From positions 19,020,350-19,084,349 of the forward strand of contig CM057234.1 of assembly GCA_029891385.1 (NCBI GenBank): a stretch of 64,000 bases of DNA, given 5' to 3'. The notes under the pieces were generated by a model, which had not been told where the DNA came from, did no database searches, and saw only the letters and a list, made by a program, of their open reading frames with translations. Position 1 is the first letter of the stretch. Each line of letters begins with the position of its first letter. Positions 1-64,000 of this stretch are shown here, in pieces. A program made the translations under genes and the position numbers. The stretch is from Erythroxylum novogranatense. Taxonomy: Eukaryota > Streptophyta > Magnoliopsida > Malpighiales > Erythroxylaceae.

Positions 1-456
1 TATTGGTACCAAAGGAATGTAAATCGTCCCTGACGTGATTAAGGGAGGTACCAAAGAAATGGAAACGTACTCATTGGAACATAAGTTGGACTATATGGCA
101 CTGTGGGAAAAAGGTATTAGAGGAATAAAATGTGATAAGTGAATAGGTTCGAAAATACTGAACTGAGTTAAATATCGAAACCAAAGGTAGTAACTATTCT
201 AGAAATGGCAAGTGAGATAGCTAAGAAAATGAGATCGCCAACTAATAGTCTTGTCGAATCCACCTACTGTCCTAAGTGATAATGAGTTAGCCAAATTAGT
301 AACTAAACCACGGACTGAGAGTGGTTACTGTGATCACTTGACAAGTGAATCATTAAGTGGAAAAGTGTATGGGATATGTAGAATCATGTGATTACTGTCA
401 TAGTGAACCGTTGACTGAGAATTTCGAGGACGAAATTCTTATAAGGAGGGGAGAAT
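1..456 (+). mobile_element. 3' end of internal region of Gypsy element A1, with polypurine tract
   Basis: This is the last stretch of a plus-strand long-LTR retrotransposon entering from the left of the window. No coding frame survives. It ends in a polypurine tract (ataaggaggggagaat, 441-456) directly abutting the LTR that starts TGTAACATCCCACC. The bases just before it (atttcgaggacgaaattc) resemble the matching position of the coding Gypsy element C, where the minus strand reads a similar phrase before its own purine tract. I therefore assign A1 to the same Tekay-like chromovirus group. The assignment rests on terminal motifs only, because no domain is visible. Confidence 0.7.
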
Positions 457-1137
457 TGTAACATCCCACCCCCTCCTGGAAGGGTAAAATAGTAAAATTA
501 GCATAGGATGAGACTAATAGGGATGTATGAGTAGTGTCCAGGTATACTGGTACTGGTGCTCAGTGAATTTGTGCACGCGAACTGTTTGGTCATGCATTCA
601 TGACATTCCCGGTAATTGGGCCTAACGGCATTTTATTGTGATTAACGTGGTTATGGGATTTGAAAAATTGTTCGAAAAGCGCTTATTAAGCGTTTTACAT
701 TTTGGGATTTATAGGATTTTTCTGGAATTTTCGGAGAAAATTTGACCGCAAAATCGTAGGTAAATGGCCTAAATGTGTTTTGTTATGAAAATGTGATTTT
801 CGTGATTGAAAAACTTTTTGAAGTGCACTGTTATGTGCTTTACAATTTTAGGGAATTTCAATAATTCTCAAAAAAATGATTTGGGGAAATTCCCGGAAAT
901 TTCCGGACTGAGAAAATTCCAACGAGCTGACTGAGTGAACTGTTTTAAACTGAAAAGGGACTGCTTGATGGCATGAGATTAGTAGATAATGATATTAGCG
1001 AATTATTCTAGAGCCATGATTAGTGTTTAAGTGGGATTAATGAGAGTTTGTGATTAAAGTAGGTTAATTAACTTGATTTTTGTCTTTTCTTATTTGAAAA
1101 TGCCAAGTGTCCTCTTCATTAAAGAAATTTGTCTCTT

Positions 1138-1143
1138 TATATA
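1138..1143 (+). promoter_or_regulatory. TATA box of LTR A1
   Basis: tttatatac lies about 680 bp into the LTR and is followed by a pyrimidine-rich leader (cacgactttcttcttgtctt) and, about 320 bp on, by a consensus donor AG|GTAAGT at 1463/1464. Position and context suit an LTR promoter. It is inferred from the motif only. Confidence 0.45.
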
Positions 1144-2099
1144 CATCATCCACGACTTTCTTCTTGTCTTCCACTTATATTCACGACTCTTCTCTTTGAA
1201 TGGATAAGAAAATTACTTTGAAAGCTAAAAAAATCTCTTCCATCCGTGAGTGCTCCTTTCTCCTTCCATCGTTGGTGTTTGTTCCTCCTTCCTCTTGTTT
1301 CCTTGCTTGCTCTTCTTCTATCCACAATCAAGACCATACTTAAGTCTTGTGAAGATGAGGATTTGTGTATGTGATGGAGTGGTATCCGTAGGTTGGTAAG
1401 TGGTAGAAAGTTGGAGGAGGGGAGCTTGGAAGCTTGAAGAATTTGAAGTTGCAATTTAATTAGGTAAGTTGTTATTTAAGGTTTGAGTTTTAAATATTGT
1501 TTTTACATGGAATTAAATGCCATGATAGTATGGGGGTAGTTAATATAAGGATTTAAAGCATGTATAAGGTTCAGGTAGGTATTAAAGTGATGATTATTAT
1601 GATTTGAAGAAAAGGGGATGAGGTTAGATGAAGATGCATTGAAGTTACTGATGTGATTTGATTTTTGAATTGAACAAGGGTAATTAATTGAGTTTTTAAT
1701 GGAGGAATTAAATGCTGTAAATTTTCAGTGTTAACCCTAATATGTGTATGACTGTATTTATATTTAATTTGTATTTATTTTGATGTCTAGTGATGTGAAA
1801 AAGGAATTAGAAGTGGGTGAACTAAGGTTAACCTTAAATCTGGAAAGTTAGAGTTGAGATTGATGTTACTGTTTTATTCATAACTTATTGTGTAGAAATG
1901 CAAATGAGGTAAGGTTAGTGGCCACTGAAACTTTGGGATGTTGGCTTTAATTTAGTGTGAACTAGGTGTTGTTGAATTTCAATGATAGAAGGGTGAAATT
2001 TTGCATGGAAAGTTACTGTTCCATTGCCTGTGAACAGTAACCGCAACCATGACATCTGAGTTTTGTTGATTTGTATGAATAAATTGAGATGGAATTAGG

Positions 2100-2950
2100 G
2101 AGAATGGTCTTCATGGAAGTTGTAGTATATTTGATTATCTTTCCATTGCTACTGATCTTGCTATTTTTAGAATTGTGTATTGGGAGATATGAATTGATTA
2201 CTAATGACTGGTTTTGAGCATTGTGGATGAAACCTAGCTTAAGTGTGATTTTGTGAGTTTACTGATTGGAGGCAATTTTAACATTTGATGTGGACTGAAT
2301 TGGTGTGAGTAAGCTTCTGAAAAGTTGTAGAGGAAGAGATTACCTTGAAAATGACATATGGTTTGTAATTTTAGAAGTCAGAATTGGGAGTTATGATTTT
2401 CAAAAGTGAACCCTACATTAGGTTATGAGTGGCTGATCATAACAGAAACTTCCATAACAGTTTTGAAATTGTTAGAGATTGAATTGGAGGTTGAGTGCTT
2501 CATGGAAATTGAAGTTTGAGATGTTATCTTTTCAGGGATATAAAGTTCTGAATTTACTGACTTGTATATAGGGAGTTATGCTTGTTGTAAGATTACTGCC
2601 CATATTGAAGGATTTCAAGGACAGTGACATTGAATGAATTAATTGACTGGTTTAGAAATAGAATTTGATTTTGGATTGTTCATGAAAGTTGTAGACCACA
2701 TTGTGGTCTTCTTGAGCATATTTATTTTGTAATTGTTGACTGAAGAGAATAAAGGTTACAGAATTTGTAATGTATTGCACGGTTTTGAGAGGTTGTGAGT
2801 AGGCAGTGGCTTTGACTGGATTTTGTCACCCTTAGGGGTGAGATTGATTTTGTGTTCTACATGAAACTTGTAGAGTTTTTTAATCTTTTCAACGACATAT
2901 GGTTTGTAATTTTCTGAAATGTGTGGGAAGAGTTATGAATGACTGAAGTT
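2100..2950 (+). repeat. Degenerate ~185-bp unit array in LTR A1
   Basis: Five related units start near 2107, 2298, 2487, 2677 and 2855. Each runs roughly: TTCATGAAAGTTGTAGA, then TTATCTTTCCA about 20 bp later, then a T-rich stretch, then GGGAGTTATG. Units are far diverged (I can align them only by these anchors). The same set occurs at the matching place in A2, C and E and, in another place, in the B LTRs. Confidence 0.6.
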
Positions 2951-2988
2951 CAGTTTGGAAAAAGAAGAAAAGGGGAGTAAGCATTTGA

Positions 2989-3160
2989 AACCTCGCCTCA
3001 TGAGGGCGCCGCCTGCAAGTGGCGAGGCTCTCGAATTCCCCTCGAGGGCGATGCCTCATGAGGCAAGGAGCTGAAAGCTCGCTCTCATGAGGGCGAGCCG
3101 TCGCCATGAGGCGAGGAAATCATAAACTCGCGAGGCGACGACTTGCCCTCGCGAGCCAAA
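2989..3160 (+). repeat. CpG-rich imperfect inverted repeats in LTR A1
   Basis: A GC-rich patch in an AT-rich LTR, built from variants of cctcatgagg, gcgag and cctcgc in both orientations. It lies between the unit array and the conserved cgtccgacgtccgattgacc phrase. A2 has its own version at 7190-7330. Confidence 0.6.
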
Positions 3161-3555
3161 AAGGGGAAAAGGAATATATATGTGATTTTTGCTTTAATTT
3201 TGGATTTCTGATTTCTTTGATGTATAACTTTTTCGTCCGACGTCCGATTGACCTGATTCTTGAGGCATCGGATGCATAGAATATTGAATTTCATTTTATG
3301 AGAAAACGGGAATTTTTAGACGAGAATTTGACGTAGCCCCTATTGACGGAACTTGTAAACACTGTTTTATTTAATTGGGGACCTATAAAGGTCCAAATTG
3401 CGCACCGTCAGCGCCTATGGATTTCTAATTTTTGATAGAATTTTTAGTATGGGAAAATATTGAATTAGGACCGGGATTGCCATGAACATGCATATCTCAT
3501 CAACATGAGCACAAATTTCATATTTAGTGACTCGTACTTTTTCTGATTCATATAG

Positions 3556-3622
3556 AGGCCCAATTGGAGCGTCGATTGACCGACGTCACAGAGGCTTTCC
3601 GGCATTAGCTCGGAAGTAATAG
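3556..3622 (+). other. Exon-like 67-nt segment in LTR A1
   Basis: Bounded on the left by a pyrimidine-rich acceptor ending tatAG and on the right by AG|GTGAGT. It reads from aggcccaattgg to cggaagtaatag. The same segment, with the same borders, is 67 nt in A2, 67 nt in C, 63 nt in E and 66 nt in D. Its role as an exon is inferred. Confidence 0.5.
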
Positions 3623-4309
3623 GTGAGTAACCTAGTTGGTTTCTCAAATTTCTGGTTGTGTACATGCTTAACGTGAATTACGTGCAAAGGTGAATTGTAT
3701 GATTTCTGGCATGTATAAAAGTGGATGATTGTATTATATGATTTTACTGTACTGAATGATACTGATATTGATAGACTGGGCTTTATAGCCATTATACTGA
3801 ACACTGCTATACTGGGCTTTATAGCCATATCGTGGATTCACTGATACACTGGGCTTTATAGCCAAACACTGTACATTTACTGCATACTGTACTGCATGCA
3901 TAATTGCATGATCAGATAATGGACGTGCCCCAAGTTGCTATTTTTACTGATAAGAGCTTCGAGCTCTCATACTGTACTGACCGGGCCACGAGCCCGAGGG
4001 GAGAAATCCCTGACGCGTCCCCACTGAACACTGACTGAGCACTTGGGCAATCTTGAATAATCGGAAAGAGTCACATATGCATTGCATTTGCACAAATGAC
4101 CGATACGTGACATATACCGCTTTCATAATGGTATGAATTATCGTGAATGGTTTTCATTCTTATCGACATTGTTATTGGCCATTTATTGGTAATTGATGAT
4201 TTACGGATCGCATCAGACGCCATGGGCGTAATGCATGATTTGAGTGAACCATCGATGATGGTTTTCACCGAGTTCGCAAAACTCACCCAAAATTTGCATC
4301 TATTTTCAG
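3623..4309 (+). other. Intron-like segment in LTR A1 with hairpins
   Basis: The 687-bp segment starts GTGAGTAACCTAG and ends tattttCAG|G. It contains three copies of actgggctttatagcca (3775, 3811, 3848; period 36-37 bp), the short inverted repeats gagcttcgagctc (about 3956) and gggccacgagccc (about 3982), and a hairpin pair at 4247-4284 just before the acceptor. Splicing is inferred from donor and acceptor quality and from repetition in other LTRs. Confidence 0.5.
4247..4284 (+). other. Paired hairpins before the acceptor in LTR A1
   Basis: First hairpin: aaccatc-gat-gatggtt, a perfect 7-bp stem with a 3-nt loop (4247-4263). Second: gagtt...aactc (4270-4284), followed by acccaaaatttgcatctattttcagg. 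The pair recurs in A2, C, D and E. Confidence 0.65.
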
Positions 4310-4722
4310 GTCTCAAGAATACCCCGTTGACACGGAGTATATCTATCGTAGCGAGTAAAGGTTAGAGGTCGGGATCGGTTAGGTTCGCATTAGTGTTTTA
4401 GTAAATTGTATTCCATAAATCTTTGTATAACAAGGCTTTATATTTTTACTGAGCCATTGTGGTATTAATGTTTTACTGCATTGACTGATTGTAATTATTA
4501 CTGGATGACTGTAATAACTGAAACGGGTTTATCTTGAATATAGATTTTATTTACTTACTGTGTTTGCCGTGTGAACGCGGAGTTAATGGCTCCAAAAAGA
4601 AAAAAATAAAAAGTGTGTACTGAATTTTAAATCGACTGATGTAGTACGTCACTCTCGTGGGACGCGGACTCGGATATCACCAACAATATCGGGTTCGGGT
4701 CTTACGGGAGTGGGGTGTTACA

Positions 4723-5639
4723 ATACCACTTCATTTTATCTCTATCTATAGGCCTATCCATTTACCATTTTTGTGTCCATATACACCTAATTCAGTATTT
4801 CCCGATACACCATCAGTAGAAATCATTTGTCTATCTTTTTCCTTACGATTTTATGATACGAATTTCCAACCTCGAAGCACCATAATCACCTAACAATTTC
4901 AGTCTCAAACTGATGCGGTCTAGTTCATAACCATTTCTCGAATTCATTTCAATCTATCTGTACACTTTTACACTGTTACATTCTTTCAGTTCTCAATAAA
5001 CCGTTACAGTACTCTATTGAGCTTCTTTCCATCTCGCTATCATCTTCCGCTTATAATATCTATCGATCTCTAACTCGAATCTGATGAATCAAGATATGCC
5101 CGATTGGACCACTACATTTTACTCACTTCCAATATTTCCCCTTTCATGACATATACGGTCAGAACTGTAATTACCTAACCATCCCGGGCATTTAATTTCA
5201 CTGAGATCCACTATAACCAATATGCTTCCAGATCTCTAATGGACCTCTCCAAGTTCTCAACATCTTCTTTTTTTTTTTTTCTGTCATCATAACATTGTCA
5301 AGTTAATTCGGAAATTCTTAATTAGTCTAGGCCAACACAGTCATTCTACTATCACATATGAGGGTTTCTAACCCAGTACAATATCAACCTTCTTATCCAT
5401 TTTTTTCCTTTATCCTTTCCTAATTGATTCTCCCCTTTTAGGGATTTACACTCTAATCCAATCTCACTCTTCTCTCCCTTAATCACTTGACACTTATGCA
5501 CCCTTAGGCTTTATCCTCGTGTGACTCTGACTAGGGATCAGTTACCACGGTCTGCAACGACGCGACTCAAATGCATGAAACCTATGTTCCAAAGCGTGCC
5601 CGGATACATTACGTATCATCGGGCTCGATACCACCTAAA
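4723..5639 (-). mobile_element. Start of internal region of minus-strand element A2, with primer-binding site
   Basis: Read on the minus strand, the LTR at 5640-9818 ends GGTGTTACA and is followed after a short spacer by tggtatcgagcc (complement of 5622-5633), close to the initiator-Met tRNA primer site tggtatcagagc. This makes 5640-9818 a 5' LTR and this stretch the start of its internal region. No gag frame survives. The stretch ends where A1 abuts it, so A1 probably inserted into A2's interior. A run of T lies at about 5267-5280. Confidence 0.6.
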
Positions 5640-8600
5640 TGTAACACCATCTCCGTAAGACCCGAACCCGATATCGTTGGTGATATCCGAGTCCGTGTCC
5701 CACGAGAGTAGCGTACTACATCAGTCGATTTAAACTTTAGTATCCTTTTTTTTCCTTTTTGTAGCCATTAACTCCACGTTCACACGGCAAACACAAGTAA
5801 GTAAATAAAATCCGTGTTTAATATACACGATTTGATTATTACGGTCATCCAAAGAATAAGTACAATCACCAATGCAATAAAACATTAATACCACAAGGGC
5901 TCAAGAAAATACAATGCCTTGATAGCGGTGATTGCGGAATACATTTTACTAAGACACTAATGCGATAACGAACCGATCCCGACCTCTACCTTTACTCGAC
6001 TACAAGAGACATACTCCGTGTCAACCGGGTATTCTTCAGACCTGAAAAATAGATGCAAATTTTGGGTGAGTTTTGCGAACTCGGTGAGAAACCATCATCG
6101 ATGGTTCACTCAAATCATGCATTACGCCCATGGCGTCTGACCGATAAATCATCAATTACCAATAAATGGCCAATAACAATGTCGAAGAATGAAAACCATT
6201 CACGAGAATTCATACCATTATGAAAGCAAGATATGTCACGTAGCAGGTCATTTGTGCAAATGCAATGCATATGTGACTCTTTCCGATTATTCAATTGTGC
6301 CCAAGTGCTCATCGGTGTTCGATGGGGACGCGTCTGTGATTTCTCCCTCGGGCTCGTGGCGGCCAAGACAAAGATGAGAGCTCAAGCTCTTATCAAGAAA
6401 ATAGCAACTTGGGGCACGCCCATTATCGATCATGCAATTATGCATGCAATGCGATTTAGTAACTATGCGAGATTTGGCTATAAAGCCCGGTGTATCAAGA
6501 ATCCACAATATGGCTATAAAGCCCAAATGTATCGATCATCCACAATATGGCTATAAAAGCAAGTGTTCAAGATGGTAGCTATAAAGCTCAAGATATTGGT
6601 ATCGGTGTCATTCAAGACAAGAAACCATTAAACATGCAATCATCCACTTTTATACATGCCAGAAATCATACAATTCATCTTTGCACGTAATTCACGTTGA
6701 GCATGTAAACAACCAGAAATTTGAGAAACCAACTAGGTTACTCACCTATTGCTTCCGAGCTAATGCCGAAAAGCCTCTGTGACGTCGGTCAATCGACGCT
6801 CCAATTGGACCTCTATATGAATCAGAAAAAGTACGAGTCACTAAATATGAAATTTGTGCTCATGTTGATGAGATATGCATGTTCATGGCAATCCGGTCCT
6901 AATTCAATATTTTCCCATACTAAAATTCTATCAAAATTAGAAATCCATAAGCGCCGACGGCAGCAATTCGGACCTCTATAGGTCCCCAATTAAATAAAAC
7001 AGTGTTTACAAGTTCCGTCAATAGGGCTACGTCAAATTCCGCCTAAAATTCCGTTTTCTCAGAAAATGAAATTAAATATTCAACGAATCCGATGCCTCGA
7101 ATCAGGTCAATCGGACGTCGGACGGAAAGAAATTGACAAAAGAACAAACGGACCATTTAATACAAAAAAAAATCAAAAACGAAGATCGTCCATGCGCTGC
7201 CTCATGGGCGAGGCGCCCGCCCTCGCGAGGCTGATTTACCTCGTTTAAATCGCGAGGGCGAGGCGTCGCCTCATGACCGTCCGTTAATCTCGCCCTCGCA
7301 TGAGGCAAGATGTCGCCCTCGAGACGCGAGTTTCCTATACCGCTTTGCCCTTTTTTCAAATTTCAATCCCAATTTCCAACTACTCTAATTCTTAGCACAC
7401 AAATCAGAAAATACCCACTATACCTCATTGGAAAGCTTATGAAAAGCTCTACAATTCTCAAGAAGACCATAAAATCAATTCCAACCCTAAGGGTGTCAAA
7501 TATCCCATCAAACCTTCTGCCTACTCCAATCCCATTAAAACAGAACAGTACATTTCAAATTTAATAACTCTCATTCTGTTCAGTCAAAAATTGCACAATA
7601 ACTATGTTCATCAAGATCACAATGTTATATCTAACTTTCATGAACAACTAAAAATCCAATTCCATTGTTAACTTGGTCAAATAATTCAATCAATGATGCT
7701 GTCCCTGAAATCATCCAATATGAGCAGTAATATTTCAACAAGCATAACTCTCTGTACACAAGTCAGTAAAATCAGAACTTTATATCCCTGTAAAGATAAC
7801 ATCTCAAAATTCAATTTTCATGAAGCACTCATCATCCAATTCGATCTTTAACAATTTCAAAACTGTTATGGAAACTACTGTTATGATCAGCCATTCATAA
7901 CCTAATGTAGGGTTCACTTTTGCAAAATCATAACTCCCAATTCTCACTTCTAAAAATTACACACCATATATCAATTTCAAGAAAATCTCTTCCTCTACAA
8001 CTTTTCAGAAGCTCACTCACACCAATTCAGTCCACATAAAATGTTAAAATTGCCTCCAATCCGAAAGCTCACAAATTCACACTTAAGCTAGGTTTCATCC
8101 AAAATGCTCAAAACCAGTCAATAGTAATCAGTTCATATCTCTCAATATACAACTCTAAAAATAGCACGATCAGTAGAAATGGAAAGATAATTCAATATGC
8201 TACAACTTTCATGAAGACCATTCTCCCTAATTCCATCTCAATTAATTCAGAAAAATCAACAAAGTTCATATGTTGTGGTTTCGGTTACTGTTCACAAGCA
8301 ATGGAACAGTAACTTTCCATTCAAATATTCACCCTTCTATCATTGAAATTCAACAACACCTATTTCACACTAACTTGAAGCCAACATCCCAAAGTTTAAT
8401 TGGGCACAAACCTTGCCTCATTTGCATATCTACACAATGAGTTATGATTAAAACAGTATACTAGGTCAAAACTCAATTTCCAGTTTTACTTCACCAATTC
8501 ACTTCCTATCATACCAATTCAATTCCTCCTACCATAGGCATCTCATTTTAACACAAAATCAGTCCCTATACCATGCCTACATTCACTAGGAATGACTACC

Positions 8601-9818
8601 TCAATTTGGCAGCACCCTACACAATCATTTCCATGCAAGAAATAACATCAATATTCAATCCAAAACAAGCTAAAAACCAATTTCAACCTTAAGCATTCAT
8701 TATCCTAACACACCATACATTTATTCCCACCAATTTACAACATAATTCTCATCAAATTTATGCATCGATAAGCTTAATAATAACACCAAAATCCCCATTA
8801 AATGCTTCTAACTACCATGGCAATTAACTAAGACATCATTAACACTTTATTGAAAGCTTAACTAAAACACTTACCTATTAGCCTTTTCCCAACCTTCTCT
8901 TCTTCTCTTCAATTCTTTCCTATGCTTTCAAACTAACTCTACCAAGACCAAGCATGCATCTCCTCAGCATCTAACTTTGATGGAATAAGTGATAAGAGGT
9001 ATCTTGAATTTGTGGAGAAAGATTAAAAAAAAGGAGCAAAATTCGATGGATATGTAAGGAGAAGTGTATGCTTGGATGAGTTATTCCAAAGGCTATTAAT
9101 TTCATCTTTTCTTGCTTTGAAGCAAGCAAAACCGATAAGATGAAGAGAGAGCATTAAATGAGGCTTTTGGTGGCAATTTTTCATTAGGCCACATGTGGAA
9201 AGAAAAGTCAAAATATTGATTTTCTAATTCAGATAAAAATTTACCCCAATCAACTCCAATGACCCTACTTTCAGTTCCAAAATAATATACCCAATAATAT
9301 AGTGCCATTGGGTAGCAACTTTTGCTACCGAAAATCGATCGGTTCGCCAATTGATGATTTTATCCGGTCCGGAAATTTCCCCGAATTATTTTTCTGAGAA
9401 TTAATGAAATTCCCCAAAATTATAAAACATGTAACAGTGCACTCCAAATAATTTTTCAATCACGAAAATCACCTTTTCTACTCCAAAACAAGTTTAGGCC
9501 AGTTACCGGCAACTTTGCCGGTCCGGGAATTTTCTCCGGAAAATTCCAGAAAAATTCCTATAAATCCCAAAAAAATGTAAAACGCTTAATAGCGCACTCA
9601 GAACAATTTTTCAAATCTCATAACCACGTTAATCACAATAAAATACCGTTAGGCCCAATTACCGGGAATGTCATGAATGCATATACTGTGATTCCATATA
9701 CACAATTGATACCGTGTATCAGTCCTATTATGCATGAACAGTAATGATTATTCCTTATCAATCCCATCCTATACCAATTTTACTATTTTACCCTTCCAGG
9801 AGGGGGTGGGATGTTACA
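5640..9818 (-). repeat. 5' LTR of Gypsy element A2 (4,179 bp)
   Basis: This is the inverted relative of the A1 LTR: minus-strand start TGTAACATCCCACCCCC at 9818, end GGTGTTACA at 5640. The same parts appear in the same order: GTAAGT donor (8874/8875), ~185-bp units (about 7380-8290), CpG-rich patch (7190-7330), the tccgacgtccgattgacc phrase (about 7100-7125), a 67-nt exon-like segment (6746-6812) and an intron-like segment (6042-6745). The flank at the right is tcatg (9819-9823), inside the B1 LTR. Confidence 0.85.
6042..6745 (-). other. Intron-like segment in LTR A2
   Basis: On the minus strand it starts GTGAGTAACCTAG and ends atttttCAG|G (704 bp). It carries four copies of tggctataaagccc or close variants (6475, 6511, 6548, 6575), the complement of the A1 repeat, and the same hairpin pair near the acceptor end (about 6067-6107). 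The adjoining exon-like segment is 6746-6812. Confidence 0.5.
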
Positions 9819-12800
9819 TCATGTAATCCATACGCGAATCATAATTCATTTTACCATTCCATATATAAATCCATAATGTATTTACGTCATGAAATACATG
9901 CTTGCAAAATATTCCATAATACAACGTCAATATCTAAAATCTGAATATGTACACCAACCCAATGATCACAGAATTCTCAACAACAATCTAACTTATACAA
10001 AACAATATGCACACATACAAACAAAAACCTTCAATTCTTCACTCGATCTTCTTCTCATCACCTGTGGATGGGAATGAAGGGGGGGTGAGCTTATAGCTCG
10101 TGGGTAACAGTTTATAACAAAAATATAAGCAAAACCTTTAAAAGCACTTTTCTTTTCTTTTCTTGCAGAAACTTTGTTTGAAACCCATAAAGCACATTTT
10201 CAAAAGTTCTTTTCTCGCGGTAGTCGAAATCACAATTTCCAAAATATGGATGCATCAATCATATCACTTCACAATGCAAATGAACACATAATGGCTCGAG
10301 AGTTCCTTAAACATAACGAATAAACTGAAGTTTATCGTAAACACAACAAGTCCGATTTCTCAGGATCTCGTGGCCTCTAACGAGCAACCGGGAGAAGGCT
10401 AAGGGTCATCGTGCACGAGACTAACGAATCAGGTTCTCTCTTTCCCAATCACAATCACATAATTATGCTTAAATCAATTTATCGAATGCTCTTTTCCGAA
10501 TATACAGAATGCCATGAAATCTTTCAATGCATAACACAATGTCTTTTGCAATTCATCAAAAGTTCATATATCGAATCGAAAACGATTTTTCTTTTTAAAT
10601 CATTCATACAATAATGCAACATTCATGATGCAATTGAAATCAGAAAATCTCTTTATTTAAAGAAAGCAGTAGTGGCTTATAAATTTTATTATAAACAGGT
10701 GCCCACCTCATTTCCATGCTTGAAGCTTGTCCAATGCTTCAATTTGACCATTTCTCCTTTTATTCTTCCAATTGAAATTGTCCCTAAACCATAATCATCC
10801 AAATTTAACATCATAATTAGCATAATCCTCAAAATTAACTATAGGAAACCCATACTCATCATTTTTCCAAGCTATCTAAAGTAAGAATTTCTAAAATCCC
10901 CAAATTTCAAAATTGACCTAAACCAATTCACCCAAATTCAATATTATAAATCATAACATCTTCAAAATTGATATCATATTTCACCAATCCATAATATTTC
11001 CCATGATTCTAAACTAATAATTTCCAAAAACCTCAATTACAAAATTAGGCATAAACCCTAATTAATTTTCATCCAAAATTAAACATAACCTAAGGCATAA
11101 ACATCAAAATTGACTTTATAAGTCACATGCCCATATCACTTCCAAGGTTTCTAACCCAATAACTCATCAAAATTCACAAATCTCAAAATTTCGAATCTTA
11201 CCTTCTCTCACCACCATTTTCAGATTTCTGGGCTCCATAAGAAACTTTCATCTTCTTCTTCACCTTTCCCCTTGAAAAGCATCAAAACCCCTCAAGGAAC
11301 TTGGAGAAAACCGAACCTTATCTCTCTCCCCTTTTCTTTCTTCTTCTCTCCCGAAGCTCCTCTCATTCTCTTCTCTTCTTATTCTTTTCTTCTCTTGATG
11401 TTTTTCTGTCTAAGTTTCGTGCATTCTCCTTATATATACTAAAGCTCACTCTTCTTATTTACCAACTTGCCATTAATGAGTGCATAATGTCCAATTTGCC
11501 CTTACATGTAAGTCTTATAACGTAACAACTTAAGTGATCTTCCAACAATGACCTTCCTAAAAATTGACATCTTGTCTCCTTATTTCGATCAGGTATCTGA
11601 AGTCATTTGACATAACTTTCTTCTAGAGAAATGTCCATATATGTCTTAAGAATCCATCTCTTCAAGAATCGGATCGATCGGAGCTCTATAGCTCAAGATA
11701 TCTCCAAAATACTGAAGTTTGTTCTTCAGACCTGAGGCTAAACACTACATCGAACTTCCGACCTGAATTTGGAAGTATTAGAGGCTAAATTATAGCTCAG
11801 CTCCTTCATAAAATTTGTAGCCCCATGTCTCTATTTTAATTATCAATAGGAATCAACTCAATCGGAGCTCTACCGATCGAGATATCTCCAAAATATTGAA
11901 CACTGTTCAGCCATTACAACCCCAAGACTAAACACTACATCAAACTTCCAACCTGAAATTGAAAGTCTTATAGGCTACATTATAGCTCGGCTCCTTCATA
12001 ACATTTGTAGCCCCATGTCTCTATTTTAATTTACAAAAAGAATCAGATTGATCGCATGTCGGACGAAGAAGTTATGCTCAAAAGAGTGAAGGGAGGTCAG
12101 AGCTCGGACAGAAAATCAAAGCTCGGTCAGAACGAAGATCGGTCGGCCAACAGAGGTCGGCAAGTACCCAATCTGACCTTCAAACTTCTAACACTCATAA
12201 CTTTTGACTCCGAGCTCTGAATTTTACAAACTTGGTACCGTTGGAAAGATAAAAGAAAGATCTACAATTTTTAAGAAGGACTCAAAGGAAAACTCGGTCT
12301 TTAAAGGGGTCAAAAATGTACTCAAAGATAACCGATCGATAATCTCCTCAAAACTTTAAACAACACTTCAACTTATACACATCATAACTTTTGATCCAGA
12401 ACTCCAAATTTCACAAACTTGGTGTCTATGGAAAGGTAAAAGAACCCTCTACAAATTTTATGAGGCCTTAAGAATCAGATCGACCTTTAAATGAGTCAAA
12501 AACTACACACAAAGTGACTGGTCAATCGGCTTCACACTTAAACAGCATCAGAACTTCTAAAAATCATAACTTTCCACTCTCTTGTCCAAAATTTTTGTGC
12601 TTTATATAAATGGAAAGATAACAACAAGCTCTACAACTCTCAAGAAGGCTACTTGATTCCATTCCATACACATCAGTCCCGAATTTGCATCGATCACAGC
12701 ATACACAAAACTTCCCTATGAACACATCAATTCAAAAATTTGCAGCATCTGCACTCAACTTCAATAACTCACATCTCCCAATCACCACATCCGAAAATAG

Positions 12801-13383
12801 CACATTATACATCATTGGGAAACTATGGAAGTCCTCTATAACATTTAAGAATGCCATTTGATCCAATTCAAACCACAACAGTCCAGAAATTGCCTCAAAA
12901 CACAACATATACAATCCTACACTTAGATCATTTTTCAAAACCAAAGCAAAATACACTTAACTTTCAAAGATCATAACTTTCAATCCCGATATTGAAAAAT
13001 AACATACTTTATGGCTACGAAAGGCTCTCAATATAAGCTACAATTTTCATTAAGATCATTTTCTCAAAACGTGCCTAAATCAAAAATTCAACTCTCAAGT
13101 AAAACTTTCTATCTTCAAAAGTCAACTTTCTTAATTTCTTCAAAATATAACACTTTCACTAATCATTTCTTGCTTTTCAACTTCCATTTCAATCAACTAA
13201 TTCATTTTAACTTTCATAACTCATACAACTCTACTCAAATTTCAAAGTCATCAAAATCAATCACTTCATTTCTCATCAATCTCCTTTAAGCATAATAACA
13301 TCTATAACACAATTTATATCCGAAAATACTCATTGAATTCATTTTAATATTTCTAATTTCCACCGAAAGTTCGGGGTCCAACA
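9819..13383 (-). repeat. Truncated LTR of family B (B1)
   Basis: On the minus strand it starts TGTTGGACCCCGAAC at 13383 and runs to 9819, where A2 cuts it; by comparison with B3 about 0.7 kb of its far end is missing. Five ~190-bp units are anchored by complements of TCATAACTTTTGA at about 12195, 12376, 12557, 12765 and 12968. A TATA-like tatatataagg sits near 11430, a GTAAG donor at 11201/11202, a GTGGGC donor at 10706/10707 and a CAG acceptor at 10062-10064. No protein frame is credible. Confidence 0.75.
10062..10706 (-). other. Intron-like segment in LTR B1
   Basis: Minus-strand start GTGGGCACC after atgag, end cattcccatccaCAG|G (645 bp). Just before the acceptor is a hairpin gagct-ata-agctc followed by acccccc, the B-family counterpart of the A-family hairpin. 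Confidence 0.45.
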
Positions 13384-13415
13384 CTTAGTACTCTCTAGAA
13401 AGCCGTAAAAGCCAC
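13384..13415 (-). pseudogene. 32-bp fragment of L1 LINE endonuclease between two B LTRs
   Basis: On the minus strand the bases after the gtggc target duplication read, in frame with the end of the LINE piece at 20946, residues FYGFLESTK. With the preceding EWRLSG this gives the usual L1 endonuclease phrase WRLTGFYG. The fragment therefore belongs to the LINE whose remaining pieces lie at 20946-27506. It is separated from them by the 7.5-kb B element. Confidence 0.8.
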
Positions 13416-16400
13416 TATTGGATCCCGATCTTTTAGTGGAATTTAGAAATATTAAATTTATGAAATGAGTGTTTTTGTATATGTATTGTGTTATAGATGC
13501 TTTTGTGCTTTAAGGAAGTTGATGAGAAAAGAATTGATTGGTTTTGATGACTTTGATATTTGAGTAGAATTGTATGGATTATGAAAGTTATAGTGAATAA
13601 TTTGTTTTAAATGGAAATTGAAAAGCAACAAAAAAAATAATAAAAGTGTTAGATTTTGGAGAATTGAAAATCTGAAATTTTGAGGATGAATAGTAGCAGA
13701 AAGTGGCAACTTTGATCTGAAACTTTGTGAATTTTTCTAGGTTGATTTAGGCAGAATTTGATAAAATAATCTTTGTGAAAATTGTAGCTTCTATTGAAAG
13801 CTTTCTATCTCCTTAAAGTATGACATTTTTTGATATCGGGATTGAAAGTTATGATCTTTCAAAGTTAAGGATATTTTGCTTTGTTTTTAAAAATGCTCAT
13901 AAGTGTAGATTTGTGTGTATTGTGTTTTGATGAAAATTCTGGACTGATGTAGTTTGAATTTGTTAGCCCCATTTTTTTTAAAAAAATAAGCATGATTAGA
14001 TTAATTGAGTAAGTTATGTTAGTATTAATTGAGTTGACATTAATTAGCATGTAATAGCATTAAAGAGTTAGGTGGTGAGTTAATGAGATTAAATGTGTTA
14101 GTTGGGCCTTAATGAGGTAGGAAAGGAAAAGAGAATAAGTTGGGCTTAAAGGATCAATGGGCTTAAGTAGTTAAAGAGAAAATAAGAAGGAAAGAAGGAA
14201 GAGAGTTGGGCTTTAGGCCTATGGGCTTAAGTTATTAAGTAAGTAGTATAAAAAGAGAATGAAAGAAGTGAGTTAGTAGGAGAAGGAGAGGGAGTTACGA
14301 AAATTTAGAGGAAGAGAGGAGAGAATTCGTGGAAGGAGAAAGAAGAAGAAGAAAAAGAAAGAGACTTGGCTAGGTCTTGAGATTCCAAGAGATCAAGTGA
14401 GAGTTTGAAGAAAGTTCAAGAAGGAAAAGTGTAGAGGAAGAGCTAAGCTACACATTGAACCAAGAAACCCTTGGGTTGAGTCAAGAACCAATGTAAGTCA
14501 TGATTTCAAGTGTTAGTTTTTAGTTGGGTTATGGTGTAGAAAGTTTAGAAATGAAGTGGGTTTAGTGATTTTTAAGTTAATTTCATGAAAGAGGTTATGT
14601 AGATTTTTAATTGAAGTTATGCTGAAATGGGTTTTTGTTTCTCTTGAAGTAGAGCAAGAGAGAGGAGAAGAGCAAGGAGAAGAGCACTCCTAAGCAAGGA
14701 TTAAGCAAGATATAAGGTGGGTTTCATTTTTATCTTTATGCTAGTAAGTTTTAAATACTATCTCAACTAATGAAATTAATGTTTTCAACTACCTTGGGAT
14801 GAGCATTGATTGAGTTTTGATTGTGTATAATTTGATTTATGATTGCCATTATGTGAGAGTTTGAACAGTATATGACATTGCTTGATATTGCTTGACAAGT
14901 TCGTAAATTGAATGAGCATGAATATTAGTGAAATCATGAAATGTGAGTTAAGCATGAAATACATTTTTTCAAGAATCAGCTATTTGGATGCATGAAAAAT
15001 CCATTTTCAGAAATCAGCCAGTGGATAAAAAAAGTTCAGATTTTGATGCATGAATTCGTGTTATGTGGGTACTTAAGTCCACCCAACAGAGTCACGTGCA
15101 CGTTGACCATAGATAAAGCCACTACCGCCCGATTGTGGCATAGGATGTTCCTTTTGGACTCCTCGGTGCGACTACACTCGTGTAGTTAAATGGATTATCA
15201 TGGACTTATTTTACCAAACCAGCAGCTATGTGTTTATGTGTTAGCATGTATTTGCAAGAATGATAAATGCATGAATCATGAAAGTTATGTTTTTAGCTTG
15301 ATGAATTTATGAAATGCAAAGTTGTATGATTGTTTGATGAGAAAATTGCTAACAGTATGGATAATGAATAGATTCAGCTTATTTACATAAATATAAACAT
15401 GTTACCCACGAGCGAAAGCTCACCCCCTCCAATCCCGTCCCATCTCCAGGTGAGGAACACGAGATCGACCAGCGAGCTTAAAGGCATTACTCCAGAAATG
15501 ATGATTTTGTATTTCAAGTTAATTTTGTAAATCAATGCTTTAGATGCATTTTAGGCAAATGATGTTTTTGCAAGTTTGTATTTTGGATTTGAAGTAGTGG
15601 CTTAAAATGCCCTCTAAAGCCTTGTAATAACTCATATTTTTCATATGAAAGCAAGAATGTTAAGTTCTAATGTATTTGGTGAAATCCATGCATGTTTTTA
15701 AAACAATTGCATCATTGTATAACTTGGATATGATTAGAATGTTAGGAGTGCGGTTGTTGCCTTGAATTGCATTTAGAGATACTTTTGGGATTGAATTATG
15801 TTGAATGAGGTTGGATATTGAGTTTTATGCAGGTGGTGGAGCTAGGACTGAAGTTGGTTAGTTGCATTTTCAAGGGAAGTGCTGTCAAATTTTCCTAAAA
15901 TTTGACAGAACTTCGCTTCAGTTTTAGACCCTCTTAGGGCTTGATTTAGATCGGGAAGTCTTCGTGAAGATTGTAGTAGAAGTTCATAACTTTCTAAGGG
16001 TGTATCATTTGTCTCATTTGGACTTAGGGTTTAAAATTTATGAGGTTAAGAACACATTCAGTCACTGCTCAGTTAGCTATATTACTGTTACATTGGTCTT
16101 TAATGAGCAGTTTCCTTTGAGTGGCTTTTTACCTTGATTAATGATGAAATTAACATTTGCATCCTTCATGAGAGTTGTAGAGAATCTTATTATCTTTCCA
16201 TAGAGGTATAGTATGCACATATTGAAGCTAGGAATAAGAAGTTATGAGTTTGGAAAGGTGATAGTTGCAAGTGGTTTTGAAGTTGGATGAAGATTTGAAG
16301 TTTTGGAAAATTGCGTGTCCGTTAAACGGACATCCTCGGGTGTAAAAACACACCTCACCCTGCCCATGTCCGTTAAACGGAACGGACATTTATGAACCAT

Positions 16401-17042
16401 TTAGAACACTTTCACCCGCACGTGTCCGTTTAACAGACAGCTACGAGAAAAATGGTGTTTTGGGCAATGTTAGAGGCCGAATATCGTTTTGTGGTCTTCA
16501 TGAGAGTTGTAGATCTAGATGTCTAATTTTAAATGGTGAAAGAACGAACACAATCAGACATCTAGATTAAACTTTATGAGAATCGCGCCAAAAGAGTTTC
16601 AATTGGATTTTGGGTGTGAACACAGTCTATTCTTTTGGGCATAATTCCCTCATCCGACCTCCAATTGAGGTGAGGTTTGAACCATTGGATTTATAAGACC
16701 TATATCTTTCTTGCTACAAAAATTGGTATCTTTTGAAGTCAAATTGAAAAATTTTGCATTAAAGGAAGTGAGAGGTCAGTTGAGAGAGCATGTTTCAGGC
16801 ATGAACTCTTTTAGGTTTTTGAAGCATATCTTGAGTTATATAACTCCGATCAAGGTGATTCTTGCCTCTATACGAATTTGAGGCTTTAAGCTATATTTTA
16901 TATGAACAAGTCAATATGTGATTTCGATGTTTTAGTAGTGTGCGCTCATCACTTTTATGAAACAACAACATATAGCACTGCAATGTAGTAAGCGCAAGGT
17001 TTCAGGACTACGGAAGTTGGGCTCTGGAAACGGGGTCCGACA
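13416..17042 (+). repeat. 5' LTR of family-B element (B2, 3,627 bp)
   Basis: Begins tattggatcccga (apparently TGTTGGACCCCGA with a changed second base) and ends ggggtccgaca. TATA box tataaaaag near 14247; donor aat|GTAAGT at 14493; acceptor gaagtAG at 14652; 64-nt exon-like segment 14653-14716; donor aag|GTGGGT at 14717; acceptor ccatctcCAG at 15449. A patch of three near-palindromes of the type gtccgttaaacggac lies at 16315-16440. Confidence 0.8.
14717..15449 (+). other. Intron-like segment in LTR B2
   Basis: 733 bp from GTGGGTTTC to tcccatctcCAG|G. It ends with the hairpin gagcgaaagctc, then accccctcc and the pyrimidine tract. The exon-like segment just upstream is 64 nt (14653-14716). Confidence 0.5.
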
Positions 17043-17047
17043 TTTTG

Positions 17048-17059
17048 TGGTACCAGAGC
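17048..17059 (+). other. Primer-binding site of family-B element
   Basis: tggtaccagagc, five bases after the 5' LTR end (ccgaca), matches the plant initiator-Met tRNA primer site at 11 of 12 bases. Only about 45 bp of interior follow before 3' LTR sequence begins near 17106. Confidence 0.75.
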
Positions 17060-17105
17060 AAGTGTGATAGTGTTAAGTCTAAGCAGTTGGGTCTCAGATC
17101 CGACA

Positions 17106-20100
17106 GAATTGGAGTAAATGGTCTACATGAAAGTGATAGAGAAATTGTATAGCTTTACAATGATGTATAATATGTTATTTTTTATTGTGGAAATTGAAAG
17201 ATGTGAAATTGTGAAGATTGGATGTGATATAGGATGACACATTTTTGGGCAGAAACTTTGATTGAGAAATTGACCTAGTTAGAGGTTGCAATTGCCTTTA
17301 AGTTCTCTTGAAAGTTTTAGGTTATGTTTTTATCTTTCTAGTGATGTAAAGTATGGAATTTTTGGACCATGGAATGTGAAGTTATGATTTTTAGAAGTTG
17401 TGATACTGTTTAGGGAGACTTAAATTGGACAGAATCTTTGAGTAGAATTTTAACCCCTTTAGAGATGGAATTGGTTTTTAAGTCCTGCATGGAAATTGTA
17501 TAGCTTTCTTTTATCTTTCCATTGATACCAAATTTGAAAAATTTGGAGTTCTGAGTCATAAGTTATGAATTTTAGAAGTTGGAAGGTCGTCCTAGCGAGC
17601 GGTCATGCTCGGTCGTCCTGGCAACCGACCCGCTCGATCGCTCCGGCTCAGTCGCCCTAGCGAGCAACCTGCTCGGTCGCCCTGGCAAGCGACCCGCTCG
17701 CGAGCGCCTCGCCAGCTCGAGAGTGCGAGCTCCGATTTGGAATTTTTCCTGACCGATCTCTATCCATTCTTTTGGCCTTAACTTTTTCGTCTGACCTCTG
17801 ATCGACCTGATTTTTGAAGCGTTGGATTCCTAAGACATCCCTATATCTGTACATGAAAAATTGTAGATTTTTTTAGATTAAATTAAGGATGATTGATTTA
17901 GTCAAAGTGAGTTGGGAAAGTTTCTAAACATGGTTCAGTATTTTAGTAAATTCTTAGTCTGTGAAGATCCAATTGTGTTGATTCTTGTTGAAAAATAAAC
18001 TAGAGACATGGGGCTACAAGTAATATGAAGGCATTGAATTTCAATTTAGCCCTTAAGATTTTCAATTTCAGAATTGAAGTTGGGTTTAATGTTCAATCTT
18101 GGATTAGTAAGAGCTGAAAGTATTTTGGCCATAACTTTTGTTCTAGTCATCCAAACGAGGTGATTCTTGATTTGGATTAAACTAGAAAAATAGGAATACA
18201 AATGTTCTGAAGGAAGTGAGTTTCAATTTTGTCTTTAATAATGCCAATTTTTGGATGGAAGTAAAACGCAGGAAAATATTTTAACATAAGAATAATCTGA
18301 AATTTTTGGAGTATAACTTTTGGAGTAGTGAACTAAATTAAATGATTTTGGTGTCATTATGAAATTATGACAATGAGGAACATTTCTCTAGAAGGAAGTT
18401 TTAGCAAATTCCTTCAAATTGATGGTTAGAAAAATGTCCTAATGTAAGCATGAATTAAAATGAATTTTAGGGGCAAACTTGGAAGAACACTTAAGGTTTT
18501 AAGTTATAAGGCATATATGTAAGAGCATAATGGTCTTTTTGCATTCATTAAATGCAAGAAGAGTGGGATGTCGTTTAAGAAGAGGAGAAGCACGAATTTG
18601 TTTAAGTTAGAAAGAAATGAAAGAAGAAAGAAGAGAGAAGAGGGAGAGCTTTCGGTGGAAAGAAAGGAGAAGAAGAAAAATATGCTAGGTTTCGATTTTT
18701 ATGGGTTTTCAAGAAAGATTTTAGAGATGCTCCAAGAGGGAAAAAGATGGAAGAAGATGAGAGCTCCAATATGAGCCAAGAAATTTTGAAATTGGAGAAG
18801 ATTTAAGGTAAGAGAAGATTTTGATCTTTGAATTTTTAAAGGGATTTTGGTTTAGATAGCTTAAGAATGTTATGGGTTTGTGTTTTCTAAAGTTAATTTT
18901 GGTGATTATAACTTATGTGATGTTTAATTTTGGATGATTATGAAATAGGGATTTTGTCATGAATTAGGGAATTTAAGTGAGGCAATGGAGGAAGAGAGGC
19001 TTTGATCAAGTATTAAGCATGGATATGAGGTGGGTACCATGTTTATAATTTGAATTATAAGCTATTTATGTGTTTTCAAAAAATCAAGAAAGCGAAATGG
19101 TTTTCAAATTGTTGTTTTCGAATGATGAAATTTAATGTTTTCACATGGTTTTAAATAATTTGATTATGTGCTAAAATGTTTTTCAAATGTTTTGAGAAAT
19201 TGTTACAATGGCTAAATCCATTGTTTTGAATAATTTGATAAAATTGATGCAATTGAATGATTGTTTGGTTGATTCAAAATTGTTGCTAAAATGTTGCATT
19301 CCTGGTTTATGAATGGTTGAGAATTTCCATGTGAATTTGGATGATGAATGTGCAATGTGAATGGAAATATATTTGGATATGATATGTATATGAAAACCAA
19401 GTTTCGAAATATGCCTTCGGGCAGTCCGATTTTTAAGTGTGAATTGTCTGTTATGTAGATTTAGTTAGGTCCCATAAGAAGGTCAAGTGCACTTGTCTAG
19501 GCTTCGCCCGCCTGCCCGCTAGTGGCATTGGAGCTCCGTTAAAGACTCCCATAAGTTCACGACTACACCGGACCGCTATGCGGGAAGGTGTAGTACATTC
19601 TGTTCACGGCTGCACAGGATTGCTATGCGGGAATGTGCAGTACGTTCTGTTTCTAGACCGACCCAAACCAAAAATTGTGATGTGTTATGTGCTTATGTGT
19701 GTTATAATGTGTTGCATTCACGTTTTGAAATTATTCATGAATTGTGAAAAAGTTGAGAATTTTTAGAAATGAGCAATTGAGGTTTTCAACCGTGAAATTT
19801 TTGAAATTGGTTATGAATGATTTGAAAAGTCAAAAAGTTTGAGAAATAAGCATTTTGCCAAATTTCTATTATGAAATTTCCATAAAATGGCAAAAGTTTT
19901 GAAAAATATGTTTTTGCTTATTTTTCGATTTATAAACATGTTATCCATGAGCTGTAAAGCTCACCCCCTCTTTCATCCCCATCTCCAGGTATCGAGCAGG
20001 AGATCGGATGAAAGAAAGTCAAGGTATCTGTTCGATTTTGTATATCTTGTATTTTGTGTAATTTGGATTTTTGGTATTGGTATTGTATATGGCTTGGAAT

Positions 20101-20945
20101 GCCATTAATGTTTTATAAGCATTTATTTTATGATGAAAATGAGTTATGGATTTGCGTATGGAATTTGTGTGGATATGGTATATGAATGGTATAGGGATGA
20201 GATGAGATGTGAATTTGTGTATGGGACTGAAATATGGAATTGTGTATAGAATTGGAATATGGATGTGTTTGATTGTGTTTGGGTTCCGGATAGGAGGTCC
20301 GATGATACTGATATCTGAGAATTATTGAAATGACATAAGTATATAAATGTGTTTGTTTGTGTTGGGACTCCGGACAGGAGGTCCGATGAATTGTGTTGAT
20401 TGAGCTGGAAATATAGAAGTGCAAATTGTTTGAGAATTGATGGTATTTATTTTTGTATGTGCGAGATTTTATGGAAAATGACTGAAAAAAAAGAATGAAG
20501 TATTTGAGTTTGTGGAATTGATAAATTCCAAATAGGAAATTGGAATGGTTTTGAATAAAGATGAATAAAATGAAAGAAAAAAATTTATACCGATTTCGGA
20601 TTGGTTTAGACCGAGTTTTTTCTTTAGAATTTCCAACGCTAGTTTTCCTAAGTTTGCGATTCTCAGATGTCGAAATTCAATTTTCAGTGTGATTGATACG
20701 TTTTGTTCTTTCGATTCCGTTTTGATTTGTTTTCGATTATGATTTCCGAGCCTTTCGATTTTCTATGACTCATTAAGAATTCGACTCATTTTCGATTCTT
20801 TCGCCTTTGATCCGATTTGATTTCTTTGACTTTCGCTTTCGATTTCACTTTTGATTTGTTTTCGTTAGTTTTTGTTTCTTTGTTTTCAATATGTGATTCC
20901 GTTTTTTTTTTGGTTAGGGTCCGGTTTTGAAATCGGGTCCCAACA
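17106..20945 (+). repeat. 5'-truncated 3' LTR of family-B element (B3)
   Basis: From about 17106 (gaattggagtaaatgg) the sequence aligns with B1 about 0.53 kb inside its LTR start, so the polypurine tract and LTR head were lost in the same deletion that removed gag-pol. It ends gggtcccaaca. It contains a GC-rich block of agcgagc/gctcg repeats (17585-17725), a donor GTAAGA at 18808, a 62-nt exon-like segment (18968-19029), a donor GTGGGT at 19030 and an acceptor at 19988. Two copies of a ~100-bp unit with ccgga-n-ggtccg occur at 20270-20390. Confidence 0.7.
19030..19988 (+). other. Intron-like segment in LTR B3
   Basis: 959 bp, GTGGGTACC to cccatctcCAG|G, with the hairpin gagctgtaaagctc followed by accccctc just before the acceptor. 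Confidence 0.5.
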
Positions 20946-21254
20946 GCCACTCAGGCGCCACTATTCATAACTAGTTCCAATGACACAATCAATAAAATTG
21001 GAGGAATAACCTGAGACCTGAAGCTAAATATCAATCGACCACAGAATAGAGAGACCACCACCGATCCCAATACTGTCTACAGAAAAACAATTTGCAAATC
21101 TAAGCTTACTACGTAACTCTTCCATTCGCACACCATGTACTTTAGTTTCCATAAAAAACAATACTATTGGTCTATAACTTTAGATAAGCTCCTTAAGAGC
21201 ACGAACAACAGAGGGATTCTCCGCCCCTCTGTAGTTCTAACTAATGATCCTCAT
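20946..21254 (-). pseudogene. L1-type LINE ORF2, endonuclease N-terminal part
   Basis: The minus strand from 21254 opens with ATG and reads MRIIS-stop-NYRGAENPSVVRALKEL, then FMETKV and FANCFSVDSIG, the pattern of plant L1 apurinic endonuclease domains (usual start MRILSWNCRGLGNP; METK; GGL.LLW). Several in-frame stops replace expected Trp or Arg codons, as expected for an old methylated copy. The frame runs to the gccac duplication of the B element and resumes at 13410. The reverse transcriptase part is not in the window. Confidence 0.8.
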
Positions 21255-21326
21255 AACTGTCAGTTGAACCGTTGAGCAAGTTCGACTACTGGTCTAGAAG
21301 TGGTACCTGTTACCGAATCCTTGGAG

Positions 21327-21847
21327 TTAGAAACTATAATAGAGATGGTTTTGAACCTGGCTCTTTTTTTTCCCATCATCATGTTTGTCTATTGGATCAT
21401 CTTCACTGAGCCCATTTGAAGTCTGCTGACCGACACTATTTTTGTCTATATCCATACTCCCCGCCACTGATACCATCTGATCCTCATTCAAGTGAGCTCC
21501 TAAAAAGGAATTGAGAAAAATTTGGGATGGCAATTGATTGTTCAGATTTGTTCCTGTAGTTATAGGTCCTGATTGCAAGCTTGTTCCATCAATTCTGAGT
21601 CTCAGCCAAGACCTCAATGGGCGATTATTTCAACGAGGAGCTGCCTGGAGGTTTTCACTCCAAAGAGGTTTCAGGTCTTCCTTCTTGTGATGGAGGAGGA
21701 GATCACAAAAAGAATCGGTGTGGCCTAGCTTGCCACAAAATTAACAAAAAATCTGAATCCTCTGATATCTAAACGTGACATAGAAAGGGTTGCCATCAAA
21801 ATCAATTAATTTCTTCTTCCTCTTCAGAGGGTTTCTAATGTCCAAAT
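21327..21847 (-). pseudogene. L1-type LINE ORF1, basic region and zinc knuckle
   Basis: On the minus strand, going down from 21847: LDIRNPLKR-like basic segment, then DFDGNPFYVTFRYQRI and a CCHC zinc knuckle of the zf-CCHC_4 kind (C-x2-CGKLGHTDSFC; the residue between the first two cysteines is preceded by a stop), then a tail ending about 21327. In plant L1 elements this knuckle follows DUF4283 in ORF1, which is what lies upstream at 27070-27506. Stops and one frame change make it a relic. Confidence 0.8.
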
Positions 21848-24183
21848 TGTAACATCCCATCACCGATGGGAAGGGTATTTTGGTAAATTGGGACGGGTTA
21901 GAAGTATTAAATTATAGCTCGGCATGCGCATACAGCTTATAGCCTCTATGACTGATGGGTTGTTGCACTTACACATGGTAAACATGCATTCATGACATTT
22001 TCTGGCTTAGGTTTCAAATTGAGACTCTTTGTGAAATTTACGGGATAATTGTGTTTGAAAATTTTTTTTGAGTGCGCCATAAATTGTTTTCTATTTTAAG
22101 GGATTTTTTGGAATTTTTCTGGAGAAAATTTCCGGACCGGAAAAATCGCCAATTGGCGAACCGGTCGATTTTTGGTAGCGAAAATTTCTACCCAATGACA
22201 CTGTAATATTGGGTATATATATTTGGAATTGAAATTAGGGTCATTTGAGTTGATTGGGTTAGTTTTTGATCTGGATTAAAGAAGTATTAGTTTGACTTTT
22301 CTTAAAAAATCATAAACCAATCAAAAATTGCCACCAAAAAGCTTCATTTGATACCCCCATTTGATCCTATCGGTTTGCCTAATGAAGTATATGAAAAGAG
22401 GGAGTTTTTTTGTTGTAAAAAAACTCATAACCGAATCCTCTCTTCAAGGTTCTCCATCATCAACGATCTTTACTTCTTTCTTTGTCATCTTTCTCCACAA
22501 ATTCAAGATATCTTTTCTCTCTTATTCCATCAAAGTTAGATGATGAGAATATGCATGCTTGGTCTTGGTAGAATTAGTTAGAAAGCATAGGAAAGAATTG
22601 AAGAGAAGAAGAAGGATTGGAAGCTAATAGGTAAGTAAAGGAATTAAGCTTTGAATGGTGTTTTCAATGATGCTTTGATTATGTATTTATTGAACCATGA
22701 TTGTTAGAGGCTTTTAATGAGAACTATGATGCACTTATTATGTTTATTGATTCATGATTTGAATGAAAATTGTAGATGGAAATGGTGGGTATAAGGCTAG
22801 GTTAAGTATGGTTTGATAAAGTGAACCTAAATGATGTGGTTTAGAAGTGTTTTTAGCTTGATTTTGATTGACTAATTTTGCATGGAAATGGAGAGATGAG
22901 GGCTGCCAACTTGTGATGGTATTTCCTAGTAAATGTATTAATGATATAGGGGCTGAATTTGTGTTCAATTGGATGCTTAGGGATGTATTATTGATGTTAG
23001 AAGTGATAGGAGATAGGTAGTAGTTGAAAAGCTGGAAATTTCATTTTGACCTATTGGAATGTTTTGCTCATAACTAATTGTATAGGTGAGAAAATGAGGT
23101 GAGGTTTGTGCCCAAGTAAACTTTGGGATGTTGGCTTAATTTTAGTGTGAAATAGGTGTTGTTAAATTGTAATGTTAGAAGGTCGAAAATTTGCATGGAA
23201 AGTTACTGTTTTATTGCCTGTGAACAGTAACCGACACTATGACCTGATTATTTTGCTGATTGTTATAAATTAATTGATATGGAATTTGGGAAAAGAGTCT
23301 TCATGAAAGTTGTAGCATATTGAGTTAGCTTTCCATTGCCACTGATCTTGCTATTTTTAGAGTTGTATATTAGGAGTTATGGCCTGATAACTATTGACTG
23401 TTGTTATGTATTGAGTGAAACCTAGCTGGATTAGCAAATTTGGTGTACATTCTGTTTTGGAGTAATTTTAGTAATTTTTGTGAACTGAACTGTTTTAGGG
23501 GTCTACTTAAGAGTTTTAGATGACACATTGATCTTGAAATTGGTGTATGGCATGTAATTTTTGGAAATCAGATGTGGGAGATATGGAATTTCAAAGGCTG
23601 AACTTACATTGTGATGTTAAGTGCTGATTAGGTCAGTAACTTACATAACAGATTTGAAATTGTTAGAAATCGAATTGGAGATTTAGTTCTTCATGAAACT
23701 TGAAGTTTGAGGAGTTATCTTTTCAGGGATATAAAGTTTGGATTTTTCTGACTTGTGTATAGGGAGTTATGCTTGTTATAAGTGTACTGCTTAAATTGAA
23801 TGATTTCAGGAACAGCAACATTGAGTGAATTAATTGACTTGTTTAGCAATGGAATTTGATTTTGGGTTGTTAATGAAAGTTGTAGAGGACATTGTGAACT
23901 GATTGATCATATTTATATGGTAATTTTTGGCTGAATAATCAGTGAGTTTTTGAATTTGCAAGGTACTGTCCAGTGTTGATGGGTTTTGAGTAGGCAGTAG
24001 TTTTGATGGGATTTTTGACACCCTTAGGGTTGGAATTAATTTTTATGGTCTTCATGAAACTTGTAAAGGGTTTCATTATCTTTCCAACAAGGTATAGTTT
24101 GCATTTTTCAGAAATGTGTAGAAAGAGTTATGGGTGTTGGAAGTTTGGTTGGAAATTAGAAAATAAAGGGGGAAATAAGGGTT

Positions 24184-24195
24184 ATATATATATAT
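24184..24195 (+). promoter_or_regulatory. TATA-like run in LTR E
   Basis: A tatatatatata run about 430 bp before the GTGAGT donor. The C LTR has the same run at the same place (about 34022-34034, minus). It could be a second promoter or simply an AT-rich run. Confidence 0.35.
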
Positions 24196-24630
24196 TTAGA
24201 TATTAATTGTTGAGTTTTGGTTTCTTTTGTCAATTTCTTTTCCGTCCGACGTCCGATTGACCTGATTCTTGAGGCATCGGATTAGTGAAATATTGAATTT
24301 CATTTTATGAGAAATTGGAAATTTTGAGACGGGAAATTGACGTAGCCCCGGAAATTGTTCTATGGTCCTTTGTTTTATTTATTTTGGACCGATCGGGGTC
24401 CGAATTGAGTCTTGTCGATGGCTATAGTTTTCTAATTTTGATGGAATTTTATGATGGGAAAATTTGGATTTAGGGCGAAATCCCATGAACATGCATTATA
24501 CACTTACATGTGCATTATATTAGTTGGATTGGATAATTAGTGATCGATTTCTCTCTGTTTGTTATAGAGGCACATTTGGGCGTCGATCTACCGACGCTAT
24601 GAAACTTCCAGATGTTAGCTCGAAGTACAG

Positions 24631-25559
24631 GTGAGTAACCTAGTTGGTTCCTCAACCTTATGTGTTTAAGATTTTGCAATTATGCCATGTGGAGATAATG
24701 GAGGGTTTATGTGTGTTTGATTTTGATTGATTTCGGACCATAGGTGTCTGAAATATTTGGAATGAGATAACGAAGTGCTACTTGTGTGTAACTGTGTGTG
24801 AATGTTTATATTGGAGATCTCGGACCAAAGGTCCGAGGAAATGGGAAATTGATAAATGTTTATATTGGAGATCTCGGACCAAAGGTCCGAGGAAATGAGA
24901 AATTTATATTGAAGTGTTAATTGTCTGTTTCAATACATTGGGTGTGACTTTTAAATGCGATATGGTATGATGCAATAAATTGGAAAAATATATGATTGAA
25001 ATACCGGACCGAAGGTCCGAAGAAATAGGAAATGGCATTGAATGTAAGTGATAGAAATAACTGTAAATGGAAATTGGAACATATGCATTCATGCATAAGG
25101 ACATGATCAGATAAAGGCAATTGTGACCGGAGCAGCCACTGTATCAGGGCATATCACGCCTAACGTATATGAGAGCTTTCAGCTCAACGCACAGGACCTC
25201 AGGTCCAACGTATTGAGCCTCAGCTCGATGTATTAGGCTTCAAGCCCAATGTTTGAGCCACGGCTCAACGCAATGTGTAAATTCTTCGACAGCCAAAGCA
25301 CGGCCACAACAACGTAATGGAAATGGAAAGGGTCTCATGTGCATTGCATATATGGTATGATTGAATTTGGATTATATGAAAGGTGATCGCCTTACATTTG
25401 TGAAATGTAATGGTATGTATTATTTGAGATTACATTTGTGAATCGTGATCGTATGTGATATTTGGTAAGTCGATTGAACATGCATGAATTGAGTGAACCA
25501 TCGATGATGGTTTTCACCGAGTTCGCAAAACTCACCCAAAATTTGCATCTATTTTTCAG
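24631..25559 (+). other. Intron-like segment in LTR E, rich in short hairpins
   Basis: 929 bp from acag|GTGAGT to atttttCAG|G. It holds three or more ggacc-aaa-ggtcc hairpins (about 24829, 24880, 25006) in a partly tandem 60-bp unit, then a run of gagctttcagctc, ggacctcaggtcc, gagcctcagctc, gggcttcaagccc and gagccacggctc variants (25170-25270), and the conserved hairpin pair before the acceptor (about 25495-25535). Confidence 0.55.
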
Positions 25560-25921
25560 GACTTAGAAGAATACCCGTTAGGCAACGGGCGTATGACATC
25601 TGTTGGTTGAGGAAGCAGAGAAGTGGTCGGGATCAGTTCGCGTCTGTCTTAGTATTTCTATTCTTGGACTTTTGTATTACTAAATTGGACAAGTTGTAAA
25701 GTCAATTGACTGAAATAAATTGTAAATGTAAAAAGGGCCCCAAGGCCATTGAATTGTTTATATAAATTGTTTTCCGCATTCACGATAATATGTGTGAGTA
25801 TGTGTTAAAAAAATTATCCTGAGTTTTCTACTGAGTGATGTAGCACGCCACCCTCGCGGGGCACGGACCTGGATATCACCGTCGATGTCGGGTTCAGGTC
25901 TTGCGGGAGTGGGGTGTTACA

Positions 25922-25989
25922 CATACAAACCCTAATTTTCATGACGAGTCCTCCCCTTCATTATTAAGATGAGTAGTATCATACTCTAA
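25922..25989 (-). pseudogene. Small piece of LINE ORF1 between LTR E and a DNA transposon
   Basis: On the minus strand it reads EYDTTHLNNEGEDSS and on to the LTR E junction. It continues DNFIGSFL from the piece at 27070, as in plant DUF4283 proteins (...NFIG.FLEYD...). The join is exact once the 25990-27069 insert and one TAA copy are removed. Confidence 0.75.
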
Positions 25990-26414
25990 CCTTGTGTTTG
26001 GTTCATCTCCGTTAGTTTGGTTGCTGTCCTCGAGTTTCTATCCACCATCCCGGATAACAGGGACAAGCTTTTTTGTTTCTCCCAAAAAGGGAGGACAGAG
26101 ACACGTTGTCCCTGGCTCCGCAACATAACACGCTTCTTTTGTTCCTTGACCCTATTCTTCCCCTATCATCATTTTGTATTTCTTATTATTATATATTTTG
26201 TATTTATTATGATTCAAATTTATTATTATTATACATTTTGAACTTATTTATATTTGTTATTCATTTTGTTGTTTTTTATTATTGTTATAACTATAACTAT
26301 AATTATAATTATAATTATTATATATTTTGTATTTATTATGATTAGAATTTATTATTATTATACATTTTGAACTTTTTATAATTGTTATTCATTTTGTTGT
26401 TGTTGTTGTTGTTG

Positions 26415-26480
<66 letters not shown>

Positions 26481-27069
26481 GTATTATAATAATAGGTATT
26501 TATTATTATTATTATGATTATAAATGTTGGTATTAATTATTGTTATTATTAATAATATTATTATTGTTATCATACAATTTGTTTTGTTTTATTATTATTA
26601 TAAATTTCTTCTTTTATTATTATTATTAGTAGTAGTAGGTGTATAGTTATTATTATTAAGCATCATTTTGTATTTTATATTATTATTATTATACATTTTG
26701 AACTTATTTATTAATGTTATTAATTTTGTTGTTGTTATTATTATTATTATTATTATTCAATCTTAATTTGAAATTGTTATTATTATTATTTGTTAATGTT
26801 TTAATCAATACAAATCATTCGTAATAAAATTATCAATGAATTATATATTTCTAATCATATTAAGAACCAGGGGCATTTTTGTCATTGACACAATTTTTTC
26901 GTTCTGTCCACTGCAACCAAACATATTCTGTCCTCGAGACGGAGACAGTTTTTTCTGTTCTATCTACCACAACCAAACATCTCATTGTCTCCAGTTTTTG
27001 TTCCATTCTGTCTCCAAATTTCTTTTCCGTTCCGTCTCCAGATACCGGAGACAATAACCATACGCAACG
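25990..27069. mobile_element. PIF/Harbinger-like non-autonomous DNA element (1,080 bp)
   Basis: Flanked by 3-bp duplications TAA (25987-25989 and 27070-27072), the TWA type of this superfamily. The ends form an imperfect terminal inverted repeat: ccttgtgtttggttcatctcc on the left against cgttgcgtatggttattgtctcc as the complement of the right end. The inside is AT-rich, with long TTA/GTT microsatellites and no transposase frame. Removing it restores the LINE frame (SFL|EYD). The small frames here are shadows. Confidence 0.7.
26394..26480. repeat. (GTT)n-(ATT)n microsatellite
   Basis: About 8 GTT units followed by about 20 ATT units, inside the Harbinger-like element. Further imperfect ATT runs extend from 26180 to 26800. 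It is likely length-variable. Confidence 0.95.
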
Positions 27070-27506
27070 TAAGAAAGAGCCAATAAAATTATCCAACGAA
27101 GATGCCACTATTGCAGTCATAAACCTCGACTTCAAATTGCAAACCTCAACCGAGACATCCACAAGCAGCAATAGAATAAGAAGGGGATCTTCCCCTGGTT
27201 TTATCGTGCTAAAAACTAAGAGATGCTTGTTGAACAACCAAGGAGCCCCCGAAATGACTAGTTCAAGATCAACAACATTAAAGAACCTGAACAGGTCCCA
27301 AATTGAAATACCCCCCCCCCCCCCAATGGATGCCAGAGATCCACAAACCCTTCCCTCATTGAATGAAAGTTAATTCGATTGTAAGTCAAAAACATACCGT
27401 CCAAACAAAACTCATAGGACGCTGGCATAGACGATTCAGGAAGCTAGATAATCAATTCTTAATCCTCCTCAACCGAAAGAGAAAGGTGATTGAAGTTAGA
27501 CTTCAT
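27070..27506 (-). pseudogene. L1-type LINE ORF1, DUF4283 part with start codon
   Basis: Minus-strand ATG at 27506 opens MKSNFNHLSLSVEED, like the acidic start of plant LINE ORF1/DUF4283 proteins. It continues with FNVVDLELVISGAPWLFNK and HLLVF, then IKPGEDPL and FIGSFL, all typical of DUF4283. A 14-base C run on the plus strand (27311-27324) shifts the frame, and there are two early stops. Later parts of the same ORF are at 25922-25989 and 21327-21847. Confidence 0.8.
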
Positions 27507-28439
27507 AGCAAAAGATCGAGAAAACTCTAGGATTTAGGTATGAACGAACTCATGCACAAAGCATACGAACCCTAATCGCTCTTTGAGTGTTTTCTCTAAC
27601 CCCATTTTTCTGTATTTAGATATTGCCTGGGTCTACATTAAAGGGATGCTAGCCTTTTGTCTATGAAATGACCAGTAACAGTGCTTGCCATCTTATTACA
27701 CCCGCTTTAAAGCCTGTACGTAGTAATGGTGAAACCATATTTGGGTCCTCTTTAACTAAATTTAGGATAAATCTAGGGTTCCCATGAGGGATTGCATCTC
27801 CTGCAACTTGGCACTATGTTTTTTAAATCCCCTTACTTGAGGAATTTGGATATTGTAAAGCTAAAAGCTCTTTAACTTATGCGAAATGTTATTCAAAAGG
27901 CATTGTTAATTGACTTCTCCCTACTTATTCACAATCTCAAATTGCAGAAATTTTCACTAAATCTCATATATCTTAACTATTTCAAAAACTTGTTTTCAAA
28001 CTCAAGATGTCCAATTCCTTATGACCTTAAGTTTAAAGAGAGATAATGTTTATAGATTTATGAAAATTTATTTAATAATCTAAATAACATATTCTTGTGT
28101 ATAATCTTATGTAAATTCAGATATAACTACATTCTGCTAGTTTTAAACACACAAAATACGAACTTTTTAACTCGAAGTAATTATTTCTTTCTAAACCATT
28201 TTTTGGGTATTTAAGTGAAGTTTTATCATGTTAAGCTATTCAAAAGATGAGTTGTTTCATCAAAAAGTTGATTTTGTGATTTGTGATATCATGTATAGAA
28301 GATATCATCGGAGGCACGTATATCTATTGATGCAAGGCTTTACTGCCATGGACTTAATTAACCCTGTGTGATGAGGGATAACAAGGAACTACTCATTGAC
28401 TAAGGTTCAAAAAATCGTGTGTAGAGAGAAGGGATATAT
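27507..28439. other. LINE leader and ancestral upstream DNA of SAG101
   Basis: No gene is visible. The part next to 27506 should be the LINE 5' UTR; its 5' end cannot be placed. The right end stops at TATAT (28435-28439), the target duplication of Copia-1. Before that insertion this DNA was contiguous with 48466, so it was the near upstream region of the SAG101-like gene. Confidence 0.6.
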
Positions 28440-29574
28440 TCTTGAAAGTACTCCCTCCAAGGCTTGAAGAAAGCTCCTTCAGCTAGCAACCTGTCGAGCT
28501 TGAATATTGGTTGAGGCAAATAATTGAACACCTTTTGTACTAGTCACGCAAGACTCCTTCAGCTGAAAGTGTTGGAACTTCTGATCTTCAATTTGTAATG
28601 TGCGTGTATGAAATGTCTCCAAAAACAGCAACCCTTTCCTCACAAATGAATGTATGATAGATGTTTTGTGTGTATTTGTAAAGAAATCAGCTCTCCTATT
28701 GTATACGAATGAAACAGAGAATTTCTGATTTGTAAACTCTGAAAGTGTAAATACTACTTCAGCTCTTCTCTACTATTTCCACTAAACTTCTGAAAAACTT
28801 TCTACTGGAAATCAAAGAAAAAACATAACAAAATGAAACTTCAACAGGAATTTTTGTATTGATGGAGTTCTGATTTTTCCATACATATGAAAGTGAAAGA
28901 AAGATGGAGCTTTATAATTAACTCTTGCATGTTCTGATACATTTTTTATTCTAAACTGAAAAATAAAGTCTTGGACTGATGAATAAAGCAGACTAGTACT
29001 ACATTTCCTGATTTAGCAAGACAAAAAAGCAACTTCATTTGTCTTTTGCAAAACTAAAACTAACATTTGTAAAAACAGAAAAAGCAACAATTAATTCTTC
29101 TGCAATAGTTTGATTCTTCATCTTCAAAAGACTGACATACAAATCTGATTATCAGTTCATGCTTTTGATTAGCACTAAACTTGATTTTGCTAATTAAACT
29201 TCTTGAAATTTTCTTCAGCCATTTGCTGGTTTTTTACCTCTGCACTGTGGTTACTTCCTTCTGGTTACATCCTTCTGCGATTCTGGTTACTTCCTTCTAA
29301 GTAACTAACTGGAATCCTCATCTTCTGTTGTGCACCTGATGAGCTTGCATCTGCATCTTTTTTGCCTTGTGCTTCATTCATCTTATCTTTGGATTCATTT
29401 GTTTGATCCATACATTGTTGAATTATGCTTAGGATCATCATCTTCAATCTCCACTTGCATTTAAACTCCTTCATCTTTCCCTTCAGCTTTCTTTTCTTCC
29501 TAATCTTCATTGTTAATGCTAACTCCTCCACTAATTTCAACACCTCAGGCTGCCCAAGACAACTCATCTCAACA
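28440..29574 (-). repeat. 3' LTR of Copia-1 (1,135 bp)
   Basis: Minus-strand start TGTTGAGATGAG at 29574, after the purine tract acaaaggaggggc; end ...CTTTCAAGA at 28440. The end differs by one base from a perfect TGTTGA/TCAACA inversion. The same end occurs in the other LTR. Confidence 0.85.
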
Positions 29575-31740
29575 GCCCCTCCTTTGTCTTGTGGAGCCTG
29601 CACTCCAATCATCTTCTTAAATGAATCAAACTTCCACCTTGGTAATGCTTTGGTGAATACATCAACAAGTTGGAAGTTAGATCGACAAAAAGCCAACTTA
29701 AACTCCTTCTCTTGAATCAGCTCCCTCACATAATGATACTTGACTCTCATATGCTTGGTTCTCATGTGATCCGAAGGATTTTCAGCCATTGCAATTGTTG
29801 CACTTGAATCACAGTAGATAGTCACACATTTTTCTTTCAATTCATCAACATCCATCAAGATCTTCTTCATCCATTGTGTTTGCTTGGCTGCCATATTAAC
29901 AGCCACATATTCAGCCTCGAAAGTGGACTGAGCTACCACTTTTTGCTTCCTTGAGCTCCATGCAAACACACCTGTCCCTAAACTACAACAATATCCACTC
30001 CTACTCTTGCAATCTTCATTTCCAGCATAACTTGCATCACTAAACACATAACTCCACATTTTTCCTTCTTCCATACCATATACCATGATCAACCGTATGT
30101 TTAACATATCTCAACACTCTCCTAGCATACAATGCATGATATCTTGAGGGATTATGATTGAAAGCAGCCAACATATTAATAGCACAAGCAATATCGGGTC
30201 TAGATGCACTTAAATACATGAGTGATCCGATTATGCTCCTATAGTAAGTGTCATCGAAATTTTCACCTGGTTTGGTTGCTTCCAACTTCAATTGATGCTC
30301 CATAGGTGTTGTCATGCCACTGCTATCCTTCATCCCAAATTTATCAAGCAAATCCTCAGCATACTTTCTTTGATGAATAAAGATGCCATCATCCCTTTGT
30401 TGAATCTCCAATCCCAAGAAATAGTTCATCTCTCCCAAATCAGTCATTTGAAATTTAGATTGCATTGAGTCTTTGAATTCACTCACAAGCTTATCTTCAT
30501 TCCCTATAATCATCAAATCATCAACATAGAGTGAGCAAATCAGTTTACCTTTGGTATAGGTCTTGACATATAATGTTGCTTCACTTTTGCTCCTCTCAAA
30601 GCCATTTTGCACCAAATACTTGTTGATTATTGAGTACCAAGCTCTTGGAGCTTGCTTCAACCCATACAAGGCCTTCACTAGCTTGTATACCTTCTACTCT
30701 TCACCATCTTTCACATAGCCATCTGGTTGTTTCAAATAGACATCTTCATCTAGCATCCCATTCAAGAAGGCACTCTTGACATCCATTTGATGCACTTTCC
30801 ACCCATTATTTGCAGCTAGTGCCAATAACATCCTCACTGTGTCTAATCTTGCAACTGGAGCATAAGTTTCAGTGTAATCCACTCCATACTCTTGCTTGTA
30901 TCCCCTCACAACTAGCCTTGCTTTGTGTTTGTTGATTGTGCCATCCAGATTCAGCTTCTCCTTGTATATCCACTTTGAATCAACCACTTTTGTTTCAGCT
31001 GAAGGTAAATCCACTAGTATCCAAGTCCCATTCTCCTCTATTGCTTTGATTTCTTCATCCATAGCTCTCTTCCATACTTCATGCTTGATAGCTTGTTTGA
31101 ACGTTTTCGGTTCTGCACCAACAACTAATGCAGATTTAACTATGATCAATGCTTCATCATCTTCAGCCCTATACCTGAAATCAAAAATAGGGTTAGTGTT
31201 TCTATAAATTGATGCCAAGTCCCTTGTCTTGTGTGCACTATTGGAGCTTGATGATCCTCCACTTCTAGGACTTGAAACATTCTCCTCCTGACTTCCATTG
31301 TTGTCATTTTCATCTGAATTTGATGCATCCAAGTGAGGTGTCTCCTCCTGAGTTCCATCATCTCCAAGGTTGTGATCATCATCTACATTTTCTCTTGCTA
31401 TTTCACCCACATTTGGATCAACCGATGGAAATTCAATACCAATAGTCCCTGATCTGCCATCAATCAGCTCATCCCACTTCCATGCCTCATTTTCATCAAA
31501 TTTTACATCTCTAGTTATCTGCATTTTCTCAGTTTCTGGATTGTATATCCGATAGCCTTTTGATTCTCCACTATAACCCATCATCACCCCCTTGATTGCC
31601 TTCTCATCCAACTTGGTTCTTCTAGCTTCAGGGATGTGTACATAAGCTATACATCCGAAGACTCTCAAATGCTGCACCTTTGGTTTAACTCCAAACCAAA
31701 CTTCAAATGGAGTCTTCCCATCTAATGCTCTAGTCTTCAA
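29575..31740 (-). pseudogene. Copia-1 pol: integrase end, reverse transcriptase, RNase H
   Basis: In minus-strand order: the end of integrase and the GKTPFEVWFG / HLRVFGCIAYVH connector; a variable Ser/Asp-rich linker; reverse transcriptase with KHKARLVVRGYKQ, VHQMDVKSAFLNG, KALYGLKQAPRAWY and the catalytic CSLYVDDLMI; then RNase H with SDASYAGN, STFEAEYVA and the KALPRWKF end. The piece at 30694-31740 and the piece at 30040-30678 are separated by a stop near 30690, and the last piece (from about 30107) is in another frame. Three frames are needed to read it, so no functional polyprotein is made. Expected role: copying element RNA in cytoplasmic particles. Confidence 0.9.
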
Positions 31741-32621
31741 TCAGTTCTGTATGTAAACTGCCACATAACATGCTTCAGTCCAAAACTTCCTTGGCACTTT
31801 CATTCCAATCATCATTGATCTAGCCATCTCCATTATGCTTATATTCTTTCTCTCCGAAACACCATTCTGTTGTGGTGAATAAGCAACAGAAAGTTGATGG
31901 TATATCCCTTCATTTTCAAGGTATTTCTTCAGCTCATTTGAAACATATTCACCTCCCCTATCACTTCTCAAACATCTCACCTTATGTCCACATTGACTTT
32001 CAGCTTCAGCTCTCAACATTTTAAGCAATCCGAAAACTTGGTCTTTGGTTTTCATGAAGTAGATCCATGAATATCTTGTTGCATCATCAATAAATTCAAC
32101 ATAATACTTGCTTCCTCCTGCTGAAATAGTTTTCATTAGACCACACACATCAGTGTGCACCAATTGGAGCCTTTCGGTTGCTCTCCAATCACTTGATGGA
32201 TAAGGCAAAACATGACTCTTCCCCTTTGCACATGCCTCACATACTGATTTTAACTTGCTGCTCAATGGAGGTATACCAAGAACCAATCCTTTCTTTTGCA
32301 TCACAACAACATAATCTAAATTTGCATGTCCATACCTTTGATGCCATAGTTGTGTTACTTCTGTCAAGGAGAGAGTTGCAAATGCTCCATCCACTTCTTG
32401 CATCTTTAACTTGAAAATTTTGTTCACCATTGGAACCTTATACACTAACTCACTTTTTTCATTAAAAATCCTACACATTCCATCTTCAAAATACACCTTA
32501 TATCCACTTTCCAGCAGCTGTCCCACACTGATCAAGTTTTGATCTAGTTCAGGGATAAAATACACTTCATCAAGGGTTGTACTTCCTGCTCTAGTTTCCA
32601 ATTTCACAGACCCCTTCCATG
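31741..32621 (-). pseudogene. Copia-1 pol: protease tail and integrase
   Basis: The open frame reads KGALQVTWKGSVKLET at its start, the stretch that follows the protease active site in Copia elements. It goes on through the GAG-pre-integrase H-x-C motif region (LWHQRYGHANLD...CEACAKGK) to the integrase core with HTDVCG, FIDDATRYSW and PQQNGVSERKN (the D,D,E set is present). It stops near 31743 before the rest of pol. Its upstream neighbour, the protease active site, is 13 kb away at about 45500-45600 because element C lies between. Confidence 0.9.
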
Positions 32622-32626
32622 TAACT

Positions 32627-35600
32627 TGTAGCGCTCCCTTACCATAGAGTACCCACCGGAACGCCCGTAGGTCATTCCGGTACATATCCTACGATAAAAG
32701 ATCACTACTGACAACTACCACTAAACTCCTCATGGCATCACAATCATAAAGCAGTACGAAGAAATTGACAACTTTTTAAAAACCAAATTGGATTTCATTT
32801 CATTCACTCAAAATTCAGAAATTTACAAACTGTCAGTATTTTCAGTCTGTACATGTTTCAAAGCACTGTACACTAAGTACCATACAGTAATGTACAAAGA
32901 ACAGATCTAACTATAAGTCTCCAAAAGAAAGCCCAGCTGATCGACCTTTGAGCCATCGCCTCTCTCGCCAATCCACAAGACACGCTCTCTACGGTCCGAG
33001 GGAGCTATCTGTCCACACATAAGCCTGAAAAATAGATTGCAATTTTGGATGAGTTTGCGAACTCAATGAGAAACCATCATCGATGGTTCTCCCAATTCAT
33101 GCATCACATAAGCATGATACAGTATGCATCCAGTAATCATACAATTACAATGCTAATACAATCACATAATAGGCATACAACACGATACGCAGAAAGCGAA
33201 CGATTCTGATCATATTACAAGATACCTACGGTCGGTACCATGTCAAATATTCAGTCCAAGATGCAATGCACATGTGACTCTTTTCGATTTATTACGAGAT
33301 TGTGACCGAGTGCTTTAGAAGTGTTCGAGAGTCGATGAGCGCGTCTAGGAGAATTATCTCCTTGAGCTCTAGCTCGCGATGTCGATGTCGATGGCGACTC
33401 GGTTTACACTTATTCTTTATCAGTTTATGCATCTGTGCATGAGTGCACATGTTCAATTGAACAGTTACATAACAGTCTAGAATTTCCAATGAGCAGTTAT
33501 TTACAGTCAATATCACGTAATCCAAGTAATCCTCGTAGGGCAAATAAATCACAGTAAACACGTAGATTGAGGTAACCACCTAGGTTACTCACCTATTACT
33601 TCCGAGCTAATGCCGGGAAGTTTTCGCCCCGTCGGTCGAACGACGTTCCACTTGGGCCTCTATAAGAATCAGAGAAAGAACGAGTCACTAAATATGCAAT
33701 TTGTACACATGTAGGTGAAATATGCATGTTCATGAATTTACGACCCTAATCTCATTTTTTTTCCATCATAAAAATCCGTCTAAAAAAATTAGAAACCTAT
33801 TGGCGCTGACGGTTCTCAATTCGGACCTCTATAGATCCCCAATTAAACAAAACAGTGATTAAACAGACCTTTACCCGGACCCACGTCAATTTCCCGTCCA
33901 AAAATCCCGAATCTCTCAGAATATGAAATTCAACATTATATGAATCCGATGCCTCAAGAATAAGGTCAATCGGACGTCGGACGGAAAAACTATTCACGAA
34001 AGAAACCAAAATTCAACAATTAATATATATATATAGCCCTTATTCCTTCTCTTTTTCCTGTTTTCCAACCAAAATTCAATCTATCATATCTCTTTCTACA
34101 CATTTGAAAAAAATGCAAACTATACCTTGTTGGAAAGATAATGAAACCCTCTACAAGTTTCATGAAGACCCCAACAAGCAATTTTACCCATAAGGGTGTT
34201 AACAATTGAGTCAAAGCCACTGTCTACTCAAAACCTATCAAAACAGTGCAGTACATTGCAAATTCATTAACTTTCTGATTCTTCAGTCAACAATTACACA
34301 ATAAATAAGGCAGTAAGATCACAATGTTAGCTACAAATTTTATGAACAACCTAAAATCAGATTCACGTGCTAACTATGTCAAACAATTCACCAAAGCATC
34401 AGCCCTCAGAATTTTCCCAATCTGAACAGCACATTTCACAACAGTATATCTCTTAGGAAAAATGTCACAAAATTCACTACCTTATATCCCTGAAAAGATA
34501 AGATCTCAAACTTCAATTTTCATGAAGAACTCAACATCCAATTCGATCTCTAACAATTTCAAAACAGTTATGCAAGTTTCTGCCATGATCAGCAATTCAC
34601 AACCTAATGCAGGTTCAGTCTTTGCAAATTCATTTCTCTCAAATCTGACAACCGAAAATTACATGTCATATATCATTCTCAAGATAATTTCTTCCAGTAC
34701 AACTTTTCAGAAGATCACTCACACCAATTCAGTTCACATAAATTACTAAAATTGCTCCAAATCATAATGTGCACCAAATTTGACATTCCAGCTAGGTTTC
34801 ATTCAATGCATGAAAACAGTCAATAGTCATCAGTCCATAACTCCTACTATACATATCGAAAAATTGCAAAATCAGTGGCATTGGAAAGATAACTTAATAG
34901 AATTCAACTTTCATTTAGTCCATTTGTTCTAATTCCTTCTCAATTAATTTATAAAAATTAGCAAAACTCTAGGTTATGGTTTCGGGTACTATTCATTCCA
35001 GTCAATAGCAGTAACTTTCCAAGCCATATTGCAACCTATTAAAGCTAAAATTGGACAACACCTATTTCACACAAAAATGTAGCCAACATCCCAAAGTTTA
35101 ATTGGGCACAAACCACACCTCATTTACTCACCTAACAATTAGTTATGATCAAAACATTGCAATAGGGTCAAAATGCATTTTCCAACTTTCAACTTCAACC
35201 TAACTCCTATCACTTCTAATATCAATAACACATCACCAAGCATCCATTTACACCTCTAATTCAACCACAAAATCATCACAACATTTACTTATATAATTAC
35301 ACAAAAGTTGGCAGCACCCACATACACAACTTCCATATTTCATTTCCATTCATTAAAAATCATAAACATCATTAACAACATTACTTTCACATTCTTTAAC
35401 TACTCTATCCACTTCCCTCACACAAGCATGCATTAAACTCATTCAAACCTACAACTTTCATGATAAAATAAATGCTTAAAGGATCTCCATGAATGCTTCT
35501 AACTACCATGGCATTCAATACCTAATGAAAACATCATTGAAAAACTTAAAAGAAACCTTACCTATCAAGCTTCCAATCTTTACTTGCTTCTTAACTACCC

Positions 35601-36382
35601 TTGCTAACCACTTCTTCTAACTCCAAGTAAATACATCATCATCAAGGCAAGGCAAGAACTTAGTTTTATAGAAGAGAAAGCCTTGAATTTGGAAGAAAGG
35701 ATGAGTGAAAGGATGAAATCAATGGAGGTAAGAATGAGGGATGAGTTGTTTTCGGATGATGATCTATTTCACTTTCAAAATAACCCCTTTTACAACTTTC
35801 AAGATGAGATACTTATACACTTAAGAGGAATAGCCGAGAATGCTTAGAGGGAAAAGACAAAGTCATTTAATGACAAGGGACACTTGTCCTAAATGGAGAA
35901 AAGACAAAAAAAACTAACTTAATTAACATAATTTAATCATATCTCTAATCCAATTTAATCTTAATCCAACATATGCTAAAGGTTCTATAACAATTCCCAC
36001 AATTATTTATCCACTAATCTAATGCCATTAGGCAGCCCTTTCCAGTACAGAAAAATTCACTCGGTCAGCCCGTTGGAAATTTTTCGGTCCGGGCAAATAC
36101 CCCGAAAAATTTCAGAAAAATTTTCATAAATCCCTAAAAATAGAAAACAATTTATGGCGCACTCAGAATAATTTTCCAAACCAAAAAATTACGCTAATCC
36201 CAATAAAATTGTCTTAGGCACGAAAATCGGGAATGTCATGTATGCATGTACAGTAAGTTCCTGTGCATAATTGTGACTATGTAGCAATCATATTATGCAT
36301 GAGCAGTCCTATGAAATCCCAATCTAGCACATCCTATGCCAATTTACTATTCTACCCTTCCAATTGAGGGTGGGATGTTACA
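32627..36382 (-). repeat. 3' LTR of Gypsy element C (3,756 bp)
   Basis: Minus-strand start TGTAACATCCCACCC at 36382, end gggagcgctaca at 32627. Donor-like TAG|GTAAGG at 35561/35562, ~185-bp units between about 34070 and 34980, TATA run at about 34022-34034, exon-like segment 33593-33659 (67 nt), donor GTGAGT at 33592, acceptor CAG at 33025-33027. The phrase cgtccgacgtccgattgacc is at about 33965-33985. Confidence 0.9.
33025..33592 (-). other. Intron-like segment in 3' LTR of element C
   Basis: 568 bp on the minus strand from ag|GTGAGTAACCTAG to ctatttttCAG|G. The hairpin pair aaccatc-gat-gatggtt and gagttcgcaaactc lies just before the acceptor (about 33052-33090). Confidence 0.5.
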
Positions 36383-36397
36383 CTTCCCCCCTCCTAA
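36383..36397 (-). other. Polypurine tract of element C
   Basis: Minus strand ttaggaggggggaag directly before the 3' LTR start TGTAACATCCC. This is the expected second-strand priming site. Confidence 0.85.
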
Positions 36398-36423
36398 TAA
36401 AAATTTCGTCCGCGAAATTCCTA

Positions 36424-36620
36424 CCTGATTGAGCGAACAGGTGAGGATACTGTCTCCTCATATGCTCCTTGGTCTCCCAGGTAGCCTCCTCAGTCGAATG
36501 GTTCCTCCAGAGAACTTTCACCATTGGAATACTCTTGTTTCTCAATTGCTTCACCTGTGACCCGACAATCAGACGACTCTCTACATAACTCAGTTACTAG
36601 AGACCTCAATCTCCGAGCAG
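36424..36620 (-). pseudogene. Element C chromodomain
   Basis: A minus-strand frame just before the purine tract reads SQVKQLRNKSIPMVKVLWRN, then HSTEEATWE and ending MRRQYPHLF. This is the C-terminal chromodomain of chromoviruses, which directs integration by binding histone marks. The frame is shifted against the upstream integrase tail, so the domain would not be made as a fusion from this copy. Confidence 0.8.
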
Positions 36621-36622
36621 TA

Positions 36623-37458
36623 TCACATGTGTCGGATCGACCGATATCTACGGAGCATACTCATATGGAAGACGTCATGCAACTGAGACATCTCACTCGG
36701 TAAAGCTAGCCTGTAGGCCAAAGGTCCTATCCTCTCAGTGATCTCATATGGACCAATGTACCTAGGGCTTAACTTACCCTTTTTCCCAAATCTCAGTACA
36801 CCACACCACGGTGACACCCGTAAGAACACTCTGTCGCCTACATTGTACTCAATGTCCCTCCTATGCTGATCCACATAGCTCTTACATGCATCTTGAGCCG
36901 CTTTAATTGGCCCAATCGATTCACCTTATCCACAGTGTCCTGAATCAACTCTGGACCCTCAATCATCCTGACACCCTCTTCATCCCAATACAACAATGAT
37001 CTACACAGTCGCCCATACAATACCTCATAAGGTGCCATCCCGATACTACTGTGATAATGGTTGTTATATGCAAACTCAATCAGAGCTATATACTGATCCC
37101 ATGCTCCTCTAAACTCCAATACTTAAGCCCGAAGCATATCCTCCATAGTCTTAATCGTCCTTTCACTTTGCCCATCTGTCTGAGGATAAAATGCTGTACT
37201 GAAATTCAGCCTAGTACCCATAGCAGACTGCAAACTCTGCCAAAACCTCGAAGTAAATCTGGGATCTCTATTTGACACTATCGACACTAGGACCCCATGC
37301 AGTCTCACTATCTCAGCCACATACTTCTGAGCCAACTGATCCATAGTAGTGTTCTCCCTCACTGGCAGGAAATGGGCCGATTTAGTCAACCGGTCCACTA
37401 TGACCCAGATAGCATCATACTGCCTTGGAGTCTTGGGCAATCCCATAATAAAATCCAT
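36623..37458 (-). pseudogene. Element C integrase core and C-terminal part
   Basis: Three overlapping minus-strand frames. 37123-37458: [39 protein letters not shown] and [10 protein letters not shown], the retroviral-type integrase core with its D,D,E residues. 36838-37119: FAYNNHYHSSIGMAPYEVLY. 36623-36874: VFLRVSPW, KLSPRYIGPYEI and LHDVFHMSMLRRY, the GPY/F-like tail of Gypsy integrases. A stop at about 37120 and frameshifts separate them. Confidence 0.9.
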
Positions 37459-37476
37459 AGTAATTCGTTCCCATTT

Positions 37477-37749
37477 TCACTCGGGAATAGGCAACGAATG
37501 AAGCTTCCCTACTGGAGCTTGGTGCTCAGCCTTAACCTGCTGGCACGTCATACATCTCAAAACATACTCCGCTACCTGCTTTTTCATGCCAGGCCACCAG
37601 AAATGTGGCTTAAGAGTGTTATACATCTTGGTAGTACCAGGATGCATAGCATAGGCAGCCATATGTGCCTCCTCTAGTATCTCTCGCCTCAAGTCATCTA
37701 CATCAGGTACACAGAGCCTCTGTCCCAACCATAAGGTCTCATCTCTCAA
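37477..37749 (-). pseudogene. Element C integrase zinc-binding part
   Basis: Minus-strand frame with REILEEAHMAAYAMHPGTTK, HFWWPGM and CMTCQQVKAEH: the H-H-C-C zinc-binding domain (integrase_H2C2) before the catalytic core. A stop at about 37476 cuts it off from the core frame. Confidence 0.9.
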
Positions 37750-37918
37750 CTCAAACTCAGAACTTTAATCAGCTTTTACTTTCTCAATCAGTCTCACTAT
37801 AACAGGATCCTTGTCCCTGAACTCTCCTGATCCTGTCCAGTAGCATCGGTCTCAACTTCAAAGTAGCTAATAACACTCCATCCTGCTCCAGATTCAACTG
37901 TACATTCAAGGCTCTCAA

Positions 37919-39093
37919 CTAAATCAAATTAGGCAACCTCATTGCCTGCATCTGAGCTGTACTCGTATGCGACCTCCGACTCAGAGCATCTGCCACTACA
38001 TTGGCTTTCCTAGGGTGATATTCAATAGTGCAATCATAGTCCTTCAGTAACTCAAGCCATCTCCTCTGTCTCAAATTCAACTCTCTCGGCTCAAGAATAC
38101 CTCGACTCTTATGATCAAGAAAGATCCTGGAATGTCTCACCATCAGATAATGTCTCCAAATCTTGAGGCAAAACCACGCAATTAACTCCAAATCATGACT
38201 TTGGATAGTTTACCTCATGAGCTCTCAACTGTCTCGAAACATATGCAATCACTCTCCCATGCTGCATCAGAACACACCCCAATCCCTGATGCGATGCATC
38301 ACTGTATACCTCAAATCCTCCAGTCCCAGGGAATAGCCAACACCGGTGCAGTAGTCAACCGATGTTTCAGCTCCTCAAAGCTCTTCTGGCACTCCTCACT
38401 CCATCGGAATGGTACATTCTTCCTCAGAAGTTTTGTCAGAGGGGTTGAGATCAATGAAAACCCCTCGACAAACCTCCGGTAATAACCAGCCAATCCGAGG
38501 AAACTCCGAATCTCCGATACATTCCTAGGAGCCTCCCACTTCAGCACTGCCTCAACCTTACTCGGATCCACCTGAATACCCTCTCCAGTCACAATTTGCC
38601 CCAAAAAGATCACCTGATCCAGCCAAAATTCACACTTACTAAATTTGGCATACAACTGTCCCCCCCTCATAGTCTGCAACACAATCCTCAAATGCTCACT
38701 ATGCTCCTGTCTGTTCATCGGATACACTAGAATGTCATCAATAAAAATAATTACAAACTGATCCAGATAGGGCTGAAATACCTTATTCATTAAGGCCATG
38801 AAGGCTGCCGGGGCATTAGTCAACCCAAACGGCATCACTAGGAACTCGAAATGCCTATACCTGCTCCTGAATGCACTCTTAGGCACATCAGTCTCTACTA
38901 TCTTCAGCTGATAGTACCCTGACCTCAGATCCAACTTAGTGAACACCTGAGCTCCCTGCAACTGATCAAATAAGTCATCAATCCTAGGCAGTGGATACTT
39001 ATTCTTCACTGTCACCCGATTCAACTGCCTGTAATCAATGCATAGCCTCAAAGTCCCATCCTTTTTCTTCACAAACAAAACTGGAGACCCCAT
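37919..39093 (-). pseudogene. Element C reverse transcriptase and RNase H
   Basis: 38311-39093 holds a reverse transcriptase: [53 protein letters not shown] and the catalytic FIDDILVY, then the thumb and connection ([20 protein letters not shown]). 37919-38191 holds the RNase H end (YDCTIEYHPRKANVVADALS). A frame change and stops near 38200-38310 break the first half of RNase H. It is typical Ty3/Gypsy in motif spelling. Confidence 0.92.
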
Positions 39094-39134
39094 GGTGAAA
39101 CACTAGGCCTGATAAATCCCTTCTCCAGCAACTC

Positions 39135-39956
39135 CTACAACTGAGCCTTCAACTCCCTCAGTTCCACAAGTGCCATCCTATATGGAGGTATAGATATTGG
39201 AGCAGTACCTGGAACGAGGTCAATAGTAAACTCTGTCTCCCGATCCGGCGGCAAACCCGGTAACTCATCAGGACACACATCTAGAAATTCCCTAACCACG
39301 GGAATATCCTGAAGCCTCTGCTCAACTCTGGTGTCAATCACATGAGCCAGATAGGCCTCACAACCTCCCTGCATCAGTCTCAGGGCACTAAGAAAAGAGA
39401 TCATCCGGGCTGGCACTGCCTGACTAACCCCTCTGAACACTGCTCTAGGCTGACCAGGAGACTCTAATACAACCTCCTTGGTGTAGCAGTCCATGATAGC
39501 CCTACGGGCAGTAAGCCAGTCCATCCTCAGAATCACATCAATCTCTCTCAGAGGCAACACTATAAGGTTTGCCCTCAACACTGCTTGATCAATCTGGATC
39601 GAGCATTCCCTGCAGACCTCTCCCAATGTAGTAGTAGTACCTAGAGGTGTACTCACCTCTAGCCCATACTGTAACATCTCCCTATCCCCATGCAATCTAC
39701 ATGCCATATGAGGTGTAATAAAAGAATGCGTGGATCCAGGATCCAGCAATGCAAACGCCTCAATATCATAAATAAGGAGCATACCAGCTACAACATCAGG
39801 GGAATCCTGGGCCTCCTGCCTCGTCATGGCATAGACTCTGGCCTGGGACTGTGGTCGGCTGCCCCGACCCTCAGTCATCACAAAGGATCCCTCAGCTCTA
39901 CCTCGGCCTCTACCTCGACCCTCCGTGGGATCCACCGACCTACTCTTCTGCGACAT
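39135..39956 (-). pseudogene. Element C aspartic protease region
   Basis: A 273-codon minus-strand frame. The active site reads ALLDPGSTHSFI, the spelling usual in Tekay-group proteases, and a second motif VILRMDWL (usual DVILGMDWL) follows. The frame ends with the proline-rich bridge to reverse transcriptase (PPYRMALVELRELKAQL). A stop at about 39134 separates it from the reverse transcriptase frame at 39093. Confidence 0.88.
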
Positions 39957-40045
39957 GGTGGAACTCCCAGCTCGTCCACTACCAGCAAACTGAACTCCCA
40001 GTGTAGCTGGGCAATCCTGAACCTGGTGCTCCGTCGAGCCTCATC

Positions 40046-40955
40046 TCAAGCAGGCTCCAGTAAGCCACCAATACTCCCCATTGTGTCTCCTCTCACAATG
40101 CGGGCACACTGGAGGGGTCTGCCCTGAACCTCTACCACTACTACTGTCAGTCTGTCCGAATCTCCCCCTCTGCCCATAAATAGACTGTCTCGAACCTCTC
40201 GGAGACCTGAAAGTCCTGCCCTGGCGCTTATTAAAGCTCCTGCCAGAGCTGCCCTGACTGTCACTTGGCCGTTTACCTCAGGAACCAATCTCAGCCTGTC
40301 GCTGCCTCAACAGCTGCTCCACTCTCACAGCAACAGCTCTCAACTCAATAAAGGTACCCATGTCAGATCGAGCTAACAGGGTACGAATCTCGGTATTGAG
40401 GCCGTTCTCGAACCTCCGGCACTTATCAGCCTCAATCGGGATCATGACAGTGGCATAGTCCATCAGCTCATTGAACCTCATCTCATACTCTGTCACCGAC
40501 ATCCTACCTTGCTTCAGCTCTAGAAACTCCTGCATCTTCATGTCAAGATAGTCCTTGGGCATGTAGTTCTCCTAGAAAGCCCTCAGAAAATCTCCCCATA
40601 ACAGTACACAGGGCCTGGTGGTACTGCCTAGCACAGTCTTCCACCACTTGTATGCTGGGCCCTGCAGCAGAGACACCGCATAATCGAACCTCTCATCAGG
40701 TTCGCAGTCCATCTGGTCGAAGACTCTCTCCTTCCTCTCCAGCCATCCCTCAGCCTCAGCGGGATCTGTACTGCCATAGAAATCTATAGCCCCCTGCTTG
40801 CGTAGCAAGTCATACCTCCTCTCCAGTCTCACGGGAACTCGAGGAGGCAATTCCTCAGTACGAGGCATAGAAGACTCTCTACTTGCTCCCACTGATCCTT
40901 GGTCAGCTGGCTGCTTAACCTGATCACCTAATGCAGAAGACCTAGAACAAAACAA
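40046..40955 (-). pseudogene. Element C gag
   Basis: Minus strand: 40572-40955 and 40278-40562 carry the retrotransposon gag core (GAIDFYGSTDPAEAEGWL; YAVSLLQGPAYKWW; FLELKQGRMSVTEYEMRFNE). 40046-40288 holds a degraded zinc knuckle (CPHCERRHNGEYWWLTGAC in one frame, with a Tyr where the usual Cys stands). A stop near 40570 and a shift near 40280 break the frame. Its role would be particle assembly. Confidence 0.85.
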
Positions 40956-41025
40956 GAATTCTGATCAGTTTCAACAGTTCCGTCAAATTTATACCTACAT
41001 TATTACTATTCCCAAAAGATGTCAA

Positions 41026-41042
41026 ACCATGCTCTGATAACA
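41026..41042 (-). other. Primer-binding site of element C
   Basis: Minus strand tgttatcagagcatgg a few bases after the LTR end: one mismatch to the initiator-Met tRNA site tggtatcagagc, plus the usual catgg that follows in this clade. Confidence 0.75.
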
Positions 41043-41047
41043 CCTAA

Positions 41048-44000
41048 TGTAGCGCCCCCTTACTATAGAGTACCCACTGGAACGCCCGTAGGTCATTCCG
41101 GTACATATCCTACAATAAGAGACCACTACTGACAACTACCACTAAACTCCTCATGGCATCACAATCATAAAGCAATACGAAGAAATTGAAAACTTTTTAA
41201 AAACCAAATTGGATTTTATTTCATTCACTCAAAATTCAGAAATTTACAAACTGTCAGTATTTTCAGTCTGTACATGTTCCAAAGCAGTGTACACTAAGTA
41301 CCATACAGTAATGTACAAAGAACAGATATAACTATAAGTCTCCAAAAGAAAGCCCAACTGACCGACCTTTGAGCCATCGCCTCTCTCGCCAATTCATAGT
41401 ACACGGCTCTACAGTCCTGAGGGAGCTATCTGTCTACACTTAAGCCTGAAAAATAGATTGCAATTTTGGATGAGTTTGCGAACTCAATGAGAAACCATCA
41501 TCGATGGTTCTCCCAATTCATGCATCACATAAGCATGATACAGTATGCATCCAAAGAATCATACAATTACAATGCTAATACAATCACGATCCACGATCCA
41601 GAAATGAACACGATTAAATCATATTACGGTATACATACGATCGGTACCATGTCAAATATTCATCCAAGATGCAATGCACATGTGACTCTTTTCCAGCTTT
41701 ATTACAAGATTGTGACCGAGTGCTTTAGCGGTGTTCGAAGAGTCGATAGATGCGTCTGGGAGAATTATCTCCTTCGAGCTCTAGGCTTGCGATGTCGATG
41801 TCGATGGCGACTTCGGTTTACACTTATTCTTTATCGGTTTATGCATCTGCATGAGTGCACATGTTCAATTGAACAGTTACATAACAGTCTAGAATTCCCA
41901 ATGAGCAGTTATTTACAGTCAATATCACGTAATCCAAGTAATCCTCGTAGGGCAAATAAATCACAGTAAACACGTAGATTGAGGTAACCACCTAGGTTAA
42001 TCATCTATTACTTCCGAGCTAATGTCGGGAAGTTTCCGCCCCGTCAGTCGAACGACGCTCCACTTGAGCTTCTATAAGAATCAGCGAAAGAACGAGTCAC
42101 TAAATATGCAATTTGTGCACATGTAGGTGAAATATGCATGTTCATGAATTTCCGCCCCTAATCTCATTTTTTTTCCATCATAAAAATCCGTCTAAAAAAA
42201 TTAGAAACCTATTGGCGCTGACGGTGCGCAATTCGGACCTCTATAGATCCCCAATTAAACAAAACAGTGATTAAACAGACCTTTACCCGGACCTACGTCA
42301 ATTTCCCGTCCAAAAATCCCGAATCTCTCAGAATATGAAATTCAACATTCTATGAATCCGATGCCTCAAGAATAAGGTCAATCGGACGTCGGACGGAAAA
42401 ACTATTAACGAAAGAAACCAAAATTCAACAATTAATATATATATATAGCCCTTATTCCTTCTCTTTTTCCTGTTTTCCAACCAAAATTCAATCTATCATA
42501 TCTCTTTCTACACATTTTAGAAAAATGCAAACTATACCTTGTTGGAAAGATAATGAAACCCTCTACAAGTTTCATGAAGACCCCAACAAGCAATTTTACC
42601 CATAAGGGTGTTAACAATTTAGTCAAAGCCACTGCCTACTCAAAACCTATCAAAACAGTGCAGTACATTGCAAATTCATTAACTTTCTGATTCTTCAGTC
42701 AAAAATTACACAATAAATAAGGCAGTAAGATCACAATGTTAGCTACAACTTTTATGAACAACCCAAAATCAGATTCACGTGCTAACTATGTCAAACAATT
42801 CACCAAAGCATCAGCCCTCAGAATTTTCCCAATCTGAACAGCACATTTCACAACAGTATATCTCTTAGGAAAAATGTCACAAAATTCACTACCTTATATC
42901 CCTGAAAAGATAAGATCTCAAACTTCAATTTTCATGAAGAACTCAACATCCAATTCGATCTCTAACAATTTCAAAACTGTTATGCAAGTTTCTGCCATGA
43001 TCAGCAATTCACAACCTAATGCAGGTTCAGTTTTTGCAAATTCATTTCTCTCAAATCTGACAACCGAAAATTACATGGCATATATCATTCTCAAGATAAT
43101 TTCTTCCACTACAACTTTCCAGAAGATCACTCACACCAATTCAGTTCACATAAATTACTAAAATTGCTCCAAATCATAATGTGCACCAAATTTGACATTC
43201 CAGCTAGGTTTCATTCAATGCATGAAAACAGTCAATAGTCATCAGTCCATAACTCCTACTATACATATCGAAAAATTGCAAAATCAGTGGAATTGGAAAG
43301 ATAACTTAATAGGCTTCAACTTTCATTTAGTCCATTTGTTCTAATTCCTTCTCAATTAATTTATAAAAATTAGCAAAACTCTAGGTTATGGTTTCGGGTA
43401 CTATTCATTCCAGTCAATAGCAGTAACTTTCCAAGCCATATTGCAACCTCTTAAAGCTAAAATTGGACAACACCTATTTCACACACAAATGTAGCCAACA
43501 TCCCAAAGTTTAATGATCAAAACATTGCAATAGGGTCAAAATGCATTTTCCAGCTTTCAACTTCAACCTAACTCTAGTCTTACTACAGGCGAGGGCCAAG
43601 AGGCACCCGCCGGGGCCCATGATTGAGAGGGGGCCCCGCCCCTCTCCACTTACACAATATCAAATGGCTATCTAATCTTCGTGTTAAAATCTTATAAGGT
43701 CTCTCCTCTGCAATCTACTATGCGCCAACATGAGGATCACAACATTAATGATGCTAACGCTATAACGTAATTAAATGATAACGTTATAATTTAAAACTTA
43801 TAAGTCAATATTGTGATACTCATATTTATAAATAATTTTGAAATATTTAAATGTACTTTTATCTTTTAATTTTGTTGTTGTCATCAATATATGTATTTAA
43901 AATACTCCATCTCAAAATTAGCGATAAAAGATTTTACGATTATGTCTTTTGAGTTACGAGTATAATTTAAAGGTAAAGTTTATAATTTTTAATGTATTTT

Positions 44001-45486
44001 GCTCTTTGTTTTATTTTTAATATTTGATATTAAATTTTGCTATTTATTTTTCCTCTATTATAGATATAATACCAATTATATATCTTTGTAATATATGCCT
44101 GTTGGAGTTTAATTGTACCTACATATTTCTTCCAGTTTTAGAAAGGTATTTTGTTCTTTTAATATTTAGTTGATTATGTAAACTTATAAATTGAGTCATT
44201 TATGTTTCATACAAACATATAAACTTAAGTATATTATCGATTTATTGGGGCCATTTTTTTAATTTCGCCCAGGGCCTATAAAACGATAGGAACGGCCCTG
44301 CCTAACTCCAATCGCTTCTAATATCAATAACACATCACCAAGCATCCATTTACACCTCTAATTCAACTACAAAAGCATCACAACATTTACTTATATAATT
44401 ACACAAAAGTTGGCGGCACCCACATACACAACTTCCATATTTCATTTCCATTCATTAAACATCATAAACATCATTAACAACATTACTTTCACATTCTTTA
44501 ACTACTCTATCCACTTCCCTCACACAAGCATGCATTAAACCCATTCAAACCTACCACTTTCATGATCAAATAAATGCTTAAAGGATCTCCATGAATGCTT
44601 CTAACTACCATGGCATTCAATACCTAATGAAAACATCATTGATAAACTTAAAAGAAACCTTACCTATCAAGCTTCCAATCTTTACTTCCTTCTTAACTAC
44701 CCTTGCTAACCACTTCTTCTAACTCCAAGTAAATACATCATCATCAAGGCAAGGCAAGAACTTAGTTGTATAGAAGAGAGAGCCTTGAATTTGGAAGAAA
44801 GGATGAGTGAAAGGATGAAATCAATGGAGGTAAGAATGAGGGATGAGTTGTTTTCGGATGATGATCTATTTCACTTTCAAAATAACCCCTTTTATAACTT
44901 TCAAGCTGAGATACTTATACACTTAAGAGGAATAGTCGAGAATGCTTAGAGGGAAAAGACAAAGTCATTTAATGACAAGGGACACTTGTCCTAAATGGAG
45001 AAAAGACAAAAAAAAAACTAACTTAATTAACATAATTTAATCATATCTCTAATCCAATTTAATCTTAATCCAACATATGCTAAAGGTTCTATAACAATTT
45101 CCACAATTATTTATCCACTAATCTAATGCTATTAGGCAGCCCTTTTCAGTACAGAAAAATTCATTCGGTCAACTCGTTGGAAATTTTCCGGTCCGGGCAA
45201 ATACCCCGAAAAATTCCAGAAAAATTTTCATAAATCCCTAAAAATAGAAAACAATTTATGGCGCACTCAGAATAATTTTCCAAACCAAAAAATTATGTTA
45301 ATCCTAATAAAATTGTCTTAGGCACGAAAACCGAGAATATCATGTATGCATGTACAGTAAGTTCCTGTGCATAATTGTGACTATGTAGCAATCCTATTAT
45401 GCATGAACAGCCCTATGAAATCCCAATCTAGCACATCCTATGCCAATTTACTATTCTACCCTTCCAATTGAGGGTGGGATGTTACA
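41048..45486 (-). repeat. 5' LTR of Gypsy element C (4,439 bp, with insert)
   Basis: Same ends as the 3' LTR. It is longer because of a 726-bp hAT-like insert plus its 8-bp duplication (43575-44308), and lacks about 51 bp near 43514 that the other LTR keeps. The second donor is lost: where the 3' LTR has AG|GTGAGTAACC, this copy has AG|ATGATTAACC (42004/42005). The exon-like segment is 42005-42071 and the acceptor is at 41446-41448. Confidence 0.9.
43575..44300. mobile_element. Non-autonomous hAT-like element (726 bp)
   Basis: Inserted in the 5' LTR of element C with an 8-bp duplication cctaactc (43567-43574 and 44301-44308). Absent from the 3' LTR, which gives the exact empty site. GC-rich ends (gagggccaagaggcacccgc; right end complement cagggccgttcctatcg) and an AT-rich middle are typical of hAT derivatives. 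There is no transposase frame. Confidence 0.8.
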
Positions 45487-45491
45487 TAACT

Positions 45492-46441
45492 GGCAAAACT
45501 TCACCATTTCCTATCCTAACCACAGCATTAACTCCTTCGTTTTTGCTCACAAATCCCTCCTTCTTCTTTGTCATGTGGTTGGAGCAACTACTATCTATCA
45601 ACCACTCACATTCCTTCTCCTTTTCACTTGTAAACGCACATTATCGCCATTTGCCATTTTCAAATCTTCGCAAGTTTCACACATTACAAACACATTCTCT
45701 TGGTTATGGCTTGGTTTGATTGGTTTTTGGTCTGTGAAGATTCTGGTTGAATGCTTGACATGTTTGAGGAGTGGTTTTGAGGATTTATGAGTGTTTGTGG
45801 CTGTGAGTATGGAACGGAATCTGTTATTGGGTTTGTGCTTTGGAAATGCTGGTTTGATGGATTTGGCAGATTTGCTTGCATGTTTTGGTGAGTTTGTTGC
45901 ATTGAACTAGATTGAGGTAGGCTTGGTTGAGGGTAATACACATATGATTGTGAAATTGAAGAGGGTTGAGGCATTTGAGGTTGATATATAGGCTGTTGAG
46001 GAATTGGAAATGAGGTTATGCAGGACTGAGATGATTGATGAGTTTCTAGTTTTGTAATGAAATGAGCTTGATGCATTTGAGGTTCAGAAACTTGTTGGTA
46101 AGATTGTGGTTGGTATGGTATCATGTTTGGTGAGGCATTGGTTTTTTGAACAGGATGTATGGGAGGTGGCTTGCCAAAAAGTGAACTTTGAGGACTTTGA
46201 TGCTCCTTCATCCATTTCTCATAGCAAACCCTTCTAGTGTGTCCTCTTTTCCTGCAAAAAAAGCACTCAACATTGTCATTCCAAAAACAATCTTCAGCTG
46301 CATGGTTATTCCTCCCACAAAATCTGCAATTAATAAACATTCCTCCTCTAGGTTGCCTTGTTCCTCCTTGCATTCGGATATCTTTATGGCTAGGATATTG
46401 GTTTGGATTTTGGATGTTTTGGTAGGGAATTGGTGAGGCAT
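45492..46441 (-). pseudogene. Copia-1 gag zinc knuckles and protease start
   Basis: Minus strand: two CCHC-like knuckles (CRFCGRNNHAAEDCF and CFFCRKRGHTRRVCYEKW), a long Gln/Pro/Ser-rich linker, then in another frame the protease site WLIDSSCSNHMT, where the usual spelling is DSGCSNHM. The frame is cut at the TAACT duplication by element C and resumes at 32621. The Gly-to-Ser change beside the catalytic Asp and the frame changes make it inactive. Confidence 0.85.
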
Positions 46442-46741
46442 ATTGTGTTTGACGGTAGGAATGATTCGGATAAGAATGGTTTTATGTGTAGGTAAGAATC
46501 TGATGTGATGTTTGATGGTTATGAGGCTGATTTGGTGGATGGCTTTGTGCTTTTACTGGTTTTGAGTCAAAGGAACTGATCTGGTTTTGTGTATAGCTTG
46601 GAGGATTTCAGGTGTTCCAAACCTTTCAGCCTTCAAAGCAAACACTTCCCCTTCTCTTCTATGGCCATGTTTTTCTTCATGCATCTCCAAAACATTGAAG
46701 AGTTGCTCCAAAGTTACTGATTCAAGGTCATTGGTGAATTG

Positions 46742-47291
46742 TCACTCTACGGGTGCTACACTTGCTTCAAATCTCAATGGCAGCCTACTCAGAAACTTAT
46801 CCACTAACCTTTCTGTGCTAGTGCTCTCCCCAAACTCCTTTAGTTGCTGCCCCAAACTCAGAAATCGACCCTTTACTGTAGCTACATTTTTCTCATCCTT
46901 CATAGCAAAGTTTTCAAAACTCCTCAAAATTGTTTGCTTCTTTAGCTTCAATGTTTGAGCTGATCCAACATACTCCACCTTGAGAGTATCCCATAGTTCT
47001 TTGGCACTTCTACAACCTGCATTTCTTAGCAAAATAGACTCACTTACCACTGACCTTAAGAACACCAAGGCTCGAAAATCTCTATCCCTTTCTTGGTTCA
47101 AATTGTTTGGTGCCTTGCGTCATGGCTCCATGTTCTTCTTCCACTCCTTCAGTGACTACACTCTAGCACTCACTGATCCTTAGATAATCTTCTACTCGAA
47201 TCGCCCATGCTTTGTAGTTATCCCCCGTCAACACCGGAATATTTGCCTGCACATTTTGTAAGTTCATCATCTTCGGATTCATACCTGCCAT
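46742..47291 (-). pseudogene. Copia-1 gag N-terminal part
   Basis: Minus-strand ATG at 47291 opens MAGMNPKMMNLQNVQANIPV, followed by LTGDNYKAWAIRVEDYL, a usual Copia gag start. After a stop and a shift it continues in 46742-47101 (SAKELWDTLKVEYVGSAQTL; LSLGQQLKEFGES; LSRLPLRFEASV), the UBN2-type gag core. Stops near 47175 and at 46742 break it. Confidence 0.85.
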
Positions 47292-47325
47292 TGTTCGGTT
47301 TCGTCCAGGCTAGGTGAACCGTGAA

Positions 47326-47337
47326 GCTTTGATACCA
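47326..47337 (-). other. Primer-binding site of Copia-1
   Basis: Minus strand tggtatcaaagc, one mismatch from tggtatcagagc, separated from the LTR end by one base. Confidence 0.8.
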
Positions 47338-47338
47338 C

Positions 47339-48460
47339 TCTTGAAAGTGCTCCCTCCAAGGCTTGAAGAAAGCTCCTTCAGCTAGCAACCTGTCGAGCTT
47401 GAATATTGGTTGAGGCAAATAATTGAACACCTTCTGTACTAGTCACACAAGACTCCTTCAGCTGAAAGTGTTGGAACTTCTGATCTTCAATTTGTAATGT
47501 GCGTGTATGAAATGTCTCCAAAAACAGCAACCCTTTCCTCACAAATGAATGTATGATAGATGTTTTGTGTGTATTTGTAAAGAAATCAGCTCTCCTATTG
47601 TATACGAATGAAACAGAAAATTTCTGATTTGTAAACTCTGAAAGTGTAAAGACTACTTCAGCTCTTCTATACTATTTCCACTCAACTTCTGAAAAACTTG
47701 CTACTGGAAATCAAAGAAAAGACATAACAAAATGAAACTTCAACAGGAATTTTTGTATTGATGGAGTTCTGATTTTTCCATACATCTGAAAGTGAAAGAA
47801 ATATGGAGCTTTATAATTAGCTCTTGCATGTTCTGATACATTTTTGATTCTAAACTGAAAAATAAAGTCTTGGACTGATGAATAAAGCAGACTAGTACTA
47901 CATTTCCTGATTTAGCAAGACAAAAAAGCAACTTCATTTGTCTTTTGCAAAACTAAAACTAACATTTGAAAAAACAGAAAAAGCAACAATTAATTCTTCT
48001 GCAATAGTTTGATTCTTCATCTTCAAAAGACTGACATACAAATATGATTGTCAGTTCATGCTTTTGATTAGCACTAAACTTAATTTTGCTAATTAAACTT
48101 CTTGAAATTTTCTTCAGCCATTTGCTGGTTTTTTACTTCTGCACTTGTGGTTACTTCCTTCTGCGATTCTAGTTACTTCCTTCTAAGTAACTAACTGAAA
48201 TCCTCATCTTCTGCTGTGCACCTGATGAGCTTGCATCTGCATCTTTTCTGCCTTGTGCTTCATTCATCTGATCTTTGGCTTCATTTGTTTGATCCATACA
48301 TTGTTAAATTATGCTTAGGATCATCATCTTCAATCTCCACTTGCATTTAAACTCCTTCATCTTTCCCTTCAGCTTTCTTTTCTTCCTAATCTTCATTGTT
48401 AATGCTAACTCCTCCACTAATTTCAACACCTCAGGCTGCCCAAGACAACTCATCTCAACA
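47339..48460 (-). repeat. 5' LTR of Copia-1 (1,122 bp)
   Basis: Near-identical to 28440-29574. Ends on the right in CTCAACA (minus-strand start TGTTGAG), followed by the TATAT duplication and, 15 bp later, a TATA box that may belong to SAG101. Short plus-strand frames here mirror those in the other LTR and are not genes. Confidence 0.9.
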
Positions 48461-48480
48461 TATATATCAAGTGGTGAATG

Positions 48481-48489
48481 TATAAAAGG
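48481..48489 (+). promoter_or_regulatory. Candidate TATA box upstream of SAG101
   Basis: tataaaagg lies only 20 bp from the end of the Copia-1 LTR and 565 bp before the inferred start codon. A second candidate, tataaaat, is at 48730-48737, 317 bp before the start codon. Either could be the SAG101 core promoter; the sequence alone cannot choose. Confidence 0.4.
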
Positions 48490-49053
48490 AAAACAAAGCA
48501 GATGCTGTTAGCTTTATCTTCTCACCAGTCACCACCGATTACTTTATTTTTCAAGTACCAAGTCCTTGAGCACAGGAAATCGAGTGGCCATGGAGAAGTT
48601 TCTTGGTTAGGAATCGGAGTGAAACACGGAGAGAATATTCCGCAAGTGATAAAGCAAGTCGCAAAAACTGGAACAATATGTGTAAAAAAATCATGGAAGG
48701 AGCACATAGTTACTTCGTGTCTGAGATTCTATAAAATCCAACTTTTTCGGAGAAAAGAATGACTTTACGTGCCTTGTTCTTTGCTACTATTAGCTTAAAA
48801 AGTAGGCTATGGAAATTGTAAGAGTAAATTCTCTCCAACCCAATTTCAACAACTTTTATTAAACTATTAAGTATACTTTAACATCTTGGATGGAATAGTA
48901 ATTGTTAAATTTGACCAAGTTCCAGGATGTTAAATACATGCTGAATAGCTTTAAGGAAGACAAGTTGGAACTCGTTGACTTATAGGTTTTGGCGTGAGGC
49001 TCTGTGTTAGAACTGAAGCATTTCTCCCTTGTTTTACTGTTCAAATTTCCGAA

Positions 49054-49070
49054 ATGAGCCGATCTAATCT
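49054..49070 (+). CDS. SAG101: SAG101-like gene, coding exon 1 (17 nt)
   Basis: ATGAGCCGATCTAATCT followed by the consensus donor GTAAGT. It supplies five codons plus two bases; with the first base of exon 2 it reads MSRSNL-FCSGTESANLV, which lines up with family N-termini of the type M..-LFSSG-E-ANLV. The downstream acceptor is ttcttctctgcag (ending 49186), so intron 1 is 116 bp. The in-frame ATGs at 49086 and 49116 would instead translate the intron, including its pyrimidine tract, and fit worse. Confidence 0.75.
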
Positions 49071-52000
49071 GTAAGTCATGAACTCATGATTTATCTACTT
49101 GCTTTCAAACTCTCCATGCATCTTTTCAGTTCAAGCAAAACAACAGACCCTTACAAGTTCCGTTCTTTTTTCCTTCTTCTCTGCAGATTTTGCAGTGGAA
49201 CAGAATCCGCAAATCTAGTGCTTAGCTCAGGATTGCTAGGCCAGTCATGGAGTGCAATCTGGCCACTATACACAGATGTCAACCAACAACAGAATTTACC
49301 GCTCCTCGTGAAGTGGAGAGTTGTTAAGGAGCCAAAAGGCACCATCGTAGCTTTCGTGACTTCACCACTTTGGACACAACAACGTCTTCAAAAAGAAGGA
49401 GATCTGATTTCATCATCAACTCTTAAGCATGAGAAGTTTAGTCAGTTTGATTTCCTGTCCTCACAGGGGAACCTATCCTTCTCCATTCATAGAGCTGCAG
49501 TAACTCTTTTCAACGCTCATGTAAATGAGCTTTTAGACCTCAAAAAGCAGGTACTGTACTTAGCTGCATAATTGGGTGGATGATGTTCATAGGAAAAGAT
49601 AAACACACAGTAATAAGAGTAGGTGATCTGTCCTATTTAATCGTTGTCATTGGGTTCTGTAGATATTTAATCGTTAACAGGTTGCCTGCTGTTGATTGTC
49701 AAACTTTGCCGAATTATCCTTTTCATTGAGAAACTTCCCCTTTAAATAAGGAATAAACTTGATTATACATACCTAAAAATCAGCTAGAGGATTAATACTC
49801 CTTAAATAGATAGATTAACTAGCTAGCTATTTACATAATAATTACAAATATATGTAACGGCTATATACGAAAGTAGTGATTACAAAGAAATAATGACTAT
49901 ACTAACATCCCCCCTCAAATTAATGTTGCACGATCAAGAAGCATCAATTTGTCAACAAGAAATTCATGGCGTTGTCGAGTTAAAGATTTTGTAAGTACAC
50001 CAGCAATTTGAAGAGCAATAGAAACATGAGGAAGCGAAATGACACCTTGATCTACTGCTTCTCAGATAGAATGACAGTCTACCTTAATATGTTTAGTACG
50101 CCTATGGAAAACTGGATTCGTAGCAATTTGAATAGTACTAGTGTTGTCTGCATAAAGAGGGGTAGAACGTGACTAAGGAAAACCAATTTCAGCAAGTAAC
50201 CCACGAAGCCAAACAATCTCAGAACAAGCAGCAGATATAGCCCGATATTCAGACTCAGTAGAAGATTTTGAAATGTGATCTTGTTTCTTACTTTTCCAAG
50301 ATATCAATGAGTCTCCAAGAAACATACACCAACCAGTGACATAACGACAAGTATCTGGACATCCAGCCCAATCAGCATCACTAAAAGCCACAAGTTGAAG
50401 AGGAGAACCGACAGGAAAGAATAAGCCACGATTGGGAGAGCCTAAAAGATATTTAATGATTCGACGAACGGCCACCAAATGTAGATGACGAGGAGTATGC
50501 ATGAATTGACTAACTTGTTGTACTGCAAAAGAAATATCAGGTTTGGTAATAGTAAGATAATTCAAGCTGCCAACTAACTGGCGAAATAAAGTTGGATCAG
50601 AAAGAAGATCGCTTTCCTCGCGGCTATACTTGACATTCAATTCTAATGGAGTGTCAACAAGAGATGAATCTTGAAGACCTACCAAAGTTATCAAATCCTG
50701 AATATATTTATGCTGGTGTAAAAATACACCAGAAGAATCATAAAGAACTTCCAATCCTAAAAAATATGTAAGAGTGCCAAGATCCTTCATATGAAAAGAA
50801 TCATGAAGATATTGTTGAAGCCGGTGGATCAATGAGGAGTCAGTTCCAGTGATAACTATATCATCTACATAAACAAGTAGAAGAACAATACCTGTAGATG
50901 TCTTATAGAAAAAAAAAGAGAGGAGTCATACTTGCTTTGTACAAAAGAGAACTGAAGCAAGGAGGAGCGAAATTTATCAAACCACGCTCTTGGTGCTTGT
51001 TTAAGGCCATATAGAGATTTTTTTAATTTGCACACTACAGAAGTAGAAACAAACAAGCCTGGTGAAGGTGTCATATAAATGTTCTCTTTAATATTGCCAT
51101 GGAGGAAAGCATTTCTTACATCCATTTGATGGAGAGGCCATCTTTGAGAAGCAGCAATGGCCATAACCGTACGCACGGTAGTCATTTTTGCAACTAGGGC
51201 AAAAGTCTCCTCGTAATCTACCCCATACTCCTGCTTGTTACCAAGAGCAACCAGTCCAGCTTTGTATCGATCGAGAGTTCCATTAGAACGAAGTTTGACT
51301 GAGTAAACCCATTTACATCCAATGGGCTTAATAGTAGAAGGGCAAGAAACAATATCCCAGGTGTGATTCTCTTGAAGTGCCTGAAGTTCATCTTGCATAG
51401 CTTGCTGCCAACACTCATGCTTTGAAGCTTGTGAATAACATGAAGGAATAGATATATCAGATAAAGTAGCAGAAAACCCATACTAGTCAGGAGGTCGAGA
51501 TACTCTAGTAGATCGTCGAAGGACAGGCTCTGAAGGAGCAGACTCAGAACTAATCGCAGAGACTGGTGCTGGATCAAGCACAGGTGACGGCTCAGTCTCG
51601 AGAGAAGGCAAAGTCGGTGGACGTCTTTCATATACAAACCCAGGCTTAAAACGAACAAGAGGAATGGATAAATCTTTAAAGGTAGGTAGAATATAGCAGG
51701 GACAAAAGAGGACTTATCACTCATAGGAAAAAGAAATTGATTTTCAAAGAAAATAACATTTCTAGAAACACGAAATTTGTTAGTACTAGGATCATAACAA
51801 ACAAAGCCCTTTTGAGAAAGACTATAACCCATAAAGGCACATTTAACAGATTGAGCAGAAAGTTTATGGCGTTCATGAGGAGGCAAATGAACAAAGCAAA
51901 CACAACCAAATGGATGTAAATCATGATAGCTAGGATGTTGATGATAAACACGAAAATAGGGAGAGTCAATATTTAATACCTGAGATGGCAATCTATTAAT

Positions 52001-55000
52001 TAAATAAACTGCAGTAGCCAACGCTTCAACCCAAAATTTAGATGGCACAGATGACTCGAGCAATAAAGTTCTGGTAACATCCAGTAGATGTCGATTTTTA
52101 CGCTCCGCAACCCCATTTTGTTGCGGGGTATATAGACAAGAGCATTGTGAGACAATGCCTTTGTCTCGCAAAAAAATTATGAAATTCATGAGACATATAT
52201 TCCTCACCAGAATCAGTTTACAATATTTTAATACAAGTGGAAAATTGTGTCTCAATAGAAGCTAAAAAATCCTTAAAAACAGAGAAGACATCAGATTTGG
52301 AACGAAGAAAGTATACCCAAGTATATCGACTATAATCATCAATGAATGTGACAAAATACTTGTAGTGAGCATGAGAAATAATGGGGGTGATGCCCCAAAC
52401 ATTACTATGAATAACATCAAAACATTTGATAGCACGACTACCATTAGAAGGAAAAGGAAGAATTTTACTTTTCCCTAGTTTACATGTGGAACAATCAAAA
52501 GAGATACGAGAAAAATGATATTTATTGCCCAATAAACTAGAAGTTGATAAATGAGACAAGATAACAGAGTTTGGATGGCCTAAACGTTTATGCCAAACTT
52601 CACTCTTACAAGTCGTAGTAGCACAAGAAAAGGAACTAATACTTGGAAAAGAAAAAAATAAGTGGGAATAATCGTCCAATTTTAGGCCCCTTCGCGAGGA
52701 TCGTCCCCGTCACTTGATCCTGCACAACACAACCATTACGTGAAAAGTGTACATCATAGTCATTATCCACCAATTGACCAACAGAAATAAGCTTAGTACT
52801 GAGCTTTGGAGATACAAAAATGTTTCTAAGATATGATGTAAGATCTCCAACCTTAGTAATAGGTAATGTACTGCCATTAGCAATCTGAATTTCTGTGGAA
52901 CCATGATACTTACGAACATTTTTAAGCATGGTAGATGAGTTGGTCATGTGATTTGAAGCACCAGAATCAACAAGCCAACATTTAGATAAAATATCATTAC
53001 CTTGTAATCCCAAGGCAGATAAGGTTGAAACAATCATTTGCTGCACCATGTCTTGAGTAACCACAGATTCAGCAACCGCAGGGGTAGAAACAGCTGAAGC
53101 AGAAACAACTGAAGCAGCAAGATGACGTGAACTATCAGTGTTGGCTTTACAATTTTGAGGTCGTGTAGGGCATTCCTTTATAATGTGTCCTTGTTGTTTA
53201 CAGTAATTGCAATACTTCTTTCTGCAATGGGTAGCAATATGGCCGTATTCTTTACAGCTGTAACATTTAATTTTGCTCATATCTCGACCCTTCCCTGTTC
53301 CTTGAGCTGCAAATGCAACTGTGACTGTATTCTCCAGTTTGAAAGTGCTTTGTGTAAGAAGACGCTATTCTTCTCGAAGCAATTCACCAAAACAAATGTC
53401 AAAGGATGGTGAAGGTTCTCGACTCATTAAATTGGAGCGAACAGTCTCAAACTCAGATCTTAATTTTATCAAAAATTGATCTCTCTTGCTTTGTTCATGA
53501 ATGTCTTGAATTATAGAAAGAGATTCTGCCGGAACCTTAGCATAAACAATGTCAGTAAATTCAGCCCATAAATTCTGGAAACCAGAAAAATATTCATGGA
53601 CGGACAGACTTCCCTGAGAGTAATTAGCAATATCATTTTCTAATTGAAAACGTCTGGCAATATTGTCTTGATTGTATACCTTTTTCAAATAATCCCACAT
53701 GGCTTTTGCAGTCTTATATGGCCGCAGATTGAGAACAATAAGAGGGTCAACAAACCCTAAAATCCAGGTCATTACCTGACATCCTTAACTTTCCATTGGA
53801 GGAACTCCCTTGAATCCGTAGGAGGTGAATCACTGCCATCTATATGTCCCCATAAATCTTTTCCAGTGACAAATAGTTGAAACTGAAATTCCCAGGAGGA
53901 ATAATTTTTTCCAGTAAAACGGACATTAAAATGCTCGAAGTGATGTGAAGTTGTCATCTGGAAGAGCACAAGAAATACCAGGAAGAAGAACCAAGATAAC
54001 CAGCACAGAAAGATCTCTCTTTCCCAAAAAACTTTCACTTGACTTGCTAACAAATATCTAGCACAAATTAGTATGTATCCAGCACAAATCAGTGAAACGA
54101 AACATAAGTTACAGACAAAATAAAGAGTAGTAGAGGACGCAAGTTATAGACAAAATAGAGAGCAGTAGAGGACTTAGCTAACCCACGCAAGACCGAAGGA
54201 CGCAGCTAACCCACGCGAAGGAAGACTCTCCAGACGCAAGACCGAAGAACGCAGCTGACCCACTTGAAGGAAGACTCTCCAGAGCTTTTCGTTCCTACCA
54301 TAAGAGCCAGATAACCACAAAAGCAATCTAACTGAAGCTTTGAGACCAAGAATCCCAACCAAAAGAACCCCAAATATCGATGAGTAAAACCAAAGAAAAA
54401 AACAGAACAAAGAACTTAGAGAGGAGGCTCTGATATCATGTCAAACTTTGCCGAATTATCCTTTTCATTGAGAAACCTCCCCTTTAAATAAGGAATAAAC
54501 TTGATTATACATACCTAAAAATTAGCTAGAGGATTAATACTCCTTAAATAGATAGATTGACTAGCTAGCTATTTACATAATAATTACAAATATATGTAAC
54601 GGCTATATACGAAAGTAGTGATTACAAAGAAATAATTACTATACTAACATTGATAACGCCTTCACTACTGTTGCTTAGTCTTATGAAGTGAATCTAATAT
54701 TTTCTTTTGATTTTCCTACGTATTATGTTCAGTTACACGATACAAGTGACGGGATTCCATTGATTATTGCGGGACACTCTTTGGGAGGGTCAATTGCCTC
54801 TCTTTTCGCTTTGTTGGTACTAAACTATTTGAACGAGGCATCCATCAAGCTCCCTCTCCTGTGCATCACTTTTGGTTCCCCACTTCTGGGTGACCATGGC
54901 CTTAAAGAAAATATTTCAGAATGGAGTTCTTGCTTCTTGCACGTTGCAGGCAACCAAGACATGGTCCCAAGGCTCTTCATTGAACCCAGTGATCATCCAA

Positions 55001-56350
55001 CTACTCCTTATAAGCCTTTTGGTGCATATATGATGTGTTCTCAGACGGGATGCACGCTTGTTGACGACCCTGAAACAGTTTCAGAATTATTAAAGGCTAT
55101 GAATGTGGGAAAGATAAGTCAAGCATCTGTGGATTATTATGGGAAGGTGGTGAAGCTTCTGGAGTCTGGAGTTATATTAAAGGGGAATTCACAGCTGGGA
55201 CTATCAGTTGAAGATCCTCTTTTAGCAGGGATAGTTTTACAACTGGAAGTAATTTGTGATCATGGGATCCAGGTAACTATATCTATTCCTTTTCCATGCT
55301 AATTAAATACACAACTGCATGCTTATGCGTTATTTTTGTCCAGAGCTTGCTGATTGGCTATGGAAGAAAGTAGAATGCATAATATTTCAATTTGTCCTAA
55401 TATGTTTCCTAAGCCAAAGTGCCTCTCGTTAGTTGTTCCCCTCCCTGCTGTCCCACAATCCCAAATTATTTTCTCGTTTTTACCTTTCAATTGTTGACTT
55501 CTAATTTATTCGCATGCAGCTACAACCACAAAATGGTGTCCACAATCTGATCGAGCTAATGGAAAGACGAGAGAAAATCCGCATTTTAAATAAAAGCAAG
55601 GAATTGAACCCAAAACGAAAACTAAATGAAGTAAAAGTTAGAATGACTTATTTGGAATGGTACAAGAAGGATTGCAAGGGTAAGGAGATAGGATACTATG
55701 ACTGTTATAAGCAAATGCTGTCTCACACTAGCGTGGATGTTTCGAAGCATAAAAAGTATCTTGAGATGTACTGGCGAAAATTGGTTGAGCGAGCTGACAG
55801 AAATCCTCGGAAAGAAGGGAAGAATATAGCAATGACATGGCTTTATGCAGGAACAAACTACAGGAGAATGGTAGAACCACTTGACATTGCTGAATACTAC
55901 AGCGAGAGTGGCAGAAGAGACTATGAAAAGCAAGGGAGACCTAGACATTACATTCTGTTGGAGCAATGGCAAAAGGAAGATGCAGAGAGAAATGCAGGCA
56001 CTTCAACTCTAAGTAATAAGAAGAAACTAACTGTGGAGAGCAGTTTAACCGAGGATTCTTGTTTTTGGGCTAAAGTTGAGGAGGCTCTCATTTCTTGTGA
56101 ATTATTGAGGGAAGCCATTTCTAGAGCTGAAGAGCAGCAATCATTGAGACAGAGAGTGATCGAATTTGAGCACTATGCAATGACCCAAATCAGGAATTAT
56201 TCGGTCTCTCCTGAGGTTTTCTTGGAGAGAACCAGTTTTATGAAATGGTGGAAGGAGTCTCAGGAAGTTATGGGACCAAATCATTTTTCCCCCTTTGCTG
56301 ACTTTATGAGGAATGGCAGGTATCATCAATATGCTAGGGGCTGCTTTTAG
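49054..56350 (+). CDS. SAG101: SAG101-like EDS1-family immune regulator (four coding exons)
   Basis: Exons 49054-49070, 49187-49550, 54733-55272 and 55520-56350 give 583 codons and a stop; all internal junctions have GT-AG borders and agree in phase. Residues ~7-307 form the lipase-like (alpha/beta hydrolase) domain with GHSLGG (Ser143) and NQDMVPR (Asp203). Residues ~308-583 form the helical EP domain, with YLEWYKKDCKGKEIGYYD, LYAGTNYRRMVEPLDIAEYY and FMKWWKES, closest in my reading to SAG101 rather than EDS1 or PAD4. In the known family, SAG101 pairs with EDS1, senses nucleotide signals made by TIR-domain receptors and works with NRG1-type helper receptors in cell-death immunity, partly in the nucleus. 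Arabidopsis SAG101 is 537 residues, so the length fits. Odd points: a 5-kb antisense Copia element in intron 2 and a 20-kb Copia nest just upstream. I see no disabling change in the coding exons. Confidence 0.9.
49187..49550 (+). CDS. SAG101: SAG101-like gene, coding exon 2
   Basis: Residues 7-127, the start of the lipase-like domain, with ANLVLSSGLLGQSWSAIWPL as its most recognisable part. It ends LDLKKQ at CAG|GTACTG in phase 0. The frame is open throughout. Confidence 0.9.
49697..49907 (-). repeat. 3' LTR of Copia-2 (211 bp)
   Basis: TGTCAAACTTTGCC at the left end, ...ACTATACTAACA at the right. Identical in length to the other LTR. Confidence 0.95.
50173..51398 (-). pseudogene. Copia-2 reverse transcriptase and RNase H
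   Basis: Minus strand: 50865-51398 contains the reverse transcriptase core (GCKWVYSVKLRSNGTLDRYK; LHQMDVRNAFLHG; KKSLYGLKQAPRAWF). The catalytic YVDDIVI follows at about 50860 but in another frame, after a run of A on the plus strand near 50910-50920 that probably changed length. 50173-50832 continues with DLGTLTYFLGLEV and RNase H (SDADWAGCPDTCRYVTGWC; SSTESEYRAIS; WLRGLLAEIGFP). Few lesions overall. Confidence 0.92.
51399..52679 (-). pseudogene. Copia-2 integrase
   Basis: Minus strand: 52218-52679 has the pre-integrase motif WHKRLGHPNS...CSTCKLGKSK and the core start HSNVWG and FIDDYSRYTWVYF. 51218-52255 carries TPQQNGVAERKNRHLLDVTR and the PYFRVY / LHPFGCVCFVHLPPHERHKL connector. A frame change near 52220-52255 separates them, and another near 51700 leads to a hydrophobic out-of-frame stretch before the reverse transcriptase start. 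Confidence 0.9.
52636..53957 (-). pseudogene. Copia-2 gag and protease
   Basis: Minus-strand start MTTSHHFEHFNVRFTGKNYS at 53957 (UBN2-type gag), a shift near 53772, gag core in 53365-53772 (AMWDYLKKVYNQDN; NIARRFQLENDIA), a stop near 53366, then two zinc knuckles (CYSCKEYGHIATHC and CNYCKQQGHIIKEC) and the protease site CWLVDSGASNHMTNSS, intact in spelling, in 52636-53280. Two or three lesions suffice to silence this copy. Confidence 0.9.
54439..54649 (-). repeat. 5' LTR of Copia-2 (211 bp)
   Basis: Partner of 49697-49907, with the primer site on its inner (left) side and TTGAT outside on the right. Confidence 0.95.
54733..55272 (+). CDS. SAG101: SAG101-like gene, coding exon 3
   Basis: Residues 128-307. 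Acceptor tattatgttcAG, donor cAG|GTAACT, both phase 0. It contains IIAGHSLGGSIASLFALLVL (Ser143 at 54778-54780), LCITFGSPLLGD and HVAGNQDMVPRLF (Asp203), then PYKPFGAY and LLKAMNVG. Confidence 0.93.
55520..56350 (+). CDS. SAG101: SAG101-like gene, coding exon 4 (EP domain)
   Basis: Residues 308-583 and the TAG stop at 56348-56350. Acceptor cgcatgCAG. The exon encodes the whole EDS1-PAD4 domain: ARG/LYS-rich start, MTYLEWYKKDCKG, YYDCYKQMLSHTS, WRKLVERADRNP, the LYAGTNYRRMVEPLDIAEYY core, HYILLEQWQKED, SCFWAKVEEALIS and FMKWWKESQEV near the end. Intron 3 is 247 bp. Confidence 0.95.
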   Translation, partial: LQPQNGVHNLIELMERREKIRILNKSKELNPKRKLNEVKVRMTYLEWYKKDCKGKEIGYYDCYKQMLSHTSVDVSKHKKYLEMYWRKLVERADRNPRKEGKNIAMTWLYAGTNYRRMVEPLDIAEYYSESGRRDYEKQGRPRHYILLEQWQKEDAERNAGTSTLSNKKKLTVESSLTEDSCFWAKVEEALISCELLREAISRAEEQQSLRQRVIEFEHYAMTQIRNYSVSPEVFLERTSFMKWWKESQEVMGPNHFSPFADFMRNGRYHQYARGCF

Positions 56351-56902
56351 TACTTGACCTAAACAGAATTTAGAAGAAGCTGTGCTCTTGGTCTCAATAA
56401 TTGCCTTGTACCTGGATGGAGTTATTTCAAATGAATGACTAAGGAATCATTCTTTCTTTTGGCGGAATTCATTCTCCCGCTGTACTAGATCATAGTTGCC
56501 AGTCGAGTTTGAAGATTTAAGTTAATCACACAATGCCAATGGGAGCCTATAACTCTCTTCTCAGGATCCATGACAAAATTTTGATAGACAGAGAACTCCT
56601 GACTGAAATGCTTTAGAAGCCAGACGTTGTTTCTCCCTTCCAAGTGCATGAAGGATTTAAACAGCAAAGACAGTGGTGCCCTTTTTCGTATAAATAAGGT
56701 GGGATTGACCCATTAAAACTTAATGGTTTCTGTTCCAGCGAGGTAGGCCATTAATGGTAGTGACCAAACTTCGAAATTGTTGATATCAGTTCAGAAAGAT
56801 CTAATATCGATAAGATAGTATATGAATCTGTAAAATGTATGTTGAGCTTTCGTGAACATTTAACAAATGAAAAATGGATCACTTCCTTTCTTCTTTTTTC
56901 TT
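56351..56902 (+). other. SAG101 3' flank
   Basis: This should contain the 3' UTR and polyadenylation site; AT-rich stretches such as gtataaataagg (about 56687) are possible signals. I see no further gene and no LTR, so Copia-3 seems to have lost its 5' LTR. Confidence 0.5.
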
Positions 56903-59900
56903 CTATAGGCTGCAAATTCCATATGAGACATTTAAAAATATTAGTTTTTTCATTTGGAGAGTCCAAATGAAGGTCATTCTCACCCATAATCGATTGAAGA
57001 AGGCTTTAGACAGGAAATCAAAGAAACCCAATTTTATGACCGATAAGCAATAGGAGGAGTTAAATGAAAAGACACTTTCAGCTTTCCAATTTGTCTCTCC
57101 AAGGAGGTGCTTTGTAAGGTGGTCCATGAAACCACTACTACCGAAATTTGGTTAAAGCTCGAGTCCCTGTACATGACCTAGAGGCTAGCAAACGAACTCT
57201 GTCTCAAAGAGCATTTGTACACGTTCAATATGGCTGAAGGTACTCGTATTCAATCTCATCTTGATGAGTTCAATTCAATTGTTACTGGCCTAGAAAATTT
57301 AGATGTTATAGTTGATGATGTGGACAAGATTGTTTTATTGGTTTTCTTTTTACCATCTACCTATAAACACTTCAAGGAGATTATGTTATATGGAAATAAT
57401 GACACGTTGTCTTTTGAGTATGTTAAGTCCAACTTGTTGTCTAAGGAAAAATATGACCTTAAGGTTCATTAGGATGATATAGACGAGGAATTGTCTTTTA
57501 TGGATAGAATAGTTAAAAAAGGGAGTACAATTAAAAAAAATCTAGGTCAAAATCTAGGGGATGTAATTCTAAGACTTGTCATTATTGCAAGAAAATCGAG
57601 TATGATATTTCTGAGAGTTATAAATTAAAAAATAAAAAGGAGGGAGACGAAAAAGGAAAGCAACCTCAAGCACCTACTGTTGAAGCTGGTGTTGCTAACA
57701 TTGAGTCTGATGGTGATATATTGTCGATTTCATCTTTTGAAAAGGGGAGTACGACTGAGTGGATTTGAGATTACGGTTGTACATACCACATGCATTCTCA
57801 CAGAGACTGATTATCCACTTATGAACTTATTGACCATGGAGTTGTCTTGATGGGTGATGATGCCCAATGCAAGGTTGTTGGAATAGGTAGTGTATAAATC
57901 AAGACCCATGATGATTGTATCAGGACATAACCAATGTGCGACATATTCTTGATATGAAATGTAACATAATTTCCTTAGGCACACTTGAGTCACTTGGGTG
58001 TAAGTATTCAATTGAAAGTGGAGTTTTAAGGGTAATTAAAGGTGCCTTGGTCATTATGAAAGGTAAAAAGTATAGTTGCCTTTGTGTCTTACAAGGTTCG
58101 ACTATCACAGGTTCAACTGCTATGTCCACATCTTCATTATCTAATAGTGATCTCACTTGTCTATGGCATATGCGTCTAGGCCATATGAGTGAGAAAAGTA
58201 TCAATTTGCTGAGCAAGAGAGGCCTTTTCAGTGTTGATATGGGTAAATTAGAATTCTGTGAGCATTATGTTTTTGGTAAGCATAAAAGGCCAGCTTCTCC
58301 AATACTACACATTGTACCAAAAGTGTCCTTCATTACATTCATTCAGATCTTTATGAACCTTCTAAAGCTTCCTCTATTGGAGGGAAATGTTATATGATGA
58401 CCTTGATTGATGACTTCTCCCACAAGGTTTGGGTTTATTTCTTGAGGTATAAAAATGAAGTTTTCCTACTTTTAAGAAGAGAAAAGCCCTTGTTGAGAAC
58501 CAAATTGGGAAGAAGGTAAAGAAACTCAAAACAAACAATGGATTAGAGTTCTATGAAATAGATTTCAAGAATTCGTCACTTAAGCTGGAATTGCTAAACA
58601 TAAGATAATGGTTGGTGAGCCTCAGTAGAACAGTGTTGCAAAACAAATAAACAGGACTCTCGAGGAAATTTGGTCAGGTAATCATGTTGATTACTCTAAT
58701 TTAAATTTTTTTGGATGTCTTACATATGCACATGTTAATGATGGCAAACTAGCACCTAAAGCTAAAAATACATATTTATTGGTTATGCTTCTGAATCCAA
58801 AGGATATTGTTTTTGGTGTACTGATCTTGAGTCACGCAAATTCATTCTTACTAGAGAGGTGACATTTAATAAAAATGCATTACTTTCTTCTAGAAAAGAT
58901 TCTAGTTCTTCTACTAGTACAGGTGCTCAGTAAGATACCAGTGAGAAGCTGGAGTTAAAGGTGAGATCGTCACCTCCTCTCAATGTCGACGCTTTTAGTT
59001 CCCTCTGCTACTTAGCCTAGCGATGCTAATGACATTCATGATATCTCTAGTACTACTACTCCTGTTTCACATCAACAAGAGTATCAGTCAAGATCATCCT
59101 AGGAGAATTATTCAAAAGCATGCTCGATACACTGACGATGATGACCATTTGGTTGCTTGTACACTCTCAGTTGCATAAGAAATTCTTGAAGGCATTGAAC
59201 CTTTTTCTTATTATGAAGCTATTTCTTATGTTGATTTGTCTAAGTGGCTAATGGCAATGAATGAAGAAATTGAAAATCTCCATAGGAACGATACTTAGGA
59301 TTTGTGTGAGCTTCCCAAATACAAGTGACCATTGAGTTGTAAATAGATTTACAAGAAGAAAGATGGCATCCCCGGGCTTGAAGAAGCAAAGTGGAAAGCA
59401 CGTTTGGTTATTTGTGGCTTTGAACAAATGGAAGGTATTGATTTTAACTAAAATTTCTCTCCTGTTGTTCGTTATACGTCCATTCATGTGCTTTTTGCTT
59501 TTGTTGCTCTGCTTGATTTAGAGTTGGAGCAACTTGATGTGAAAATTGCTTTTCTACATGGAGAACTCGATGAAGAGAGCTGCGTGAAACATAAAGTGGA
59601 TTTTGTTGTTCCTAGTAAGGAGCGTTGAGTTTGTCGCTTGAAGAAATCTATTTATAGGCCTAAGCAAGTTCCAAGACAATGGTACAAAAGGTTTAATACC
59701 TTTATGATCAGGTAGACCTTTACCAAATGCCAATATGAGAACTGCGTCTATTTTTAACAATATATAGATGGGTATTTTGTGTACTTGTTTCTTTTTGTGA
59801 CAAGTCTTTAATCGATAATTTGAAATCTCAACTCAGTAAGGAGTTTGAGATGAAAAACCTTGGTGTGGTAAAAAAGACTCTAGGCATGGAGATATAAAGA

Positions 59901-60994
59901 GTTCAACAGGCTAGGAAGTTATTTATGTCTCAAAAGAATAATATTTAGAAAATTTTTGACAGATTTAAGGAGGCTCCTGTAAGCTTGCCTTGACGCCTCT
60001 TGCTGCTCATTTCAAGTTGTAATATGATCTTTGTCCAAAGACGGAGGAAGAAATAGAACGTATGTCAAGTGTTCTATATTCTAGTGATGTTAGTAGTCTC
60101 ATGTATGTCATGGTTTGCACTAGACCTAATCTGGCATATACAGTTATCATGGTGAGCCATTTTATCCATAATCTTGGCAAGGTTCATTGGGATGTTGTCA
60201 AATAGATCTTTCGATATCTAAATGGTTCTTCAGATCTTGGCTTGGTGTTTGATATGATCAAGGCAACATCAAATAATGTTGTCGACTTTGTGGACTCTTA
60301 TTACAATGATGACTTTGATAGATGGAGGTCTCTCTCTGGTTACATCTTCACTTTAAGTTCCGTTGTTATTAGTTGGAAAGCATCATTGTTATTTATAGCG
60401 ATTTTGTCTACTATAGAGGTAAAGTATATTGTAGATACAAAAGGTGTAAAGGATGTTACTTGGTTGTTTGGTCTTATTATCGAACTTGGTGTCACACATG
60501 ATACTATTATTATGTTTTCAGATAGCCAGAGTGTTATTCATCATACTAAGAACAATGCCTATCACTCCAAAACTAAGCATGTTAGTGTAAAGTACCACTA
60601 CATCAAAAACAATGTTGCCGCTGGAGAAATTGTTGTGAAGAAAATTCACATGTCTGATAATCCTACGGATATGTTGACCAAGTCACTACCTATCGCTAAG
60701 TTTAAGCATTGTTTACACTTAGTCGATGTTTGTAGCATTTGATTACCCTTCAGGGTTTTATATAGCGATAAGTAACTCGTCAAATTTAAATCAAGGTGGA
60801 GATTGTTGAGTTAGTGGCTAAAATTCTTCCACATCAACCTAAATCAATAAATTTGTGGCTACAAATGTTAACTTATTTGCTAAAAAATCTAAGGTCGAAC
60901 TTCTCAAGCCAAGTATATAATGCTCAAATCAATGCAATGTTATTGGGTAGACAATGCAACCATTTATGCCAACTTTGAAGACAAATTGTTTTCT
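56903..60994 (+). pseudogene. Copia-3, strongly decayed element without 5' LTR
   Basis: Plus strand, in order: gag with FFIWRVQMKVILTHNRLKKA (about 56930-56990) and HLYTFNMAEGTRIQSHLDEF (57210 on); a zinc knuckle remnant CHYCKKIEYDISESYKLK that has lost its His and last Cys; a protease remnant DYGCTYHM; pre-integrase LWHMRLGHMSEK; integrase start LIDDFSHKVWVYFLR, then a deletion; reverse transcriptase ARLVICGFEQMEGIDF and LEQLDVKIAFLHGELDE, with the YVDD stretch missing at about 59795; RNase H and the KSLPIAKFKHCL end at 60242-60742. There are dozens of stops. Confidence 0.88.
60804..60994 (+). repeat. Head of Copia-3 3' LTR, cut by element D
   Basis: TGTTGAGTTAGTGG follows the purine tract aaggtggagat (60793-60803). 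After 191 bp it is interrupted by TGTAACACCCC of element D; the rest would lie beyond D, outside the window. Confidence 0.75.
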
Positions 60995-61924
60995 TGTAAC
61001 ACCCCGTCACCGATGGGAATGTTATATTAGTAAATTGGGACGGGATAGGGTTTTACCGCACATTATCGACTGAGTATTCTTTTGGCCTCTAATTGTAGAG
61101 GAATGAGTCCTTTGGTATATGCACATATAGGTACATGCATTCATGACATTTTCCCGACTTTTGATTTGTGAATGTGATAGGAATTGTGATTTGTGAGATA
61201 GTTGGGATTTATGGGGAATTATAGAATATTTGGGTTTAAATGATTGAATTGGAACTGTTTAGAGTAATTGCCAATTGATAGTGATTCTTCGAAATTTTTC
61301 TGGAAAATTCGGGAGAAAAAGTCCGGACCGAAAATCCTCCGAGTAATGGGTCGATTGACTATATAGTGCTAGAATAATGGGTATATGGCAATGGAAAATT
61401 TAGATATATGATACTGGAATTTAATATGGTGAGTCATTGAAATTTGGAGATGAATTAGACCGGAAATAAAAGTGAAAGAGAAAGAGGTTTGAGGATAAAG
61501 ACTAGAGGCTTAAGTGATTAACCTATAAATGCTTTAGGTTTCAAATTGAAGAAGGAAAAAAAAAAATCCTCTTTTCCTTCCTCCTAGGGCATGACAGTTT
61601 CGTTTCTCCTCCTTCCTTGATGATTTGCGACTTTTCCTTCGAGATTTCGATTGCTTGTTTCTCCCTACGCGAAGCCTTGTTTGATGCTTAGCGAGGATGA
61701 GTTTACCGTGTGTGTTAGAGAAAGGGGAAGAGTTTGAGAGATTTTTGGAAATTCCAGAGATCGGAGGATTTAAGCTCGATGTGGTAAGTTTATGGGTTTA
61801 ATGTTGTTGATTTGTTAGCTTAAGGCATTCATAGGGTTTATTGTGTAAGTTTGGATAGTGTCTAGTGATTTATTACTGGTTTTAGAGAGAGAAAGAGGGA
61901 AAGAAAATCGGAGAAGATGAACCA

Positions 61925-62140
61925 GGGCCGCACGTCGCGACGAGAAAAATATTTAGACGTCGCGACGAGGAAACGCTTAGACGTTGCGGCGAGCGTAAAA
62001 TATTGACGCCGCAACGAGCCTCTCCCTCACGTCGCGGCGAGCCCGAAGGAAACGTTCGCCGTGGCGAGCGTTGTTTCACGCCGCGACGAACGACCCTTAC
62101 ATCGCGGCGAAAGGTCCTTGGTCGCGGCGAGGGACAGTTT
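61925..62140 (+). repeat. CpG-rich tandem patch in LTR D
   Basis: About ten variants of acgtcgcgacgag / gccgcgacgaa at irregular spacing of 15-30 bp. It is the densest CpG cluster in the window. Confidence 0.8.
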
Positions 62141-62779
62141 CCTGAAATGAAATGATTTAGTTTTTGGGGCATAATTAATTGTGTAGACCTCCAATTGAGG
62201 TGATGTTTGATTCGTAATGATCTAGAGAATGAGGTCTACAAATGAGGAAAAGAATGAAGGTTTGAAATTAAATTTGAGAATCTCGATTTGTGAAAGAAAG
62301 TTAAGAATTTGATAGTAATTGCATCCTTGGGATTATTCTTTGTTAATTGGGTTTTAATGTGAGACTTTGAAAATAAATCCAATGCTAGTGGGAATTTTAG
62401 AAATTGTGCATAGCAAATTTGATCTAGAGATTAGTGATATTGCTTTTGAGGTCATACCCTAGCGAGTATGACATGATAATTGACTGGATATTAGAATTGA
62501 AATTGGGGAGTTCTGTATCATGTTATTGAATTGGAAATGAGTCATTAGTGATCGATTAAGTGGAAAAATAGAATTCGTCTAAGAAAGTGGAATATGGGAA
62601 ATAGCATCGGGAAAATCATGAATAGGCATCGTACATCTGTTATTGAGAGCATGTGCATCATCGAATTATAAGTAACTGTGCATTAGTAATTGGAAACTAT
62701 TTGATTGTTATAGAGGCTCCGATGGATCGAGGTTCCACGGATATTGCTGGGACTTCCAGGCTGTAGCTCGGAAGTACAG

Positions 62780-63424
62780 GTGAGTAACCTAGTTAGTTCC
62801 TCAAATTCCTGATTGTCTAAATGCTCTATGTGAATTACTTGTCAATGTGAATTGCATGATTACTGAAATGTATATGATCGAATTGCATGCTTCTACTGTA
62901 TGGGATTGGACTACTGCAAGACATTGGGAATTGAAATACTGGGCTTTTATAGCCATATCACTGAATTACTGAACACTGCATTACATGCATAAAGGCATGA
63001 TCAGATAATGAACGTTGTGACCCAAGTCGCTAATATCACTGAATGAACCTCGAGCTATAACACTGTACTGACCGGGCCTTGAGTCCGAGGGGAGAAATCA
63101 CACGCGGCCCACTGCTGAATACTAAATCTTGTTGGCGCTTGGGCACAACACTGAATAACTAAAAAAGAGTCACATATGCATTGTATACACATGACTGATT
63201 GATTTGTGACACTTACTGAATTATGTGATGGCATGAGAGATTGCAAATTGTTACATGCTACTGTAAATTGTTGTATAATACTGTAATTTGTTATATGATA
63301 CTGTTAATTGAATATTACTGTGCCATGCTATACGCAATCTGCGTAATGAATGATTTGAGTGAACCATCGATGATGGTTTCTCATTGAGTTTGCAAACTCA
63401 CCCAACATTGCAATTATTTTTCAG
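62780..63424 (+). other. Intron-like segment in LTR D
   Basis: 645 bp, acag|GTGAGTAACCTAG to attatttttCAG|G. It contains one actgggcttttatagcca unit (about 62937), aaccatc-gat-gatggtt and the perfect 14-bp palindrome gagtttgcaaactc followed by acccaacattg just before the acceptor (about 63360-63405). Confidence 0.55.
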
Positions 63425-63916
63425 GGATCGAAGAGTACCCCGTTGGGCACAAGAGTATGGTTACCGAGTGCAAGTCAAAGTTTAAGATCGGGATCAGTGC
63501 ACGTCTGCATTAGTGTAGTACTGTCTTATGTGTATTGAATTTCTGCAAATTTCACAGATTAGTGATTTGTATTCAGTGGGCTAGAATGGTTTAGTGTGTG
63601 AGTGATTTGTGATTTCTGAAATGGTCAAAGATGACGTTGAGCCCAGTTGGGTCACGCAACTCTGTATATGAAATGGGTGAGCACTATTGAGTGCCTTTTT
63701 ATGACTGAGATTGTGTCATATTGAAAAGGTTTTTGTTTTAAATCGGGGCCAAATTAGTTACTGATTTTCGCGCATGCGATTGATCTTTGTAAAAAGAGAA
63801 GTGTTTTTTCGAGTTTTGAACTGCAGTGATTGCTCTAGTACGCCACCCTTGCGGGACGCGAGCTCAGATATCACCATTGATATCGGGCTCGGGTCTGGCG
63901 GGAGTGGGGTGCTACA

Positions 63917-64000
63917 TTTGTGGTATCAGAGCCCAGAAGTACGATTGTACATGGGCATTTTGAAATTTGTGTCAAGTTACCTGCATTTAAATCATGTCAC
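63917..64000 (+). mobile_element. Primer-binding site and start of element D interior
   Basis: tggtatcagagc at 63921-63932 is a perfect initiator-Met tRNA primer site, four bases after the LTR end. The rest of the element, including any gag-pol, lies beyond the window. Confidence 0.85.

Follow-up and report, generated by a model that had tools for sequence, protein, structure and literature searches.

An LTR retrotransposon rebuilds its LTRs from RNA in every round of replication, so that an intron lying inside an LTR should vanish once spliced RNA has been copied. The locus analysed here, a 64,000-nt stretch of the Erythroxylum novogranatense genome (the window; G000:C11:19020350-19084349), contains a nest of LTR retrotransposons and raises the question of whether such introns exist and how they would be kept. 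Using the plant's own assembly (1,300,216,121 bases in 267 contigs), we conclude with considerable confidence that, in families A, B and D at least, LTRs start a transcript upstream of spliceosomal introns located wholly inside the LTR, and that spliced RNA is sometimes copied back into DNA, unspliced RNA being probably the usual template. Plant LTR elements with spliced RNA are already known; introns wholly inside the LTR would be the new aspect.

The original prediction was that nearly every long LTR of the window carries two donors and two acceptors delimiting a short internal exon between two introns, and all seven site sets lie where it had placed them. The LTRs and the parts of their leaders are the following, in window coordinates:

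457-4722, plus strand: LTR A1, TGTAACA...TGTTACA, the 3' LTR of a Ty3/gypsy-type element
1170..1463, plus strand: A1 exon 1, its putative start some 30 nt downstream of a TATA-like string near 1138, its end at donor 1
1464..3555, plus strand: A1 intron 1, 2,092 nt, GTAAGT...ATATAG, precisely absent in genomic copy L001
3556..3622, plus strand: A1 exon 2, 67 nt
3623..4309, plus strand: predicted A1 intron 2, 687 nt, GTGAGT...TTTTCAG; the homologous D intron is absent in genomic copy L084
4243..4285, plus strand: conserved hairpin pair within A1 intron 2, directly 5' of acceptor 2
4310..4722, plus strand: A1 exon 3 to the LTR end
9818-5640, minus strand: LTR A2, a 5' LTR, donor 1 after 8875, acceptor 2 ending at 6042
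6812-6746, minus strand: A2 exon 2, 67 nt
from 36382, minus strand: C 3' LTR, donor 1 at 35561, acceptor 2 at 33025
33593..33659, minus strand: predicted C 3' LTR exon 2, 67 nt
from 45486, minus strand: C 5' LTR, counterpart of exon 2 and its flanks at 41986..42435, donor 2 mutated
21848-25921, plus strand: LTR E, donor 1 at 22631, acceptor 2 at 25559
24568..24630, plus strand: predicted E exon 2, 63 nt
60995-63916, plus strand: LTR D
61784..62713, plus strand: D intron 1, 930 nt, absent in L084-L090
62714..62779, plus strand: D exon 2, 66 nt
62780..63424, plus strand: D intron 2, 645 nt, precisely absent in L084
14493..14652, plus strand: predicted B2 intron 1, 160 nt
18808..18967, plus strand: B3 intron 1, 160 nt, absent in 13 B-family loci
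18968..19029, plus strand: B3 exon 2, 62 nt
19030..19988, plus strand: predicted B3 intron 2, whose acceptor and hairpin GAGC..GCTC are conserved among B1-B3

LTRs of the A1, A2, C, E and D set start with TGTAACA and finish with TGTTACA or GCTACA; B1 (minus strand), B2 and B3 (both plus strand) form a second kind. The TG...CA ends expected of Ty3/gypsy elements are present, and a string resembling a primer site, TGGTATC(A)GAGC, follows A2, D and the C 5' LTR (one base off in the last) as well as the genomic copies L001, L019, L025 and L042-L044. The flanks of LTR E carry no matching target-site duplication. Between its LTRs the C element encodes a gypsy-type protease (RVP_2, 4.7e-37) and reverse transcriptase (RVT_1, 3.7e-32), which identify it as Ty3/gypsy; its RNase H match (RT_RNaseH_2, 1e-4) is weak and below its cut-off. 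From the motifs of the LTR ends, primer-binding site and purine tract we take the elements to be Tekay/Del-type chromoviruses. The A-type internal region, read in one copy (L012, 2661-6116, about 3.46 kb), is non-coding as in a LARD: no sense ORF reaches 60 aa, and the best tblastn match to the C internal pieces (E 0.12) is not a real one. Neighbouring A1-type exon 1 copies lie 7.6-7.9 kb apart, a spacing that fits an internal region of this size.

As had been proposed, the internal segment is nearly constant and its flanking introns vary. Exon 2 measures 67, 67, 67, 63, 66, 64 and 62 nt in A1, A2, C 3', E, D, B2 and B3, against 2092, 2062, 1902, 1937, 930, 160 and 160 nt for intron 1 and 687, 704, 568, 929, 645, 733 and 959 nt for intron 2. 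In A1, A2, E and D, both introns are contained entirely within the boundaries of the LTR. Two LTRs depart from the full set of sites: in the C 5' LTR donor 2 is mutated, and in B1 a donor 1 and an acceptor 2 are in place. The suggestion that a TATA box precedes the first donor in several LTRs held in part: a TATA-like string occurs at most 330 nt upstream of donor 1 in A1, C 3', D, B2 and, weakly, B3, but the nearest one in E is 417 nt away and A2 has none within 500 nt. T content is 20% in exon 2 and 33-36% in introns. With the assumed exon 1 lengths, ATG triplets number 13-19 per kb in exons and 30-39 in introns; compared with shuffled sequence they are hardly depleted in exons (26 against 31.9, s.d. 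5.1; 6 against 7.6; 20 against 23.4) and enriched in introns (280 against 234; 203 against 107). These counts are weak support for the exon-intron structure, through the intron excess more than through any lack in exons.

Conservation is concentrated at the sites. Counting both strands, the window contains the string AGGTGAGT seven times, compared with 1.8 on average (maximum 4) in 40 first-order Markov resamples, and five of the seven copies are predicted donor 2 sites, a recurrence that is not due to chance. Among the ten pairs formed by A1, A2, C 3', E and D, identity exceeds that of the intron 2 middle in all ten for the first 30 nt of intron 2 and in eight for its last 70 nt (the one tied and the one lower pair both involve E, where the alignment slips); it exceeds that of the intron 1 middle in eight pairs for the last 60 nt of intron 1 and in seven for exon 2. 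Between A1 and A2 the last 60 nt of intron 1 and both ends of intron 2 (30 nt at the donor side, 70 nt at the acceptor side) are 100% identical and exon 2 is 95% identical, compared with 73% and 83% for the two intron middles. In exon 1 the subfamilies share little similarity (0-84% over 150 nt).

In a larger alignment of 31 rows (30 distinct LTRs, since L002, like L005, is A1 itself), 20-column mean identity is 0.94-0.98 at 3556-3655, 0.95-0.99 at 4236-4295 and 0.51-0.94 elsewhere; 20 of the rows (L014-L033) had been picked for their similarity to exon 2 and the adjoining 78 nt of intron 2, which means that their conservation at 3556-3700 is partly selected and that they cannot reveal loss of intron 2. 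The bin of acceptor 2 reaches 0.86 because the T-run varies in length, and AG follows the T-run in 31/31 rows. Of 22 LTRs, 17 have GGTAAG in the column homologous to donor 1; L021 and L027 differ yet retain GT, L022 and L033 have a donor-like string nearby, and the C 5' LTR aligns to other sequence there. That the sites might be no better conserved than neighbouring LTR sequence had been named in advance as the finding that would speak against the prediction. The pairwise comparison points the other way, as do the donor 1 columns, whose mean identity is 0.90 against 0.43 upstream and 0.64 downstream (21 LTRs).

Splicing itself should leave a trace in DNA. In the known scheme of reverse transcription, an RNA with a spliced leader, once copied, gives rise to two new LTRs that both lack the intron. 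We therefore joined the predicted exons of A1, A2, E, B3 and D and searched the genome for copies of spliced RNA, considering about 40 of the best candidates per search. The exon 1-exon 2 junction was spanned by one of the 40 best rows for A1 (100% over 169 nt), four of 40 for A2 (the fourth, with 7 nt of exon 1 matched, was confirmed separately), 13 of 43 for B3 and seven of 40 for D, one of which continues into exon 3; none of the 40 best rows for E spans any junction. The B count leaves out rows C6:75940882 and C12:27656574 (query 1-90). The joined probes thus yielded 24 loci without intron 1 alone and one without both introns. When the first 40 A-type exon 2 places were read upstream, intron 1 was present in 35, absent in four (one of them the A1-probe match) and replaced by a large deletion in one, and an exact pattern joining one exon 1 ending to exon 2 occurs at four places genome-wide, one of them new (L070). 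Together, 29 loci lack intron 1, one of which lacks both introns: nine in A (L001, L019, L023, L025, L042, L043, L044, L069, L070), 13 in B (L071-L083) and, in D, six without intron 1 only (L085-L090) plus L084. The predicted deletion of LTR sequence by splicing is therefore seen in three families, and it bears out the claim that these are real spliced introns.

How exact these losses are is clearest in A. The L001 LTR halves are 92.0% and 89.6% identical to A1 overall, and there is not one mismatch at 1046-1463 and 3556-3671, the gap between these being intron 1. Its exon 1 is identical over 350/350 nt to the intron-bearing A1 (L005), L003, L006 and L007, all of which read GTAAGT at the junction, and its element is flanked by a 5-bp target-site duplication, TCATT. 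The exon 1 of L043 is 99.7% identical over 350 nt to that of L029, which reads GTAAGTG there. The exon 1 types of L001 and L043 did not match each other in the same search, which implies at least two separate losses of intron 1. L019, L023 and L044 show 73-79% similarity to their closest intron-bearing exon 1, and L025 and L042 have no such counterpart within the compared set. In four of six A elements checked both LTRs lack intron 1, and in these the first kilobase of the 3' LTR is 94-96% identical to that of the 5' LTR; as to the remaining partner LTRs, that of L019 is rearranged, that of L023 was not found and that of L001 is truncated. In B, exon 1 runs straight into the start of B3 exon 2 at three of the 13 loci (L075, L081, L082), and the others have variant letters at the start of exon 2 or a less clear alignment. 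Ten of the 13 B loci and most D loci are only 80-91% like their probe, which makes the junction base and the direction of change less certain there. A tree of 28 LTR 3' parts, whose reading is complicated by apparent swapping of LTR parts between subfamilies, does not group the seven intron-less rows as one clade and needs six changes for them; bootstrapping puts the number of changes at 5-7 but had not settled, at least three changes are forced by well-supported branches, and the pattern is indistinguishable from random scatter. Two pairs of intron-1-less matches, in B (G000:C9:66139853 and 66144191, 4.3 kb apart) and in D (G000:C10:780226 and 786075, 5.9 kb apart), may each be the two LTRs of one element.

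Loss of intron 2 is rarer. Seven A-type LTRs lacking intron 1 were aligned through intron 2, and all of them have it; the 13 B loci and L085-L090 retain its donor end. The exon 2-exon 3 junction was spanned by one of 203 rows over the five joined-exon probes, and a joined pattern of A exon 2 and exon 3, which is blind to an exon 3 starting with TCT, occurs nowhere in the genome. The single case, L084, is a D-type solo LTR of 1,166 nt with the 5-bp target-site duplication AATGT on both flanks. Its exon 2 ends at 1548 and its exon 3 starts at 1549, corresponding to D sites 62779 and 63425, and both introns are gone. Intron 2 is therefore real at least in D, and it is lost more rarely than intron 1. 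These DNA copies show that intron 1 of A, B and D and intron 2 of D can be removed at the predicted sites; removal of a GT-AG segment from RNA, the property of a spliceosomal intron, is recorded in them indirectly, as genomic copies of spliced RNA. In C and E the splicing of both introns, and in A and B that of the second, is predicted from conservation.

Could the same copies have arisen without splicing? Template switching, or microhomology repair between short AG-containing repeats, would be a simple route, as AG is common to donor and acceptor, reverse transcriptases do jump between templates, and L024 has an ordinary large deletion in the same LTR region. We regard this as very improbable, given that the same GT-AG boundaries, predicted beforehand, are found again in each of three LTR families and next to different types of exon 1, that L084 has two losses at predicted sites within one LTR, and that the exon 1 of L043 and L019 ends in TG, so that a single base overlaps with the end of the intron. 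The chances seem just as slim for the reverse polarity, in which intron-less LTRs are ancestral and the GT-AG segments were inserted later in the manner of introners. The likeness of only 80-91% between probe and intron-less copies in B and D does make polarity uncertain there, and such copies are common in B (13 of 43 rows); yet intron 1 can be aligned among A, E and C (63-73%) and partly with D, the 160-nt intron is shared by B2 and B3 with a counterpart in B1, L001 and L043 adjoin near-identical intron-bearing siblings in sequence, and the tree scatters the intron-less LTRs. Even under such gain, the segments would be introns.

That the conserved blocks are packaging, dimerisation or promoter elements merely resembling splice sites is, in our judgement, less probable still. 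Conservation extends 20-30 nt beyond donor 2 and covers the hairpin pair, which exceeds what splicing needs. Against this stand the 29 loci that have lost intron 1 at the predicted junction, the exactness being visible where a sibling or an identical exon 2 start exists, and the loss of intron 2 in L084. As the sole explanation such elements are contradicted by L001, L043 and L084; they may act alongside splicing.

We thus favour an LTR-borne spliced leader, which may work as follows. Transcription would start upstream of donor 1, giving an RNA whose leader consists of exon 1, intron 1, exon 2 (62-67 nt), intron 2 and exon 3. Unspliced RNA would be the main template for reverse transcription, and spliced RNA would at times be reverse-transcribed and inserted, leaving LTRs without intron 1 or without both introns. 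The original prediction held that unspliced RNA must serve as the genome; it is probably the usual template, since 35 of 40 A-type places retain intron 1 and 9,299 places in the genome carry the exon 2/donor 2 string with at most three mismatches (none for the reversed control), but it is not the only one. The retention of this junction at 9,299 places, set against the minority of A-type places read that lack intron 1, illustrates that the form of the template RNA, spliced or unspliced, can be measured from genome sequence alone. Splicing may supply an alternative RNA with a short leader, useful for export and translation in coding relatives. To judge from the one A-type internal region read, an mRNA role of the spliced form cannot be the whole reason for the introns: the L012 internal region is non-coding, so the spliced RNA of that copy is not needed as a gag-pol mRNA. 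Sites in non-coding copies may be kept because they help transcription or export, through a role in packaging, or by renewal through recombination with coding relatives.

Why intron 2 is kept more often than intron 1 may be explained by less ready splicing or, more speculatively, by help from the hairpin pair in selecting RNA for packaging or copying. Just upstream of acceptor 2, the two adjacent hairpins show almost no variation across A, C, D and E, and B has a counterpart of the second. Their folding energies correspond to z scores of -0.7 to -2.8. Hairpin 1 shows too little variation to be informative about pairing; hairpin 2 has GAGT/ACTC in A-type and GAGC/GCTC in B-type LTRs, one compensatory change only. 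A scan of viral contigs with the hairpin block gave no matches. Lying inside intron 2, the hairpins mark unspliced RNA, and since L084 exists without them they are not strictly required. The idea that intron 2 can never be lost because an essential packaging signal lies there is weakened by this copy, which has neither introns nor hairpins, and we keep it as a preference only. In retroviruses, packaging signals lie downstream of the major splice donor. By analogy, though we put it forward as a doubtful possibility, the two-intron leader could be an old RNA switch shared by long-LTR plant retrotransposons, in which the exon 2/donor 2 block and the hairpins label unspliced RNA as the form to be copied. 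Intron 2, unlike intron 1, would then nearly always be kept, and non-coding members would keep the switch because it governs which RNA is copied.

Among known systems, the closest are other plant LTR retrotransposons with both spliced and full-length RNA. In the available parts of the reports on BARE1 of barley and EVD/Copia93 of Arabidopsis, a spliced gag RNA occurs beside full-length RNA, and BARE1 has separate RNA pools for translation and reverse transcription (PMC3735527, PMC12786077). Their intron is in gag-pol (104 nt in BARE1) and not in the LTR, and according to the BARE paper, attempts to amplify DNA copies of its spliced RNA from genomic DNA did not succeed. Transcripts of the plant Ty3/gypsy elements Ogre, CRR and Bagy2 are likewise partly spliced (PMC3735527, PMC6317226), as are those of sunflower copies with introns in or between coding parts (PMC7730604, in excerpt). 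The introns of Ogre, CRR and Bagy2 lie between or within coding regions, with none described in an LTR in the passages concerned; those of A1, A2, E and D are not within or between coding ORFs, unlike introns of the BARE1/Ogre type.

The splice donor of bovine leukaemia virus (BLV) lies close to its LTR. Like the LTRs described here, BLV and other retroviruses and the pararetroviruses CaMV and RTBV have a donor early in the viral RNA, full-length RNA is their genome, and CaMV has a packaging signal in its leader, according to the sections seen of PMC1839114 and PMC5902531. The acceptors of these viruses lie in or before downstream coding regions, and the same sections describe no pair of full introns within one LTR.

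Very long LTRs have also been described in Retrosat2 of rice (Del/Tekay-type), whose LTR is more than 3.2 kb long, with several polyadenylation motifs and an R domain proposed to measure 2,023 bp; in the text of that paper that could be searched, 'intron' is absent and 'splic' appears in a reference only (PMC3485330). Full-text literature searches, which cover few subscription journals, returned no natural LTR-borne intron and do not prove novelty. Of two text matches for 'intron in the LTR', that in PMC5542766 concerns, in the matching excerpt, a vector name, LTR1.20, and we took the other, judged by its title and abstract, to be the bacterial group II intron named LtrB. LTR introns may partly explain the 3-4 kb length of some plant LTRs, and the annotation of R regions, and of gene models close to such LTRs, may be wrong.

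Several further features were observed. The A1-type core promoter and exon 1 (1057-1456; L003, L004, L008, L009) are 99-100% identical, and elsewhere the LTRs differ by 2-36% per 100 nt; identity drops after donor 1, in loci picked by 1364-1463. Exon 1/promoter types and 3' LTR parts occur in free combination across subfamilies (L014-L033, L043, L044), as if swapped by template switching. GC-rich inverted units like CTCATGAGG lie near the 3' end of intron 1 (A1 2990-3150, A2 7190-7330). A-type LTRs can exceed 4 kb although the L012 internal region is about 3.46 kb (LARD-like), and A1 of the window comes third in a series of copies spaced 7.6 kb apart (G000:C11:19006498, 19014077, 19021713). 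To judge from the spacing of exon 1 matches, such LTR-internal-LTR-internal-LTR tandem arrays seem recurrent, occurring also on C212 and at C2:111.2 Mb, C11:62.9 Mb and C11:5.9 Mb. The B1 and B2 LTRs meet head to head at 12865-13960 in an imperfect palindrome of 1.1 kb (76%). A copia-type element (28440-29574 and 47339-48460, an LTR pair 96.5% identical, with 29265-32688) appears to be split by the gypsy element C, and pieces of a host gene of the EDS1 family lie at 54679-56350 (Lipase_3 1.3e-15, EDS1_EP 1.6e-71).
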